The translations under genes and the position numbers were made by a program. Below are positions 1 through 64,000 of a stretch of 64,000 bases of DNA, one piece after another. The notes under the pieces are model-generated. The model had not been told where the DNA came from and did not search any database. It saw only the letters and a list, made by a program, of their open reading frames with translations. The stretch is from a gamma proteobacterium HTCC5015 (lineage in GTDB: Bacteria; Pseudomonadota; Gammaproteobacteria; HTCC5015): positions 2,680-66,679 of the forward strand of contig DS990608.1 of the NCBI GenBank assembly GCA_000155715.1, written 5' to 3'. Every line of letters begins with the position of its first letter. The first letter of the stretch is position 1.

Positions 1-217
1 GTGTGTACCGCTAACATGATGCGAGTAGCTGCTCTCTATCGAGAGCGAAAAACAATTGGAGAATTTCGACGACAAACTCCATAGGGGTGTAATCGTCGTT
101 AAGCAGCACCACGTGATACAGCGGTGGGCGCTTTAATTTGGGGCGCTCGGGGGCGACGGCAATATCGTTGTCGTCATGATCTTCCTGTTGTTTGGAAAGC
201 GTTATCTGTTGGCTCAT
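1..217 (-). pseudogene. clpS: ClpS adaptor of the ClpAP protease, frameshifted and cut by the window edge
   Basis: ClpS binds the N-domain of ClpA and delivers N-degron substrates to ClpAP. The protein has a charged, disordered N-terminus followed by the ClpS core signature [20 protein letters not shown]. After LDREQ the frame meets a stop at 11-13. The adjacent frame continues with TRIMLAVHT, which is the expected ClpS continuation. A single missing base near position 28 therefore explains the break. The start ATG at 215-217 is preceded by a weak GAGA-type ribosome site. clpA would be expected next on the minus strand outside the window. The family is certain. Whether the frameshift is a real mutation or a sequence error cannot be decided here. 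Confidence 0.8.
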
Positions 218-449
218 GCGATCTCTGGCTTTTTCGTCAATTTCACAGGGTTATTAAGGGCTTTTGAGTATTTATCAAGCGCTGTGTTCCCCGCGGGGGC
301 TCGATTGTTTCAGTGTAGCGTAGCTTGGGACACATCTGAATCATCCCAGCGCTTTGTGCGCGCACGGTTATCTGGCAATAAGCGCACTTCTTCTGGCCAG
401 CGAGGCGGACATGCCCGCAATATTCAGAGGCGTTGGCTGGTCTATACAA

Positions 450-476
450 TAGAAAGGCCGCCTCAATGGGCGGCCT
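450..476 (-). terminator. Probable rho-independent terminator of icd
   Basis: On the minus strand an 8-bp GC stem (AGGCCGCC/GGCGGCCT) with a 6-nt loop is followed by a short T-rich tract (TTTCTATT). It lies 40 bp beyond the icd stop. The rest of 218-449, upstream of clpS, shows no gene. cspD, which often sits between icd and clpS, is not present. Confidence 0.6.
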
Positions 477-515
477 AAGTCGTTTTGCGATGCCGCTGGG
501 GGCTTAACTTAGCAC

Positions 516-1865
516 TTAAGCGCTGCTTTTCATGTGGTTGATGACAGCTTCGCCAAAGCCCGAACAGCTAACGAGGCGCGCACCAGGGATCAAGCGGGCC
601 ACTTCCTCGGCAATTTTCTTAACGTCGCGCTCGCCTGGGTTGAGGCGGTTGCCTTTCGTCATAGCGGCGCGGGCGCGCGCTAGATCGTAGGTCACTTGGC
701 CGTCGGCGATAGCGCCTGCCACGCCCTGCTCGACGAAGTCGGCCGCCGCCGTCCACCCCATATAGCGCAGCATCATCTCTGCGGAGAGAATGATCGAGCC
801 TGGGTTGACGCGATCTTTGCCCGCGTATTTAGGCGCTGTGCCGTGAGTGGCTTCAAAAACGGCCACGGCATCGGCCTGGTTGGCGCCGGGAGCAATCCCA
901 ATACCACCGACTTGAGCGGCAAGCGCGTCAGAGATGTAGTCGCCGTTGAGGTTGAGTGTGGCAATCACGGAGTAGTCTTCAGGCTTGAGCAGGATTTGCT
1001 GTAGGAAGTTGTCGGCAATCACATCCTTTACGACAATCTCTCGGCCCGTTTTCGGATTGTTGAATTTACACCACGGGCCACCGTCGATTTCCTGGGCACC
1101 AAACTCGTCTTTGGCCAATTCATAGCCGTAGTTGCGGAACGCCCCTTCGGTGAATTTCATAATGTTGCCTTTGTGCACCAAGGTCACCGAGCTGCGATCA
1201 TTGTCGATAGCGTATTGGATGGCTTGGCGAATCAAGCGCGTTGAGCCCTCGCGGGAAACGGGTTTGACACCGATACCGCACTCCTTATCGAAGCGAATGT
1301 TCTCGACACCCATTTCCTTTTCCAAGAAGTCAATCACTCGTTGAGCGCTCTCGCTGCCCGCTTCCCACTCGATACCGGCGTAGATGTCCTCGGTGTTTTC
1401 ACGAAAGATCACCATGTTGGTTTGGTCGCTGTCGCGCAGTGGCGTGGCCGTGCCGGGAAAATAGCGAATGGGGCGAACGCAGGCGTAGAGATCCATTTTT
1501 TGACGAATGGCCACATTTAAAGAGCGCATGCCGCCGCCAATCGGCGTGGTCAAAGGCCCTTTAATCGAGACAACATAGTCCTGCATGGCCTGTAGACTTT
1601 CTTCGGGCAGCCATTGGTTCTCGCCGTAAACGTCCAGCGCTTTTTCGCCAGCGTAGACTTCCATCCAGTGGATTTTGCGACTGCTGCCGTAGGCCTTTTC
1701 TACCGCGGCGTCGACCACCGCCTTCATGGGGGGCGTGACGTCAACGCCAATGCCATCGCCTTCGATGTAGGGAATGATTGGGTTGTTGGGTACGTCAATA
1801 CTGTTGTCGGCGTTGACGAGGATTTTCTCGCCGCCTTCTGGCACTTCGATTTTGTCGTAAGCCAT
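516..1865 (-). CDS. icd: NADP-dependent isocitrate dehydrogenase
   Basis: This TCA-cycle enzyme oxidatively decarboxylates isocitrate to 2-oxoglutarate in the cytoplasm. The sequence follows E. coli Icd closely: [18 protein letters not shown] near residue 30, the substrate loop [13 protein letters not shown] with the AceK-type phosphorylatable serine at about S115, and [18 protein letters not shown] near 305. The start ATG at 1865 is chosen because AGAGG lies 6 nt upstream and the family begins here; an in-frame upstream ATG has no ribosome site. At 449 residues it is about 30 longer than E. coli Icd. The extra stretch lies at about residues 397-427, just before the C-terminal [13 protein letters not shown]. 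Malate synthase G is encoded nearby, so this region touches the isocitrate branch point. Confidence 0.96.
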
Positions 1866-1933
1866 AATGTCCTCTCGGTGGTTATACAAAGCGCGTCGCA
1901 TCATCGCGGCGAGCGGTAAGGTTCCCGTTGCAC

Positions 1934-1983
1934 AAAAAAAGCCAAGCGGCTACTCGGGTTTGCGAGAGCGGTCAGCTTGGCTT
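1934..1983 (-). terminator. Terminator-like hairpin inside the icd 5' leader
   Basis: Read on the minus strand, a 9-bp perfect stem (AAGCCAAGC/GCTTGGCTT) encloses about 27 nt with an inner CTCG/CGAG pair and runs into a tract of seven Ts. It lies about 70 bp upstream of the icd start and points the same way as icd. The only gene further upstream, lysR, points away. It could attenuate icd or end a short leader RNA. No matching small gene was found. Confidence 0.5.
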
Positions 1984-2124
1984 CGTTGCACTATTCATAG
2001 GTGGAATCATTATACTAATTTTCAATACTTTGCCTACTCTATTTGTAATCCTTTTTCTGTATTTTCTCGATGGGTTGGGTGAATCGCTTAAAAAGCGACT
2101 CGCAACCTAAATACACTACAGTGA

Positions 2125-2139
2125 TAGCAAAGTTTGCTA
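2125..2139. promoter_or_regulatory. Inverted repeat just upstream of lysR, possible operator
   Basis: TAGCAAA-g-TTTGCTA is an inverted repeat with 7-bp arms, followed directly by a further half-like TATTTGCTAG. It ends 10 bp before the LysR start codon, where the start has no clear Shine-Dalgarno sequence. LysR proteins commonly bind AT-rich dyads near their own promoters, so autoregulation is plausible but unproven. Confidence 0.4.
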
Positions 2140-2149
2140 TATTTGCTAG

Positions 2150-3118
2150 ATGAATATACAGCAAGTCGACTTAAATCTACTCATTTATCTTGATGTACTT
2201 TTGCGCGAGCTCAATGTCACGCGGGCGGCGGCTCAATTGGGCATCACACAGCCCGCTATGTCCAACGGACTGCGACGCTTGCGCGAGTTGTTTGACGACC
2301 CGCTTCTCGTGAGAACGAGCGGTGGTATGACAGCCACCGAGCGAGCCCACCAGTTACAGCCTCTCGTGCGTGAAGTCGTCGGCGCCATTGAGCGAACCAT
2401 TCTGCCCCGCGAGGAGTTTGAGGCCTCGCGCAGCCAGCGCATTTTTCGGATTATGGCCAGCGACTACGCCGAATCGACGCTGATTCCACGCGTTTTGAAA
2501 CACCTTCGCCAACTGGCACCCCATGTCATTATTGATGTCTTAACACCATCGGATGTGAGTTTTTCCGATGTTGAGCAGGGTCGCGTGGACATGGCGATTA
2601 ACCGATTCGAGGAAATGCCGCTTTCCTTCCACCAAAAAACAGTCTGGGACGATAGCTTTTCCTGTGTTTTAAATCGTGACAACCCGATTCTTCACGAGTT
2701 TAACTTGGAAAATTATTTAAAGGCTCAGCACATTTGGGCCAGTAAAACGGGCTTCGGGGTGGGCGTTGGGGTCAACCCCAAGGATGTTCAGCGCCTAGGC
2801 TGGGTAGATTTAGCCCTGGCCGAACTGGGGCACAAACGCGATATCAGCGTTTTTACACGCCACTATCAAGTGGCCATGTTACTGGCCGAGCAGCACGACC
2901 TGATTGCGACGCTACCGAGCCGCGTCGCCATGCTGCAAGTGGAGAACCCCAACTTGGCGGTGTTGGCGCCGCCCTTTGAGATTCCGCCCTTTGAGCTCAA
3001 AGTGGCTTGGTCGCCTCTCTTGCACCACGACGCCAGTCACCGCTGGCTGCGCCAGTTGATCTTTGATATCGCACGCCCCGAGCTTACCCAAGAGCTCGCT
3101 CCCGCCGCTAAGCGCTAG
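2150..3118 (+). CDS. LysR-family transcriptional regulator
   Basis: A 322-residue LysR-type regulator. The N-terminal winged helix-turn-helix is at about residues 6-65 (VDLNLLIYLDVLLRELNVTR, then AAAQLGITQPAMSNGLRRLR). The rest is a periplasmic-binding-protein-like effector domain. The opening resembles the NodD/LeuO-type branch, in which the first helix reads DLNLL. It is divergent from icd and lies 130 bp upstream of glcB on the same strand. It may regulate icd, itself or glcB; the position suggests carbon metabolism but the effector is unknown. The ATG at 2150 follows the dyad at 2125-2139 with no strong ribosome site. Confidence 0.9.
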   Translation: MNIQQVDLNLLIYLDVLLRELNVTRAAAQLGITQPAMSNGLRRLRELFDDPLLVRTSGGMTATERAHQLQPLVREVVGAIERTILPREEFEASRSQRIFRIMASDYAESTLIPRVLKHLRQLAPHVIIDVLTPSDVSFSDVEQGRVDMAINRFEEMPLSFHQKTVWDDSFSCVLNRDNPILHEFNLENYLKAQHIWASKTGFGVGVGVNPKDVQRLGWVDLALAELGHKRDISVFTRHYQVAMLLAEQHDLIATLPSRVAMLQVENPNLAVLAPPFEIPPFELKVAWSPLLHHDASHRWLRQLIFDIARPELTQELAPAAKR

Positions 3119-3247
3119 GGCGGGCTTAAGTGGCTGAATTTATCCCGCGCTTAGGGTAAAATGCGCGCCCTGATTTTATGAGCCAAGCCCGAGAACGGCT
3201 CGGCTCTCTTTGAGTTTCGCATTAACTTGACTAATTAGAGGCAAACA

Positions 3248-5413
3248 ATGACACAACGCGTTCAGAAAGGTGGGCTGCAGATCGCCCAAAACCTGGCCGA
3301 CCTGGTGGCCAACGAGATTGCTCCCGGTACCGGCGTCGAGCCCGATCAGTTCTGGGCGGCTTTCGAGTCCATTGTCAACGACCTCGCCCCTAAAAATAAG
3401 GCGCTTTTGCAAAAGCGCGAACAGATCCAACAACAGATTGACGAGTGGCACCGAGACCACGCGGGCCAAGCCCACGATGCCGCTGCCTACAAAGCGTTTT
3501 TGAAAGACATCGGCTACTTGCTGGACGAGGGTGAAGATTTTTCGATCGAAACCCAGAACGTCGATCCCGAAGTCGCCGAGGTGGCGGGGCCCCAGCTCGT
3601 TGTTCCCATTATGAACGCGCGTTTCTCGCTCAATGCGGCCAACGCTCGTTGGGGCAGTTTGTATGACGCGCTCTACGGTACAGACGTCATTTCTGAGGAC
3701 GGCGGTGCCGAGCGCGGTGGCGCCTACAACCCCGCTCGCGGCGCCAAAGTCATCGCCTACGCACGCCAAGTACTGGATGACGCAGCGCCGCTGGCTTCGG
3801 GCAGTCACAAAGACTCGACGCAGTACGCCATTGTCGACGGCCAACTGGCTGTCACCCTAAAAGATGGCAGCACTGTGGGGCTGGCCCGCCCAGAGCAGTG
3901 GGTCGGCTTTAATGGCGATGCCGAAAAACCCGATTCAATTCTATTGAAAAACAATGGCTTACACATCGAAATTCAAGTAGATGATAGCCACCCGATTGGC
4001 AAAGACGACCCCGCCAATGTCAAAGACTTACTCATGGAGTCGGCGTTGACGGCGATTCAGGACTGTGAGGACTCCGTGGCTGCGGTTGACGCCGAAGACA
4101 AGGCGCTGGTCTATAGAAATTGGCTTGGCTTGATGAAGGGCGACTTGCAGGAGTCTTTCGAAAAAGGCGGCAAAACACTGACTCGCAAGCTCAATGCCGA
4201 CCGTGAATACAGCACGGCCGACGGCGGTACACTCACCCTGCCCGGTCGCAGCTTGCTGTTTGTGCGCAATGTCGGCCACCTGATGACGAATCCCGCCGTA
4301 CTCGACAAAAACGGCAACGAAGTGCCCGAGGGCTTCCTCGACGGCATGGTCACCTCGTTGTGCGCGATGCATGAGCTTAAAGATAACGGCTCGTTGAGCA
4401 ACTCGCGCAAAGGCAGCGTTTACATCGTTAAACCCAAAATGCACGGCCCCGAGGAAGTGGCTTTTGCCAACGAGCTGTTTGCTCGCATCGAAGATAGCCT
4501 TGGCCTCGAGCGCAATACGCTGAAAATGGGCATTATGGACGAAGAGCGCCGCACGACGGTCAATCTAAAAGAGTGTATCCGCGCCGCCAAAGAGCGCTGC
4601 GTCTTCATCAACACCGGCTTCTTAGACCGCACAGGCGATGAAATCCACACTTCTATGGAAGCGGGCGCATTTGTCCCCAAAACGGCCATGAAGCAAGAGC
4701 CCTGGATTAACGCCTACGAAGATTGGAATGTCGATATCGGCTTGGCCTGTGGCCTGCGCGGCCGCGCTCAAATCGGCAAAGGCATGTGGCCCAAGCCCGA
4801 CATGATGGCCGATATGATGGATGCGAAAATTGGCCATCCCATGGCGGGCGCCAATTGCGCGTGGGTGCCCTCGCCCACGGCCGCCACATTGCACGCCCTG
4901 CACTACCACAAAGTGAACGTGTTAGAGCGTCAAAGCGAACTAAGTCAGCGTCAGCGCGCCAGTCTCGACGATATTTTGACGATTCCCTTGCTGGGCGACA
5001 AAAACTTGAGCGACGAGCAAATCCAAGAGGAAATTGACAATAATGCCCAAGGCATTTTGGGCTATGTCGTACGCTGGGTTGATCAGGGCGTAGGCTGTTC
5101 AAAAGTGCCCGATATTCACGATGTCGGTTTGATGGAAGATCGTGCGACCTGCCGTATCTCCAGCCAAGCACTGGCCAACTGGCTGCGTCACGGCGTAGTG
5201 TCAGAAGAGCAAGTCATGGACAGCATGAAGCGCATGGCCGAAGTGGTCGACCGCCAAAACGCAGCGGACCCCACCTATATTGCCATGGCGCCCAACTTTG
5301 ACGGTGTCGCCTTCGCTGCAGCCTGTGACTTGGTCTTTAAGGGCTGCGAGCAGCCCAGTGGCTACACGGAGCCCGTCTTGCACGCTCGTCGCCGCGAACT
5401 CAAAGGCAGTTAA
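3248..5413 (+). CDS. glcB: Malate synthase G
   Basis: This enzyme condenses glyoxylate with acetyl-CoA to malate, closing the glyoxylate or glycolate assimilation route. The 721 residues match the usual G-isoform length of about 723. Family landmarks include [17 protein letters not shown] near residue 132, [14 protein letters not shown], the active-site block [16 protein letters not shown] carrying the catalytic arginine, and [19 protein letters not shown] carrying the catalytic aspartate. AGAGG lies 9 nt before the start. It is monocistronic, with a strong terminator 30 bp after the stop, and is flanked by two LysR genes. No isocitrate lyase gene is in the window. Confidence 0.97.
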
Positions 5414-5441
5414 TCGCTGATTAAGGCGTTTGATACGATTT

Positions 5442-5465
5442 AAGCCCGCTTCGTGCGGGCTTTTT
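5442..5465 (+). terminator. Rho-independent terminator of glcB
   Basis: AAGCCCGC/GCGGGCTT stem with a short TTCGT-type loop followed by a run of Ts, 30 bp after the glcB stop. Confidence 0.85.
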
Positions 5466-5590
5466 CGTGTCTCGATCACGGTGCGAGTCGATGTCGTGCG
5501 ATAGCTACTCGCACGCAGTTGCACCTCTATTAAATCAAGCTGATAATAAATCCAATACTAAAGTTTTAGTTTATTAACGCCTTTAATGTC

Positions 5591-6553
5591 ATGACCGGGT
5601 CATCGAGCAATTTCAAACAAAATCGCTTAAAGCAGCTTCGCGCGTTTATTCACACCGCGCAAACGGGCAGTATCTCTAAAGCGGCAGAGCGCCTCTACTT
5701 GAGCCAGCCCTCAATTTCCCTGCAGATCAAAGCCCTCGAGGAAGAGCTCGGCACCACGCTGTTTGAGCGCCGCGGTCCTAAAATTCAAATCACGCCTGCG
5801 GGCAAAATTCTGCTCGATTTAACCCAACCACTGGTCGAGGGCATGGACACCTTGCCCGAGGTGTTTGCCTCTCAGCTCGGCGAGGTGGACACGGGCACGC
5901 TGGATATTGCCGCAGGCGAGTCGACGATTTTGTACATCCTTCCCCAGTTTGTAGATGCTTTTTGCAAAGCCTACCCCAGCATTCAAGTGCGCCTACACAA
6001 TGTAACGGGGCGCGATGGTATGAGCATGCTGAAAGCCGATGAGGTGGACTTTGCCGTTGGCTCCATGCTGGAGCCTGTAGAAGACATCAATTACTACCCG
6101 ATTTTTTCCTACGACCCGGTCTTAATCACGCCTCCCGATCACCCGCTAGCTCAGAGAGAATCCGTGTCGCTACACGATATCTCGCCCTATGGCTTGATTC
6201 TTCCGCCGAGGCACCTCAGCACTTGGCGCATGGTCAAACTGGTGTTTCAGCAACACAATGCGGATTATAAAATTGCCCTCGAAGCCGGTGGCTGGGAAGT
6301 GATTAAAAAATACGTCGAACTCGGTATGGGCGTTTCTATCGTGACCGACATCTGCCTCAATGAGAGCGATAAAGTGGCGAGAATTCCACTGAATCGCTAT
6401 TTCCCCAAACGCAGCTATGGTGTGGTGATGCGCCGTGGTAAATTCATTTCGCCCCAGGCGCGTCGATTTCTAGAAATCTTGCACGCGGACCTCGGTGATA
6501 AAATCGATCCTCTCAGTCCCAATACGAAACAATCGGAATTGTCTCCATGGTAA
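5591..6553 (+). CDS. LysR-family transcriptional regulator (CysB/CbbR-like type)
   Basis: A 320-residue LysR regulator. The helix-turn-helix is at about residues 13-72 (RLKQLRAFIHTAQTGSISKA, then AERLYLSQPSISLQIKALEE). The effector domain starts near residue 98 with TGTLDIAAGESTILYILPQF. The helix pattern resembles CysB/CysL/CbbR-type members, but the target cannot be assigned. Its last codons overlap the start of nudJ by 7 nt, so the two are probably co-transcribed and translationally coupled. AT-rich DNA after the glcB terminator probably holds its promoter. Confidence 0.9.
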   Translation: MTGSSSNFKQNRLKQLRAFIHTAQTGSISKAAERLYLSQPSISLQIKALEEELGTTLFERRGPKIQITPAGKILLDLTQPLVEGMDTLPEVFASQLGEVDTGTLDIAAGESTILYILPQFVDAFCKAYPSIQVRLHNVTGRDGMSMLKADEVDFAVGSMLEPVEDINYYPIFSYDPVLITPPDHPLAQRESVSLHDISPYGLILPPRHLSTWRMVKLVFQQHNADYKIALEAGGWEVIKKYVELGMGVSIVTDICLNESDKVARIPLNRYFPKRSYGVVMRRGKFISPQARRFLEILHADLGDKIDPLSPNTKQSELSPW

Positions 6554-7005
6554 CCCCTGACAACTGGCACCCCCATGTTACTGTCGCTGCGCTGGTCGAG
6601 CGCGACGGACAGTTTCTATTGGTCGAGGAGTGGTCGCGTGGGCGCCGTGTTTTCAATCAGCCCGCGGGGCATGTCGAGCCCTGTGAGACGCTGATTGAGG
6701 CCTGCCGCCGCGAAACCCTAGAGGAAACGGGTTGGAGGGTGGAGCCCACGGCAGTGCTTGCGGTTCAGCGCTGGCATCGCCCCTATTCCCAACACACCTA
6801 TTTTCGCACGGTGTTGATCGCCGAGGCGCTAGAAGAAAAAGCCAACGCCGAGCTCGACAGCGACATTATTCAAGCACACTGGATGAGTTACGACGATATT
6901 ATTCGCGCTCGCGCCAGCTTGCGCAGTCCACTGGTCGAAAGCACGGTGGCAACCTACCTCGATGGCCAGTGTTACCCCCTCTCGCTGCTTCAAGACTGGG
7001 GCTGA
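6547..7005 (+). CDS. nudJ: NUDIX hydrolase NudJ (phosphatase)
   Basis: A small NUDIX pyrophosphohydrolase of 152 residues. The Nudix box is complete: GHVEPCETLIEACRRE followed by TLEETGW, matching G-x5-E-x7-RE-x2-EE-x-G. E. coli NudJ hydrolyses thiamin phosphate precursors and nucleoside di- and triphosphates. The order nudJ-mnmA-hflD found here is the E. coli and Pseudomonas order, which supports the assignment. The start overlaps the preceding lysR stop. Confidence 0.92.
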   Translation: MVTPDNWHPHVTVAALVERDGQFLLVEEWSRGRRVFNQPAGHVEPCETLIEACRRETLEETGWRVEPTAVLAVQRWHRPYSQHTYFRTVLIAEALEEKANAELDSDIIQAHWMSYDDIIRARASLRSPLVESTVATYLDGQCYPLSLLQDWG

Positions 7006-7058
7006 AGCTCGCAGTTCCCAGTGCTACAATCCGCCCCCTCTAAATCTATGGTATTGAG

Positions 7059-8165
7059 ATGGCAAAAACGCGTGTAATCGTCGGTATGTCGGGAGGGGTA
7101 GACTCTTCGGTCACAGCACTCACCCTGCTGGAACAGGGCTACCATGTAGAAGGCCTGTTTATGAAAAACTGGGAAGAGGAAGACCCAGACAGCGCTTATT
7201 GCCCCGCTCTCATCGATATGAAAGACGCCCAGCAGGTGTGTGACGAGCTCGAAATCCCCCTGCATAAAGTGAATTTTTCTAAAGAGTATTGGGATCGCGT
7301 ATTTCAGCACTTTTTAGATGAATACAGCGCTGGCCGCACTCCCAATCCCGATGTGATGTGCAACAAGGAAATCAAATTCAAAGCCTTTTTGGATCACGCG
7401 CTAGGCCTCGGTGCCGACTACATTGCCACAGGGCACTATGTGCGCCGCGTCGACGATGAAGACGGCCGTGTGCATCTCTATCAAGGCGCGGATAAAAACA
7501 AAGATCAAAGCTATTTTTTACACACGCTGGGGCAGGCGGAATTGAGTCGCGCCCTCTTCCCTATTGGCGAGATGGACAAGTCTCATGTGCGTGAAATGGC
7601 CATGAACGCGGGCTTCGACAACCACGAGAAAAAGGACAGCACGGGGATTTGCTTTATCGGCGAGCGCCGCTTCCGCGACTTCCTCAGTCAGTACTTGCCT
7701 GCGCAACCGGGAAAAGTCGAAGATTTAGAGGGCACTGTGCTCGGCGACCACAATGGATTGATGTACTACACGATTGGCCAGCGTCAGGGCATTGGCATCG
7801 GCGGCTTGCGCAACAGCGATGGAGAGCCTTGGTATGTGGTGGAAAAGGATCTCGAGCGCAATGTGCTCAAAGTCGCCCAGGGCAGTGAGCACCCCGCTTT
7901 ATTTAAAACCCACCTAGATGCCAGCCAGCTCTACTGGGTCAACCAAGCCCCCGACGCGCCTTTGCGCTGCGAGGCGAAAATTCGCTATCGACAAACCCAG
8001 CAGCCGTGCACCATCGAGCAGATTGACGGAAGTGACGCTGTGGTGGTATTTGACGAACCCCAACGCGCCATCACGGAAGGCCAATCCGTCGTGTTTTACA
8101 GCGGCGAAGACTGCTTGGGTGGCGGCATTATTGAACGCGCTTTTAATGGGGATCAACATGGCTGA
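7059..8165 (+). CDS. mnmA: tRNA-specific 2-thiouridylase MnmA
   Basis: MnmA activates U34 of tRNA Lys, Glu and Gln with ATP and inserts sulfur to give s2U34. The 368 residues show the PP-loop [11 protein letters not shown] near residue 9. They also carry the conserved [12 protein letters not shown] with the first catalytic cysteine and STGICFIG with the second. The TGA stop overlaps the hflD ATG (ATGGCTGA), giving translational coupling. The start lies 53 bp after nudJ. Confidence 0.97.
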
Positions 8166-8784
8166 GCACACTCTTGAGAACCAAACGGTGGCGCTGGCTG
8201 CGGCGTTTCAGGCCTGCCATCAAGTACGCCGCATTGCTCTCCACGGCCAGTGGGACAGTGAGGCTCTCAACACGGCGATTCACAGTCTATTCCAGTTAGA
8301 GGCGAGAGATGTGGAGGAAGTGTTTGGCGGCTTGCACAACCTCAATAGCGGCGCTCGGGTCATGCAACAGCAGTTGGAGCGCGCTTCCCAAGGGCAGGAT
8401 ATTGAAATTACCCGCTATACCGCCACTTTGATTGCCCTAGAGCGCCGGCTCTCTCGACACCCAAAGGCTCTAGACAATTTGGCCCTAGGGTTGCAGCAAT
8501 CCATGCAGCAAGCTCAGTTTTTTGAAGCGGAGCATCCCACCGTGCTGGCCTCACTGGCCAACCTCTATCGAGAGGTTGTCAGCCCACTCGGGACGAAAGT
8601 ACTGGTCAATGGAGAGCAGCGTTTTTTGGCCGATGAGGAAAAGGCCAATGTCATCCGCGTTTTTCTATTGGCGGCTCTGCGCGCCCTAGTGCTGTGGCGC
8701 CAGCTTGGTGGCGGGCGCCTCAAGCTCATCATTCAGCGCCAGCGCTATCATGAGTGCGCCGGTCAGCTGGCCAATATGGCATAA
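8158..8784 (+). CDS. hflD: High-frequency lysogenization protein HflD homolog
   Basis: A 208-residue, mostly helical protein of the HflD (YcfC) family. Recognisable stretches are [20 protein letters not shown] at the start and [14 protein letters not shown] in the middle. E. coli HflD is a membrane-associated factor that affects the phage lambda CII protein; its cellular role is unclear. The ATG at 8158 is chosen because GGGGA lies just upstream and it produces the usual MnmA-HflD 8-nt overlap. purB, which usually follows, is absent here. Confidence 0.92.
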
Positions 8785-8796
8785 AGTGCGCGGCGG

Positions 8797-10014
8797 TTAA
8801 AAACCGCCAAAAATGAAGATTAACTGCGCGAAACCTGCGCCTAAGCCTAAAATTGCACCCGCCAAAATCAACTTCATTTCATCTTCTTGGAAGGCGGGGC
8901 GCAACATATTCTGGAACTCCTCAGCGGAGAGTTCGTTCATGCGATCTCGCATCATTTCGCGAACGAGCTGTCCTCGATCGTGAACAAAAGCCGAATCTTC
9001 AAAGGGCTCGGGAGAAACGGCAATGGCCTTGTCCCCCACCCATTCTTTAATGTTGGCATAGGATTCGGGCCCCATCGCGCTTTGCACAAACAACCGAGCA
9101 ATACCCGCGCTCTCATCGACAATCAGCTTGATGTGCTTGCGAATCAGTGCGTGCACACGATCGGATTTGGGACCAGTTAAAAGCCGATTGACTAAGTGGC
9201 GAATGGTGAGAATCTCGTCGGTGACGAGCTCAGTATAAACTTCAGACACTTCCTTTTGGCGAGACAGGAAAATCCCCTGTACTTTGATCCCTAGGACGTT
9301 GACCGGATAGAGCGGGCGGAAAATTAAATTGAGTGCAATCCAGTTGGTTGCGTAGCCCACAATCAATCCAAACAGGGGCAATATCCACCACTCGGGGAAA
9401 AAGTACCACACTGCTGCTTGGACGATGCCAAAGAGAAAACCAAAGTACACGCCAGAATTGATGATAAAGCGGAATTCCTTTTCGCCGCAGTCTAGAAAGA
9501 TGCGATTCATCAGCGACTTGTCCTCGCCCAGCTGATCCTGAATCATTTCTTTCAAATCGAGCAGATCTTCTACGTTGTCGCCAATTTCGTCGACGAGGCG
9601 ATCGACCAACTTAGGCATCTCTCGGCGCACGCGATCATTGATTTGATTTTTCACGGTCATGGGAAGGTTTTCCCACAGCACGCGGCGCTCGCGTAGCATG
9701 ACTTCCTCGGTAAAGGATTCAATTTGTGGCTCGATCACTTTAACAATATGCTCGGCAATGCGGCGCGGCTCCATGTACTGCACCACCTCGGTGAGTGAGC
9801 CAAGCTTTGAGAGAATGTTGTCGACCGAGATGCCCGCCATTTTGCGGGCTTTCATGGGAATAATGCCCTGCCAGCCAAACCAGGGGCGAATGCCGACAAA
9901 GTGAACGGGGTAAAAGGTCAATTTGATGGCGACCCAGTTGGTAGTCCAGCCGACCATCGCAGCGACAACGGGAATGCTGCAATACTTTAATATTTCAATA
10001 ATCGCTGGATCCAT
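8797..10014 (-). CDS. DUF445 family membrane protein
   Basis: A 405-residue inner-membrane protein of the DUF445 family. It has a hydrophobic N-terminus (VVAAMVGWTTNWVAIKLTFY) and a long charged helical region at about residues 60-180. A second membrane pair at about 190-240 repeats the motif as VGYATNWIALNLIFRPLYPV. A C-terminal membrane helix ends IFIFGGF. The duplicated ATNW(I/V)A motif is a family signature. The function is unknown. It is convergent with hflD, whose stop is 12 bp away, and divergent from the CBS gene. Confidence 0.85.
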   Translation of the reverse strand: MDPAIIEILKYCSIPVVAAMVGWTTNWVAIKLTFYPVHFVGIRPWFGWQGIIPMKARKMAGISVDNILSKLGSLTEVVQYMEPRRIAEHIVKVIEPQIESFTEEVMLRERRVLWENLPMTVKNQINDRVRREMPKLVDRLVDEIGDNVEDLLDLKEMIQDQLGEDKSLMNRIFLDCGEKEFRFIINSGVYFGFLFGIVQAAVWYFFPEWWILPLFGLIVGYATNWIALNLIFRPLYPVNVLGIKVQGIFLSRQKEVSEVYTELVTDEILTIRHLVNRLLTGPKSDRVHALIRKHIKLIVDESAGIARLFVQSAMGPESYANIKEWVGDKAIAVSPEPFEDSAFVHDRGQLVREMMRDRMNELSAEEFQNMLRPAFQEDEMKLILAGAILGLGAGFAQLIFIFGGF

Positions 10015-10104
10015 GGAGTTCTATCGGGTCGTTTTCAAAGCTCGCTATTCTAGCACAGGCGTATTATCAGACCTTGCTTAAAGGCGAGACAAATGAGGTG
10101 TAAA

Positions 10105-10122
10105 TGCGACGAAATTGTCGCA
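10105..10122. promoter_or_regulatory. Palindrome between two divergent genes
   Basis: TGCGAC-gaaatt-GTCGCA is an inverted repeat with 6-bp arms, midway between the DUF445 start and the CBS-protein start. It has the size of a dimeric repressor site. No regulator can be named. Confidence 0.3.
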
Positions 10123-10214
10123 CAATAACGACAAAAGCGCTCTATGGTTGCTATTGCTGATTTGGATTGCAGTACGCCGAGGGGCTCGCTAATCTGGCTC
10201 AAAAAGGAGACACC

Positions 10215-10619
10215 ATGAAAGCCGACCTCAATGTATCGAAATACATGATTAGCAAACTAATTACTCTGAAAGCCGACATGGACATTTCCGAGGCCATCGA
10301 GATTTTTCTCAAGCACAAAATATCTGGCGCGCCCGTCGTCGACGACAGCGGTCAACTCATCGGCCTGTTCTCCGAGGCGGATTGCATCGATAGTTATTTG
10401 TCTTGCGCTTACAACGAGAACGCCGGCTGCGGTTCGGTCGGTGACAGCATGAGTGACGATGTAATTACCGTCGATGCGAATGCCGATATCATTGAAGCCG
10501 CTCGCGTGTTCAAAGAAAACCGCTTGCGCCGCATCCCTGTGACGGATCATGGAAAACTGGTTGGGCAGATCAGTCGTCACGACTTGCTCCGCGCCATCCA
10601 CGACAACGGCTGGGCTTGA
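10215..10619 (+). CDS. Tandem CBS-domain protein
   Basis: A 134-residue stand-alone CBS pair (Bateman module). CBS1 is at about residues 10-60 (VSKYMISKLITLKADMDISE, GAPVVDDSGQLIGLFSEADC). CBS2 is at about 75-130 (MSDDVITVDANADIIEAARV, RRIPVTDHGKLVGQISRHDL). Such modules usually bind adenosyl ligands and regulate a partner. The partner is not evident. AAAGGAG precedes the ATG at 10215 by 8 nt, which fixes the start. Its stop codon abuts the hrcA stop on the other strand with no spacer. Confidence 0.85.
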   Translation: MKADLNVSKYMISKLITLKADMDISEAIEIFLKHKISGAPVVDDSGQLIGLFSEADCIDSYLSCAYNENAGCGSVGDSMSDDVITVDANADIIEAARVFKENRLRRIPVTDHGKLVGQISRHDLLRAIHDNGWA

Positions 10620-11666
10620 CTAGGTGTCTTTCTCGTTGTTCGCCAAAGACAGCAGCCGAGCGGTAAAGTCGACGACGGGAATCACTCGTTCGTAGGACAT
10701 GCGAGTCGGGCCAATCACGCCGAGCACTCCAAGGTTGCTGCCCTCGCCCTGATAGGGCGAGGTGATCAAGGTGCAATCGTCAAAGGGCTCATAGCCCGAC
10801 TCTCGCCCAATAAAGATTTGCACGCCGCGCTCGCGGGCGCAGCGGTCGAGCAAATGGGCGATATCGCGCTTTTGGCTAAAAGCCTCAAACAACTGACGCA
10901 GCTTTTGTGTGTTGTCGATGCCGCGATCGCCAATGAGCTTAGACTGCCCTTCGAGTACCAACTCGCCCTCTTCCTCGCTGGTGGGAGCCCCGACCTCGCC
11001 ACCAATTTGTACCATTAAATCCATTAAATGATTGATTGCGGCTTGATCTCGCGCCATTGCACCTTGCAAAGCTTGCCCCATTTCCTGTAGGTCGCGCCCC
11101 GCAAAGTGCTGATTGAGATAGTTGGCGGCGGTTTGCAGCTCCTCTTGGCTGTATTCTCGATCGGTGCTGATAATCCGATTTTCCACTTGCTGGTTATTCA
11201 GGATGAGGATCGCCAGCACCTGCCCCGCCTGCAGTGGCATAAACTCAATTCGGTTGAGCGACTGGTTGCCCTGCTTGGGCAGCAACACCAAGCCGGCCAT
11301 TTCAGTTAATTCAGACAGCAGCGCCGATGCCTTTTGCAGTGTCTGTTTGCGATTGCCTTGTGCGCTAACTAACTCTTGCGTCAGAGTTTGGGCAATGTCG
11401 CTCTGCAAGGGCTCAACCTGAAGCATCGTGTCGACGTAAAAACGGTAACCAAGTTCTGTCGGCACTCGGCCCGCTGATGTGTGGGGCGACACTAGCAACC
11501 CCAAATCTTCAAGGCGTTTCATCGTGTTGCGGACCGTAGCCGAGCTCACGGGAGCGTCGAGAGCGGTTGATAGCGTTTTTGAGCCCACCGGCTGGCCGTC
11601 GGAAATGTAGCGCTCCACGAGCAGTTTCATTAGAAGCTGAGAGCGATCATCAATATTTATATTCAT
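10620..11666 (-). CDS. hrcA: Heat-inducible transcription repressor HrcA
   Basis: HrcA represses chaperone operons by binding CIRCE elements. The 348 residues show the N-terminal winged helix (SSATVRNTMKRLEDLGLLVS near residue 40, then HTSAGRVPTELGYRFYVDTM). The C-terminal domain ends GVIGPTRMSYERVIPVVDFT. The gene stands alone, without the usual grpE/dnaK neighbours. No CIRCE inverted repeat was found in the 190 bp between it and ispG. Confidence 0.95.
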   Translation of the reverse strand: MNINIDDRSQLLMKLLVERYISDGQPVGSKTLSTALDAPVSSATVRNTMKRLEDLGLLVSPHTSAGRVPTELGYRFYVDTMLQVEPLQSDIAQTLTQELVSAQGNRKQTLQKASALLSELTEMAGLVLLPKQGNQSLNRIEFMPLQAGQVLAILILNNQQVENRIISTDREYSQEELQTAANYLNQHFAGRDLQEMGQALQGAMARDQAAINHLMDLMVQIGGEVGAPTSEEEGELVLEGQSKLIGDRGIDNTQKLRQLFEAFSQKRDIAHLLDRCARERGVQIFIGRESGYEPFDDCTLITSPYQGEGSNLGVLGVIGPTRMSYERVIPVVDFTARLLSLANNEKDT

Positions 11667-11855
11667 TTAAAACAGTGTCTTATTAGCTTTATATAAAGTA
11701 ATAGATCAATCTTAGAGAGCACGAAAATTCGCCTTTAATACTACACCAGAGTGCGCTTAACTAAACAGCCAATTGCCTACACCTCAGGCGTATTATCTCG
11801 TTGCATTTTTGCGTTAGAATGGAGCGACACAAACAGACTAAAACGATTTAATTCT

Positions 11856-13082
11856 ATGTCGACTGAAGCAGTGAGACGCAAAACTCAAGCCGTAATGGTG
11901 GGACACGTACAAGTGGGCGGTGGCGCCCCAGTGCGCGTTCAGTCTATGACAAATACGGATACGGCGGATGTCATTCGCACCGCCGCCCAAATTGCAGAAC
12001 TGGCCAAAGCGGGCTCGGAAATGGTTCGAGTTACTGTCAATAACGACGCCGCCGCTGAGGCCATCCCAGAAATTCGCAAGCAACTCGACAAGATGGGTTT
12101 CGACACACCCATTATTGGAGATTTTCACTTTAACGGGCACCGCCTGTTAAAGAATCACCCCGAGTGCGCTAAGACGCTGGCCAAGTACCGCATCAACCCC
12201 GGCAATGTCGGCAGTGGCCGCAAGCGCGACGAGCGTTTTTGCCAAATGATTGAAATTGCCATCGCCAACGACAAGCCCGTGCGTATTGGCGTCAACCTAG
12301 GCAGTCTCGATCAGGACTTGCTGGCCGCTAAGCTCGATGACAATCAAAATTCGCCAAACCCACTGGATGTGCGAGAAGTCACTCGTAATGCTGTCGTTGA
12401 GTCCGCTTTGCAGAGTGGCCGTCTCGCAGAAGAAGTGGGGCTGGCCAAAGACAAAATCATCGTCTCGGTCAAAACCTCTGGCGTACAGGATTTGATCGCC
12501 GTATATCGCGATCTGTCCGAGCAGTGCGACTACGCTCTGCACCTGGGCTTAACCGAGGCGGGCATGGGCGAAAAAGGCATTATTAAATCGACGGCAGGGC
12601 TGTCGGTACTGCTTAACGAGGGCATTGGCGACACGATTCGCCTGTCTCTCACTCCTGAGCCCGGCGCCTCCCGTACAGGAGAAGTATTGGTCGGCCAAGA
12701 GATTTTGCAAGCCCTAGAGCTTCGCAACTTTACGCCCGCTGTAGTCGCCTGCCCCGGCTGCGGCCGTACAACCAGTACCTACTTCCAAGAGCTGGCGCAA
12801 AAAATTCAAGCCTATATGCGCGAGCAAATGCCGGAGTGGAAAACACAATACGAAGGCGTTGAGGGCATGACCGTGGCAGTGATGGGCTGCGTCGTTAACG
12901 GCCCTGGCGAGAGCAAAAGCGCCGATATAGGCATTAGCTTACCCGGGACTGGCGAGGGCAAAGCTGCGCCCGTATTTGTCGACGGCAAAAAACATATTAC
13001 GCTCAAGGGCGATTACATTGCCGAAGAATTCACCGAATTACTCAATGAGTATGTCGCCAATCGCTACGGCGACGCCAGCTGA
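11856..13082 (+). CDS. ispG: 4-hydroxy-3-methylbut-2-enyl diphosphate synthase (flavodoxin)
   Basis: IspG (GcpE) is the [4Fe-4S] enzyme that makes HMBPP in the MEP isoprenoid pathway. The 408-residue protein shows [14 protein letters not shown] near the N-terminus and the cluster cysteines in [15 protein letters not shown] and [17 protein letters not shown]. The ATG at 11856 matches the family start; the open frame extends 35 codons upstream without family similarity. It is divergent from hrcA and convergent with the peroxidase gene. Confidence 0.96.
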
Positions 13083-13090
13083 CACCCGCA

Positions 13091-14569
13091 TCATTGAAAT
13101 AGGCGCTCGCTTTGAGGTCGCCCTTCGGGCGAGCTCAAGCGCATGTCGAGCAATTTGAGTTGTTTTATCTCTGCGTCGGTTGGCATCCAAGCGCTCATGC
13201 ATTGCTCGCTTTCAATACAGGGGTCGGTCAAGGCCTCTAAGAAAGAGACGATCAACTCGACCTCCTCTCTCGTGTAATCCAGCTCTGGCAAGCCATTTTC
13301 TCGCGCTTTATTAAGTGCGAATTCAGTATTGGCCTTCATGTGGGGGTAGTCTTTGCTGACATCTCGCCCCTCAAATTGCAGCAGGTGTTGCAAGGTGAAA
13401 TCGTACTGCTCAATGCTTTTTTCTGGGTGAATGTGGTGCCACACCGTATCGAATAAGGTTTCATAAGCGCCGTTGTGCATATAGGGAGCCGTGTGTTCGA
13501 CATTAAGCAGCGAGGGCGTGCGAAAGCGAAATTGATCGGCGTTATTGCGCGTGACACGCTTGCGGCCATAATCCGCATCAAGCTTGTCCATGCCTGGGCC
13601 AATTTGTGGCACGGCTAAATTGTAGTAGCGCTCATCGCTAAAAAACGGTGGGCGGTGGCAAGAAGCACAACTTTGGCCGTCGCCCTTAGCTTGAAAAAAC
13701 AGAGCGGCACCGCGTTTCTGGCGCTGGTTCAAAGCTTCTTTGTCGCCTTCGACGTAGCGTGCCCAAGGCGTGTCGATGAAATCTTTGGAGCGAATATAGG
13801 CGGTAATCGCTTTAGAGATATTAAAAAAACTGATGATACTTTCGTCGGCATCAGGCTCTTGTAAACCGCGTTGAAAAGCGGGGAGCCAAACACCCTCCCC
13901 CGCCTCGTTTTGAACCGATCGCATACGCGCCTCTATCGCCAACCGCACTCCGTCGGTATTGGCATAGGGCGTTTCAAAGCCCAGCATTTCATCGGGATTG
14001 GTCACTGGAAATCGGGTTTGCGCAAACAGCAAGTCACCCTCAATCACTCGGTGGTCGGGGGTGTCGAATAGACTATCGGGAGTAACAACTTGCGAATTGC
14101 CCTGTACTTCATCAAAACGTACTCGGCCGTCCCAAAATAGTGCCTTTTGGTAGTAGGTTGAGGCAAAGTCCGTGGGTACATTGCGCGGCATAGTGGCCAT
14201 GCCTTTGTGCCCCATGTTGTCACCCACCATTTTCGACTCATCCAGTTTGCGGCGGTGGCCGAATAGCAAGGGATCTTCAGCATTGATGCCAACGGCGAGA
14301 GAGAGATCTTCATCGCCACCGCGAAACGGGTGGTGGCAGCTCACACAGGCTACATCGCCACCGCCACTTAAGTGCGGTGAAAAAAACAGCGCACGCCCCA
14401 ACTCCGCTAGTGGTTCGTCGGCGGCGGGAATGGGCAGATCGACGCTCGGCTTGGCAGCGATTTCTTGTCGCTCTATCGTCTCTTGGAGTCGTTGATCGGT
14501 GTCTTGCCCGCAGGCGGTAAGCAGCACTGCCAGCGCGCAGACGCCCCATCGTTTTAGCACAGTCGTCAT
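13091..14569 (-). CDS. Di-haem cytochrome c peroxidase / MauG-family lipoprotein
   Basis: An exported di-haem protein of 492 residues. It has a lipoprotein signal (lipobox LLTAC at about residues 16-20) and two CxxCH haem sites. The first is CVSCHHPFRGG near residue 75 and the second is CASCHRPPFFSDERYYNLAV near 300. MHNGAYETLFD follows. This layout matches bacterial cytochrome c peroxidase/MauG-type proteins, which reduce hydrogen peroxide or oxidise other substrates. The exact substrate is not inferable. It is probably anchored to the periplasmic face of a membrane. It is convergent with ispG, 8 bp away. Confidence 0.9.
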   Translation of the reverse strand: MTTVLKRWGVCALAVLLTACGQDTDQRLQETIERQEIAAKPSVDLPIPAADEPLAELGRALFFSPHLSGGGDVACVSCHHPFRGGDEDLSLAVGINAEDPLLFGHRRKLDESKMVGDNMGHKGMATMPRNVPTDFASTYYQKALFWDGRVRFDEVQGNSQVVTPDSLFDTPDHRVIEGDLLFAQTRFPVTNPDEMLGFETPYANTDGVRLAIEARMRSVQNEAGEGVWLPAFQRGLQEPDADESIISFFNISKAITAYIRSKDFIDTPWARYVEGDKEALNQRQKRGAALFFQAKGDGQSCASCHRPPFFSDERYYNLAVPQIGPGMDKLDADYGRKRVTRNNADQFRFRTPSLLNVEHTAPYMHNGAYETLFDTVWHHIHPEKSIEQYDFTLQHLLQFEGRDVSKDYPHMKANTEFALNKARENGLPELDYTREEVELIVSFLEALTDPCIESEQCMSAWMPTDAEIKQLKLLDMRLSSPEGRPQSERLFQ

Positions 14570-14589
14570 TAGGTATCTTTTAATTATCT

Positions 14590-15615
14590 TCAGGCGTAAA
14601 TTTGAGGCTCAATATCGAGTTCGATGCCATAGTGCTGTTTTACCGCTTCTTGTAGCTCTTGGGCAAGGGCTAAAATGTCTTGCCCGCTGGCGTGACCGCG
14701 GTTGACCAGTACCAATGCCTGCTTGTCGTGGACACCCGCCTGCCCCTTTTGATACCCCTTATAGCCCGCTTGCTCAATCAACCAGCCTGCGGCAATTTTG
14801 ACCCCATCTTCGACTGGGTGTGCGGGCATTTTGGGGTGCTGTGCGACAAGCGTTTGCGCTCGTGCCGCTGAAACCACAGGGTTTTTGAAAAAGCTACCAG
14901 CATTGCCGATCTTAATAGGATCGGGCAGTTTACTGCGGCGAACATTGCAAACGGCTTCTGCCACATCGAGCGGAGTGGCTGCAGCGCCGCTTTTCATGGC
15001 CTCCATCAAAGCCGGATAGGCGAGCACCAATTCGGGCGTTTGAGTTAAGCAGAGCGTGACACTGACAATGGCGTACTGGCCTTTGAACGCTTGTTTGAAA
15101 ACACTGTCGCGATAGCCAAATTCACACGCCTCTCGTGAAAAGCGACGCAATTCGCCAGTTTCGAGGTGAATCGCGTCTAGATGCAAAAAGCGATCTTTTA
15201 GCTCGACGCCGTAGGCGCCAATGTTTTGGATGGGCGCGGCACCCACACAGCCGGGAATCAGAGCGAGATTTTCCAATCCGTAATAGCCCTGATGCAAGCT
15301 CCACATCACCGTGTCGTGCCAGTTTTCGCCAGCGGCTAGTGTGAGTGCAATGCGGCCGTTCTCCAGCGATTCGACGGAGCGGCCACGCAGGGCGCACTTC
15401 AGAGCGAGACCGTTGAACTCAGCGCCAAGTACGACATTGCTGCCGCCGCCGAGCAGCAATAAACCGAGTGTCTTTTGGCGCCACCAAGCCAGTACATTCT
15501 GGAGCTCTTCACGTGTCGCCACTTCGGCAAAGTAGCGCGCCTGGCAGTCTACGCCCAGCGTGTTGTAAGTGCGTAAATTGACGCGCTCTTGAATGCAAGT
15601 GGGCGTATTGGGCAT
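14590..15615 (-). CDS. murB: UDP-N-acetylenolpyruvoylglucosamine reductase
   Basis: MurB is the FAD enzyme that reduces UDP-GlcNAc-enolpyruvate to UDP-MurNAc in peptidoglycan synthesis. The 341 residues show LRTYNTLGVDCQARYF, the FAD loop LLLGGGSNVVL, LIPGCVGAAPIQNIGAYGVE and the active-site region FGYRDSVFK. KIGNAGSFFKNP lies near residue 240. The ATG at 15615 is preferred over an in-frame TTG 9 nt upstream. It starts 9 bp after the sohB stop, so the two are probably one operon. Confidence 0.95.
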   Translation of the reverse strand: MPNTPTCIQERVNLRTYNTLGVDCQARYFAEVATREELQNVLAWWRQKTLGLLLLGGGSNVVLGAEFNGLALKCALRGRSVESLENGRIALTLAAGENWHDTVMWSLHQGYYGLENLALIPGCVGAAPIQNIGAYGVELKDRFLHLDAIHLETGELRRFSREACEFGYRDSVFKQAFKGQYAIVSVTLCLTQTPELVLAYPALMEAMKSGAAATPLDVAEAVCNVRRSKLPDPIKIGNAGSFFKNPVVSAARAQTLVAQHPKMPAHPVEDGVKIAAGWLIEQAGYKGYQKGQAGVHDKQALVLVNRGHASGQDILALAQELQEAVKQHYGIELDIEPQIYA

Positions 15616-15624
15616 CGCGTTCAA

Positions 15625-16689
15625 TTAACCCAAAAAGCGCTTCAATCGATCCGCTTCGATCAATCGACCCACGACACGTTCAAAAGCGGTTTGGATGGAA
15701 ATGCCCAAGCGCTCCTGTAAGCCTTTTTTCTCGACAAAGCGCACTTCGTAGACGTCCGCGTCTTCACAGGCATTCATCAGGTATTCATCGCTGGTGGCGA
15801 TTTTGTCAATTAACTGCTGTTCCAAAGCTTTGCTGCCAAACCACACTTCCCCTGTGGCGACGGCGTCGATGGGAACGGCCGGACGGTTTTCCTGTACAAA
15901 GTCTTTAAATAAACCGTGGGTGTCCTCAATGTCTTCACGGAATTTTTCGCGTCCCTTGTCCGTGTTTTCCCCAAACATGGTAAGCGTGCGCTTGTGCTCG
16001 CCGGCGGTAATCAATTCAAAATCGATATCGTGCTTTTTTAGTACGCGGTGAAAATTAGGGATCTGAGCCACGACACCGATAGAACCCAAAATAGCAAAAG
16101 GCGCAGCGACAATATGGTTGGCAACGCAGGCCATCATATAGCCGCCACTGGCGGCGACTTTATCCACACAAATGGTCAACGGCAGTTCCTTCTGGCGAAT
16201 GCGCAGCAATTGCGAAGAGGCTAGCCCATAGCTGTGAACCATGCCGCCCGCGCTCTCTAGACGCACGACGACTTCGTCCTCGCTGCGCGCCATGGTGAGA
16301 ACACCCGACACGGCTTCGCGTAGATGATCGACTGCCGAGGCCTTAATGTCGCCATCGAAGTCCAATACAAAAACGCGACGGCGCTGTGCGGGATCGTCCG
16401 ATTTTCGCGTGGCTTGTTGCTTTTTCTCGGCCTTTTTTTCTGTCTTTTTGCGCTTTTTCTCCGCTTTGTGGTGCTCTTTTAGCGCGCTACCGGTCATTAC
16501 GGCTTCGCGCAATGTATCCCGGTATTGATCAAATTGATCATTCATTTTCCGCACCTGCAGATTACCGCGACCACTACTCTGGGACTGCGAGCGCGAACTG
16601 GCGACAATACCGACGACAATCACAATGCTGACGACGACCGTAATCGCTTTTAAAAGAAAAAGACCGTATTCAAGAAAAAAATCGTACAC
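15625..16689 (-). CDS. sohB: Inner-membrane serine protease SohB (S49 family)
   Basis: A signal-peptide-peptidase-A-like protease of 354 residues. An N-terminal membrane anchor (LLKAITVVVSIVIVVGIVAS) is followed by a highly charged lysine-rich linker at about residues 75-100. The S49 core includes VVVRLESAGGMVHSYGLASS, the catalytic-serine region AASGGYMMACVANHIVAAP and the lysine region in LGSIGVVAQIPNFH. The start is GTG with GGGAGG 5 nt upstream. It is a periplasmic protease; physiological substrates are unknown. murB follows immediately. Confidence 0.93.
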   Translation of the reverse strand: MYDFFLEYGLFLLKAITVVVSIVIVVGIVASSRSQSQSSGRGNLQVRKMNDQFDQYRDTLREAVMTGSALKEHHKAEKKRKKTEKKAEKKQQATRKSDDPAQRRRVFVLDFDGDIKASAVDHLREAVSGVLTMARSEDEVVVRLESAGGMVHSYGLASSQLLRIRQKELPLTICVDKVAASGGYMMACVANHIVAAPFAILGSIGVVAQIPNFHRVLKKHDIDFELITAGEHKRTLTMFGENTDKGREKFREDIEDTHGLFKDFVQENRPAVPIDAVATGEVWFGSKALEQQLIDKIATSDEYLMNACEDADVYEVRFVEKKGLQERLGISIQTAFERVVGRLIEADRLKRFLG

Positions 16690-16767
16690 AAAAACCTCCC
16701 GTTAGGAAGCCGCAAGCATACCGACAAGCGCCCCCGATGAGTAGCCCCGCGGAGGTCTATGTGCCTA

Positions 16768-17032
16768 GGGCCTGTTACCACAAATTTTATGATCTCTGCT
16801 GGAAGCCATTTTCCTGCCCAGCAAGGCAGAAGGAGTGCCGTGTAGTATGTCTACACAAACAACTGATAACGCAGCTGGGCGGAAAATAGCTCCAGCCCTT
16901 CGGGTTGTGGCTAAAAAAGCGCCACTCATCGTTGCTCGTCGCTCATTTGGAGTCACCAAACCACGCTCCTTGCGCCTTGATTGGCGCTTTTTTAGTCACA
17001 ACAGTGACCATCAAATTTGTGGTAACAGGCCC
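16768..17032 (-). mobile_element. MITE-like element, copy 1 (inverted relative to copies 2 and 3)
   Basis: This 265-bp non-coding element fills most of the 366-bp gap between sohB and the DUF4124 gene. Its ends are 20-bp inverted repeats of GGGCCTGTTAACACAAATTT type, here with C and G at the paired eleventh position. CTAG occurs on both sides, so the target duplication could be TA or CTAG. Inside is a pair of 18-bp arms containing CTAAAAAAGCGCCA. By eye it differs from copy 3 by about six substitutions. Short open frames in it follow from the repeat sequence and are not credible genes. No transposase gene is in the window. Confidence 0.85.
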
Positions 17033-17055
17033 TAGTTAGATCGACCTAGTAACGT

Positions 17056-17559
17056 TTAATCAACCGCTCGCAGGGCTTTTTGAGCGGCCTTGAGTTCCTT
17101 TTCAAGTTTTTCCACACGCTCGTAGTACTGGGGCTTTAAGAATCGCCGTTTCTCTTTGGTGTACTGCCAATCCTCTTGTTTGGGCTCCTTGCCCTTTTCC
17201 AGCGCCTCTTTGGCCGCCTCTACAGCCGATTTTGCCGCTTGAATCTCTTCCTTGCGCTGTTCGCGCTCTTGATCGCGCTGTTCGCTGGCTTCGAGCAATT
17301 CTTGGCGATAGGCTTCGAGCTCGGGGCGTTTCTGCATGACATTGACATCGAGGGATTCGGGGTCGATAACTTTGGCACCCTCCTGATCCGCAGGCGGCTG
17401 ATCGCTATAGGTCGCACGACCTGACTCGTCGTAGCTCTTGTAGAGCAGGTTGGGCTTCTCTTGTTCTTGCTCTAGGGGACGCTCACTACCCGCGGGCTCT
17501 TGCGCCCATAACAGCGGAATGAAACCTGCCAACAGCAGGCCTATGGTTAGTCGAATCAC
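17056..17559 (-). CDS. DUF4124-domain exported protein
   Basis: A 167-residue secreted protein. It has a signal peptide (LTIGLLLAGFIPLLWAQ), then a DUF4124-type segment YKSYDESGRATYSDQPPADQ at about residues 40-60. A charged helical coiled-coil tail at 80-165 is rich in E, K, Q and A. The GTG start is supported by GAGGAG 6-8 nt upstream. The function is unknown; such proteins are found in the gammaproteobacterial periplasm. It lies 23 bp from MITE copy 1. Confidence 0.75.
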   Translation of the reverse strand: MIRLTIGLLLAGFIPLLWAQEPAGSERPLEQEQEKPNLLYKSYDESGRATYSDQPPADQEGAKVIDPESLDVNVMQKRPELEAYRQELLEASEQRDQEREQRKEEIQAAKSAVEAAKEALEKGKEPKQEDWQYTKEKRRFLKPQYYERVEKLEKELKAAQKALRAVD

Positions 17560-17686
17560 GGCATCTCCTCGTTTAAATCGCGCAGCGTTGCTCTTACCTC
17601 AAAGATACTCGCCGATTTAGATCGCATCAAACACTGAATGTCACCGCAGCTTTTAGTATGATTGCGGCAGTTAACAGGGGATTCCT

Positions 17687-18574
17687 ATGAGCCAATATCG
17701 CAGTATCGGCTTGACGCGCAACTTGCACGCCGATGTCGGTGACACACTGAACCAGCTTTACAAGCACCTCAAGGCAGCGGGCTACAATGTTGTTTTGGGC
17801 AAAAGCTGCCGTGGCTGGGTGCACTCAGGCAACGACACCGAGACTTATTACGGCTTGAGTGACTTTGCCTCTCTCGTGGACTTAACCATCGTCCTCGGTG
17901 GCGATGGCACACTGCTGAGCGCTGCTCGCGCGCTCAGCGAGGAAAACATCCCCATTATTGGCATTAACTTGGGCCGCTTGGGCTTTTTAGTCGATGTATC
18001 GACGCAAAACGCCATGCTCGATCAAGTCGACGCCATTCTGGCGGGCGAGTGCATTCGCGAGGAGCGCTTCTTGTTAAGCGCACGCCTGCTGAGAAAAGGT
18101 CAGTGCGTTGCCCAAGAGACGGCCTTTAACGATGTGGTCGTGCACAACCGCAAAGAGGTTCGCATGATTGAGTACTCACTGGCTATCGATGGCGTACACG
18201 TTAATCACGATCGCGCCGACGGCCTGGTCGTTTCTACGCCGACCGGCTCCACGGCCTACGCTTTGTCCAGTGGCGGCCCCCTGCTCTATCCTACGCTAGA
18301 AGCTATTTCGCTGGTGCCTATTTGTCCGCATACTCTGAGTCACCGCCCGCTGGTCGTAAACGCGAACAGCACCATCAATATCGAGCTCGACACACGCTGT
18401 GGCACGACTGCCCAAGTGACCTTTGATGGGCAGGCCAATCAAAACCTTGAGCCTGGAGATGTGGTAGAGATTCGCCGTCACGCTCATACGGTGACGCTGT
18501 TACACCCCAAAGATTACGACTTTTACAGTATCCTCCGCGCTAAACTGCGCTGGGGCGACAACCTCACGCGCTAA
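17687..18574 (+). CDS. nadK: NAD kinase
   Basis: This enzyme phosphorylates NAD to NADP. The 295 residues contain the diagnostic VLGGDGTLLSAAR near residue 70, INLGRLGFLVDV, FNDVVVHN and the nucleotide-binding region ADGLVVSTPTGSTAYALSSG. The asparagine of the usual NE dyad is kept but the acid is aspartate here, a conservative change. The gene is followed by recN after 24 bp, the common gammaproteobacterial nadK-recN arrangement. AGGGG lies 7 nt before the ATG. Confidence 0.96.
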   Translation: MSQYRSIGLTRNLHADVGDTLNQLYKHLKAAGYNVVLGKSCRGWVHSGNDTETYYGLSDFASLVDLTIVLGGDGTLLSAARALSEENIPIIGINLGRLGFLVDVSTQNAMLDQVDAILAGECIREERFLLSARLLRKGQCVAQETAFNDVVVHNRKEVRMIEYSLAIDGVHVNHDRADGLVVSTPTGSTAYALSSGGPLLYPTLEAISLVPICPHTLSHRPLVVNANSTINIELDTRCGTTAQVTFDGQANQNLEPGDVVEIRRHAHTVTLLHPKDYDFYSILRAKLRWGDNLTR

Positions 18575-18598
18575 TTTGAACCAGCCATACGGATTTTT

Positions 18599-20272
18599 AT
18601 GCTGACGCATCTTCACATACGCGATTTTGCCATCATCGATTCACTGGATGTGAATCTGGAATCGGGTTTGACGTCGCTCACGGGAGAAACTGGGGCGGGC
18701 AAGTCCATTCTGCTCGATGCTCTCGGGCTCGTTCTGGGCGATCGAGCGAACAGCGACAGCGTCCGACAAGGTGCGAATAAAACAAACATCATCGCCAGTT
18801 TTAACATCAGTGCCCTGCCCGAGCTGCAGCACTGGCTGGAAGAACACGACCTAGAGGCCGATGATGAGTGTTTGTTGCGGCGAGTCATCAGCGCTGACGG
18901 GCGCTCGAAAGCTTACCTCAACGGCCAGCCAACAACGCTTTCTGTACTCAAAAAGGTGGGGGAGCAGTTGGTTAACATCCACGGCCAACACGAACATCAA
19001 CACTTGCTAAAACGCAGTGTTCAACGGCGCCGCTTAGATGATTACGGCAAATTGGCAGACTCTGTGACCCAAGTGGCGGCGCGCTTTTACGATTGGCAGT
19101 CGCTAAAGCAACAGCTCGACACGCGTCAAAGTGGCGAACAGGATCGCGCCGAGCGATTAGAGCTGCTGCAATTTCAATTGAGCGAGCTAGACGCCCTCAG
19201 CTTAGCCGAGGGCGAATGGCAAACACTGTGTGAAGAGCAAAGCCGCCTCGCCCATGCAGATCAACTGCTGAGATCCAGTGAGACAGCACTTCACCAGCTG
19301 TACGACGGTGAAGAATCCCCTTCGGCTTCGTCGGTTCTATCGCGACATGCGAGCCAGCTGGAGCAATTAACCGAGCTAGACAACCATCTCGGCCCTATCG
19401 CCGCGGGCCTTCGCAGTGCGCAAATTCAGCTTGAAGAAGCCTGTTCCGATTTGCGTGAGTATACGACCCATATTGAGCTCGACCCAGAGCGGCTCGTTTG
19501 GCTGGATCAACGCATGGCCCAAGCGCACGGCCTTGCCAAAAAACACCGTGTAGACGTCGAACAGCTGCACCATCACCACGCCCAGCTAGCCGATGAGTTA
19601 GCTCAGTTGAGCGGCGGTAGCGATTCTATCGAGGCGCTACAAGAACAAATGCAGAACGCTTGGCAGCAGTATCTCGAGGCCGCTCAGCGCCTATCGAAAC
19701 AACGCCAGCAACAGGCCGAGGCACTTTCTCACACGATCAGTGAAGCCATGCAAGGCTTGGGTATGGAGGGTGGACAATTTCACATCACTGTCGATTTCGA
19801 CGCCGATTCTCCTAGCCCTCAGGGCGGCGATAAGGTCGAATTTACAGTCAGCGCCAACCCGGGACAGCCCTTAAAACCACTGAGCAAGGTGGCCTCTGGC
19901 GGCGAGCTCTCTAGGATAAGCTTGGCACTACAAATGGTGACCGCGGAGTGTGAGCCCGTTCCTACATTGATTTTTGACGAGGTCGATAGCGGCGTCGGCG
20001 GCGGCGTCGCCGAAGTCGTTGGCCAGCAGTTGAGAGCGCTAGGTCAGCACCGCCAAGTGCTGTGCGTCACTCACCTGCCCCAAGTCGCCTCTCAGGCCAA
20101 CCATCAATTGCAAGTTAGCAAGCAGAAGGGCAGCGACGAGACGCGCACACAGCTGTTCGAGTTAAGCAGCGATCAGCGAGTAGAGGAAATTGCCCGTATG
20201 CTGGGCGGTGTGGAAATTACGGATCAATCACTGCGACACGCTCAAGAGATGCTCGAGCGCGCCGCAAGGTAG
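18599..20272 (+). CDS. recN: DNA repair protein RecN
   Basis: An SMC-like ATPase of 557 residues acting in double-strand-break repair. The Walker A GETGAGKS is at about residues 29-36. A central coiled coil rich in Q, L and E spans about 150-380. The ABC signature SKVASGGELSRISLALQ and Walker B PTLIFDEVDSGVGGG are C-terminal. No clear LexA box was found upstream of it or nadK. The stop codon directly abuts the fur stop on the opposite strand. Confidence 0.96.
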   Translation: MLTHLHIRDFAIIDSLDVNLESGLTSLTGETGAGKSILLDALGLVLGDRANSDSVRQGANKTNIIASFNISALPELQHWLEEHDLEADDECLLRRVISADGRSKAYLNGQPTTLSVLKKVGEQLVNIHGQHEHQHLLKRSVQRRRLDDYGKLADSVTQVAARFYDWQSLKQQLDTRQSGEQDRAERLELLQFQLSELDALSLAEGEWQTLCEEQSRLAHADQLLRSSETALHQLYDGEESPSASSVLSRHASQLEQLTELDNHLGPIAAGLRSAQIQLEEACSDLREYTTHIELDPERLVWLDQRMAQAHGLAKKHRVDVEQLHHHHAQLADELAQLSGGSDSIEALQEQMQNAWQQYLEAAQRLSKQRQQQAEALSHTISEAMQGLGMEGGQFHITVDFDADSPSPQGGDKVEFTVSANPGQPLKPLSKVASGGELSRISLALQMVTAECEPVPTLIFDEVDSGVGGGVAEVVGQQLRALGQHRQVLCVTHLPQVASQANHQLQVSKQKGSDETRTQLFELSSDQRVEEIARMLGGVEITDQSLRHAQEMLERAAR

Positions 20273-20698
20273 TTAAGCGCCTTTTTTGCGGCACTCAGGG
20301 TCGTTGCAGAGGCCGTACAAGGTCATATTGTGATCTTGCATCACAAAGCCCTTCTCATCGGCAATCGCCTCTTGGCGCTCCTCAATGGTGGCGTCATAAA
20401 ATTCGACAACTTTGCCGCACGAAACGCACACCAAGTGGTCATGGTGTTCGCCGCGATCGAGTTCAAATACAGCTTGACCGCCCTCAAAATTGTGGCGTTC
20501 GACTAAACCCGCCGCCTCAAATTGAGTTAATACGCGGTAAACCGTTGCCAAGCCAATTTCTTCACCGGAATCAATCAAGCTACGATAGAGATCCTCAGCA
20601 CTCATGTGGTGCTCGCTGGAACTTTCCAGCGTTTCGAGAATCTTCATGCGTGGCAAAGTGACTTTCAATCCGGCTTTTTTAAGATCACTGGATTGCAC
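20273..20698 (-). CDS. fur: Ferric uptake regulator Fur
   Basis: An iron-responsive repressor of 141 residues. The N-terminal winged helix includes GLKVTLPRMKILETLE and GLATVYRVLTQFEAAGLV. The metal and dimerisation domain carries HHDHLVCVSCGKVVEF with a CxxC pair, and a second cysteine pair in CNDPEC. The GTG start has GGGAG 6 nt upstream. It is divergent from bamE, the typical gammaproteobacterial recN-fur-bamE region. It probably controls iron uptake genes, possibly including the TonB receptor at 35.6 kb, but no Fur box was confirmed. Confidence 0.96.
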   Translation of the reverse strand: MQSSDLKKAGLKVTLPRMKILETLESSSEHHMSAEDLYRSLIDSGEEIGLATVYRVLTQFEAAGLVERHNFEGGQAVFELDRGEHHDHLVCVSCGKVVEFYDATIEERQEAIADEKGFVMQDHNMTLYGLCNDPECRKKGA

Positions 20699-20810
20699 GG
20701 TTGGCTCCCTATTGATAGTTGATGGGTGTTATTATCGCACACTTTGCAAGGGCGTGTGTGGCCCACCGCTCATTGATTTTTTCCAACAGGCTTCGAGCCC
20801 AGAGGTATTT

Positions 20811-21260
20811 GTGATTCAACGCCGCCGTTTTTTTAATGTCCGCACCATCATTGCTATCACTGCAATTTTCAGTCTAAGTGCCTGTGGATGGCTTGAACCG
20901 CACCGCATTGAAATCACTCAAGGCAATGTTCTCGAAGCCAAAACGGTTGATAAGGTTCAAGTGGGAATGTCGCGCCAGCAGGTGCGCTTTTTGCTCGGCG
21001 CCCCCTCGGTGGCCGACATGCACCACCCCGACCGCTGGGATTACATTCAATACAATGACAAGCAGCATGAGACGGTGTTTAATCGCCGTCTGACACTCTA
21101 TTTCGAAGGGAACACTCTGGCGCAGCTTGAACGCCACGGCGACTGGTCGGACCACAAAGACACTTCGGGCGCCGCTGATAGCGATGCAGTCCTCGAGGAA
21201 TCCGAAGAGAGCAGTGATGAGGCTCCAGCCGTACCCAAGCCCGAAGATGAGCGCATCTAG
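20811..21260 (+). CDS. bamE: Outer-membrane assembly lipoprotein BamE
   Basis: A lipoprotein subunit of the BAM complex that helps insert beta-barrel proteins; BamA is encoded at the right edge. The GTG start at 20811 is chosen because AGAGG lies 5 nt upstream and it gives a proper signal (IIAITAIFSLSACG) with lipobox LSAC. The family core follows: RIEITQGNVLEAKTVDKVQV, GMSRQQVRFLLGAPSV and HHPDRWDYIQY. The 149-residue protein has an extra acidic C-terminal tail (about 35 residues rich in E, S and D). Confidence 0.93.
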   Translation: MIQRRRFFNVRTIIAITAIFSLSACGWLEPHRIEITQGNVLEAKTVDKVQVGMSRQQVRFLLGAPSVADMHHPDRWDYIQYNDKQHETVFNRRLTLYFEGNTLAQLERHGDWSDHKDTSGAADSDAVLEESEESSDEAPAVPKPEDERI

Positions 21261-21323
21261 CATCGCGTATTTACCCTCGGCAGTAGATGCGCTTGATGGG
21301 GCTTAGCCCATTAGCTCTGCCCC

Positions 21324-21629
21324 CTATTCGCCCTTTTCTTTCTTTTTCGCCAAGCGGTTTTTGCGCGCCTGCTTTGGATCAATGATGAGCTTTCGGTAAA
21401 TTTCAACGCGATCGCCCTCGCGTAGAGAGTCTTCCAGCTTCTTTAACGCACCAAACACGCCTACTTTTTGCTGGTTTAAATCGATTTCTGGAAATTTTTC
21501 ACAAATTCCCGACGAGGCTATCACCTCCTCTATAGAGGCGCTCACGGGAACTTCCAACGGTATTATCAACTGCTCATCGGGCCTAGCGTAGGCCACTTCG
21601 ACGCGCATGGTATTGGTTTCGGATTCCAC
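21324..21629 (-). CDS. rnfH: RnfH family protein (ubiquitin-like fold)
   Basis: A 101-residue member of the RnfH/UPF0125 family, recognised by MRVEVAYARPDEQLIIPLEV, VGVFGALKKLEDSLREGDRV and EIYRKLIIDPKQARKNR. RnfH normally pairs with RatA near smpB; ratA is missing here. The role is not established. The GTG start at 21629 has a weak GTAGG upstream. An ATG seven codons later is the alternative. Confidence 0.9.
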   Translation of the reverse strand: MESETNTMRVEVAYARPDEQLIIPLEVPVSASIEEVIASSGICEKFPEIDLNQQKVGVFGALKKLEDSLREGDRVEIYRKLIIDPKQARKNRLAKKKEKGE

Positions 21630-21657
21630 TTTACTACCTACGTCTGTTGCGGCTTGA

Positions 21658-23100
21658 TTAACTCAAACCCAGCCAAAGAAAGATACTGTCTAATATGCCC
21701 AGCATGTTAAGTAAGATGATCACACCCAAAATGGGCGCAACATTCCGCACCATAAACAGCCAAGTGCTGTAAACCGCCCGCGGGCTGTCCGCAAGCTGTC
21801 TACGAGTGGCCTTCATGCTGGCTATAAAGCCGACGAAATACGCGATCATGACCCCGCCGAGTGGCAGCATAAGGCTGAAGGTGAGAAATTCAACAATTTC
21901 AAAAAAGTTCTTGCCATCCACCAGGACAAAAATGCGATCACCGATGCGAGGGGCAATCGTCAATCGCTCGTCCGACCAACTGCTGAATGACAGAACCGTG
22001 CCGAGACCGAGGAACCAAATGGCAAACCCAGCAACGTGGCTGGCGCGGTCTCGAGCCATACCCTTTTGCGTTACGAGCCACGACACGACCGGTTCGAGCA
22101 GCGATACAGCCGAGGTTATGGCCGCAATCACCAACAGCAAAAAGAACATGACAGAAACAAAACCACCGCCCTCTATTTTCCCGAATATCTGCGGTAAGAC
22201 TTTAAATACGAGTGAGGGCCCCTCTGCCGTTGTCATTTCGGGAATGGCAAACACGAGGGGGAAAATCGCTAGGCCCGATATCAAGGCAACGGCGGTGTCG
22301 GCCCCCACAATGGCGAGTGACGTTTTGGCCACTGACGCGTGATCGGGCAAATAGGCCCCGTACATCATGATGGCACCTAGACCTAAGCTTAAAGAAAAGA
22401 AGGCCTGCCCCATGGCAGCCACCACCACTTCGCTGTTGAGTTTGCTGAAGTCCGGATTGAATAAATAGTTTACAGCTGCTCCGTAATCTCCCATCACAGA
22501 GGCAATTCCGACCAAGACCAATAAAATAACGAAGAGCGTGGGCATCAACCATTTGATAATGCGCTCCAACCCAGAATTGACGCCCTTGGAAACGACGAGT
22601 ACCACGGCCACCATAAATAGGGTGTGCCACGCCATGGAGCGCTCGGGATCTCCCACCAGCGAGTTGAATACCTCATTCGCGACCGTGGGGGTAATCTCTG
22701 CGAAGTCACCGCTCAATGCTCTAAAGACGTAAGCCAGCGCCCAACCACCGATGACACTGTAGAAGGAGAGAATGAGAAACCCAGCCCCGACTCCCATCAA
22801 GCCGACCCATCGCCAACGCGGGGAATGCCCCGACTGAACGGCCATTCTTTCCATGGCCTGAATGGGATTTTTGCGCGTGTGTCGGCCAATGAGGATTTCC
22901 GACATCATAATCGGAAGACCAATCGCCAGAACACAGGCGAGATAAATTAAAACAAAAGCGCCACCGCCATTTTCGCCGGCTTTGTAAGGAAAGCCCCAGA
23001 TATTCCCGAGCCCCACTGCAGAGCCGGTGGCTGCCAAAATAAATGCTAAGCGAGAAGACCAATAAATATTGCCGTCGGTAGACGCGGGCTGGCTTGGCAT
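21658..23100 (-). CDS. Sodium-dependent transporter, NSS/SNF family
   Basis: A 480-residue secondary transporter of the neurotransmitter:sodium symporter family, probably for amino acids. The first membrane helix carries the signature WSSRLAFILAATGSAVGLGN, then IWGFPYKAGENGGGAFVLIY. About 12 hydrophobic segments follow, including GQAFFSLSLGLGAIMMYGAY for the sodium-site helix 6-7 region. The ATG at 23100 is fixed by AGGAGAAAAGG directly upstream; the longer open frame has no support. It sits between rnfH and smpB, where ratA is usual. Confidence 0.92.
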   Translation of the reverse strand: MPSQPASTDGNIYWSSRLAFILAATGSAVGLGNIWGFPYKAGENGGGAFVLIYLACVLAIGLPIMMSEILIGRHTRKNPIQAMERMAVQSGHSPRWRWVGLMGVGAGFLILSFYSVIGGWALAYVFRALSGDFAEITPTVANEVFNSLVGDPERSMAWHTLFMVAVVLVVSKGVNSGLERIIKWLMPTLFVILLVLVGIASVMGDYGAAVNYLFNPDFSKLNSEVVVAAMGQAFFSLSLGLGAIMMYGAYLPDHASVAKTSLAIVGADTAVALISGLAIFPLVFAIPEMTTAEGPSLVFKVLPQIFGKIEGGGFVSVMFFLLLVIAAITSAVSLLEPVVSWLVTQKGMARDRASHVAGFAIWFLGLGTVLSFSSWSDERLTIAPRIGDRIFVLVDGKNFFEIVEFLTFSLMLPLGGVMIAYFVGFIASMKATRRQLADSPRAVYSTWLFMVRNVAPILGVIILLNMLGILDSIFLWLGLS

Positions 23101-23206
23101 CCTTTTCTCCTGTGATAAAGCACGAAGCGCCATTTTAGGCGTTATGACAAAAAATTTATACTGTTCGATGTCGCGCGAACGCGCGAGTTCTTTATAATGC
23201 GCGGCT

Positions 23207-23680
23207 ATGGCAAAGCAAAAGAAATCATCACCCAACACCATCGTGCAAAACAAAAAGGCACGGCACGACTACTCCATCGAGCAAAATATCGAAGCGGGGT
23301 TGGTGCTCGAAGGCTGGGAAGTCAAAAGCTTGCGCGCTGGCAAGGCTCAGCTGGTGGATAGCCATGTGATCATCAAACAAGGGGAAGCCTATCTGATTGG
23401 CGCGCACATTACCCCCTTGCCCACTGCCTCGACGCATGTCAACACCGACCCGACACGCATACGCAAGCTTTTGCTCCACAACCGCGAGCTTGCCCATCTC
23501 ATTGGCTCCGTTGACCGCAAGGGCTACACGCTTGTGGCGTTGGCGATGTACTGGAAAAAAGGCAAGATCAAACTGGATTTAGGCCTCGCCAAAGGCAAAA
23601 AGCTACACGATAAACGCGCTTCGGATAAACAGCGCGACTGGCAGCGAGAAAAGGCCCGCCTGCTTAAAAACAATGCGTAA
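23207..23680 (+). CDS. smpB: SsrA-binding protein SmpB
   Basis: SmpB binds tmRNA and is required for trans-translation rescue of stalled ribosomes. The 157 residues show [36 protein letters not shown], the central fold and the C-terminal [20 protein letters not shown] tail that enters the mRNA channel. The 76 bp after it do not look like the 5' end of an ssrA gene. A GC-rich hairpin (GCCGGT/ACCGGC, 23693-23722) without a T-tract lies between smpB and dnaQ. Confidence 0.97.
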
Positions 23681-23756
23681 CGTCGGCGAGCTGCCGGTCG
23701 GCCTCCAACCCGGCGAACCGGCTTGAATTCAAAGAGCCGCTGTCGCCCTGATTGCA

Positions 23757-24476
23757 CTAGTGTTTTAGCTGGTCCCAGAGGCAGGGCTGGTCACCGTCTT
23801 TTCCGCGCAAGTTCGCAAGCAATTTTTCGTGGCGCTCCTGCTCTTCGGGACTAGCGGTAATCACCTGTAGAGGCGCTCTATCCTGACTGATGCGGTGCGC
23901 TCCGCCCTGCTCCGCGTCGGCCTCTTGCTTTTGCTTTGCATCAAATCCGAGGGAGACTTGTCCGCCGGTCATCATCAAATAGACATCGGCGAGAATTTCA
24001 GCATCGAGTAAGGCGCCGTGCAACGTTCGATGGGAGTTGTTGATGTCGTAGCGCTTACACAAGCTATCGAGGTCGTTGCGCTTGCCTGGATGCATTTTGC
24101 GCGCCATAGCCAGCGTATCGAGTACACCGCAGTAATCTTTGGTTTGCCCTAAATTGCGATCGAGCAGATTGAGTTCTGAATCGATAAAGCCGACATCAAA
24201 AGCGGCGTTGTGAATCACGAGCTCGGAGCCTTTTACGAAGTCTAGAAACTCATCCACAACGTCACCAAAGCGCGGCTTGTCGGCTAGGAATTCGTTGGTG
24301 ATTTGGTGCACTTCGATGGCGCCGTCGTCAATTTCTCGATCGGGCTGCAAATACATATGCAGTTTATTGCCAGTGAGACGGCGGTTCTCCAGCTCCACAC
24401 AACCTATTTCAATAATGCGATGTCCTTGCTTGGGATCGAGCCCCGTCGTTTCTGTATCGAGTACAACTTGTCTCAT
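23757..24476 (-). CDS. dnaQ: DNA polymerase III epsilon subunit (3'-5' exonuclease)
   Basis: The proofreading exonuclease of the replicative polymerase. The 239 residues start with the Exo I motif VVLDTETTGLDP (acidic residues D7 and E9). Exo II follows in ELVIHNAAFDVGFIDSELN and Exo III in HRTLHGALLDAEILADVYL. The C-terminal tail with LWDQLKH is typical of the alpha-subunit-binding region. The ATG at 24476 with AAGG 7 nt upstream is preferred over an in-frame TTG. rnhA lies just upstream in the same direction. Confidence 0.95.
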   Translation of the reverse strand: MRQVVLDTETTGLDPKQGHRIIEIGCVELENRRLTGNKLHMYLQPDREIDDGAIEVHQITNEFLADKPRFGDVVDEFLDFVKGSELVIHNAAFDVGFIDSELNLLDRNLGQTKDYCGVLDTLAMARKMHPGKRNDLDSLCKRYDINNSHRTLHGALLDAEILADVYLMMTGGQVSLGFDAKQKQEADAEQGGAHRISQDRAPLQVITASPEEQERHEKLLANLRGKDGDQPCLWDQLKH

Positions 24477-24508
24477 CGTCAACCTTTATCTCTCTACGCT
24501 TCGTGTTT

Positions 24509-24946
24509 CTACGCTTGGGCGCTTAGTACGCCTCGGTTTGCCAGTTCATCAGCGCGCTCATTCCCTGGATCGCCGCTGTGGCCCTTAACCCAGTGCCACT
24601 CTATTTCGTGGCGCTCGCACGCAGCGTCTAGCGCCTGCCATAAATCGTCATTTTTAACCGGCTTTTTGGCTGCGGTACGCCAACCGTTCTTTTTCCAGTT
24701 TGCCAGCCATTGCGTCATTCCCTGTCGCACATAGTTAGAATCTGTATACAGCGCCACGCGACAGGATCGCTTAAGGGCATTTAACCCCTCAATCGCTGCC
24801 ATCAGCTCCATTCGATTGTTAGTGGTCTCGGCCTCTCCACCACACAATTCCTTTTCGTGACCGCCGTAAATTAACAATACCCCCCAGCCACCTGGCCCGG
24901 GGTTGCCTTTGCAGGCGCCATCGGTATAGAGCGTTACATCAGTCAT
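24509..24946 (-). CDS. rnhA: Ribonuclease HI
   Basis: Degrades RNA in RNA-DNA hybrids. The 145 residues contain the full DEDD active site: D9 in [17 protein letters not shown]47 in [14 protein letters not shown]69 in ALYTDSNYV and D133 in [10 protein letters not shown], plus H123 in KGHSGDPGN. The ATG at 24946 overlaps the end of the upstream methyltransferase gene by 8 nt (ATGACTGA). A separate RNase HII is at 52.5-53.1 kb. Confidence 0.96.
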
Positions 24947-25661
24947 GTCTTTTTTTATCGTGCCAATTGCGCGTGGGACCGGCAACGGCGCCAGCAACCG
25001 GTTTTTCAAGGTGAGTGAGTCGTTGTCGAGTCGGCGTCATAGGATACAGAGGCCGCTTGGCGACGATGATATTCACAGCCCCCATCCGAGGCAATAGCCA
25101 AGACATAAATCGCTCATAGGGCCGACAAAGCCGAGATTGATAGACGCGCTCCAGAGGCGGGGTATGACCGAAGCTGGTGTGATAGTGAATATCGTAGTTG
25201 AGCACTTTCAACCAGTCCCTGATGCGGTGAACACTATAAAATCCCGCTTTCCAGGGGGTCGTTTGAAACCAGCGCATCACCCAGCGCAAAAGCCCCCATA
25301 AACTGTAAGGATTAAAGCCGACAATGACGAGGTAGCCAGAACCCGCTAGCCATTGGTCGGCCATATGCAGAACGCGATGGGGCTCCCGAGCGACATCGAG
25401 GGAATACATCAACGTCAAACTATCGAGGCTGCCCCCCGGCAGTGGGCTGTATTCGCTGCTGCTAAATAGTTCGGCATAACTCATTTGCCGCACATTTCGC
25501 TTTACTGGCAAGGCTTTTTCGAGATCGACTTGCAGGTGGTTAATGCCCGGCCAAGCCTGTGACAAGTTGGGTAACACCGCCAGCAGCCTAGCTTCTAATT
25601 GCTGCCCAACAGGGCTCTGCAGCCAGCGGCCAAGTTCGAAATGTAGGTCGGTAGTAGGCAT
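24939..25661 (-). CDS. Class I SAM-dependent methyltransferase-like protein (YafS type)
   Basis: A 240-residue protein in the position of E. coli yafS, upstream of rnhA-dnaQ. A methyltransferase-like core is visible: [20 protein letters not shown] and [20 protein letters not shown], then [15 protein letters not shown]. The classical glycine-rich SAM loop is weak. The C-terminal 30 residues are basic. The substrate is unknown. It is the first gene of a methyltransferase-rnhA-dnaQ operon. gloB, often adjacent, is absent. Confidence 0.8.
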
Positions 25662-25779
25662 GTCTGCATACTAATTCACCCCCTAGGACAGCGCCACCGA
25701 TATGTTGTTAATTACCCAGAGCCATCGTATAGTTCGACACCGTTTTTCCCCATATTGCCATTGGCTTTGTTCGGTCTTT

Positions 25780-27396
25780 ATGTTGTTTCGTACTGTTTTA
25801 GTGCTGTTTTGCTGCATTTCTCTACTCAGCGCTTGCCAAAACAATCCTGCCAGCCCCGCCGATTCGGCGTCTAGCGAGCCCTACCCCAGCACTAAAAAAA
25901 CCGTAAATGCCGCAAATAACGCGGCCGAAATGACTTCCTCTGCCAGTGAGCCACAATCCAATGAAAGCACTGATGCTACAGTGCCAAAAGCAAATGCCAA
26001 TATTTGGCAACGGATCAAAGACGGTTTTGAACTGCCCCTTTCCAAGCATCCGCGCACAGAGGCGCAACTCAACTGGTACCTAAACCATCCAAGCTATATG
26101 GAGCGGGTCTGTGAGCGTGCTCGCCCTTTTCTTTTTGATATCGTCGAAGTGCTCGACCAGCGCAATATGCCAATGGAGTTGGCATTATTGCCCATCGTAG
26201 AGAGCGCATTTCAAAGCTATGCCTACTCTCATGGCCAAGCGGCTGGCCTGTGGCAGTTTATCCCCTCCACGGGGCAACAGATGGGGCTCGATCAAAACTG
26301 GTGGTACGACGGACGCCGCGACCCCTATGCTGCCACTCGCGCTGCTGCCGACTATTTGCAACGTCTCAATAATATGCTTGACGGCGACTGGTTGCACAGT
26401 TTGGCGGCTTACAACGCGGGGCCAGGCAATGTGCGCAAGGCCATTCGCCGTAACGAGCGCCGCAATCGACCGACCGATTTCTGGAGCTTGAGCTTACCGC
26501 GCGAAACCCGTGCCTACGTGCCTAAGTTATTGGCTCTGCAGAGGCTTGTAGACAACGCCGATCAATATGGAATCACGCTCTGTGACATTCCCAATGAACC
26601 CGCTGTTCAGCGTGTAGAGATCAAGGACCAACTCGATCTGACGATTGCCGCTGAACTCGCGGCAATGAGTGTCGATGACATCTACCAGCTCAATCCCGGC
26701 TTTAATCGCTGGGCGACTGCACCCAATGGTCCTCACTACTTATTGCTGCCCCAAGATCGCGCTGAGCATTTTTTGGCAGCAGAACAGTCACTGCCTGACA
26801 GCCAGCGACTTCGCTGGCGCCAGCACGTGGTAAAGTCTGGGGATACCATCAGCGAGATCGCTCAGCGATACCACACAACAAGCCACGAGATTCGTCAAAA
26901 TAACGGCTTGCGCGGTAACACAATACGCGTTGGGCAGCGCCTGCGTATTCCAACGGCTGCAGCCGAAAAACAGCAGTACACCCTTAGCTCGCAACAGCAA
27001 CAAGCCAAGCGCCTATCCAATCCTCAACACCAAACCTATCGCGTCCGATCGGGAGACAGCTGGTGGACGATCTCGCGCCGTTTCAACGTGAGCACAAGAG
27101 AGCTGGCTCGCTGGAATGGAAAATCGCCTTTAGATACTTTGCATGTTGGACAAAAGGTGGTCATTAAAAAGTCGCAGCCCAGTGCTAGCGCAGTGGCGTC
27201 GTCTCGCCTGCCACTACAGAAGGTTTACTATCCAGTGCGCCGAGGCGACTCTTTTTCCACTATCGCGAGTAAATTCAATGTGGCTTTAAGCCAGCTTCGG
27301 CGCTGGAACCCAACGGCTAATCGTCAAAAATACCTGCAGCCAGGGCAAAAACTGTTGATTTATGTCGATGTCACAAAACAGGCCAATCGTCGCTAG
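25780..27396 (+). CDS. mltD: Membrane-bound lytic murein transglycosylase D with three LysM domains
   Basis: Cleaves peptidoglycan glycan strands to 1,6-anhydro ends. From the ATG at 25780 the lipoprotein signal MLFRTVLVLFCCISLLSAC is ideal; an upstream in-frame ATG at 25702 would add 26 residues and spoil it. A Ser/Ala/Asn-rich linker precedes the SLT domain, whose catalytic glutamate is at about residue 141 in PIVESAF. GQAAGLWQFIPSTGQQMGL follows. Three LysM repeats (VKSGDTISEIAQRY, VRSGDSWWTISRRF and VRRGDSFSTIASKF) occupy the C-terminus. At 538 residues it is longer than E. coli MltD (452), consistent with the third LysM. Confidence 0.94.
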   Translation: MLFRTVLVLFCCISLLSACQNNPASPADSASSEPYPSTKKTVNAANNAAEMTSSASEPQSNESTDATVPKANANIWQRIKDGFELPLSKHPRTEAQLNWYLNHPSYMERVCERARPFLFDIVEVLDQRNMPMELALLPIVESAFQSYAYSHGQAAGLWQFIPSTGQQMGLDQNWWYDGRRDPYAATRAAADYLQRLNNMLDGDWLHSLAAYNAGPGNVRKAIRRNERRNRPTDFWSLSLPRETRAYVPKLLALQRLVDNADQYGITLCDIPNEPAVQRVEIKDQLDLTIAAELAAMSVDDIYQLNPGFNRWATAPNGPHYLLLPQDRAEHFLAAEQSLPDSQRLRWRQHVVKSGDTISEIAQRYHTTSHEIRQNNGLRGNTIRVGQRLRIPTAAAEKQQYTLSSQQQQAKRLSNPQHQTYRVRSGDSWWTISRRFNVSTRELARWNGKSPLDTLHVGQKVVIKKSQPSASAVASSRLPLQKVYYPVRRGDSFSTIASKFNVALSQLRRWNPTANRQKYLQPGQKLLIYVDVTKQANRR

Positions 27397-27473
27397 TAGA
27401 TATTGTTTTTTACATCGCCAACGCGGCACAATAGCGACTCGGCTTATCGATTACCGACAACGGGCTAAGGACA

Positions 27474-28526
27474 ATGGGCAACACCGTTACAAGCAAACAA
27501 TTGTTGAAACTTGTGCCACTCGAAGGCATTAACCCCGAAAACCTTCAAGAACTCGCTAGCAAAGCAGAGATCTTGAGACTCGGTCTCGGGAAGATGGTGT
27601 TCAAGCGTGGAGATCAAGAGAAAAAGCACATCTATGTGCTAGAAGGTACCGTCGAGCTAATCGACGAGCTCAATCGCTCCATGGATCGTATCAGCGCCGA
27701 GGACGCCAAGGCCAAGCATCCCATCGACCCGCCACTGCCCCGCCGCTACAGCTGCCGCGTCATCGAGCCAGCGACAATACTCAGTATCGACAGCAATTTG
27801 CTCGACATAATGCTGACCTGGGACCAAACAGGCACTTACCAAGTAGAAGAAACTCAGGAAGGTGAAGACGGCCAAGAGGAGTGGATGAACCAGATTTTGC
27901 AATGCAAAGCTTTCCACAGCATACCTCCAACCAATATTCAGGCCATGTTCATGTGTATGGAGCATGTGGACGTCATGCCCGGCGACGAAGTGATTAAACA
28001 GGGAGAAGAAGGGGATTATTTCTATGTTATTAAGAAAGGACGTGCTCTAGTCACTCGTGCGACAGAGAAAAACCCCAAAGGCATTAAACTCGCCGAGCTT
28101 CAAGCGGGTGACAGCTTTGGTGAAGAGGCGCTGATTTCCGACAACAAGCGCAATGCGACAATTACCATGCTAAAAAAGGGCAGCTTGGCACGATTGTCGA
28201 AAAATAATTTCATTGAGTTACTGAATGAGCCTATGCAGAACTGGCTTGAACTGTCTGAAGCTCAGCCCTTGGTGGATTCGGGAGAAGCCACTTTACTCGA
28301 TGTGCGCTTGCCCGCTGAGTTCCAGCAATCCAGTATTGAAGGCAGTACCAATTTGCCCATGATTTTCTTGCGAATGAAGCACAAACAACTTGATGCCAGC
28401 AAAAAAATCATTGTCTGCTGCGATACGGGGCGACGCAGTTCGGCAGCGGCTTATATATTGGCCGAGCGAGGCTTTGATACTTATGTGCTCAAAGGCGGTA
28501 TCAATGCCGCTCTAAGCGACGCCTAA
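27474..28526 (+). CDS. Cyclic-nucleotide-binding (two CNB) and rhodanese domain protein
   Basis: A 350-residue cytoplasmic protein. The first CNB-like domain (about residues 10-120) is divergent and lacks the phosphate-binding cassette. The second (about 140-250) has PGDEVIKQGEEGDYFYVIKK and the cassette FGEEALISDNKRNAT, including the glutamate and arginine that contact cNMP. The C-terminal rhodanese domain (about 260-350) has LLDVRLPAEFQQSSIEGSTN and the cysteine loop CCDTGRRSS. It could be a cAMP effector, given a cyclase at 42.3 kb, but this is inference. It is convergent with the HD-GYP gene, 8 bp away. Confidence 0.88.
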   Translation: MGNTVTSKQLLKLVPLEGINPENLQELASKAEILRLGLGKMVFKRGDQEKKHIYVLEGTVELIDELNRSMDRISAEDAKAKHPIDPPLPRRYSCRVIEPATILSIDSNLLDIMLTWDQTGTYQVEETQEGEDGQEEWMNQILQCKAFHSIPPTNIQAMFMCMEHVDVMPGDEVIKQGEEGDYFYVIKKGRALVTRATEKNPKGIKLAELQAGDSFGEEALISDNKRNATITMLKKGSLARLSKNNFIELLNEPMQNWLELSEAQPLVDSGEATLLDVRLPAEFQQSSIEGSTNLPMIFLRMKHKQLDASKKIIVCCDTGRRSSAAAYILAERGFDTYVLKGGINAALSDA

Positions 28527-28534
28527 CCCCGAAC

Positions 28535-30121
28535 CTAGTGTGTTTGGGGCGGCTTCACACCGGGTACTTGGCTCCAATCCACTTCTTCGACCTGCGACTC
28601 GTGCATATATCGGTTGGCATAGTCTTGATAGACTTTTTCTTGAATAAACACATCGAGAATATCGGGATCGATATGATCATCCTTTTTCATAAAGCCTAAG
28701 ATTTTCAGGCACTCCGTCAGTGTTTTACCCTGCTTGTAAGGACGATCTCGAGCCGAGAGTGCCTCAAAAATATCGGCAATTGCCATCAATCGAGCGGGCA
28801 CCGACATCTCCTCTTTCTTCAAACCTTTGGGGTACCCAGTGCCGTCCATTTTTTCGTGGTGGCCACCCGCGTATTCGGGAACGCGCTGCAAGTGCTTTGG
28901 AAATGGGAGAGCCTCAAGCATGTTAATCGTGGCCACCATATGATTGTTAATAATCGTGCGCTCTTCAGGCGTCAAAGTCCCTTTGGGGATCGTTAAATTG
29001 TAAACCTCTTCATCCGTCAGAAACGGCACGGACTCCCCGTCGGGGTTTGTCCATTGAGTTTTGGCAATTTGCCGCACTCTGTCTTGATGCGCTTCGGTCA
29101 TAAACTCACCACCAATATTAGAGACGCGCAAAAAATCGCGATCGTCATCAATTTGAGCGAGCTTTTCTCGATAAGCCGATTCATCGCCCTGCCCTTTGGC
29201 ACACTGTTTGAGGTATTCAATTTCACAATCTCTGCGCAGCACCTCAAAACGCGTGTCTATCAGCTCGATGCGGTCAAACACAGTCTCTAATTTGGTGGCC
29301 TTGTCCATAACGGACTCGGGCGAAGTGACTTTGCCGCAGTCGTGCAGCCAGGCCGCCGTCTGTAACTCGTAGCGATCCTTCTCAGACATTGAGAAATCCG
29401 CCAGCGGGCCTTCTTGTACGCGATCACAGGCCTCGGCCAACATCATTGTCAACACGGGAATTCGGCGACAATGTGAACCGGTGTAGGGCGACTTTTGGTC
29501 AATCGCCGTAGCGATCATTTGCGTAAAGGCTTCGAAGAGGTGTTGCAACTCGTCGATAAGACGCTGGTTGGTGAGTGCGACCGCGGCTTGCGAGGCCAGA
29601 GAAGCCGCTAGAGATTGCGCCTCTTCTCCAAAGGGAATAACGGCATCCCGCGCATCGCAGGCATTGATGAGCTGCAACACACCAATGATCTGATCTTCGT
29701 GGTTAGTCAATGGGATGGTTAAAATAGATTGGGTGCGATAGCCGGTCTCGCGATCAAAGGCACGAGTCCCAGTGAAATCGTAATTTTCCGTTTCATAGGC
29801 GTCATCAATATTAATGACGCGTTTTTCATTAACAGCACAAGCGACGATGTTGGCCCGATTGAGGTCTCCATCACTTGTCAAAGGAATTTCGGGAAAACTG
29901 ATGGGGGTATCGGAAGTGCCTCCCATGCGTATGCCCAGAGAGTCCGTGGCAATCACTTCAAATCGCAGTGTGTTGTCCTCGGTCACTGTATAAAGTGAGC
30001 CGCCGTCGGCGTGTGTTAGCTCCTTGGCACCGTTTAGAATTTGCTCTAAAAGCGCGTTCAAATCCTTTTCGGCGGAAAGCGCAATACCAATTTCGTTGAG
30101 GCGTTGAATTTTTGCGGTCAT
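28535..30121 (-). CDS. GAF and HD-GYP domain protein, probable c-di-GMP phosphodiesterase
   Basis: A 528-residue cytoplasmic protein. A GAF sensor spans about residues 8-188 (LNALLEQILNGAKELTHADG, GSLYTVTEDN). The HD-GYP domain spans 200-510, with the HD dyad at H260-D261 in AAWLHDCGKV, HHE at 421-423 and GTGYP at 427-431. The spacing between HD and HHE is about 160 residues, roughly 100 more than a minimal HD-GYP, because of a charged helical insertion. Catalytic motifs are intact, so c-di-GMP (or cGAMP) hydrolysis is likely. It is divergent from the CHASE2 kinase operon. Confidence 0.88.
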   Translation of the reverse strand: MTAKIQRLNEIGIALSAEKDLNALLEQILNGAKELTHADGGSLYTVTEDNTLRFEVIATDSLGIRMGGTSDTPISFPEIPLTSDGDLNRANIVACAVNEKRVINIDDAYETENYDFTGTRAFDRETGYRTQSILTIPLTNHEDQIIGVLQLINACDARDAVIPFGEEAQSLAASLASQAAVALTNQRLIDELQHLFEAFTQMIATAIDQKSPYTGSHCRRIPVLTMMLAEACDRVQEGPLADFSMSEKDRYELQTAAWLHDCGKVTSPESVMDKATKLETVFDRIELIDTRFEVLRRDCEIEYLKQCAKGQGDESAYREKLAQIDDDRDFLRVSNIGGEFMTEAHQDRVRQIAKTQWTNPDGESVPFLTDEEVYNLTIPKGTLTPEERTIINNHMVATINMLEALPFPKHLQRVPEYAGGHHEKMDGTGYPKGLKKEEMSVPARLMAIADIFEALSARDRPYKQGKTLTECLKILGFMKKDDHIDPDILDVFIQEKVYQDYANRYMHESQVEEVDWSQVPGVKPPQTH

Positions 30122-30238
30122 AGAGGCGAAATAATCGAGGCGTTAATTACACAAACATTAGCATGAATTGGCTAATACAGCTTGCTATGGATACTTGTTG
30201 AAGTATTATCAAATGTACAAAAAAACGGACTCAAGGCA

Positions 30239-32908
30239 ATGAAATCTAACTTCTGGAAGCGCGACTGGTTCACAGCACTCGTCATCGTACTTTTTGTCTG
30301 CCTCTTTAGGCAATTTTTTCAAGGCATCGAAATGGCCGCCTACGATTGGGGCGTTCGCTCAGCAAACGCTGATCCCAGCGATCAAGTAGCCGTCGTCGCC
30401 ATTGATGAAAACAGCATTGCCAATATTGGGCGCTGGCCTTGGCCACGGGCTCAGCAAGCGGAGATCATCAATTATCTGTCGCAGGGCAACCCCGACACGA
30501 TCGCCTATCTCCCACTCTTTTCCGAGGCTCAGGTGGATCCGGGCCAAAGTTATATTTCGGCCCTGCTCAATTTTTTTGAGCAATCCAGCTTAAACGAACT
30601 CAGTTTGCTCAATGCCGAAAGCGCGATGTCTGAAGAAGCGGCACTCGAAGGCGACACGTCTCTAGCCAACGGAGCACCAGAGAGTTCACTTAGCAGCGAC
30701 GAGCAGGATTTATTGGCCTTTCCCCTCGTGCGCCAAGCAGCCCAAGATGCCGAGCAAATGCTGATTACACTTTACGAGGCCGAGCAGGCACTCGATGCCG
30801 ACTTACAGCTATCTAGCGCCTTTGAAGCCGCCAACAATGTGGTCACGCCCCTTTTATTCACGCGCATGGGCTCCCAGTTTCAAAACAATAAATCCGCCAC
30901 TCCCATGCCTGAGTCCGTGGCTGCACAAGCGCTCTCCAAGCCAGTAGATCGCATCAATGCTGCGCAAAATGGTCTATTGCCGCCCCTTGCCGTTGAGGCA
31001 GCACTACCCATCGCGGCTTACCGAGACAGCGCCGTGGGCTTGGGCCACATCAACACTTGGCAGGACCCTTCAGATGGCGTCGTCCGCTCCGACCAACTCG
31101 TTATTCAGTACGGCGACGCATTTTATCCCTCTTATGCATTGGCCATTGCCAGTGCTTATTTAGAGCTCCAACCCAAAGATTTACAAATTCAGTTGGGCGA
31201 AGGCTTAAAACTTGGCAATTTGTTTATTGGAACCGATCCACGTTTGCGCATGCGCAATTTTTACTACAGCGGCGACAATGGCAACGCCTTTAGCGTCGAT
31301 TCTTTATACGACTTAATTGCAGGTCATGTACCCGTCGACAAATACGAGGGCAAAATTGTCCTCGTCGGGCCGACGGCGGCCGGCGTCGGATCATCACAAG
31401 TAACGCCTATTTCTTCGATAACCTCCCCAGTACTCATGCTCGCACATACTGTGTCGAGTATTTTACAGGAGGATTTTTACACTCAACCCGCTTGGGCGCC
31501 TCTCGCTTCATTCGGCGTTCTACTTCTAGCTGCACTGTACTTGATGCTAGCACTGCCTCGGTTAAAGGCATTTACCGGCGCCCTAGTGACAGGTGGATTG
31601 GTACTCGGCATTGTCGCCAGCCACCACTTGGCGCTGACTCAAGGGCGGCTCTGGATCGAGTTGATGCTTCCCGTCTGCCTGTTGCTCATTGGCTACCTCA
31701 TATTGACCACCAAGCGCTTTCTCGTCACCGAACGCGGCAAAATGCGCTCTGATTTGGATAATGCTGAAACTAATCGCATGCTCGGACTGGCCTTCCAAGG
31801 TCAGGGCCAATTAGACATGGCGTTTGAAAAATTCCGCAAGTGCCCAATGGATAATTCGCTGATGGAAGTGCTTTACAACTTGGCCTTGGACTACGAGCGC
31901 AAGCGCCAGTTCGCCAAAGCCGTCAATGTCTATCAGCATATTGCCGATCACGACGCTCAATTCCGCGATGTACAGCAGCGACTCGATCGCGGCAAGAAAA
32001 TGGAAGAGACCATCGTGCTCGGTGGCGGTTCGGGTGGCGGTGCCGCCGCTACGATGATGATGGAAGGCGATGGCGTACAAAAACCCATGCTGGGGCGCTA
32101 TGAAATTCAAAAAGAGCTCGGCAAAGGCGCAATGGGTGTGGTGTATTTGGGAGAAGACCCCAAAATTAGCCGTACAGTCGCTATTAAAACCATGGCCTTG
32201 TCCCAGGAGTTTGACGAAGACGAGCTAGACGACGTCAAGGCGCGTTTTTTCCGCGAAGCCGAGACTGCGGGCCGCTTAAATCACCCTAATATCGTTACCA
32301 TTTACGATGCGGGCGATGAACACGACCTCGCCTACATCGCCATGGAATTTTTAAGCGGCAAAGATCTCGTACCCTACACCAAGCAGGGGCAGTTATTACC
32401 ACTTGCAACGAGCCTCGATATTGTCGCCCAGTGTGCCGACGCCCTTAATTACGCCCATGGGCACAACGTGGTTCACCGCGATATTAAACCCGCCAACATT
32501 ATGTACGACCCCGAAAAAGGCTCGGTTAAAGTCACGGACTTTGGCATTGCCCGCATTACTGATGCCAGCAAAACCAAAACAGGCGTTGTGCTAGGCACAC
32601 CTTCTTATATGTCGCCCGAACAGCTGGCGGGGAAAAAAGTGGATGGACGCTCCGATTTATTCTCTTTGGGTGTCATGCTCTATCAGATGGCGGTTGGGGA
32701 ACTGCCATTTAAAGCGGATTCAATGGCGACACTCATGTTCAAAATTGCCAACGACCCCACACCGGACCCGCGTTCAGTCGACAGCAACCTCCCCCAAGAC
32801 GTCGCCGACATTATCGCAAAAGCGCTTGAGAAGGATCCCGATCAGCGCTACGCCAGCGGCGCAGACATGGTTGCAGATCTACGCCAAAGCCTCGCGAGTC
32901 TAAGCTAA
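30239..32908 (+). CDS. CHASE2-domain transmembrane Ser/Thr protein kinase
   Basis: An 889-residue membrane kinase. One N-terminal membrane helix (about residues 11-28) is followed by a periplasmic CHASE2 domain starting VAVVAIDENSIANIGRWPWP. That domain contains a Ser/Ala/Glu-rich insertion at about 110-260. Three membrane helices follow at about 410-490, then a TPR-like helical segment (LGLAFQGQGQLDMAFEKFRK). The Hanks-type kinase at about 620-885 has GKGAMGVVYLG, K650, VVHRDIKPANI with D748, DFG at D767 and GTPSYMSPEQ. All catalytic residues are present. The ATG at 30239 with AAGG nearby is preferred to an upstream in-frame ATG at 30182. PP2C follows after 3 bp. Confidence 0.92.
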   Translation: MKSNFWKRDWFTALVIVLFVCLFRQFFQGIEMAAYDWGVRSANADPSDQVAVVAIDENSIANIGRWPWPRAQQAEIINYLSQGNPDTIAYLPLFSEAQVDPGQSYISALLNFFEQSSLNELSLLNAESAMSEEAALEGDTSLANGAPESSLSSDEQDLLAFPLVRQAAQDAEQMLITLYEAEQALDADLQLSSAFEAANNVVTPLLFTRMGSQFQNNKSATPMPESVAAQALSKPVDRINAAQNGLLPPLAVEAALPIAAYRDSAVGLGHINTWQDPSDGVVRSDQLVIQYGDAFYPSYALAIASAYLELQPKDLQIQLGEGLKLGNLFIGTDPRLRMRNFYYSGDNGNAFSVDSLYDLIAGHVPVDKYEGKIVLVGPTAAGVGSSQVTPISSITSPVLMLAHTVSSILQEDFYTQPAWAPLASFGVLLLAALYLMLALPRLKAFTGALVTGGLVLGIVASHHLALTQGRLWIELMLPVCLLLIGYLILTTKRFLVTERGKMRSDLDNAETNRMLGLAFQGQGQLDMAFEKFRKCPMDNSLMEVLYNLALDYERKRQFAKAVNVYQHIADHDAQFRDVQQRLDRGKKMEETIVLGGGSGGGAAATMMMEGDGVQKPMLGRYEIQKELGKGAMGVVYLGEDPKISRTVAIKTMALSQEFDEDELDDVKARFFREAETAGRLNHPNIVTIYDAGDEHDLAYIAMEFLSGKDLVPYTKQGQLLPLATSLDIVAQCADALNYAHGHNVVHRDIKPANIMYDPEKGSVKVTDFGIARITDASKTKTGVVLGTPSYMSPEQLAGKKVDGRSDLFSLGVMLYQMAVGELPFKADSMATLMFKIANDPTPDPRSVDSNLPQDVADIIAKALEKDPDQRYASGADMVADLRQSLASLS

Positions 32909-32911
32909 ACA

Positions 32912-33739
32912 ATGGCGCTGACTGACGACCTTGAAATGGTGGCACTCTCGGACACCGGTGTGACCCGAGAGCACAACGAGGACAGCGTTTATGTCGAAAC
33001 GGAACTGAGACTCGCCGTCCTCGCTGATGGGATGGGCGGCTATAAAGCGGGGGAAGTTGCCAGCGCGCTGACAGTTAATACTATTATCAGTGAATTGACA
33101 GAAGCTCAGGACAACGACTTTCAAGAACATCTAGAGAACGAGCTAGGGCTCAGCCCCCAAGCAAGCGCCTTAGAAGCCGCTATTCAAGCCTCTAATAGCT
33201 TGGTTTACCGCACACAGAAAAACAATGAAGAGTGTCAAGGCATGGGCACGACCGTTGTGGCCGCCCTCTTCTACGATGACGGTCTAGCGGTTGCCCATAC
33301 AGGTGACTCCCGCTTGTATCGCGTTCGAGAAGGTCAACTTGAGCAATTGACAACGGATCACACGCTACTACAGGAACTGATTGAACGGGGTTTTTATACA
33401 CCGGAAGAGGCGCGTGAATCACTCAATAAAAATTTAGTCACCCGCGCACTGGGGATTGACCCCAAGGTCGCTGTCGATGTCCATCAAGAGCTGGCAAGCC
33501 CCGACGATATCTATCTGCTGTGCTCAGATGGGCTCAACGATATGATCGAAGACGCCGAGATCCTCTTAACCCTCCAAGAATTTAGTGCTAACCTTGGTCG
33601 GGCAGCGCAGGAGTTGATCAATCGTGCGAATGCAAACGGGGGAAAAGACAACGTCTCAGTTGCGCTGGTTAAAGTGCCCGAAACCAGTAAGGCGCAACGA
33701 GGTTGGCTCACAAAAGTAAGTAATTGGTTTTTTAACTGA
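32912..33739 (+). CDS. PP2C-family Ser/Thr protein phosphatase
   Basis: A 275-residue metal-dependent phosphatase that probably reverses the action of the kinase encoded 3 bp upstream. PPM motifs are present: SDTGVTREHNEDS near residue 14, LADGMGGYKAGEVAS, GMGTTVVAALFY, AHTGDSRLYRVREGQLEQLT, LLCSDGLNDMI and GGKDNVSVALV. These include the metal-binding aspartates. The C-terminal end (KAQRGWLTKVSNWFFN) is a short hydrophobic/basic tail. The tight spacing makes one transcript with the kinase and the FHA gene very likely. Confidence 0.93.
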   Translation: MALTDDLEMVALSDTGVTREHNEDSVYVETELRLAVLADGMGGYKAGEVASALTVNTIISELTEAQDNDFQEHLENELGLSPQASALEAAIQASNSLVYRTQKNNEECQGMGTTVVAALFYDDGLAVAHTGDSRLYRVREGQLEQLTTDHTLLQELIERGFYTPEEARESLNKNLVTRALGIDPKVAVDVHQELASPDDIYLLCSDGLNDMIEDAEILLTLQEFSANLGRAAQELINRANANGGKDNVSVALVKVPETSKAQRGWLTKVSNWFFN

Positions 33740-33758
33740 CCCAGATTAGGGAAAAATA

Positions 33759-34469
33759 ATGGCTAAATTAGTTCTCAGTCTTAATGGCGCGACTATTTCC
33801 GAACACGAATTGGACAAAGAGTCTGTATCCATTGGCCGCAAGCCCGATAACGATATTATGATTGATAACCTGGCAGTTAGCGGCAACCACTGCCAAATCA
33901 TTACCATTCTCAATGACTCTTTTCTTGAAGATTTAAACAGTACCAATGGCACTTACGTCAACGGGGCCCTTGTCAAGAAACACGCGCTCCAGGACGGCGA
34001 TCAAATTGGTATTGGCAAACACCAAATTCGCTATGAGAGTCCTCAAGCCAGTTCGGGAGAGAGCGATTTTGAGAAGACTATGATTATTCGGCCCGACGCA
34101 GTGGGCATGCCCGAGGATGAGAGCAAGTCGGCTCAGCTTAACGCTTCGGTAGCCGCCATGGAGAAAGAAGTTTCCTCACAACCTCAGGCGCCCTCTAGTC
34201 AAACCGCGACGCTGGAAATTCTGAATGGTGCTAACGCCGGCAAAGAGCTCAAGCTCACTAAAGCACTCACCACGGTAGGTAAGCCCGGTACGCAAGTGGC
34301 TGCCATTACTCGACGCCCCAAGGGATATTTCATCATCCATGTGGAGGGCGGCAGTGAAAACCGAACACCGACAATCAATGGCGAAGCCATTGGTAAAACG
34401 GCTCACCCCCTGAAAGACGGTAATGTCATTGATGTTGCCGGCATTCAACTCAAGTTCAGCATAAGCTAA
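33759..34469 (+). CDS. FHA-domain protein
   Basis: A 236-residue cytoplasmic phosphothreonine-reader. The FHA domain spans about residues 20-90 (SIGRKPDNDIMIDNLAVSGN, HCQIITILNDSFLEDLNSTN, GTYVNGALVKKHAL) with the conserved GR, SxxH-like and N residues. The threonine in EKTMIIRPDAVG (about residue 108) is a plausible phosphorylation site. The C-terminal half is a second FHA-like fold (LEILNGANAGKELKLTKALT, ITRRPKGYFIIHVEGG). It lies 19 bp after the phosphatase and ends the kinase operon at a strong terminator. It is probably a substrate or reader of that kinase. Confidence 0.88.
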   Translation: MAKLVLSLNGATISEHELDKESVSIGRKPDNDIMIDNLAVSGNHCQIITILNDSFLEDLNSTNGTYVNGALVKKHALQDGDQIGIGKHQIRYESPQASSGESDFEKTMIIRPDAVGMPEDESKSAQLNASVAAMEKEVSSQPQAPSSQTATLEILNGANAGKELKLTKALTTVGKPGTQVAAITRRPKGYFIIHVEGGSENRTPTINGEAIGKTAHPLKDGNVIDVAGIQLKFSIS

Positions 34470-34491
34470 GAGAAATGCCACACTGCCTAAG

Positions 34492-34517
34492 AAGCCCGCG
34501 CTCCTGCGGGCTTTTTT
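34492..34517 (+). terminator. Rho-independent terminator of the kinase-phosphatase-FHA operon
   Basis: AAGCCCGC/GCGGGCTT stem with a 6-nt loop and a T run, 22 bp after the FHA stop and just before the convergent cysM stop. Confidence 0.85.
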
Positions 34518-34523
34518 ATGGGT

Positions 34524-35417
34524 TTAATCAGGAAACACCCCAGTTGAAAGATAGCGATCGCCTCGATCGCATACCACAGTGGCGATGACCGCATTCTCTG
34601 TGGTTTGGGCAATTTTCAAAGCGGCACTGGCCGCCCCACCCGATGAAACACCCGCAAAAATGCCCTCCTCGGCTGCCATCAAGCGCATAGTATCTTCAGA
34701 TTCTTGTTGATTGACTTCTACGACTTGGTCGATATTTTCATCGGTGAAAATATCGGGCAAATAAGCCTCCGGCCACTTTCTGATCCCCGGGATACTCGCG
34801 CCCTCTTTTGGCTGAACGCCGATAACGCGAATGTTTGGGTTCATCTCCTTAAGATAGCGAGAAACACCGACAATTGTCCCCGTCGTGCCCATAGAGCTGA
34901 CAAAGTGTGTAATTTTTCCTTGGGTATCGCGCCACAATTCGGGACCAGTGCTCTGATAGTGAGCCATGGGATTATCGGGGTTAGAGAATTGATTCAGTTG
35001 ATACGCTTCTCCCCTGTCGGCCATTTGTTGCGCTAAATCGCGGGCGCCCTCCATCCCTGCTTCGGCATCCACTAAGACGACCTCTGCGCCATAGGCTTTC
35101 ATTGTCGCCACGCGCTCCTTACTCGCATTCGCCGGCATGATAAGGGTGATTGAATAGCCTTTGATAGAGGCAGCCATCGCCAGGGCAATACCTGTATTGC
35201 CGCTGGTGGCCTCAACAAGGCGCTGGCCCGGCTGAATGTCCCCCCGCGCTGCGGCTTGAACAATCATATTGAGCGCGGGGCGATCTTTGACAGAACCCGC
35301 AGGGTTGTTGCCTTCTAATTTGAAAAGGAGCTGGTTGCACCCAATGTCAGCCATTCTTTGCATTCGGACAAGAGGGGTATTACCGACAAATTGCTCGATC
35401 GTGGGAAAGTTTGTCAT
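34524..35417 (-). CDS. cysM: Cysteine synthase B (O-acetylserine sulfhydrylase)
   Basis: A PLP enzyme making cysteine from O-acetylserine and sulfide or thiosulfate. The 297 residues contain the PLP-lysine region LEGNNPAGSVKDRPALNMI, the asparagine loop EATSGNTGIALAMAASIKGY and SSMGTTGTIVGVSRYLKE for the phosphate loop. PEAYLPDIF and VSSGGAASAAL also match. The length and NPAGSVKDRPAL favour CysM over CysK. cysM near a gacS/barA-type kinase is also seen in Pseudomonas. Confidence 0.95.
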   Translation of the reverse strand: MTNFPTIEQFVGNTPLVRMQRMADIGCNQLLFKLEGNNPAGSVKDRPALNMIVQAAARGDIQPGQRLVEATSGNTGIALAMAASIKGYSITLIMPANASKERVATMKAYGAEVVLVDAEAGMEGARDLAQQMADRGEAYQLNQFSNPDNPMAHYQSTGPELWRDTQGKITHFVSSMGTTGTIVGVSRYLKEMNPNIRVIGVQPKEGASIPGIRKWPEAYLPDIFTDENIDQVVEVNQQESEDTMRLMAAEEGIFAGVSSGGAASAALKIAQTTENAVIATVVCDRGDRYLSTGVFPD

Positions 35418-35612
35418 CTCGATAGTCTTCTTAATCGGCCTCTAGCAGGCTGCTGGGCGACACTATTTTACCGCTTGTAAGATGTGTCATTCGAAGCTCT
35501 GATAATATAGGCTAAGAGCATAGAACAACACCCAAAAGAAGGTGCTGCACTCAGTAAATCCCTGATTAAATGACGACACAACAAACAATAAGAATAGATA
35601 GCGAGTCCTGCA

Positions 35613-37838
35613 ATGATTTTCAATCGAGCTACGGTCCTCTTAGGTTGCCTTTTCACTCTTTCATCCAGCTTTTCTGTCAACGCGGATGACTCCGCCTATT
35701 TTGACGAGCGCACTTACCTCAGCGACTTACCTGTGGTCATTTCGGCCTCCCGCTTAGAACAGCCGGAGCTGGAAGCGCCCGGGGCAGTGACCGTCCTCGA
35801 TCGGGACGACATCATCAGCAGTGGAGCGCGGACTATCCCCGAACTGTTTTACCAAGTACCGGGGTTTCAGGTTGGGCGCTTTACCGGCTCGGAGTATGTC
35901 GTCGCCTCACACGGCTTTTCTGATCACTATTCTCGACGCTTACAGGTGCTTGTCGATGGCCGCTCCATCTACACGCCTGCTTTTGGTGGCATTGTTTGGG
36001 AAAGTTTGCCGATTCACATTAATGACATCGAACGTGTAGAGATTATTCGCGGCCCCAATGCGACGCTCTATGGTTCTAACGCGTTTAATGCAGTCATCAA
36101 TATCACCACACGATTTGCCGCTGGCACGACGCCTCAATCTATTTCCTACACCCACGAAGACCGCGACAACTACAGCGGACACGCCAGCGCCTCCATTGTA
36201 GAATCCCGCTACGAAATCGGAATGAACGCCAACTACCGCGAAAACAGCGGTTTTGGAAAAATTCCCAGCGATCAAACGACGCCTACCAATCCCAACACGG
36301 GCCAGCCTTATGATGAAATGCAGGACAGCATTCGCAGTAGAGCGGCCAATATTATGTGGCGCTATCAAGCGAGCACTCAGCTCGAAATCAGCAGCGACAT
36401 GGGGCTGCTTGATGCCGTACGAGACTTTGGCGACGGTGTGATTGATGATCCCTACCGCGACATGAATATCGACAGTGATTACTACCGAGTTAGATTTGAC
36501 TATACCAGCGATCACGGTAATCACCTCTCGTTACAAGCCTTCCACTCAGCTGTGGATCTACAAGATGGTGATGCTGTGGTCCCCCTCAGTGTGCCATTTG
36601 ATAATCCCGCACTAGGTGGGGGGGTAGACGTATCCACTTCATTCAAAGAAGTGCGGCAAGAAATAGAACTGCAGTTTACACCCGAACTCGACAGCAATTT
36701 GCGCTTAGTCATGGGCGGGAGCTATCGCAAAGACACCATTGAAGGCGAGCAAGGTCGTATTTTTCGTGACGACAAATCCACGCTAAACCTTGGCAGAATC
36801 TTTATCAATAGCGAGTGGCATGCATCACAAGACTGGATCTTGGGGGCAGGTGTTATGGCCGAAGATCACGAGCACAGTGGCAGCAGTTACTCGCCTAAAT
36901 TATCAGCCATTTATAAAGTCACTCCACACCAGGCATTCCGTGTCATTGCTTCGCGCGCTTACCGTACGCCGACAGCTTGGGAGGAAGAAGGTATTTTACG
37001 CTTTTATCTACCCGTTCAACCGCTGGAGCAATTGATTTCACAAGCGACAGGCATGCCTATCGACTTTCCCGCCGACCGTCTCGATTACCAAGCTTACCAA
37101 ACCGAAGGCAATCTGGAGAACGAAGAAATTACTTCCTTTGAGCTGGGCTATAAATTTGTGCCCAATGAAAATACAAAACTCGACATTCGACTATTTCGCG
37201 AAGATATCGACGACATGATTGCAATCTATTCCCGCCCCTTCGATCTCGTCGCCCAAGGGCTATTGAACAACAACCAAATTCAAACCATTGAAGGGCTCAA
37301 CAACACTATTGGATTCGATAGTAGCGCCTTAACGAACGCCATTGGTTCTGGCAACGCCTATAACTTCCGCAACTTAGTCGATATCGATATAAATGGCTTA
37401 GAGCTAGAGGGCGAGCATGCAATCAATGATTCTTTCCAAATACTCGGTGGCTTTGCTTGGCTCGACAGCCAAATCGAGCGTTACGCGGATCCTGCAAACG
37501 GCATTGTAGAAGACAATATGGAAAATAATAGAAAGACATTGAACAATTCTGTGCCCGAATACTCCGGTTTTATTGGAGGGCGGTTCACCCCGACGAATAA
37601 CCATTTACTGGCCCTCACCTTCTATCACTTTGACGAGTACGAGTGGCACGGTGCTGGCGACGACGATCTAGGTGAAACGCAGTTTTTCCGCCTTTACGCA
37701 CAGGCAACCCACGAATACACCCACTACGCTTGGAAAATGGGTGTCGGTGCCGTTATTCGCGCGGAACCATTTAGGGATATCGACAACAAAAATGCATTCC
37801 AGAACCATTTATTTAGTACGGTCGGAGTGGATTTTTAA
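35613..37838 (+). CDS. TonB-dependent outer-membrane receptor
   Basis: A 741-residue gated beta-barrel receptor. A signal peptide ends near residue 24 (FSVNA|DD). A TonB-box-like segment DLPVVISASRLEQPELEAPG is followed by the plug domain (VTVLDRDDIISSGARTIPEL, RLQVLVDGRSIYTPAFGGIV, IERVEIIRGPNATLYGSNAF). The barrel ends in the aromatic terminus STVGVDF. Substrate is unknown; the gene starts an apparent operon with a binding-protein-like gene 67 bp downstream and a BarA-like kinase. No siderophore or vitamin genes are adjacent. It may transport a ligand or act as part of a sensing relay. Confidence 0.9.
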   Translation: MIFNRATVLLGCLFTLSSSFSVNADDSAYFDERTYLSDLPVVISASRLEQPELEAPGAVTVLDRDDIISSGARTIPELFYQVPGFQVGRFTGSEYVVASHGFSDHYSRRLQVLVDGRSIYTPAFGGIVWESLPIHINDIERVEIIRGPNATLYGSNAFNAVINITTRFAAGTTPQSISYTHEDRDNYSGHASASIVESRYEIGMNANYRENSGFGKIPSDQTTPTNPNTGQPYDEMQDSIRSRAANIMWRYQASTQLEISSDMGLLDAVRDFGDGVIDDPYRDMNIDSDYYRVRFDYTSDHGNHLSLQAFHSAVDLQDGDAVVPLSVPFDNPALGGGVDVSTSFKEVRQEIELQFTPELDSNLRLVMGGSYRKDTIEGEQGRIFRDDKSTLNLGRIFINSEWHASQDWILGAGVMAEDHEHSGSSYSPKLSAIYKVTPHQAFRVIASRAYRTPTAWEEEGILRFYLPVQPLEQLISQATGMPIDFPADRLDYQAYQTEGNLENEEITSFELGYKFVPNENTKLDIRLFREDIDDMIAIYSRPFDLVAQGLLNNNQIQTIEGLNNTIGFDSSALTNAIGSGNAYNFRNLVDIDINGLELEGEHAINDSFQILGGFAWLDSQIERYADPANGIVEDNMENNRKTLNNSVPEYSGFIGGRFTPTNNHLLALTFYHFDEYEWHGAGDDDLGETQFFRLYAQATHEYTHYAWKMGVGAVIRAEPFRDIDNKNAFQNHLFSTVGVDF

Positions 37839-37905
37839 GTTTGCTTGGCCTAAGACTATTCACATGAGGTCCAACGGGACGTTGATACGTGGCTAATATA
37901 GGGAA

Positions 37906-38808
37906 ATGATGCACAGGAATAGCATATGCGCTCGATGGCTAGGTGGCTTTTTAGCTTGCCTTGCCCCCCTGTGCCTCAACGCCCAGCCACTCATCATCAG
38001 TGACGGTAGCCACGGGATATACGAGCAACTGGTTAAAGATGTTTTTGAACAGTATCAAGAGGACGGCATCGAACCCATAATATACGCGCTCGATCAACCC
38101 CACAGCGCGCCATCTCAACATGAGCTGTCTCTAATTGACGAAGTCGTCAGTATTGGTAGTGGCGCCATGAAGGCGATATTTGAGTACAAAAGCCTCGAAG
38201 TCCCTTCACTGAGCTTACTAACAACGAAAGAGAGCTATCTAGAGCAGATTGCTGAGAACCCTAGGGATGCGGCCCTGCGCTCTGTGATCTACCTCAATCA
38301 GCCATTAAACCGAATTGTCCATGTTGGAAAATCTGTGTTTGAAGATCCCGTTGAATACATTATTTTCGACAACAAGCGATTTCAACAACAGCGTGACATC
38401 ATCCATCAACAAGTCATCACCTATAAACCACTTGTCGACAACACGGTGATTAAAGCCATTCGAAATCTGGATAGCACACCACAAAAAGCCATCATCGCCC
38501 TCCCCAGTCATACAGCATTTACGCCGATAACCATTAAAAACACGCTGATCAGCGCCTATAAAGCACAGATACCCATTATTGGTTACTCGCAAAGCTTTAC
38601 TCAAGCCGGCGCTTTATTTTCCGTACACAGCGATGTAGAGCGCTTGCCCGACGAAGTACGTTTGTGGAGAGAAAGCCGTCACCGCCAATCTCAACGTGCC
38701 TCTCGCTACTATATCGTGAGTATCAATCATCAAATCGCCCGATCTCTCGATATCGAGTTAGCGCCAAAATGGCAGAAAGAACGCGTCCATTTGGAGGGTT
38801 CACCGTGA
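37906..38808 (+). CDS. Periplasmic binding-protein-like protein (ABC_sub_bind type), no transporter partners
   Basis: A 300-residue exported protein. A signal peptide (WLGGFLACLAPLCLNAQP) is followed by a two-lobe binding-protein-like fold. Recognisable parts are ISDGSHGIYEQLVKDVFEQY and, in the second lobe, IIALPSHTAFTPITIKN, then IPIIGYSQSFTQAGALFSVH, which resembles the ABC_sub_bind (PF04392-type) hinge. No ABC permease or ATPase gene is near. The gene lies between a TonB receptor and a hybrid kinase, and its TGA overlaps the kinase GTG (GTGA). It probably presents a ligand to that kinase. This is inference; the family call is moderate. Confidence 0.75.
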   Translation: MMHRNSICARWLGGFLACLAPLCLNAQPLIISDGSHGIYEQLVKDVFEQYQEDGIEPIIYALDQPHSAPSQHELSLIDEVVSIGSGAMKAIFEYKSLEVPSLSLLTTKESYLEQIAENPRDAALRSVIYLNQPLNRIVHVGKSVFEDPVEYIIFDNKRFQQQRDIIHQQVITYKPLVDNTVIKAIRNLDSTPQKAIIALPSHTAFTPITIKNTLISAYKAQIPIIGYSQSFTQAGALFSVHSDVERLPDEVRLWRESRHRQSQRASRYYIVSINHQIARSLDIELAPKWQKERVHLEGSP

Positions 38809-41417
38809 AGTCTTGGGCACTGAAAAATCGTTTGCTGTTCCTTTCAATGCTGCCATTAACGCTATCGATTGTTGTTATTGGTGCTTATTTCCTGAAGGCC
38901 AATATCGATACACTCAGACAGCACGCTCACGATCAAGGTCGCTTGATCGCTCGTCAGTTGGCCCCCGCTATGGAGTACGGCATTGTTTCAGGCAACAAAA
39001 AATCACTCGAAAAACTCGCCCGCAACGCCCTGTCTAACTCGAGTGTTATTCGTGTTTCAGTTTACAACGATGAGGAATCCACATTACTAGAAAAAACCAA
39101 GAACATTCCTGAGCGACCCGCTTATCGCCTATTTTTCGACTATGCCTTTGAGTTATTTTCAGGCCTAAATACGACCGACACATTTTCCTACCCAGTCACT
39201 AGCGAAGTAATACCTCTGAATGATTTCTTTGAAGCATCCAGCAACAAGGAACCCCAGAAACAAGTCGGCTATGTAGAGGTTGAAATTTCTTTTTCAGACA
39301 GCGCCTACGAACAAGTGCTAGTTGCTGCCAGCGCCTTTGGTATTGCGACGGCCGTTATTTTATTAGTTTACGCTTCGACATCGTTAATTAGCCGCCAAAT
39401 CAACCGTTCTATCTCAGAGCTCGCCGATACGGTGGAATCCATTCAGGCCGGCAACTTTTCAGCTCGCGCAAGAATCGACGACGAGCAGGAGCTCGGTTCA
39501 CTGGCCTCTGGTATCAATGTGATGGCGAGCCAGATTGCACGTTCAAAAGATGATCTTGAGCGCGAAGTCGCCATTGCGACATCCGAACTTAAGCAAAAAA
39601 ATGAAGCGTTAACCATTGCCCAAGCCGAAGCCGTTTCAGCCAACAAAGCCAAGTCGGTTTTCCTGGCCAACATGTCACACGAAATTCGAACGCCTCTCAA
39701 TGGGATTATTGGCTTCTTGGACATGCTTAACCGCACCAAAGTAGACAGCCAACAAAACCAATACATCAGCACCGCGCAGGTTGCCGCTAAAAGCTTGATT
39801 CAGTTAATCAACGGGATCTTAGATTTCTCGCGTATTGAATCGGGAAAAATGCCGTTAAAACAAGACGAAATTCCCATCGACGACTTACTGGCTGAAATCT
39901 ACGATTTGCACGCGCCCTCTGCCTTCGAAAAGGGCGTTGAACTACTTTTCTTCCCGGCCCAGAGCCTACCCTCAACACTGATGCTCGACGCCAATGTCTT
40001 TAAACAGATTATTGGCAACCTCCTGTCAAATGCCATCAAATTCACCCAGCATGGTGACATACAGCTGCACATGAATTACTTCGCAGAGAACCGCGCCATT
40101 GCAATCAGCGTACTCGACTCGGGTGTAGGCATTTCTCAAGAAGTCATCAACGATATTTTTAACGAGTTTGAACAAGGCGATAACACCACCGCACGGGTAC
40201 ACGGTGGCAGCGGGCTTGGATTGGCGATTACACGCAGCCTCGTCGAGCTTCACGGCGGTAGTATTTCGGCCCACACACGCCCAGAGGGCGGAGCGCGTTT
40301 TGACCTCACGATACAGGCCAGCCAACGCAAACCTGCACCACCCCCACGCCACGATTTAAAAGTTTTATTGACGTCGCTGAACGACAATTCCACACAGAGC
40401 TTTAAGCTTGTGCTTCAACGATACGGCTATCATGTATTAACACAGCCCCCCAGCAACGATACAAGCGACCAGATAAAGCGCCACATCACCTTGGTCAGTG
40501 GCGACGAGCTACATTACCGCTTTCACGGCGCGAGTGATTCGGTCGCCCTTGTGAGCAGTAACGACCCTGCAAAACTCAATGTGTGCCTCGACTGGGGCAT
40601 GCGCCAGGCATTTTGCAAAACGCTGTCTCGAGATACCCTAACAGCCATCATTCTGGGCAAGGCCGAACAAAAGCACCGAGCTCCGTCAGACGCACTATCC
40701 GATACACAATTAGTGGCCTCTGGCCTGCATATTTTGGTGGTTGACGACAATCACATTAACCTCACGTTGATGGACAGTTTGCTGAGCGAGCTCGGTGCGG
40801 AAGTTCTGATGTCAGATAATGGAGAAACCGCTATCGAGGCGGCTAAAACCAATCACATTGATCTCGTATTTCTCGATATTCACATGCCCGTCATCGATGG
40901 CTTTGAGACCTGTCGACAACTCCGAGCACTACCTAAGGGGCAAGACCTCCACATTGTTGCGCTCAGTGCGGATGGCGTAGAAAGTGCAAAACACAAGGCG
41001 TTTGAGGCTGGGATGGATGAATATTTAATCAAGCCAGTCGCACGAAGTGAACTTATAGGCCTCATCAACAAGCACACGAAAGACTCACAAGGAGTACCAA
41101 AGCCGATAGCCGACGATAGCCATGATGGGGAATCCAGCGATGGTGCGGGAGAAGACCTCCTACTGACTGAGCTGCGCAGCATGTTCACCCAAAGCCTACC
41201 GCAGTGGATGAATGACGTGCATCAAGCGCATTTAGAACAAGATAGAGACGCCCTATTCCAAGCGGCCCACAAAATTTTTGGCGCCTGTGTCTACTGCCAC
41301 TACCCAAAGATTGAAGAAGCGGCCAAGGCACTCGAAGACACCGCACGCGATCAACTCAAAGAGCAATACGACGAGCGAGTCGCCGCCTTGGACGCAGCAG
41401 TTGCCGTCTTATTGTAA
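38805..41417 (+). CDS. BarA/GacS-like hybrid sensor histidine kinase
   Basis: An 870-residue inner-membrane kinase. Two membrane helices at about residues 13-30 and 170-190 flank a periplasmic region that begins like the BarA/GacS sensor domain (RLIARQLAPAMEYGIVSGNK). HAMP and a coiled coil follow. HisKA has HEIRTPLNGIIGF with H292. The ATPase has IIGNLLSNAIKFT, VLDSGVGIS and GGSGLGLAIT. The receiver has phosphoacceptor D691 in VFLDIHMP. The C-terminal Hpt has H822 in AAHKIFGACVYC. This four-step phosphorelay layout is that of BarA/GacS, which drives a GacA/UvrY regulator; no such gene is in the window. The GTG start has GGAGG 8 nt upstream and overlaps the previous stop. An upstream longer frame is rejected. 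Confidence 0.9.
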   Translation: MKSWALKNRLLFLSMLPLTLSIVVIGAYFLKANIDTLRQHAHDQGRLIARQLAPAMEYGIVSGNKKSLEKLARNALSNSSVIRVSVYNDEESTLLEKTKNIPERPAYRLFFDYAFELFSGLNTTDTFSYPVTSEVIPLNDFFEASSNKEPQKQVGYVEVEISFSDSAYEQVLVAASAFGIATAVILLVYASTSLISRQINRSISELADTVESIQAGNFSARARIDDEQELGSLASGINVMASQIARSKDDLEREVAIATSELKQKNEALTIAQAEAVSANKAKSVFLANMSHEIRTPLNGIIGFLDMLNRTKVDSQQNQYISTAQVAAKSLIQLINGILDFSRIESGKMPLKQDEIPIDDLLAEIYDLHAPSAFEKGVELLFFPAQSLPSTLMLDANVFKQIIGNLLSNAIKFTQHGDIQLHMNYFAENRAIAISVLDSGVGISQEVINDIFNEFEQGDNTTARVHGGSGLGLAITRSLVELHGGSISAHTRPEGGARFDLTIQASQRKPAPPPRHDLKVLLTSLNDNSTQSFKLVLQRYGYHVLTQPPSNDTSDQIKRHITLVSGDELHYRFHGASDSVALVSSNDPAKLNVCLDWGMRQAFCKTLSRDTLTAIILGKAEQKHRAPSDALSDTQLVASGLHILVVDDNHINLTLMDSLLSELGAEVLMSDNGETAIEAAKTNHIDLVFLDIHMPVIDGFETCRQLRALPKGQDLHIVALSADGVESAKHKAFEAGMDEYLIKPVARSELIGLINKHTKDSQGVPKPIADDSHDGESSDGAGEDLLLTELRSMFTQSLPQWMNDVHQAHLEQDRDALFQAAHKIFGACVYCHYPKIEEAAKALEDTARDQLKEQYDERVAALDAAVAVLL

Positions 41418-41429
41418 AACGGTTAAGGG

Positions 41430-42170
41430 CTAAACCGCTGTGCTACGAGCGCGGTCAATGCGCTGGCGCATAGCCGTGACAGCTGCCTCCATACCTACAA
41501 ATACCGCATCGGCAACGATGGCATGACCGATATTGAGCTCGCTCACCACCTCAATCGCCGCAATGTCTGCGACATTATCGAGATTCAAGCCGTGCCCAGC
41601 ATGTACGAGCAAGCCTAAAGAATCCGCCAAAGCGGCGCCCTCGCGAATACGTGCAAGCTCGCTTTCGCGCGCTGCGACACTATCTGCTTCTGCATAGCGG
41701 CCCGTGTGAAGTTCGACCACACTAGCGCCAATGGCTTTGGCGCACTGAATTTGCTCGGGTTCGGCATCGATGAATAAAGAAACACGGCACCCTGCCTTGG
41801 CTAAACGCGAAACCGCTTTTTCAACCGCAGACCGATACTTCACGACGTCTAGGCCACCCTCAGTCGTCAACTCTTCTCGCTTCTCTGGCACGAGACATAC
41901 GGCAAACGGGGCCGTGTTCTCCGCAATGGCGATCATTTCTTCGGTCACTGCCAGCTCTAAATTCATTCGGGTGCCTAGCTCCGTTTTAAAAGCGGCTACA
42001 TCAGCATCTTGAATATGGCGCCGATCCTCCCGCAGGTGCAGTGTAATGCCATCAGCTCCCGCCTTTTCGGCCAACTGTGCCGCCTTAAGTGGAGAGGGGT
42101 AAGTCGTCAAACGGGCTTGTCGCAATGTCGCGACATGATCAATATTGATACCCAGTTCACAGTATTTCAT
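41430..42170 (-). CDS. pdxJ: Pyridoxine 5'-phosphate synthase PdxJ
   Basis: Final ring-closing enzyme of the DXP-dependent vitamin B6 pathway. The 246 residues contain [74 protein letters not shown] and [12 protein letters not shown], all family signatures. The ATG at 42170 fits the family start better than an in-frame GTG 39 nt upstream; neither has a strong ribosome site. It is convergent with the kinase gene, 12 bp away. recO, its common partner, is absent. Confidence 0.95.
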
Positions 42171-42325
42171 TTGAAATCCAATCTTTTCGTTGAGACAGGT
42201 TATTTCCACAAAGAATAGTGGAGAGCCCTAAGTGATTCTGCTACTTTGGTGCCAATTATAACAATCTAAAGACCGAATCGCGCTAAATCCTACATTTAGA
42301 CGCAGCTGCTCAGGAGAGAACTATC

Positions 42326-44530
42326 GTGTCGCGGCGATTTTCCGTAAGAATTCTACTCAGTCTTATTTTAGTGGCTCTGTTTATTGCTCAAGCAGGGCCT
42401 TGGATGAATATCCAAATTATTAGCTCGTTAGAGAACATTGCCTACGATCTGAGACTCAATGCGACACGCCCAGACACCGTCGACGATAGAATTGTCATTC
42501 TCGATCTCGACGAAAAGTCTCTGTCAGAAGTGGGCCGCTGGCCTTGGAGTCGGCACCACATGGCAGAACTGTTGGATCAGTTATTTGAGCACTACAACAT
42601 CCGCGTTATCGGCTTCGATATGGTATTTGCCGAAGCCGACGAAAGCTCAGGACTGAATGTTTTACAGACGCTCGCCAATGGAGCACTCAAAGATGTCCCA
42701 GAGTTCACACAAGAGTTTCAAACGCTGCGCCAATCACTGAAGTACGACCAACGCTTTGCCGATAGTTTAAAAGACCGCCCCGTCATTATGGGCTATGTTT
42801 TTAACTTAAACTCGGAAGACAAGTACAACATATTGCCCCCATCGCTCGGCGAGGTCGGAGACGGCCTTCACTTTATCCAGCCCGAAGGGTACACAGGCAA
42901 TCTGGAAATACTGCAAAAAAACGCCGCAGGTGGCGGCTTTTTCGACAATCCCAGAGTCGATGAAGACGGCATTTTCCGCCGCGTTCCGCTACTGCAATCT
43001 CACGATGGTGAACTGTACGAATCCCTAGCAATGGCAACAACTCGCATGGCATTGGGATTCCCCGAAATGCGTATCGAAACTTACAGTGACGGCGGCAACT
43101 ATCAAGCCATTGAAAGTATTACACTCGGGGACGAATATCGCATTAATGTCGATAAAAATACGTCTGTGCTCGTTCCCTACCGCGGTCGCCAGGGAAGCTT
43201 CCCCTACGTATCCGCCGTAGACGCACTGAAACAACGGGTAGACCAATCGGCGCTACAAGGCAAGATCGTCTTGCTGGGAACGTCCGCTCCCGGGCTTCTC
43301 GATTTGCGCTCTACCCCTGTGGAGAAAAACTATCCCGGGGTAGAAGTCCACGCCAATGTCATCTCGGGGATTCTCGACAACCGTATCAAACACCAACCCT
43401 CCTACACGCTCGGTGTTGAAGTACTCGTCCTACTGGTACTCGGTATTGCCATGATTGCTATCACCGCCCTACTCTCGCCTCTATGGAGTACGGCCTTCAC
43501 CTTAGGCCTGATGCTAGTGACCATCGCGTTCAATATGCTGGCTTGGGAAGCGGGGCTCGTCGTTCCCATTGCTAACACCTTACTGCTTCTTTTGGGTCTG
43601 TTTATTTTACATATGTCGTACGGCTTCTTTATCGAGTCGCGCGGTAAAAGGGCCCTCGCCAAGCTGTTCGGCCAGTACATTCCCCCAGAGCTCGTCGACG
43701 AGATGTCTGCCGACCCCACGGAGATCGTCTTAGACGGTCAAAGCCGGGAAATGACGGTGCTTTTTTCCGATGTACGCGGTTTCACCACTATTTCTGAAGG
43801 GCTCGACCCCAAAGAGCTAACCCAACTGATGAACAGCTTTTTGACCCCGATGACGCGGATTATTCACCACCACCGCGGCACTATCGACAAATACATGGGG
43901 GATGCGGTCATGGCTTTTTGGGGCGCGCCTCTGGATGATGCCTACCACGCCAAAAATGCGCTCTACGCCGCTTTTGAAATGATCCGAGAGCTCGACGAGC
44001 TGCAGCAGGAATTCCAACAGCGCGGGTGGCCAGAAATCCGTATTGGCGTCGGTTTAAACACGGGCACCATGAGCGTTGGCAACATGGGTTCTGAGTTCCG
44101 CATGGCCTATACCGCGCTCGGCGATGCGGTCAATCTTGGCTCTCGCCTCGAGGGACTCACCAAGCAATACGGCGTCACACTGATCGTCAGCGAGACGACC
44201 GCGGAAGCCGTGCCCGAGTGCGACTACCTCGAACTCGATCGCGTGCGAGTCAAAGGCAAGAGCGAGCCCGTGACGATTTATGAGCCCATTGGCTTAAGCA
44301 TTGATTTAAGCAAAGAGGAGCGCTCAGAAGTTCGACGCTTCAATAAAGCACTCGAACTCTATCGAAGCCAGCGCTGGGACCAAGCCGAGCAAGAAATTTT
44401 CTCGCTGGCTCAGTCGACAAATACAAAAGATCGCAAGGTCTATCAAATTTATTTAGAGCGAATACAGCTCTTCCGAAAAGAGCCACCCCCTGAAAATTGG
44501 GATGGCGTTTTTACACATACAAGCAAGTAA
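42326..44530 (+). CDS. CHASE2-domain class III adenylate cyclase
   Basis: A 734-residue membrane cyclase. After one N-terminal helix comes a periplasmic CHASE2 domain (RIVILDLDEKSLSEVGRWPW), then three membrane helices at about residues 355-435. The class III catalytic domain is at about 470-640: metal aspartates D482 (VLFSDVRGFTTISEG) and D526 (KYMGDAVMAFWG), base-selecting K522 and T596 (AYTALGDAVN), and NLGSRLEGL. The Lys/Thr pair is typical of the ATP-specific IIIb subclass, so cAMP is the expected product. A helical tail follows. The GTG start has AGGAGAG upstream. The same sensory domain type is used by the kinase at 30.2 kb. Confidence 0.92.
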   Translation: MSRRFSVRILLSLILVALFIAQAGPWMNIQIISSLENIAYDLRLNATRPDTVDDRIVILDLDEKSLSEVGRWPWSRHHMAELLDQLFEHYNIRVIGFDMVFAEADESSGLNVLQTLANGALKDVPEFTQEFQTLRQSLKYDQRFADSLKDRPVIMGYVFNLNSEDKYNILPPSLGEVGDGLHFIQPEGYTGNLEILQKNAAGGGFFDNPRVDEDGIFRRVPLLQSHDGELYESLAMATTRMALGFPEMRIETYSDGGNYQAIESITLGDEYRINVDKNTSVLVPYRGRQGSFPYVSAVDALKQRVDQSALQGKIVLLGTSAPGLLDLRSTPVEKNYPGVEVHANVISGILDNRIKHQPSYTLGVEVLVLLVLGIAMIAITALLSPLWSTAFTLGLMLVTIAFNMLAWEAGLVVPIANTLLLLLGLFILHMSYGFFIESRGKRALAKLFGQYIPPELVDEMSADPTEIVLDGQSREMTVLFSDVRGFTTISEGLDPKELTQLMNSFLTPMTRIIHHHRGTIDKYMGDAVMAFWGAPLDDAYHAKNALYAAFEMIRELDELQQEFQQRGWPEIRIGVGLNTGTMSVGNMGSEFRMAYTALGDAVNLGSRLEGLTKQYGVTLIVSETTAEAVPECDYLELDRVRVKGKSEPVTIYEPIGLSIDLSKEERSEVRRFNKALELYRSQRWDQAEQEIFSLAQSTNTKDRKVYQIYLERIQLFRKEPPPENWDGVFTHTSK

Positions 44531-44551
44531 TGCAAAGACGGCGACACTGCG

Positions 44552-45547
44552 ATGAAAAAGAGAGACAAACGACACGACGTTAGCAACGGCGTTGATGTAA
44601 CGCGTTATGAATCGGTGCGAGACGAGGTTTTGTCTCTGTTTTCTCACCTCTATCCAGGATACGACAATGAGCCTCTCAGCGAGGCTCTCAAGCAGAGCTT
44701 TGCGGATTTTGATCGCCTCTTTCGCGGCCATTTTCCCGACTTTCACTTCTGTGACACGCCCTACCACGATATTCAACACACACTAGATATGTCGCTGGCC
44801 ATGGCTCGCTTGATTTACGGCCACGACCGAAACGCTAAGCCCAGTGAACAGCTCGGCGCCTATCGAGCCACTGTTGGCGTCATCTCCGCCCTCTTTCACG
44901 ACTCTGGCTACATTCGCCACCACAGCGACAAGCAGTATCGCAATGGTGCCGAGTGCACCAAAATCCATGTCAGCCGCAGCGCGAATTTTCTAGCCAAGTA
45001 CTTACCGACTATCGGCTTGGAAGACGCCGTTTTCACCACCAATAAAATCGTTCATTTTACCGGCTACGAAGTGTCCGTGGATCGCCTGCAACTCGAGGAC
45101 AAACGGTTTCAGCTCATCGGATACATGCTGGGCAGCGCCGATTTGATGGCGCAAATGTCCGACCGCTGCTATCTAGAAAAATGCCGCGATCGGCTCTATC
45201 CCGAGTTTGTGCTCGGGGGTATCGACCGTATCGACCGCGCCGACGGCAGTGTTCACCGCATTTACACCTCGCCAACCAATTTATTGACGCAGACGCCCGA
45301 TTTCTACCAAAAGAGCGTTTTCCCGCGTTTAGAGCATATTTTTGAAGGCGTTTACGCCTATGCCCTCGATTATTTTGGTACCAAGAACTACTACATGGAT
45401 GAAATTGAATTAAATATCGAGTACTTGCAGAAAGTCCTACGAGCCAACGACTTTTCACTGCTGCGGAGAGAGCCGCTGCCCAATTTGGCAACCACTAAAG
45501 CTGCCGAGTCCTTTCAATCCGTACTCGAAGAAAAACTGAGTGATTAA
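44552..45547 (+). CDS. HD-domain protein, possible cyclic-nucleotide phosphodiesterase
   Basis: A 331-residue cytoplasmic protein 21 bp downstream of the adenylate cyclase. The motif order matches HD/PDEase-type metal sites: YHDIQHTLDM with H72 and H76, ALFHDSGY with H116-D117, and a late aspartate in GSADLMAQMSDRCYLEK. YHD-x2-H-x2-D is reminiscent of class I cAMP phosphodiesterases (YHN-x2-HA-x-D). The co-transcribed cyclase suggests it degrades cAMP, but this is inferred from sequence pattern and context. Some other phosphohydrolase activity is possible. Confidence 0.75.
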   Translation: MKKRDKRHDVSNGVDVTRYESVRDEVLSLFSHLYPGYDNEPLSEALKQSFADFDRLFRGHFPDFHFCDTPYHDIQHTLDMSLAMARLIYGHDRNAKPSEQLGAYRATVGVISALFHDSGYIRHHSDKQYRNGAECTKIHVSRSANFLAKYLPTIGLEDAVFTTNKIVHFTGYEVSVDRLQLEDKRFQLIGYMLGSADLMAQMSDRCYLEKCRDRLYPEFVLGGIDRIDRADGSVHRIYTSPTNLLTQTPDFYQKSVFPRLEHIFEGVYAYALDYFGTKNYYMDEIELNIEYLQKVLRANDFSLLRREPLPNLATTKAAESFQSVLEEKLSD

Positions 45548-45572
45548 CCACGCACCCCATTTAACTGTCACA

Positions 45573-45682
45573 CCGTCATCTCGAACTTGATTTGCAGGGA
45601 ATGTCGATAAAGTGCGGGATCGGAAGCTTCAGGATCGCTCCAAAAATCTTCCCGATGGAGATTCCCGATCAAATCTGGAATG
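45573..45682. repeat. Decayed REP-like palindromic intergenic sequence
   Basis: The gap between the HD gene and the sdhE terminator begins CGTCATCTCGAACTTGATTT and ends GATCAAATCTGGAATGA. With inner GGGAATGT and GAGATTCCCG this forms an imperfect palindrome of about 110 bp. It resembles the widespread GTCATTCCCG-type intergenic REP sequences. Only this copy was noticed in the window. Confidence 0.4.
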
Positions 45683-45716
45683 AAAAAAGGCCTTATAAGC
45701 TGGAGCGAGCTAGGCC
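45683..45716 (-). terminator. Rho-independent terminator of the sdh operon, after sdhE
   Basis: Minus-strand hairpin GGCC-T-AGCT-loop-AGCT-TATAA-GGCC followed by six Ts, 15 bp beyond the sdhE stop. Confidence 0.7.
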
Positions 45717-45730
45717 CGATTGATGCCTTT

Positions 45731-45997
45731 TCAAGAGTAATTTTTCGCGGGCGACTGGCGAATTTTCTCAATCACTTCTGCAATGCTCGCCTCTTCCGCT
45801 TGCTCTTGACCGTTTAGCAGTCGAAACAGAAGGGGCTCCTCATAGTCGTTGAGCAGGGTCTCAAAGGCTTGCTGCTCGCTGCTAGAGGCTTCTAAGTAGT
45901 ACAAATCGAGATAACGCAGCATCAACTGATCGAGCTCTTTCATGCCTCGGCGGCATCGCCACTTGAGTTGTGCCACCTTGTTCTCTGTATTAGACAT
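45731..45997 (-). CDS. sdhE: SdhE, FAD assembly factor of succinate dehydrogenase
   Basis: A small five-helix protein of 88 residues that promotes covalent flavin attachment to SdhA. The key motif RRGMKELD is near residue 17, followed by LMLRYLDLYY and DYEEPLLFRLL. The ATG at 45997 matches the family start; upstream codons in the same frame lie in the terminator region after sdhB and are not coding. It is the last gene of the sdh cluster, separated from sdhB by a terminator hairpin, so it may depend on read-through or its own promoter. Confidence 0.93.
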   Translation of the reverse strand: MSNTENKVAQLKWRCRRGMKELDQLMLRYLDLYYLEASSSEQQAFETLLNDYEEPLLFRLLNGQEQAEEASIAEVIEKIRQSPAKNYS

Positions 45998-46037
45998 TAC
46001 TTTATATTCTCTTTTTATCTTGTTGATATTTAATACA

Positions 46038-46060
46038 AAAAAGCCTCCCATTGGGAGGCC
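46038..46060 (-). terminator. Rho-independent terminator between sdhB and sdhE
   Basis: Minus-strand stem GCCTCCC/GGGAGGC with a 3-nt loop and six Ts, 25 bp after the sdhB stop. Confidence 0.8.
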
Positions 46061-46084
46061 TTTAAGTGGCTTTTTACGCACCGA

Positions 46085-46864
46085 TTAGTATTTGCGCTCC
46101 ATCAACATTTTCTTGATTTCAGCAATGGCCCGCGCGGGGTTCAAACCTTTGGGACAAGTTTTTGCGCAGTTCATAATCGTGTGGCAGCGATACAGCTTGA
46201 AGGGATCTTCCAAGGCATCGAGACGCTCACCCGTGGCTTCGTCGCGGCTGTCGATAATCCAGCGGTAGGCTTGCATCAAAACAGCGGGGCCGAGGTAGCG
46301 GTCGCCATTCCACCAGTAGCTGGGGCAACTGGTTGAACAACAAGCACACAAAATACACTCGTAAAGGCCGTCGAGTTGAGCGCGATCGGCCTCTGTCTGC
46401 AAACGCTCGCGAGTGGGCGCCTGAGACTTCGTTTTCAAGAAGGGGTCCACCGAACGCAGCTGAGCGTAGAAGTTGGTGAGGTCGGGCACCAAGTCCTTCA
46501 CGACGGGCATATGGGGCAAGGGGTAGATTTTGACCGTACCTTTGACATCCTCGATGGCCTTGGTGCAGGCCAGCGTGTTTGTGCCATCGATATTCATGGC
46601 GCAAGAGCCACAGATGCCCTCGCGGCACGAACGGCGCAAAGTCAGCGTTGGATCCATTTCGTTTTTGATCTTCAGTAATGCATCCAAGACCATCGGACCA
46701 CAGGTGTCGAGATCGACTTCGTAGGTATCCGTGCGCGGATTTTTTCCGCTGTCGGGATCGAAACGATAGATCTCAAATTTTTTCGTGTTTTTGGCGCCCT
46801 CAGGGGCTTTCCAGACCTTGCCCTTGGTCATAATTGAATTGGCGGGCAATTTAAATTGTGCCAT
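46085..46864 (-). CDS. sdhB: Succinate dehydrogenase iron-sulfur subunit
   Basis: The electron-transfer subunit of Complex II, 259 residues. The [2Fe-2S] motif [20 protein letters not shown] is near residue 85. Ferredoxin-type clusters are carried by [18 protein letters not shown] and [20 protein letters not shown]. It is longer than E. coli SdhB (238) because of an N-terminal extension before [10 protein letters not shown]. It lies 19 bp after sdhA in the sdhC-D-A-B operon. Confidence 0.97.
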
Positions 46865-46883
46865 GTCTTATCTCCTCCGCCTC

Positions 46884-48671
46884 TTAATAAACGCGCTTCT
46901 TAGGCGGAATAACGTCACACTCATCGGTCAGTGTGTACATGTGAACGGGACGATACTCGAACTCAACGTTCCACTGATCGTCGATAACCGCATAGGTGTG
47001 CTTGTGCCACTCTTCGTCGAGGCGATCGGGATAGTCCTCGTGGGCGTGGGCCCCGCGGCTTTCTTTGCGGTTGTACGCACCTTTGATCGTCAGCATGGCC
47101 TGGCTCATTAAGTTGTCCAGCTCCAGAGTTTCGATCAAGTCGGTATTCCAGATAAGCGAGCGATCGGTCACTTTGATATCCGCCAAATCTTGGGCGATGG
47201 CATCAATTTTTTCGATGCCCTCTTTGAGGCTCTCGTCGGTTCTGAATACCGCTGCGTGCGTTTGCATGGTTTTCTGCATGTTCAAACGCACATCGGCAGT
47301 GGGCTTGCTGCCGTCCGCCGTGCGGAAGCTTTCAAGGCGGTTTAGACACTTGTCGACGGGCTCGGAAGTCAGCGATTTGTGCGTTTCGCCAGCCGTCACA
47401 ACTTCGGCTGCGCGATTCGCCGCAGCGCGGCCAAACACCACCAAGTCGAGCAATGAGTTAGAACCCAAGCGATTGGCGCCGTGTACGGACACACAGGCTG
47501 CCTCGCCAATGGCCATTAGCCCGGGGACTACCGCGTCGGGATCGCCGTCTTTAATCGTCACTACCTCACCGTGATAGTTGGTGGGAATACCACCCATGTT
47601 GTAGTGAACGGTTGGGATCACGGGGATGGGCTCTTTGGCAACATCGACACCGGCAAAGATGCGCGCGCTCTCGGCGATACCAGGCAGGCGTTGATTGATG
47701 ACCTCGGGGCCGAGGTGCATCAAGTTCAAGTAGATGTGATCTTTCTCATCGCCAACACCATTGCCATCGCGAATCTCCATGGTCATAGAGCGGCTCACCA
47801 CATCACGCGATGCGAGGTCTTTGGCATTGGGCGCATAGCGCTCCATAAAGCGCTCGCCCTTGCTGTTCGTGAGGTAGCCGCCCTCGCCTCGCACGCCTTC
47901 GGTAATCAGACAGCCTGCGCCATAGATGCCAGTGGGGTGAAACTGTACAAACTCCATGTCCTGCATGCCGAGACCGGCGCGCACGACCATGCCGCCACCG
48001 TCGCCCGTGCAGGTGTGCGCGGATGTGGCGGAGAAGTAGGCGCGGCCGTAGCCACCAGTGGCCAGCACCACCATGTGGGCGCGGAATACGTGGATTTTGC
48101 CCGTCGCCATCTCCAGAGCAATCACGCCCTTACAGGCGCCCTCGTCGTCCATAATCAGGTCGAGCGCAAAGAACTCGACAAAGAATTCGGCATCGTGACG
48201 CAGAGACTGCGAGTACAGCGTGTGCAAAATCGCGTGGCCTGTGCGGTCAGCCGCAGCACAAGTGCGCTGAGCCGTGCCCTCGCCAAAGTTGGTGGTCATG
48301 CCGCCGAAGGGACGCTGATAGATCTTGCCCGCCTCTGTGCGCGAGAAAGGCACACCGTAGTGCTCTAGCTCGATAATCGCGGGAATGGCCTCGCGACACA
48401 TATATTCAATGGCGTCTTGGTCACCCAGCCAGTCGGAGCCTTTGACCGTGTCGTACATGTGCCAGCGCCAATCATCTTGCCCCATATTGCCAAGGGCCGC
48501 TGAAATACCCCCTTGAGCGGCCACCGTGTGGCTGCGCGTGGGAAACACTTTGGTGATACAGGCCGTGTTGAGACCTTTTTGAGCCATGCCAAATGTGGCG
48601 CGCAAACCCGCGCCGCCGGCACCGACAACGACCACATCGTACTCGTGGTTGACGATTTCGTAGTTATGCAT
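46884..48671 (-). CDS. sdhA: Succinate dehydrogenase flavoprotein subunit
   Basis: Oxidises succinate to fumarate; 595 residues. FAD-binding [13 protein letters not shown] is near residue 15. The covalent-flavin histidine is in [15 protein letters not shown]. Active-site regions are [30 protein letters not shown] and the catalytic arginine loop [20 protein letters not shown]. The ATG at 48671 with AAGGAG 11 nt upstream is preferred over an in-frame GTG 12 nt earlier that overlaps the ribosome site. sdhD ends 15 bp upstream. Confidence 0.97.
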
Positions 48672-48686
48672 CTTCTCAGTCACTCC

Positions 48687-49067
48687 TTAGGCGGCCACAG
48701 CCAATTTCAAAATGGCCAAAATACTGACCACCGCCAAGGCAAAATTGGCAAAATTAATCAAAATCTGAACCGTGAGGCGCAGCCAATGTGGGCGTAGGTA
48801 ATCTTCTAGCACCACCTGCATGCCTAGTGAGCTGTGATAAAACACAGACACGGTTAAGCAAATCAGCAGCGTGGCGTTCAAGGGGTTGGCGATAAAGTCG
48901 CGCACACTCGCTAAGTCTGCACCACCTAGACAGGCGATGGAGAATGTTAGCCACAGCATCAAGGGCACCAGTGCGATACCGGTGAGGCGCTGAATCATAA
49001 AATGGTGCGTGCCGTCTTTGGCCGAACCGAGGCCATAGGCCTTACTCAATGGGGAACGAAAGCTCAT
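48687..49067 (-). CDS. sdhD: Succinate dehydrogenase membrane anchor SdhD
   Basis: A three-helix membrane subunit of 126 residues that binds haem b and quinone. HHFMIQRLTGIALVPLMLWL opens helix I. The haem-ligand region YHSSLGMQVVLEDYL is in helix II, and helix III is FANFALAVVSILAILKLAV. It sits between sdhC (10 bp) and sdhA (15 bp). Confidence 0.94.
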   Translation of the reverse strand: MSFRSPLSKAYGLGSAKDGTHHFMIQRLTGIALVPLMLWLTFSIACLGGADLASVRDFIANPLNATLLICLTVSVFYHSSLGMQVVLEDYLRPHWLRLTVQILINFANFALAVVSILAILKLAVAA

Positions 49068-49077
49068 AGTGTGTCTC

Positions 49078-49458
49078 CTACGCGAGTGCCAGTGCCCAGG
49101 CTGCCGCCGTGAGCAAAAGAGCCGCCACTACGCTAATCGCGCCACTGCGGTCGGCAGACTTCAATTCGAAACCGTGGCCGGCATCCCAGAAAAGATGGCG
49201 AATGCCGTTGCACAGGTGGTAATTCAAGCTCAATGTGATTAAAAACAAAACCACTTGGCCATACCACGCGCTGAGGTGCTGCTGCAGGCAGTCATAAGCT
49301 TCGCCACCGCTCACGGCCGTCAATAAGACAACGGGCAGCAGCAAAATAGCGATGGAAAGGGCCACACCGGTAGCTCGGTGCAAGATGGAGAGCCAAGCCA
49401 ACATCGGCAGGCGGTAAACCTGCAAGTGTGGCGACAATGGACGATTATCGTTGGACAC
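49078..49458 (-). CDS. sdhC: Succinate dehydrogenase cytochrome b556 subunit
   Basis: A three-helix anchor subunit of 126 residues. RPLSPHLQVYRLPMLAWLSI and LHRATGVALSIAIL give the quinone-site serine and arginine region. HLCNGIRHLFWDAGHGFEL carries the haem histidine. Helix III is SVVAALLLTAAAWALALA. It follows the DUF1674 gene by 26 bp and is the first structural gene of the operon. Confidence 0.95.
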   Translation of the reverse strand: MSNDNRPLSPHLQVYRLPMLAWLSILHRATGVALSIAILLLPVVLLTAVSGGEAYDCLQQHLSAWYGQVVLFLITLSLNYHLCNGIRHLFWDAGHGFELKSADRSGAISVVAALLLTAAAWALALA

Positions 49459-49484
49459 GGATTCAGTACCTTCGGCTGGTTACT

Positions 49485-49706
49485 TTAGAAATCAATGCAG
49501 CGACCGGCCTTTTCCCAGTCACCGTAGCGAGTCGGTTCTAAGCCCTTGGGGCCACCGTGCTCGCTGACTTGATCTTTAGGGCCCTCGGCCCCACAGTCTG
49601 CGCTGTTATCTTTTGTTTGAGCAGTGAACTCATTGGAAGAGCTTGAACCGCCACCTGCACCTTCGTTGGTACCTTCTAGTGACTTATCTGCGTCATCGTT
49701 CGACAT
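49485..49706 (-). CDS. DUF1674 protein, SdhAF4-type succinate dehydrogenase assembly factor
   Basis: A small 73-residue protein with a disordered Ser/Gly/Asn-rich N-terminus. Its C-terminal signature is HGGPKGLEPTRYGDWEKAGR followed by CIDF. That is the DUF1674/SDHAF4 motif; the eukaryotic homolog SDHAF4 (Sdh8) chaperones flavinated SDHA before joining SDHB. The ATG at 49706 has GAGGAGAG just upstream. As first gene of the sdh operon it strongly suggests the same role. SdhE, the other flavoprotein factor, closes the cluster. Confidence 0.87.
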   Translation of the reverse strand: MSNDDADKSLEGTNEGAGGGSSSSNEFTAQTKDNSADCGAEGPKDQVSEHGGPKGLEPTRYGDWEKAGRCIDF

Positions 49707-49854
49707 CAATCTCTCCTCAGCGCGGTGGCGAGATTTTACGCCAGACAAGGCTTCGTTTCAAAGTGTTAAGTTAATCCAATGATAGCGCACCTTCCCTTGT
49801 TAGAATTGGCGTTAGAATGATTCCTATTCCCCTTTTAACCACTGTGAGGTTTTC

Positions 49855-50856
49855 ATGAACAGTGCTTGGACAGAATTCACACAAAATCGATCACTCGCGC
49901 CACTCGACGTTTCAACGCTGAGTAACACAGCGATTTTAGCGCCCTGTGGCGACGATGCCATCCTCAAAGTCAGTGGCAGCGATGCAACGGAGTTTTTGCA
50001 CGGGCAGCTCAGCAGCGATGTCAAAAACCTCCAGGTGGGCAGCAGCCAACTCAGTAGTTACTCATCACCTAAGGGCATGGTCTATAGCCACTGCCGACTA
50101 TACAAGCTGAGTAACGATGAGTGCTTGTTGCGACTCCCCCGCTCCTTAACGGTCAGTGTCGGCAAACGCCTCAAGATGTTTGTATTGCGCGCACAGGTAG
50201 AGATCACCGTTGATGAAAGTGTGGGCGTCTTGTTACTAGCGGGAAGCGAAGCCAGTGCATTGACACCATTGTGTGATGATTTGCCAGACACGCCTGATCA
50301 CTTTTCGCAAAGCGAACATTCCATTGCGCTTAAACTGCCTGACATCCAAAGGGAAAACGGCTCACTGCCCTATTACGAAGTCGTGCTGAGCAATGAACAT
50401 CTCAGTACAGCTTGGAAAACACTCACTCAAACGCACCTTGCGTGCGACCCCAGTACCGCGGATTTATTGCGCATTCTCTCGGGTGAGCCACACTTAAGTC
50501 CGAGCACCACCGAGCAGTTTGTTGCGCAAAATCTCAACTTACACTTGAATGGCGGCATCAGTTTTAAAAAGGGTTGTTACCCAGGCCAAGAATATATTGC
50601 CAAAACGCAATATCGTGGCCGATTGCGCAGCCAACTCTTTCGACTCACGGGAGAGACTGAACTCGAGCCTGGCGCCGCACTGTATTCAAACCCAGATTCA
50701 AACACAGAGATCGGCACAGTCCTCAAATCCGCCTGGGATGGTCAGAGCTATCAAACGACGGCCGTGTTGCGACTGAAAGCCACTGAATCGGGAACAGTCT
50801 ATACAGGTGATAACAGTGAATGCGCCGTTCACACACCAACGTATAGCGGGCAGTGA
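49855..50856 (+). CDS. ygfZ: YgfZ, folate-binding iron-sulfur maintenance protein
   Basis: A 333-residue GcvT-like protein that needs tetrahydrofolate and supports Fe-S enzymes such as MiaB. ALLKVSG-type opening (ILKVSGSDATEFLHGQLSSD) is followed by SSPKGMVYSHCRLYKLSNDE. The diagnostic motif KGCYPGQEYIAKTQYRGRLR at about residue 240 carries the essential cysteine. It is divergent from the sdh operon, which encodes Fe-S and flavin proteins. ygfZ next to sdhE is also found in enterobacteria. Confidence 0.94.
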   Translation: MNSAWTEFTQNRSLAPLDVSTLSNTAILAPCGDDAILKVSGSDATEFLHGQLSSDVKNLQVGSSQLSSYSSPKGMVYSHCRLYKLSNDECLLRLPRSLTVSVGKRLKMFVLRAQVEITVDESVGVLLLAGSEASALTPLCDDLPDTPDHFSQSEHSIALKLPDIQRENGSLPYYEVVLSNEHLSTAWKTLTQTHLACDPSTADLLRILSGEPHLSPSTTEQFVAQNLNLHLNGGISFKKGCYPGQEYIAKTQYRGRLRSQLFRLTGETELEPGAALYSNPDSNTEIGTVLKSAWDGQSYQTTAVLRLKATESGTVYTGDNSECAVHTPTYSGQ

Positions 50857-50939
50857 ACGCGATCCGTTCGTCATTGTTAATCAGAGTCAAGCTCTGCTAG
50901 CCTTGAGAGGATTTCAGAAGCTTTCACTGGGAGATACTG

Positions 50940-52043
50940 ATGAAAATTAAAATGAAACTGCTCGGTTTGGGAACACTCACAGCCGCGGCGTTATTACCAC
51001 TACAAGTCCACGCCTCCCCCTCACTCGCAGGCGGTGTTTGGTTTAATTACGGTTACGATGATCGCGAAGTTAAAGACAACGAAGACTTGGGTGATATCGG
51101 CGGCGAAGCGCTGATTCTCTATGCCGACCACCAAGTGGAAGATAAGCCCTGGAGCGTATCCGCTGAGTTCCGTATGGGTCCTGGCAGCTTCACCGACCCG
51201 GCCAACAATTCAACCGGCGATCAAACGGTTTTACACAAGGGCTGGATCGGCTACCAATTCGATGAGCAATCCAGTTTAAAAATCGGTAAAAGCCAAGTGC
51301 CCTTCGGCTGGAAAACGGTCAACTTCTGGCCCGGCGACCATCTATTAGGCGGCTACGCCGATCAAATGGATGTGGGCTTTAAATACAGCCGCACGGGCGA
51401 CGGCGTAAGCTATGACTTTGCCTATTATCACGCCGATGACTGGGGCGCGACCAGCACCGACACCGTGGACGATAACGGCCACTGGGGTTCTTCTGCCACC
51501 TATCGCAAAGTACAAACCGTGGTGGGCAATGTCGACTGGCACCTGAGCGACGCTACTACCCTCGGCCTATCTGTTCAGTCAGGTGGTTTACAAGATCTAA
51601 CGGGTGGTACGGCCAATCAGGAGATCAGCGGCGATCACCAAGCCTTTAATCTTCACTATTACGGTGATTTCGGCAATGTCTACACCAAAGCACAGTTTCT
51701 AAGTACCGAGCGCACTGATTTACCAGCCGCTGGCACACAGGCAGACCCTTTAGCACTAACTGAAAGTGAAACTACGCGCGCGGCTCTGCTGGTCGGCTAC
51801 AAGGCCAACGACTGGAACTATTACTTAGAAGTCGTACAAGCAGAAGAAACCAACACAAAAGTTGATGCCACGGCTTATGTTCCCGGTGCCCGCTACAGCT
51901 ACGGCCCCGGCTGGATCTACTTGGAGTACTTAAGCCAAGATGGTTATATAGGTAGAGACGGAGAAGTGATCGACACCGATCCAAACGACGGTTCTAAATA
52001 CACATTCGACGCCTTCTATGCATCGATCGATTACTACTTCTAA
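50940..52043 (+). CDS. Outer-membrane beta-barrel porin-like protein
   Basis: A 367-residue exported protein. A signal peptide (LLGLGTLTAAALLPLQVHAS) is followed by alternating amphipathic strands rich in Y, G and D, and an aromatic C-terminus (YASIDYYF) typical of outer-membrane barrels. KIGKSQVPFGWKTVNFWPGD and QMDVGFKYSRTGDGVSYDFA resemble phosphate-selective porin or OprO/P-like proteins. Substrate is not inferable. It is monocistronic, with a terminator 20 bp after the stop. Confidence 0.82.
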   Translation: MKIKMKLLGLGTLTAAALLPLQVHASPSLAGGVWFNYGYDDREVKDNEDLGDIGGEALILYADHQVEDKPWSVSAEFRMGPGSFTDPANNSTGDQTVLHKGWIGYQFDEQSSLKIGKSQVPFGWKTVNFWPGDHLLGGYADQMDVGFKYSRTGDGVSYDFAYYHADDWGATSTDTVDDNGHWGSSATYRKVQTVVGNVDWHLSDATTLGLSVQSGGLQDLTGGTANQEISGDHQAFNLHYYGDFGNVYTKAQFLSTERTDLPAAGTQADPLALTESETTRAALLVGYKANDWNYYLEVVQAEETNTKVDATAYVPGARYSYGPGWIYLEYLSQDGYIGRDGEVIDTDPNDGSKYTFDAFYASIDYYF

Positions 52044-52062
52044 TTGATGCTTTAAAGCCAAG

Positions 52063-52092
52063 AAAAAGCCGAGGGTTTCCTCGGCTTTTTTT
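52063..52092. terminator. Bidirectional rho-independent terminator after the porin gene
   Basis: AAAAAGCCGAG/CTCGGCTTTTT stem with a short loop and A/T tracts on both sides. Confidence 0.85.
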
Positions 52093-52154
52093 GTTTATCA
52101 ACACTTCCCTCTTTTCCAAGCAGCCCCAAGCTCCCGATACTTAAAGTCGCCCTA

Positions 52155-52418
52155 GGGCCTGTTAACACAAATTTGATGGTCACTGTTGTGACTAAAAAAG
52201 CGCCAATCAAGGCGCAAGGAGCGTGGTTTGGTGAATCCAAATGAGCGACGAGCAACGATGAGTGGCGCTTTTTTAGCCACAACCCGAAGGGCTGGAGCTA
52301 TTTTCCGCCCAGCTGCGTTATCCGTTGTTTGTGTAGACGTACTACACGGCACTCCTTCTGCCTTGCTGGGCAGAAAATGGCTTCCAGCAGAGATCATAAA
52401 ATTTGTGTTAACAGGCCC
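52155..52418 (+). mobile_element. MITE-like element, copy 2
   Basis: This 264-bp element occupies most of the gap between the porin terminator and the rnhB stop. It matches copy 3 at every base by eye except one missing A. CTAG or TA is present on the left flank; the right flank reads AAGC, so any target duplication is lost or altered there. It has the same 20-bp terminal inverted repeats and 18-bp internal arms as the other copies. Confidence 0.85.
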
Positions 52419-52470
52419 AAGCACGCCCAAACACGCAGAACTTGTGACGGTTACCCATCTCATTGATTGA

Positions 52471-53079
52471 TTACACGCTAGACAAGCACTTCTTAACCGG
52501 CCCAAAACTGCGCCTGTGATGTTCTGTAGGCCCCAACGCTTTAAGTCGCTCCTGATGCAAAGCAGTGGGGTAGCCCTTGTGACGATCAAAGCCATAATCG
52601 GGATACGCTTCGTGCAAAAGCAGCATATCGCGATCGCGCGCGACCTTGGCCAGAATCGAGGCCGCCCCAATGCAAGCCACGCGGCCATCGCCTTTGACGA
52701 TAGCTTGAGCGGGCATCGACACGTCGGGGCAGCGGTTGCCATCAATCAGGGCTTGTTCGGGGGGATGCTGTAAGCCCTCGATCGCTCGTTTCATCGCAAG
52801 CATGCTGGCGTGAAGAATATTAAGATCGTCGATTTCTTCGACGCTCGCCCGAGCAATGCACCAATCGCTTGCCTCGGCGCAAATTTCTTCATAGAGGGCT
52901 TCTCGCCGCTTTTCTGAGAGCTTCTTGGAATCGTTAAGCCCTGGGATCGGGCGCTTCGGATCGAGAACGACCGCTGCGGCCACGACGCTTCCCGCTAGGG
53001 GCCCCCTACCCGCCTCGTCCGCGCCCGCGATGTTCGGCAGGTGGTCAAACTCAGTAATGGGGGGCAAAGCAACAGCCAC
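52471..53079 (-). CDS. rnhB: Ribonuclease HII
   Basis: Removes ribonucleotides from DNA and RNA-DNA hybrids; about 202 residues. The acidic active site is visible in [20 protein letters not shown] and [20 protein letters not shown], with [14 protein letters not shown] and [13 protein letters not shown] following. The GTG at 53079 has GGGAG 5 nt upstream; another GTG at 53085 is possible. The gene is isolated between two directly repeated MITE copies, away from its usual place after lpxB. Confidence 0.95.
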
Positions 53080-53133
53080 GGGCACTCCCGATAATTAGAA
53101 AAAGTGACGGTATTATGGCACGAAGTGACGGGC

Positions 53134-53139
53134 TATAAT
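53134..53139 (+). promoter_or_regulatory. Candidate -10 box for the gfo-lpxB operon
   Basis: A perfect TATAAT lies between rnhB and MITE copy 3. No good -35 hexamer is seen. Transcription from it would start about 7 bp before the MITE and include it as a leader. Confidence 0.35.
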
Positions 53140-53152
53140 GCGACAAAATCTA

Positions 53153-53417
53153 GGGCCTGTTAACACAAATTTGATGGTCACTGTTGTGACTAAAAAAGCG
53201 CCAATCAAGGCGCAAGGAGCGTGGTTTGGTGAATCCAAATGAGCGACGAGCAACGATGAGTGGCGCTTTTTTAGCCACAACCCGAAGGGCTGGAGCTATT
53301 TTCCGCCCAGCTGCGTTATCCGTTGTTTGTGTAGACGTACTACACGGCACTCCTTCTGCCTTGCTGGGCAGAAAAATGGCTTCCAGCAGAGATCATAAAA
53401 TTTGTGTTAACAGGCCC
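53153..53417 (+). mobile_element. MITE-like element, copy 3, adjacent to the gfo start codon
   Basis: This 265-bp element has TIRs GGGCCTGTTAACACAAATTT. CTAG is found at both ends (left at 53150-53153, right at 53417-53420), so TA or CTAG duplication fits. Arms at 53186-53203 and 53261-53278 pair over 17 of 18 positions, and the right arm ends in a T run. A competing small hairpin GCGCC-AATCAA-GGCGC lies at 53198-53213. The element ends 10 bp before the next start codon, whose ribosome site (AGGTGAG) is just outside it. Confidence 0.87.
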
Positions 53418-53427
53418 TAGGTGAGAT

Positions 53428-54369
53428 ATGACAAAAGACACGGTAAAAACCGCCGTTATCGGCACGGGCTATCTGGGCAGGTTTCACGCCCACAAGTACG
53501 CGGCACTTCCCAACGCGGAGTTAATCGCTATCGCCGACCCCACTGAAGGCCAAGGGCAGGCAGTCGCCGAGGAAGCCCATACGCGCTGGGTCGCTAACTA
53601 CCAAGACATTTTAGGCGAAGTCGATGCCGTCAGTATTGCCGCCCCTACGACCCTGCACCACCGCATCGCTAAAGAGTGCCTCGAAGCGGGCGTACATGTG
53701 CTGGTCGAAAAGCCCATCACCGTTACAACCGAGGAAGCCGACGAGCTCATTGAGATCGCGAAAACCAATGGCTGCATTTTGCAAGTTGGCCACCTAGAAC
53801 GGTTTAACGCCGCCGTACTCGACGCCATGCCCCTGCTTAAAGCGCCGCGATTCATCGAGGCCCACCGACTGGCACCCTTTAAGCCGCGCGCCACCGATGT
53901 CAATGTGGTGCTCGATTTAATGATTCACGATATTGATATTGTGCTCAACATGGTTGATTCCGACGTCGTCGACATCGTCGCCAGCGGCAGCTCGATTCTA
54001 TCGGACAGCACAGATATCTGTAACGCCCGCCTTACCTTTGCCAATGGCTGTGTCGCCAACGTAACTGCCAGCCGTATCAGTATGAAGTCCGAGCGCAAAA
54101 TGCGCATTTTCCAGGAGAAATCCTGTATTACCGTCGATTTTCAAAACCGTATGCTCAGCCACTACTTTACAGGCGAGGGGGAAATGTTTCCCGGCGTGCC
54201 CAATATTGAAAGTAGTGAAAAATTTTACGAAAACGGCGATGCACTCTACACCGAAATTGATTCTTTCATTCAGTGTATTCAAGATAATAAAGCTCCATTA
54301 GTGAGTGGCCACGATGGCCGCCAAGCATTGGATGTCGCGACAACGATCACTCAACTCGTCACTGGATAA
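53428..54369 (+). CDS. Gfo/Idh/MocA-family oxidoreductase, GnnA-like
   Basis: A 313-residue NAD(P)-dependent sugar dehydrogenase. The Rossmann fold shows AVIGTGYLGRFHAHKYAALP. EKPITVTTEEADELIEIAKT carries the conserved lysine, and VLDLMIHDIDIVLNMV the active-site histidine region. It is followed by lpxB after 7 bp. Relatives beside lpx genes (GnnA) oxidise the 3-OH of UDP-GlcNAc for 3-amino lipid A. No partner aminotransferase (GnnB) is here, so the true substrate is open. AGGTGAG before the ATG is the first sequence outside MITE copy 3. Confidence 0.88.
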   Translation: MTKDTVKTAVIGTGYLGRFHAHKYAALPNAELIAIADPTEGQGQAVAEEAHTRWVANYQDILGEVDAVSIAAPTTLHHRIAKECLEAGVHVLVEKPITVTTEEADELIEIAKTNGCILQVGHLERFNAAVLDAMPLLKAPRFIEAHRLAPFKPRATDVNVVLDLMIHDIDIVLNMVDSDVVDIVASGSSILSDSTDICNARLTFANGCVANVTASRISMKSERKMRIFQEKSCITVDFQNRMLSHYFTGEGEMFPGVPNIESSEKFYENGDALYTEIDSFIQCIQDNKAPLVSGHDGRQALDVATTITQLVTG

Positions 54370-54376
54370 GCACGCA

Positions 54377-55531
54377 ATGAGTCAATTCTCCACACAGCGG
54401 AAAATCATGATTAGCGCGGGCGAAGCCTCGGGCGACCTACACGCCGCTAAGTTAGTGAAGGCATTGCGGCAGCAAGATCCTGCAATAGAAGTAGCGGCAA
54501 TGGGAGCGGAACAGCTGCGTCGCGCCGGGGCGGAAATTCTAGTCGATTGCCGCGACATCGCAGTTGTTGGCCTCGTGGAGGTACTGACCCACTGGTCACA
54601 AATTCAAGCGGCACTCAAAACGTTAAAAATCGCATTAAAAGATCAGAAACCCGATTTACTCATTTTGGTCGACTATGTCGAATTTAATTTAAAGCTCGCG
54701 GCAGCGGCCAAAGAGCTGGGCATTAAAGTCTTGTTTTATGTCAGCCCACAAGTGTGGGCGTGGCGGCAGGGACGCGTGCCTAAAATTGGCAAGGTCATCG
54801 ATATGATGGCGGTCATCTTCCCCTTTGAAACCGACATCTACGAACAAAATGGCGTGCCCGTTCGCTATGTGGGCCACCCTCTCGCCTCTGAGGTGGCGGC
54901 GACAAAATCGCGGGAATCTTTTAGAAAAGCGCAGAAACTGGATACTCAGCACCCGCTAATCGCGCTGCTTCCAGGGAGCCGACGCTCGGAGGTCACACGC
55001 ATTTTACCCGTGATGCTCGAAGCCGCCGAACGCGTTGCAGAGACACTGCCTCACTCACAGTTTTTGATTGCTGTCGCAGACACCCTAGACTCAGACTGGA
55101 TTCAGGCCTTTATCAAGCAGCACCCAAAACTCGACATCAAACTCCTACAAGGCGATACCTATAATGCGGTTCATGCCGCCGACAGCGCACTCGTGGCCAG
55201 CGGCACCGCCACCCTCGAAACGGCTCTGCTCGGTACACCTATGAGCATTGTCTACCGCGTTAACGGCCTCAGCTATCAAATTTTAAAACGTATGATTAAA
55301 GTCGATTTCATCGGGCTGGCTAATATTGTAGCGGGCCGCCAAGTTGCCCCCGAGTTCGTGCAGGACTACGCCAACCCTTGGTTGATTGCACTAGAGGTAG
55401 TGAAGCAGGTTTCCAACCCGCCCTACCGCGATGACATCATAGAAGGCTTAAAAGAAGTGGCCGAGAAGCTGGGCGAAGGTGGAGGCACTCAAAAGCTCGC
55501 TCAACTCGTTTTTGAATTGCTCGACGAGTAA
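54377..55531 (+). CDS. lpxB: Lipid-A-disaccharide synthase
   Basis: Joins UDP-2,3-diacylglucosamine and lipid X to form the lipid A disaccharide at the inner membrane. The 384 residues contain ISAGEASGDLHAAKLVKALR, VDYVEFNLKLA, LFYVSPQVWAWRQGRVPKIG, FPFETDIYEQNGVPVRYVGHP, LLPGSRRSEVTRILP and SGTATLETALLGTPMSIVYR, all family signatures. The ATG at 54377 matches the family start. Unusually it is separated from lpxA and on the opposite strand to the lpxA cluster. Confidence 0.96.
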   Translation: MSQFSTQRKIMISAGEASGDLHAAKLVKALRQQDPAIEVAAMGAEQLRRAGAEILVDCRDIAVVGLVEVLTHWSQIQAALKTLKIALKDQKPDLLILVDYVEFNLKLAAAAKELGIKVLFYVSPQVWAWRQGRVPKIGKVIDMMAVIFPFETDIYEQNGVPVRYVGHPLASEVAATKSRESFRKAQKLDTQHPLIALLPGSRRSEVTRILPVMLEAAERVAETLPHSQFLIAVADTLDSDWIQAFIKQHPKLDIKLLQGDTYNAVHAADSALVASGTATLETALLGTPMSIVYRVNGLSYQILKRMIKVDFIGLANIVAGRQVAPEFVQDYANPWLIALEVVKQVSNPPYRDDIIEGLKEVAEKLGEGGGTQKLAQLVFELLDE

Positions 55532-55539
55532 ACGCCGAT

Positions 55540-57726
55540 TTACGGGTGAGTCTTAAAGACATCATCGAGCTCTTCAAAACAGTTCGGCGTTGCCAAGAAG
55601 TAGCCTTGAGCACAATCCACCCCCATCTCTTTCACTAAACTCAATGTGAGTTCGTCTTGAACAAAGCCCGCGATAGTAAACTTGCCCATCACACGGGCAA
55701 GCTCGGCGATGGCCGACACCAATGTTTTGTTCACATCACTGGCCAATAATCCCGTCACCAGTTCGCGTTGAATTTTCAAACCATCAAAGGGGATGTTCTG
55801 TAATTTTCCGCTCGCACTTAACCCCGCGCAGAACCCATCCATAATAATGACGCATCCCAAGCCACTCAGCGCTTTTAAGCCTAGCAGCGCCTCTTGGCGA
55901 CTGTTGAGTAACGCCTGCTCTTCCACCTCAAACGCTAAACGAGAGGGTTCTATCTCCGTTTCTTTTATCAAGCTGCCCAGCCAATCGATAAACTGCGTAT
56001 CCTCTAGCGCCTTGGCCGATAGATTGATAGACAACCCCGCTGTTTTGTTCGGCTGATGCGCTACCGTACTCAACGCATGCTCTATCACCCAGCGTGCGAC
56101 CTCTACCGAAAAACCAAATCGATCGGCAGCCCCTAGAAACGCATCGGGTGGGATTAATTCACCGGGCTCTCCCTGCATACGCAACAACACTTCGTAGTAG
56201 CGTACTTGCTGGCTCTTTAAATCTAGAATTGGCTGATAGTGCAGTACAAAGCGGTCGTCTTTTAGTGCCGCAGCCAATTTTTTCGACCAGCCAGAGTCTT
56301 CGAGCAGCTGTTGCTTTTGCATCTGGCCCGCATCGTACATGACAAGGCCGTTACGGCCTCGAAGCTTGGCCATTTGGCAAGCGCTATCCGCTTGTTTCAA
56401 CAACTCGTCCACGGTGAATTGAGACGACTCAATCATCGTGATTCCAATACTGCAGCAGATATTAAACACTTGGCCCTGCTCGCTATACTGATAACCTTCC
56501 ATCAGCTGTAGAATGCCCTCGGCCACTTGTTGGGCCTCTAACTCGCCCACCCCCGACACTAAAACGACAAATTCATCGCCTCCAAATCGTGACACCACAT
56601 CGTACTCGCGCACTCGGCTTTTAAGTATCTCAGCCACTTGAACCAGCAAGCGATCGCCCGCATCGTGCCCCAAACGGTCGTTGATCGCTTTGAACTCATC
56701 CAAGTCTATGAAAAACAGAGCACTGGTCTGTTGCGTGTCTTCCACTGTCAGCAATTCAGAAATCACCTGATCCGTGAAAAAGTGACGATTGACTAAGTGT
56801 GTGAGACTGTCGTGATTCGCCAAATCGCGAAGTGCTTGATCGCGCTCAGCGATCGCGTGAATGGTGGAGTTGAGAGCATCGCTAATAGCACTGACCTCGC
56901 GCACGCCGCTACGTTTAACGCGCACACGCATGTCACCTTCTGCAAGACGCGCCAGCGGCGTTTGCAACTCCTCTAAGGGCCTGAGAATCCGCTTTAAATG
57001 CAAATACCCCAGAAACAGCAACAAGGCAAAGACCACCGCCGCCAATAAGCTGCCTTGCCATATACGTTCAGCGAGCTGCTGTTGGTATTGGCTATAGTCC
57101 ACACCGAGCTCAATGAAACCAATGAGTTGAGATCGCTCGCTTTCACTTCCTTGAAGCTCAAAATCCATCATGCCATCTGATGTAATCGAGCGAATCCAAA
57201 CCGGTGCCATCGCACGAATTATCTTGCGCTCCTCGTAGCGCTCAACATCGACTTCAATCAGCTGCTGTCCGCGATCGGCACTCAATAGCGCCACTTCATT
57301 TGATGTCAGTGAGTCCAGTGGCGTATCAATGGCTTTGATACTGCGATATTCACCAACCAATGTTTTTCCCTGAGGCCCGTAGTAGCGAAGATAGTCAACA
57401 CTGGAAAAGCTCTCCATCTGGCGAGCAATCTCATCCATCACCTGCGGATCTTGCGAGACATAGAGCGGCACGCCTAATTCATCAGCGGCCTTTACCCAGC
57501 GGCGAGCTTGATCCTGCAAGTTCACACTGATGACGGAATTGACGACCCACCACAGGCACAACAGCGCAAAAAAATACACAACCAAGCCCCACAGGGTGTG
57601 CATCAATAAAACGCTGGTAGCAATACTGGTATCGTTACGTCGTGAAAACAGCGGCCACTGGCGCACCTGCTGGCGAGCACTTTCAAACCGCGATTTCAAA
57701 CCCTTTGATAGCTGTTGAAAGCTCAT
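55540..57726 (-). CDS. Membrane GGDEF-EAL protein with intact cyclase and degenerate phosphodiesterase domain
   Basis: A 728-residue c-di-GMP signalling protein. Membrane helices at about residues 37-65 and 224-243 flank a periplasmic sensor, and HAMP spans 244-298. GGDEF is at 382-386 with I-site REYD at 373-376, so cyclase activity with feedback inhibition is likely. The EAL domain (about 485-720) reads EVL at 512-514, but DDFG is replaced by D630-G631-F-C and the glutamate of the EGVE-type motif is lost (IAGFVQ), so hydrolysis is unlikely. A lipoprotein binding-protein gene ends 11 bp upstream and is probably co-transcribed. Confidence 0.9.
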   Translation of the reverse strand: MSFQQLSKGLKSRFESARQQVRQWPLFSRRNDTSIATSVLLMHTLWGLVVYFFALLCLWWVVNSVISVNLQDQARRWVKAADELGVPLYVSQDPQVMDEIARQMESFSSVDYLRYYGPQGKTLVGEYRSIKAIDTPLDSLTSNEVALLSADRGQQLIEVDVERYEERKIIRAMAPVWIRSITSDGMMDFELQGSESERSQLIGFIELGVDYSQYQQQLAERIWQGSLLAAVVFALLLFLGYLHLKRILRPLEELQTPLARLAEGDMRVRVKRSGVREVSAISDALNSTIHAIAERDQALRDLANHDSLTHLVNRHFFTDQVISELLTVEDTQQTSALFFIDLDEFKAINDRLGHDAGDRLLVQVAEILKSRVREYDVVSRFGGDEFVVLVSGVGELEAQQVAEGILQLMEGYQYSEQGQVFNICCSIGITMIESSQFTVDELLKQADSACQMAKLRGRNGLVMYDAGQMQKQQLLEDSGWSKKLAAALKDDRFVLHYQPILDLKSQQVRYYEVLLRMQGEPGELIPPDAFLGAADRFGFSVEVARWVIEHALSTVAHQPNKTAGLSINLSAKALEDTQFIDWLGSLIKETEIEPSRLAFEVEEQALLNSRQEALLGLKALSGLGCVIIMDGFCAGLSASGKLQNIPFDGLKIQRELVTGLLASDVNKTLVSAIAELARVMGKFTIAGFVQDELTLSLVKEMGVDCAQGYFLATPNCFEELDDVFKTHP

Positions 57727-57737
57727 GATCGGATTCC

Positions 57738-58670
57738 CTATTCCCTTTGCCTTTTTCGAGTTAATCCCAATCGGCTCTTGGCTTTATCGGAGACTTTAAA
57801 CGCAAACGATTCAGGAAAGTGCATTTTAATCTCGCGGTGATTCGCTAGCGCCCTCTGCTGCGCTTTGGCAATAGAGCGATCTGTCGTGGTCACACTGGCC
57901 AGCGCTCCAATCTCCAATAAACTGTCATCAAAAGCCACCACTTGGCGTCCCACTCTAACCGCATGGCCCATCAACTCACGCAAAGCATCTCGGCTTGTCA
58001 CGCGGTTATCGGGCATGAGCCACTGACCTTGAATGGAATGAGGCAAATTTTTACTGACATAGACGAGCTCCTTATCGTTGCGGACCGTAAAGGCCTGAAC
58101 ATGAATGCCCCATGCCTCTCCCGCTTCTTTGATAACAGCCACTAAGTGGTCATGCCCGGCCCCTGTAATAACAGCTACACGATTAAGAGTAGGCGATAAT
58201 TCTCGCCAGCGCTGAAAAACCTGTTGCGGACTGGGTAATAAGCTCACGCATTGTAGATTCGCAGAAAGCTCTAACGCGGGCGAATGGTTGAATACTTTAC
58301 TGAAAACCACTCGCTTTTGTCGCATCTCGCTGGCCAAACGAGCTGCGGGAAGACCAATCGCCGCCACGCGGTCGTATTCATCCCGCCCCACCACCGAAGC
58401 CACTGCCGCACTGCGCTGCCCGTTTTTGATATTAAACAATTCAGAGTCCGCTGAGTGATCGAGCAAATACTTGGCCACGCTTTGATACATCACATCGTCG
58501 CCAGTCGTGATCACGGCCAGCTTTAAGGAGGGCTCCACTGGCCGCTCGGCTTGAGCGGAAGAAGCTGGGGACTGCTGGGGTTGATAAACAATTTGCCGAT
58601 GCTGGCTACAAGCGCTCAGAACGCCACACAGCCCAATGAATAGCCATTTTTCGGCCAAATGTCCCATCAT
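57738..58670 (-). CDS. Lipoprotein with ABC_sub_bind-like fold, paired with the GGDEF-EAL gene
   Basis: A 310-residue lipoprotein. Signal LFIGLCGVLSACSQ has lipobox LSAC, followed by a Ser/Gln/Pro linker and a two-lobe fold (LKLAVITTGDDVMYQSVAKY, DRVAAIGLPAARLASEMRQK, RVAVITGAGHDHLVAVIKEA). Near residue 215-265 QWLMPDNRVTSRDALRELMG and VVAFDDSLLEIGALASVTTT match the second-lobe pattern of the binding protein at 37.9 kb. No transporter genes are near. It probably regulates the adjacent membrane cyclase through its periplasmic domain; this is inference. Confidence 0.75.
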   Translation of the reverse strand: MMGHLAEKWLFIGLCGVLSACSQHRQIVYQPQQSPASSAQAERPVEPSLKLAVITTGDDVMYQSVAKYLLDHSADSELFNIKNGQRSAAVASVVGRDEYDRVAAIGLPAARLASEMRQKRVVFSKVFNHSPALELSANLQCVSLLPSPQQVFQRWRELSPTLNRVAVITGAGHDHLVAVIKEAGEAWGIHVQAFTVRNDKELVYVSKNLPHSIQGQWLMPDNRVTSRDALRELMGHAVRVGRQVVAFDDSLLEIGALASVTTTDRSIAKAQQRALANHREIKMHFPESFAFKVSDKAKSRLGLTRKRQRE

Positions 58671-58806
58671 TATTATTGTCTCCGCATCGCTTATCGTGCG
58701 ACTTTGCCCTACAGCTGACTATAACGGAGACCACTTTATTGGCAAGAATATGGGCAATAAGCGGTAATTAGCGGCGTAAAAAAGCCAATAAACGGTATAA
58801 AGCATG

Positions 58807-58833
58807 AAAAAATCGGGGGCTCACTGAGCCCCC
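58807..58833 (-). terminator. Rho-independent terminator of the bamA-lpxA operon
   Basis: Minus-strand GGGGGCT/AGCCCCC stem with a 5-nt loop and a run of six Ts, 25 bp after the lpxA stop. Confidence 0.85.
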
Positions 58834-58858
58834 TGCGTCATGCTGTCATTTTTTCAGT

Positions 58859-59635
58859 CTAGCGGGACCGCACAACACCGCGTTCGCTGTTTTGAACAAA
58901 CTCAACGAACTCGCGAACTTCCGCGTGTTGTTCAATGAGAGGCGCCAAAGTCTCAAGGGCTTCATCGCGGCTTTTCTTGGAATAGACGAGCACGCGAAAG
59001 GCTTTATGTAAGGCTTTAACCGTGTCTTCTGACATACCCGCACGCTTTAAGCCAATTTTGTTAATGCCGATGGCATTCGCATAATTGCCCGCCACCAGAG
59101 TATACGGCGTGACATCTTTATTGATGGCCGACCCCATACTCGTGAAGCACTGAGATCCCAAATGACAAAACTGGTGAACCAAGGTAAAGCCACCGAGTTT
59201 GGCGCCGTTTTCAACCGTGACATGACCCGCTAGAGCGGTATTGTTGGCAACGACGACCTGATCTTTAACCCAGCAGTCGTGGGCGACGTGGCAATAGGCC
59301 ATAAATAGGTTGTCACTACCAATTTTTGTAAGGCCGCCGCCCTCTTCTGTACCGCGGTTAAAGGTACAAAATTCCCGTACTTTGTTGCGATCACCAATCT
59401 CTAAACGCGTTGGTTCGCCCTGATACTTGAGATCCTGTGGCTCTTCGCCAATAGAGCTGAATGAGTAAAAGTGATTGTCGCGACCTATTACGGTTGGCCC
59501 TTTAATCACAACATGGTTGTCAATTACAGTACCCGCGCCAATCACTACATCGTCGCCAATCACACTGTAGGCTCCAATGCTCACTCCCTCGGCGATGCGA
59601 GCACTCGAGGCGACTATAGCCGTTTCATGGATCAT
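58859..59635 (-). CDS. lpxA: UDP-N-acetylglucosamine acyltransferase
   Basis: First step of lipid A synthesis, transferring 3-hydroxyacyl from ACP to UDP-GlcNAc. The 258-residue protein is a left-handed beta-helix of hexapeptide repeats. Signatures are IHETAIVASSARIAEGVSIG, FSSIGEEPQDLKYQGEPTRL, MAYCHVAHDCWV with the catalytic histidine and AGNYANAIGINKIGLKRAG. The ATG at 59635 overlaps the fabZ stop (ATGA), indicating coupling. lpxB does not follow. Confidence 0.96.
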   Translation of the reverse strand: MIHETAIVASSARIAEGVSIGAYSVIGDDVVIGAGTVIDNHVVIKGPTVIGRDNHFYSFSSIGEEPQDLKYQGEPTRLEIGDRNKVREFCTFNRGTEEGGGLTKIGSDNLFMAYCHVAHDCWVKDQVVVANNTALAGHVTVENGAKLGGFTLVHQFCHLGSQCFTSMGSAINKDVTPYTLVAGNYANAIGINKIGLKRAGMSEDTVKALHKAFRVLVYSKKSRDEALETLAPLIEQHAEVREFVEFVQNSERGVVRSR

Positions 59636-60081
59636 CGCTCCACCTCCTTCAGCATCCCCATGATCGTGGCCGAGCAAGCCAGTTCATCGCCCACATAGGC
59701 CTCCGACTCGAATTTGGCGGCGCCCTTCATGGTTTTGAGCAAACGCGTCTTAATAATCACCACATCCCCGGGCACAACCTGCCGTTTAAAGCGCGCCTTG
59801 TCGATACCAGCGAGAAAATAAACACTGTCTGGCTTACGCTCAAAGTTGGCATCGCCGAAAGTCACAAAAGCCATTGTCTGCGCCATAGACTCCAACAATA
59901 AAACGCCAGGATACAGCGGATAATCGGGGAAGTGCCCTTGAAAACAAGGTTCACTCGCCGTCACATTTTTTTGAACCACAACGGATTCATTAGGTACTAG
60001 CTCTAAGACTTTATCGACGAGCAAAAAGGGAAAGCGATGGGGCAACAAATCCATCACTTGTCGTATATTCATCTGGGTCAT
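59632..60081 (-). CDS. fabZ: 3-hydroxyacyl-[acyl-carrier-protein] dehydratase FabZ
   Basis: Dehydrates 3-hydroxyacyl-ACP in fatty acid synthesis. The 149 residues show the hot-dog fold with MDLLPHRFPFLLVDKVLELV, the catalytic histidine in GHFPDYPLYPGVLLLESMAQ and its glutamate partner in LLES. It lies between lpxD (12 bp) and lpxA (4-nt overlap), balancing fatty acid and lipid A flux. Confidence 0.96.
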   Translation of the reverse strand: MTQMNIRQVMDLLPHRFPFLLVDKVLELVPNESVVVQKNVTASEPCFQGHFPDYPLYPGVLLLESMAQTMAFVTFGDANFERKPDSVYFLAGIDKARFKRQVVPGDVVIIKTRLLKTMKGAAKFESEAYVGDELACSATIMGMLKEVER

Positions 60082-60093
60082 GGGAACTCTTTA

Positions 60094-61143
60094 TTAATCG
60101 TTGTCATCTTGCAGAGCCGTGCGCAGTGCGTCTAACTCTGTTTCAGCGCGTTTCAGACGCTTCCACATAGTATCGAGCTGTTTGAAGCGAACGGCATTTT
60201 TGCGCCAACTTTCTATTTTATCGTAGGGAATACTGCCCGCATAAGCTCCAGCCTTTTTTATCGTGCCAGAAACCAAGGTATCGGCGGCAAGGTGAGTGCC
60301 ATCGGGAATACTCAAATGCCCGGTCAGCTTGCACATACCGCCAATCGTACAATGGGCACCAATAATGGTGCTGCCCGCAATGCCCACTTTGCCAGCGATG
60401 GCTGTGTGTTTGCCAATGCGCACATTGTGGGCCACTTGTATCAAGTTATCGAGAATCACGCCGTCTTCAATCACCGTGTCCTCAAGCGCTCCACGATCGA
60501 TACAAGTATTGGCACCAATGTGCACTCCGTCGCCGATACAAACTCGCCCGATCTGGGGAATCGCCTCCCAGCCATTTTCGCTCGGGGCAAAGCCAAAGCC
60601 ATCACTGCCAATAATAGCCCCCGCTTGAATGACCACATCACGGCCCAATTGGCAGTCTCGCTCTATCACCACACGCGCACTGATCGTACAGTTCGACCCA
60701 ATAGCAACGCCCTCTGCCACCGAGCACTGCCCGTGTATCACCGTGTTGGCGCCAATCTTGGCATTGGCGCCAATAGAACAGAGTGGCCCCACCGAGGCCG
60801 TCGGGTCGACCACGGCGGTGGGAGCGACCACGGCGGAGTCTGCAATGCCCGCAGGGGGACGGGGCCTTGGATTGAAGTGCTGGGCAATTAACGCGTAGGC
60901 CAGATAGGGGTTTGGATGGATTAAGGCCGGCATGGGCAGGCCTTCTGCGTCCGGTTCACGCACGATCACCGCAGATGCATTCGAGGCACTGGCAGAGGCC
61001 AGATAGCGGCTTTCATTCACAAATGTAATATCGCCCCTGCCTGCGGACGAGGCCGGGGCGACCCGCTCAATCAAAACATCTTCTTCAGCGCGACACGAGC
61101 CGTTCACCAGCGCCGCTAACTGAGAGAGCTTTGTACCAGCCAT
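60094..61143 (-). CDS. lpxD: UDP-3-O-(3-hydroxyacyl)glucosamine N-acyltransferase
   Basis: Third step of lipid A synthesis. The 349 residues start with an LpxD N-terminal domain (LSQLAALVNGSCRAEEDVLI, ITFVNESRYL). A hexapeptide beta-helix follows, with GSDGFGFAPSENGWEAIPQI, GRVCIGDGVHIGANTCIDRG and the catalytic histidine in QVAHNVRIG. A charged C-terminal helix ends it. Typical bamA-skp-lpxD-fabZ-lpxA order. Confidence 0.96.
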   Translation of the reverse strand: MAGTKLSQLAALVNGSCRAEEDVLIERVAPASSAGRGDITFVNESRYLASASASNASAVIVREPDAEGLPMPALIHPNPYLAYALIAQHFNPRPRPPAGIADSAVVAPTAVVDPTASVGPLCSIGANAKIGANTVIHGQCSVAEGVAIGSNCTISARVVIERDCQLGRDVVIQAGAIIGSDGFGFAPSENGWEAIPQIGRVCIGDGVHIGANTCIDRGALEDTVIEDGVILDNLIQVAHNVRIGKHTAIAGKVGIAGSTIIGAHCTIGGMCKLTGHLSIPDGTHLAADTLVSGTIKKAGAYAGSIPYDKIESWRKNAVRFKQLDTMWKRLKRAETELDALRTALQDDND

Positions 61144-61149
61144 AGAGGG

Positions 61150-61644
61150 TTATTTGAGCGCCGTAGCAACCTGAGAGGTCAGGTCTACCGCTTCGACGGC
61201 GAAAATGACGGCGTCGCTATGCACAATAATGTCGTAGCCATCGCCCTTGGCAATTTTTTCGACTTCCTCAATCGCTCGTTGTGACACCTGTGAGAGCGCC
61301 TCTTTTTCGCGCAGCTTCGTCTCTTCACGGAAGTTTTCTTGGCGCAATTTGGCTTCTAGTGTTTTGCTACGAATTTGGCGCTCTAGCTTTTGGCGCTCGC
61401 TTTTTTGCATAGTCATGCCGTCTTGGCGCAGCTTGTTGGTCAGCTGCTGAACTTGGCCGCGAAGCGCTTGGATCTCTTGTCCTACAGGCGTCAATTCCTG
61501 TTTGATCTTTTCACGTAAACGCTGAGAAAACTCAGATTCATCAACCACCTGCTGCAGGTTTACGTAACCCACTTTCTCTGCCCAAGCGGTATTAGCGACG
61601 CTCAAAAAACATAGTAGAAGGCCCGAAATCAATAGTCTTTTCAT
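61150..61644 (-). CDS. skp: Periplasmic OmpH/Skp-family chaperone
   Basis: Holds unfolded outer-membrane proteins on the way to BamA. The 164 residues have a signal peptide (RLLISGLLLCFLSVANTAWA) and a small beta core (KVGYVNLQQVVDESEF, DGYDIIVHSDAVIFAVEAVD). A long charged coiled coil forms the tentacles at about residues 45-120. The ATG at 61644 with AGGA upstream is preferred over an ATG 24 nt earlier. It lies between bamA and lpxD. Confidence 0.93.
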   Translation of the reverse strand: MKRLLISGLLLCFLSVANTAWAEKVGYVNLQQVVDESEFSQRLREKIKQELTPVGQEIQALRGQVQQLTNKLRQDGMTMQKSERQKLERQIRSKTLEAKLRQENFREETKLREKEALSQVSQRAIEEVEKIAKGDGYDIIVHSDAVIFAVEAVDLTSQVATALK

Positions 61645-61689
61645 TGCTGCTAGTCCTGTATTACTCATTGTAAAAATCGTGTGTAAAAA

Positions 61690-64000
61690 TTAGAAAGAGC
61701 CACCAATCGTAAACTGGAACCGCTGAGTTCTATCGCGGGGCTCATGTTCAAGCGGCTCGGCATAGCTGAAAACCAGCGCGCCAATCGGCGTCAACCAATT
61801 CATGGCGACACCGGCCGAGGTGCGCAATGCCTTGGCATCAAATTCTTCGGGTACAGAGTACACATTTCCGAAATCATAAAACACGCTAAAGCGTAAATTA
61901 TTGTTATCTGTAGGGGGTGGCAGGACATATTCCACGCCACCGGCCACGCGGAAATCGCCGCCGTAGGCGTTATCGAGGCTGTCGATCGTCCCCGCGTCCG
62001 ATGTCAAACTGCGCGAACGGTAGCCGCGCACAGAGCGAATGCCACCTGCGGTGTACTTCTCATAGGGCGGTAATGTGTCTAAATCGTCGCCATAACCACT
62101 GCCGTAGCTGATTTTGTGCTTGAGCAAAAGCACCGTTCTATCCGTTACAGGCGCATAGTATTCCGCCGCGTACTCCGACTTATAAAACTCCAAGTCACTG
62201 CCGGGCAGACTAATCTCTAAATTGAGACTTTGACGAATCCCCTTCTCCGCAAAAATCGTGCGGTTGCGGGAGTCGTACACATAACCGATAGCCGGCGTGA
62301 CCGTGTTGTACTCATCGCCAAATTTATTAAATTTTGTAGCGTCTGCATTCACACACTTATCGACGTCGGACGTGAGAAAATCCTCAACCTCTTGGGGCGA
62401 ACCCACTGTACAAAACAGTTCTGCTTGATCGACGTTAACGCCTAATCGCAAATTGCTGTACTCCGACATGGGAATACCGTAAGACAAGCCGACGCCCAGT
62501 ACATTCAAAATATAGTCAGAACTGGTCGTCACCCCCGAATCGGTTTGGCGGTAGTAGGCACTCCAGCTGCGGCTAACGCCATCAATCGTATAGTAGGGGT
62601 CGGTATATGAAGCCGATGCAGATTGAGTCACAGAGCTGTGATCAACTTGGAATGAAAGGCTGTTGCCCGTACCAAACAAATTGTCTTTAGTGACGCCAAA
62701 GTTAAACAGCACACCATCGTTTTGGGCGTAGCCCGCGCCGAGGTTAATACTGCCCGACATGCGCTCCTCTACGCCGTAGACCAAATCGACCTCATCATTC
62801 GTGCCGGGCACATCGCGCAAATCCGCAGTGATGTCGGAAATGTAACTTAGGCGCTGAACGCGCACTCGGCCCCGTTCAATTTTACCCGAGTCGTACCAGG
62901 CATTTTCCATCTGACGCATTTCGCGGCGCAAGACTTCGTCTTGTGTGTCGTGATTCCCTTCAAACACAATATTGCGCACCAAGTAGCGCTTACCGGGATC
63001 AATATTGAAATCGAGAACCACTTCTTTACTGGCCTCGTCGATCTCGGGAATGACATTAACTTTAACCCGCGCGTAGCCTTCTCGGCCGAGACGCTGTTTG
63101 ATCAGCGTCGTTACTTGTTGAATTTTCTTACGCGAAAAGGGCTCGCCATCTTCAATTAAGACCAGTTTTTCCAGTTCTTCGGCCTCTACCACCAGCTGCC
63201 CCGCGAGGCGTACATCGCTGACTCGATATAAATCGCCCTCAGTCACATTGATGTTGATGTAAAGATCTTTCTTATCCGCCGAAATCGACACCTGCTCCGA
63301 GTCGACGCTAAACTTCATATAACCGCGATCTAGATACCAAGAGCGCAGCGTCTCTAAATCGCCCTGTAATTTAGGCTTGGAGTATTTATCGCGATCACTA
63401 AAGATGGCCCACCAAGCGGGTTGCCCCGTTTTTAGTTCATCTTTTAGTGTCTCATCGTCAAACACTTTATTGCCCGTAATGTTGATAAACGTCACTCGAG
63501 CGGGAAAACCTTCGGCAATTTCGATATTGATCGCCACGCGGTTATCTTCGAGTTCGGTGACTTCCGCATCCAATTTCACGCCGTACTTGCCTTGACTGTA
63601 ATAGATGCGCTCTAGCTCTAGCTTGAGCTTATCCATCACGCTCTTATCGTAAATACGACCTTTGACCATGCCCACTTCTTCAAGTGCGGTTTCTATGTCT
63701 TTGGTTTTGATTAAGTGGTTGCCGTCAAACTCGATCTCAGCGATGGCGGGGCGCTCTTGCACGCGGATCACGAGCTGATTGCCCTCGCGCAGCAACTGCA
63801 CATCGGTAAACAAAGCGGAGTCGTAAAGGTCGCGCAACACCTGCGCTTGCTGCTCGCGGCCGAGTTCGTCACCCGTCTCGACATCGATATAACCCAAGAC
63901 CGTATCGGGCTTCAGACGCTCGTTACCCTCGATGGCAATACCACTCACCTGAAACGCCTGCACGGGCAAGGCCAACAAACACCATAGAGCGAAAGACGCT
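61690..64000 (-). CDS. bamA: Outer-membrane protein assembly factor BamA (5' end outside window)
   Basis: The central Omp85 subunit that inserts beta-barrels; at least 769 codons are visible. The reading frame continues to the window edge through a signal peptide ending PVQA|FQVSGIAIEGNERL, so the start codon lies beyond 64000. Five POTRA domains span about residues 15-410. The 16-stranded barrel includes the loop 6 motif GIRSVRGYRSRSL with the conserved VRGY. It ends RTQRFQFTIGGSF with the terminal phenylalanine. A long extracellular loop contains two cysteines. rseP would be expected upstream. Confidence 0.96.
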   Translation of the reverse strand, partial: ASFALWCLLALPVQAFQVSGIAIEGNERLKPDTVLGYIDVETGDELGREQQAQVLRDLYDSALFTDVQLLREGNQLVIRVQERPAIAEIEFDGNHLIKTKDIETALEEVGMVKGRIYDKSVMDKLKLELERIYYSQGKYGVKLDAEVTELEDNRVAINIEIAEGFPARVTFINITGNKVFDDETLKDELKTGQPAWWAIFSDRDKYSKPKLQGDLETLRSWYLDRGYMKFSVDSEQVSISADKKDLYININVTEGDLYRVSDVRLAGQLVVEAEELEKLVLIEDGEPFSRKKIQQVTTLIKQRLGREGYARVKVNVIPEIDEASKEVVLDFNIDPGKRYLVRNIVFEGNHDTQDEVLRREMRQMENAWYDSGKIERGRVRVQRLSYISDITADLRDVPGTNDEVDLVYGVEERMSGSINLGAGYAQNDGVLFNFGVTKDNLFGTGNSLSFQVDHSSVTQSASASYTDPYYTIDGVSRSWSAYYRQTDSGVTTSSDYILNVLGVGLSYGIPMSEYSNLRLGVNVDQAELFCTVGSPQEVEDFLTSDVDKCVNADATKFNKFGDEYNTVTPAIGYVYDSRNRTIFAEKGIRQSLNLEISLPGSDLEFYKSEYAAEYYAPVTDRTVLLLKHKISYGSGYGDDLDTLPPYEKYTAGGIRSVRGYRSRSLTSDAGTIDSLDNAYGGDFRVAGGVEYVLPPPTDNNNLRFSVFYDFGNVYSVPEEFDAKALRTSAGVAMNWLTPIGALVFSYAEPLEHEPRDRTQRFQFTIGGSF

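Follow-up and report, generated by a model that had tools for sequence, protein, structure and literature searches.

The window, a stretch of 64,000 nucleotides from the genome of the gamma proteobacterium HTCC5015, harbors three genes arranged head-to-tail on the plus strand (35613-41417), which encode a TonB-dependent outer-membrane receptor (TBDR), a periplasmic substrate-binding protein (SBP) and a BarA-type hybrid histidine kinase. The three genes are located between a divergent cysM gene and a convergent pdxJ gene, and the locus contains the following features:

34524..35417, minus strand: cysM, the left boundary of the conserved gacS locus, with a homologue similarly placed in many loci
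35613..37838, plus strand: TBDR, 741 amino acids, with ATG at 35613; Pfam Plug and TonB_dep_Rec_b-barrel domains
37906..38808, plus strand: SBP, 300 amino acids, with a PF04392/TrpX-like fold, orphan; ATG at 37906 and TGA ending at 38808
38793..38798, plus strand: Shine-Dalgarno-like GGAGGG for the kinase, within the SBP gene, by sequence inspection
38805..38808, plus strand: GTGA overlap, formed by the kinase GTG (38805-38807) and the SBP TGA (38806-38808)
38805..41417, plus strand: GacS/BarA-type hybrid histidine kinase, 870 amino acids, with GTG at 38805; assigned by Pfam, tree and locus synteny
38907..39320, plus strand: periplasmic sensor domain of the GacS/BarA sensor type; sCache_4, with a profile match to 5o7j
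38961..38996, plus strand: sensor motif APAMEYGIVSGN (family consensus APASEYGVFSGN), a candidate SBP-docking site, kept in SBP-paired effectors
39651..39845, plus strand: HisKA phospho-acceptor domain (PF00512, residues 283-347)
40731..41066, plus strand: receiver domain (PF00072, residues 643-754)
41169..41405, plus strand: Hpt domain (PF01627, residues 789-867)
41430..42209, minus strand: pdxJ, the right boundary of the conserved gacS locus, with a homologue similarly placed in many loci

The gene order and the exact overlap bear out, as an operon-like arrangement read from the DNA, the TBDR-SBP-kinase operon with a GTGA overlap that an earlier analysis (the sequence-only reading) had described. 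The TBDR and SBP genes are separated by 67 bp, a gap in which no convincing promoter or terminator was found and in which motif counts are close to those of shuffled sequences. The GTGA overlap fits translational coupling of the kinase to the SBP. The kinase has its own strong Shine-Dalgarno sequence, GGAGGG, located 6 bases ahead of the GTG; it can therefore also start independently, and coupling may not be strict.

The Pfam domains of the kinase follow the order sCache_4-HAMP-HisKA-HATPase-REC-Hpt, with a two-TM Cache sensor. Against the BarA model NF008318 the protein scores 465-468 bits, under the 890-bit equivalog cut-off, and is therefore called GacS/BarA-type by place and descent and not a BarA equivalog; this NCBIfam cut-off is passed in only 3 of 276 sampled genomes. 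In a quick tree, the kinase, though on a long branch, is placed within the BarA set, separately from ArcB, TorS, RcsC and EvgS (SH-aLRT 95). Most SBP-linked kinases group with E. coli BarA in the same tree, and a few lie outside. The kinase is also the only full-length match to the BarA model in the genome, the runner-up being partial (247 bits). That it might be an unrelated BarA-like paralogue was considered and dropped, since it is the sole full-length match and is located at the gacS site.

Other components of a Gac-like pathway are likewise encoded in the genome. A GacA/UvrY homologue (42% identity) overlaps uvrC, as in E. coli, and one CsrA is present, in keeping with the Gac-like pathway that had been postulated for the locus. 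A search of the genome with the CsrB model gave no match, such models often missing Rsm/Csr RNAs, and no GacA box was found in the genome at up to one mismatch. The system thus resembles GacS/GacA and BarA/UvrY in kinase architecture, sensor family, cysM/rlmD site, the location of gacA beside uvrC and the presence of CsrA. However, E. coli barA stands alone by rlmD, whereas the window kinase has a co-encoded TBDR and SBP and an EYGxxxGN sensor motif.

The site itself is conserved. A frame of rlmD-cysM on the left and (acpS-)pdxJ-recO-era on the right recurs in many lineages, and three fillings of the rlmD-cysM/pdxJ site were observed: barA by itself (loci L186, L195, L199, L200 and others), SBP-barA (L187, L188 and L221, together with L189, which lies beside rlmD-relA) and TBDR-SBP-barA (L013, L014, L124, L138, L222, L230, L232 and others). 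Two genomes of the window's own family differ in this respect. One (G001, locus L186) shows the order PP2C-FHA-rlmD-cysM, kinase, pdxJ-cyclase, which is nearly that of the window, with no TBDR or SBP, while the other (G003, locus L014) contains the full triad. In E. coli, barA is located beside rlmD-relA and has no TBDR or SBP partners. Judged by these gene orders, the gacS/barA site accommodates the TBDR-SBP pair as an optional extra, and the window kinase is, by synteny and descent, the GacS/BarA-type kinase of the classical gacS/barA locus. The sequence-only reading had noted that in Pseudomonas, too, the gacS-type kinase lies near cysM; its assignment to the BarA type stands, but proximity to cysM understates the case, since the window kinase occupies the GacS locus itself as its GacS/BarA-type kinase.

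Some variants and neighbors of this site may also be recorded. At L184 (genome G059, 2351-6830) the SBP gene lies behind barA, still within the cysM-pdxJ frame, and at L185 (G056, 5684-9616) it is again behind barA and not ahead of it. In the window, two related CHASE2-type proteins flank the gacS locus (30182-32908 and 42326-44530), the second of which resembles an adenylate/guanylate cyclase; around the bare gacS locus of G001, too, CHASE2-type proteins are found together with a PP2C phosphatase and an FHA protein.

The SBP carries a Sec-type signal peptide, as judged by eye. A Pfam scan of this protein alone gave no family over the cut-off, PF04392 included, yet 9 of the 11 aligned members of its family match PF04392 (ABC_sub_bind, the TrpX class). 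Its AlphaFold model (pLDDT 88.4) retrieved TrpX/CD0873-type structures as the top five Foldseek hits, the best being 3lft (with L-Trp; E 2.9e-10), 3lkv, 6hni (E 1e-7) and 6hnj. The modeled protein thus has the same fold as the PF04392/TrpX class, which weakly suggests a small, perhaps aromatic, metabolite as the ligand. The sequence is divergent, being only 15-22% identical to its homologues, and many positions conserved in the family are changed in it. For instance, position 201 is Ser in place of the Asp found in 46 of 46 other homologues (100%), and position 131 is Asn where 91% of homologues have Asp. The window SBP may bind a different ligand or be under weaker constraint. In the other SBPs of the family, the corresponding Asp, Gln, Arg and Asn residues are nearly invariant, which points to ligand binding across the family as a whole.

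PF02653 permeases are partners of TrpX-class SBPs. No importer permease or ATPase gene is present in the neighborhood of the window SBP, and a PF02653 family search found no such permease in the window genome, while 12 of 14 control genomes were positive. The SBP had been called an orphan because no permease lies nearby, and the description now extends, for PF02653, to the whole genome; an ordinary ABC importer was dropped as a reading on this ground. The likeness to TrpX and CD0873 (3lft, 6hni) is thus one of fold, as those proteins belong to ABC importers or act as adhesins, whereas the window SBP has no permease and has a kinase partner.

The TBDR matches the Pfam Plug (E 1.6e-20) and beta-barrel (E 2.8e-26) domains. 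No N-terminal STN signaling domain was found in it by the Pfam scan, and FecA-type signaling was dropped for this reason. In the FecA-FecR-FecI system, cell-surface signaling is begun by a TBDR and relayed by an anti-sigma/sigma pair. The TBDR would likewise start a trans-periplasm signal in the arrangement we propose, but here the relay would consist of the SBP and a phosphorelay, with no STN domain. The nearest curated model of the triad TBDRs is NF053590, the TOL_0244 family, which was matched by 30 of 30 sampled; the window TBDR scores 207 bits against it, below the 645 cut-off, and is not a TOL_0244 equivalog. TOL_0244 is from an alkane degrader, and, according to one report, the related receptor OmpS senses alkanes and elicits chemotaxis (PMC6304351). 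This family is only a lead toward the ligand of the TBDR and SBP; the window TBDR lies far under the cut-off, and an alkane ligand is not implied.

To what extent the arrangement recurs was examined in several samples. A search of 55 relatives revealed SBP homologues in 11 genomes, including the window's own; in the other 10, a kinase or GGDEF gene directly follows the SBP gene, and in most of them a TBDR gene precedes it. A profile search of 276 genomes sampled from the class found the SBP family in 76, and this set was also searched with the BarA model NF008318. In this even sample, the SBP is located directly upstream of a full-length BarA-model match in 38 of 60 genomes, among the matches listed (63 matches); in these 38 pairs, likewise among the matches listed, the genes are codirectional and the SBP gene stops about 20 bases (median) short of the kinase. 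One SBP-linked kinase (G202) passes the strict BarA cut-off, with 907.5 versus 890 bits. A further 80 loci were taken from GTDB contigs with a closer SBP subset as the query, which skews them toward SBPs containing an AGALAA-type stretch. Among the taxa represented are Undibacterium, Azospira oryzae, Dechloromonas, Thauera, Methylobacillus, Curvibacter and Rhodoferax as well as Thiodiazotropha symbionts and a Solemya gill symbiont.

Altogether, the gene order of the window recurs in about 90 other loci. The sequence-only reading had proposed searching other genomes for the triad and had held that its absence from all relatives would speak against the idea; as the triad is present in many relatives, that objection falls away. 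The TBDR gene lies directly before the SBP gene in 92 of 109 large loci with enough upstream DNA, leaving 17 with no adjoining TBDR, and the effector encoded after the SBP is a BarA-type kinase at 64, an HK-REC protein at 21 and a GGDEF protein at 17 of 102 junctions, counts that come from SBP-selected loci with close relatives included and are thus not independent. The stop and start codons overlap by exactly 4 bases at 66 of these 102 SBP-effector junctions. No importer gene is a constant neighbor in the more than 90 loci. In Betaproteobacteria, the TBDR-SBP pair instead precedes a diguanylate cyclase or a shorter HK-REC gene, at other sites.

What these effectors share is a GacS-type sensor. 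Representatives of them contain the same sCache_4 domain, and a profile of the SBP-paired sensors found one significant solved structure, 5o7j, the detector domain of P. aeruginosa GacS (E 1.1e-14). Conservation at HAMP positions is about equal in SBP-linked and unlinked kinases, whereas the periplasmic stretch differs. There, the sequence in SBP-linked kinases is (L)AP-A-S-E-Y-G-V-F-S-G-N; 81% of them also retain a downstream Asp (window residue 140), versus 9% of unlinked kinases. Among all SBP-following effectors, unfiltered, the motif is shared by BarA-type kinases, HK-REC proteins and diguanylate cyclases; in one alignment (A5), rows were pre-filtered for the motif, so that its invariance there is partly built in. 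The window kinase retains it (LAPAMEYGIVSGN). The consensus APASEYGVFSGN is replaced in most SBP-less GacS/BarA proteins, including P. aeruginosa GacS, which has LAPLAATALARKDT where SBP-paired sensors have LAPASEYGVFSGN, and the bare kinase of G001 has LAIAARPALTNND at this place.

Scored over five positions, the motif occurs in 47 of 58 linked versus 7 of 23 unlinked kinases (Fisher p 4e-5, uncorrected for kinship). A kinship-corrected test on the kinase-core tree had only 4 supported pairs, with 2-3 for, 0 against and p at least 0.25, and after this correction the association of the motif with the SBP is no more than suggestive. There are exceptions of both kinds: the motif is partly preserved in E. 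coli BarA, which has no SBP, and Thiodiazotropha kinases are SBP-paired but lack the motif Glu. In addition, one gacS-site kinase (L203, G183) has nearly the whole SBP-type motif, ASEYSVLSGN, in a genome with no SBP detected, perhaps a recent SBP loss.

In the model of the window sensor (pLDDT 88.9), the motif spans the last part of the long helix 1 and the turn that leads into helix 2, from which we infer that it forms the membrane-distal tip of the sensor. The nearest solved fold by Foldseek is a LapD-type periplasmic domain (4u64, from a LapD orthologue). LapD holds a periplasmic protein by its periplasmic domain. Beyond the divergence of the kinase core, SBP distances correlate with those of the TBDR (partial r 0.59, the strongest pair) and, modestly, with those of the sensor (0.35, with a HAMP control of 0.23).

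Collectively, these data support a reading, to which we assign a probability of roughly 0.6, in which the TBDR provides a ligand, the SBP carrying it docks on the GacS sensor and the output runs via GacA/Csr. A compound from outside (or made by the cell itself) would enter the periplasm through the TBDR and there be bound by the SBP. The loaded (or empty) SBP would then dock on the membrane-distal face of the sensor around EYGxxxGN, and docking would switch the His-Asp-His phosphorelay toward GacA and hence Csr/Rsm control. In Betaproteobacteria, the same TBDR-SBP-sensor front end would be plugged onto diguanylate cyclases.

An unlikely alternative is that the TBDR and SBP are an uptake pair, importing a nutrient via an unlinked inner-membrane transporter, while the kinase, as a mere neighbor, senses something else directly by its Cache pocket. 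Direct sensing of this kind is seen in E. coli BarA, whose Cache pocket accommodates protonated acetate or formate (PMC8639471), and uptake would be in keeping with the TBDR-SBP co-divergence being the strongest (0.59) and with loci that have an SBP-kinase pair with no TBDR or an SBP behind barA. However, the genome has no PF02653 permease and the more than 90 loci have no constant importer neighbor; moreover, the tightest pair is the SBP and the effector, with their 4-base overlaps, and the sensor motif tracks the SBP even with a GGDEF output. Still less probable is that the SBP is a constitutive, ligand-independent inhibitor or chaperone of the sensor, with the TBDR acting otherwise, e.g., as a gauge of the envelope state. 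The near-invariant Asp, Gln, Arg and Asn residues of the other SBPs suggest ligand binding in the family and so argue against it, though conserved residues of the pocket type are replaced in the window SBP, the nearest solved fold of the sensor is a LapD-type domain and an adjoining TBDR is missing in 17 of 109 loci. Finally, the TBDR and SBP genes could be hitch-hiking relics in a stable housekeeping neighborhood, where cysM, rlmD and pdxJ are conserved too, with no functional tie to the kinase, but this is very improbable, as in Betaproteobacteria the pair precedes GGDEF and HK-REC genes at sites other than this one and the gacS site occurs without the pair, so that something other than the site must keep the linkage.

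If the SBP does deliver the signal to GacS, a broader view may be entertained, in which the TBDR-SBP relay is an old, widespread GacS/BarA input and direct sensing arose later, once the pair had been lost and the motif had decayed. We consider this possible but lean against it, and the same doubt attaches to its corollary, that direct sensing by the SBP-less kinases of E. coli (BarA) and P. aeruginosa (GacS) would be secondary.

An SBP gene beside a kinase gene is a known arrangement, as in the SBP-linked kinases of P. aeruginosa (PMC11113362). The LuxP-LuxQ and TorT-TorS pairs and these P. aeruginosa kinases resemble the arrangement described here in that the binding protein is encoded beside the kinase and has no transport role. 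That the window SBP would, as in LuxPQ and TorTS, form a complex with the sensor that alters kinase activity is suggested only indirectly, by linkage, the shared motif and modest co-divergence. The unit in the window differs from LuxP-LuxQ, TorT-TorS and the P. aeruginosa kinases in having an SBP of the PF04392/TrpX class, a Cache sensor of the GacS type and a TBDR in the unit. In the NspS-MbaA system of Vibrio, an SBP controls a c-di-GMP enzyme. The betaproteobacterial TBDR-SBP-GGDEF versions are similar to it, but contain another SBP class, and NspS-MbaA has no TBDR. What appears to be new is that the SBP-linked kinase is a GacS/BarA-type kinase at the GacS locus, that the TBDR belongs to the SBP-kinase unit and that the front end has been exchanged between kinase and c-di-GMP outputs. 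A search of the open-licence literature for TBDR-SBP with GGDEF or kinase and for gacS-cysM-TonB yielded no description of the triad, and papers on the GacS/BarA sensor (PMC7695008, PMC12148439, PMC5595915, PMC8639471) mention no TonB or binding-protein partner.

The signal of GacS is called unknown in a 2020 review (PMC7695008) and in a 2025 study (PMC12148439). If it is delivered by the SBP, which is encoded beside GacS in a large share of Gammaproteobacteria, the ligand could be fished with this soluble protein, a much simpler task than with a kinase embedded in the membrane. Two-component sensing in bacteria would also gain an outer-membrane step. The occurrence of one TBDR-SBP-sensor front end with either a kinase or a diguanylate cyclase as its output provides natural domain swaps in which docking could be probed.

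Several loci depart from the simple triad. At L190 (G225, 5126-13402), genes for a TBDR, an SBP, a BarA-type kinase and a GGDEF protein have overlapping ends, and one front end may thus serve both kinase and GGDEF outputs. Two tandem TBDR genes lie 5' of the SBP and kinase genes at L223 and L163, and at L161 (9944-12846) the TBDR-SBP pair is followed by a second TBDR-like gene that overlaps the SBP gene, with no kinase or GGDEF gene directly behind. The window itself contains, on the minus strand at 55540-58670, a second SBP-family lipoprotein (PF04392, 5.8e-8), followed by a HAMP-GGDEF-EAL protein; no TBDR adjoins them, and the sensor region of the latter protein weakly matches positions 119-252 of the BarA model.
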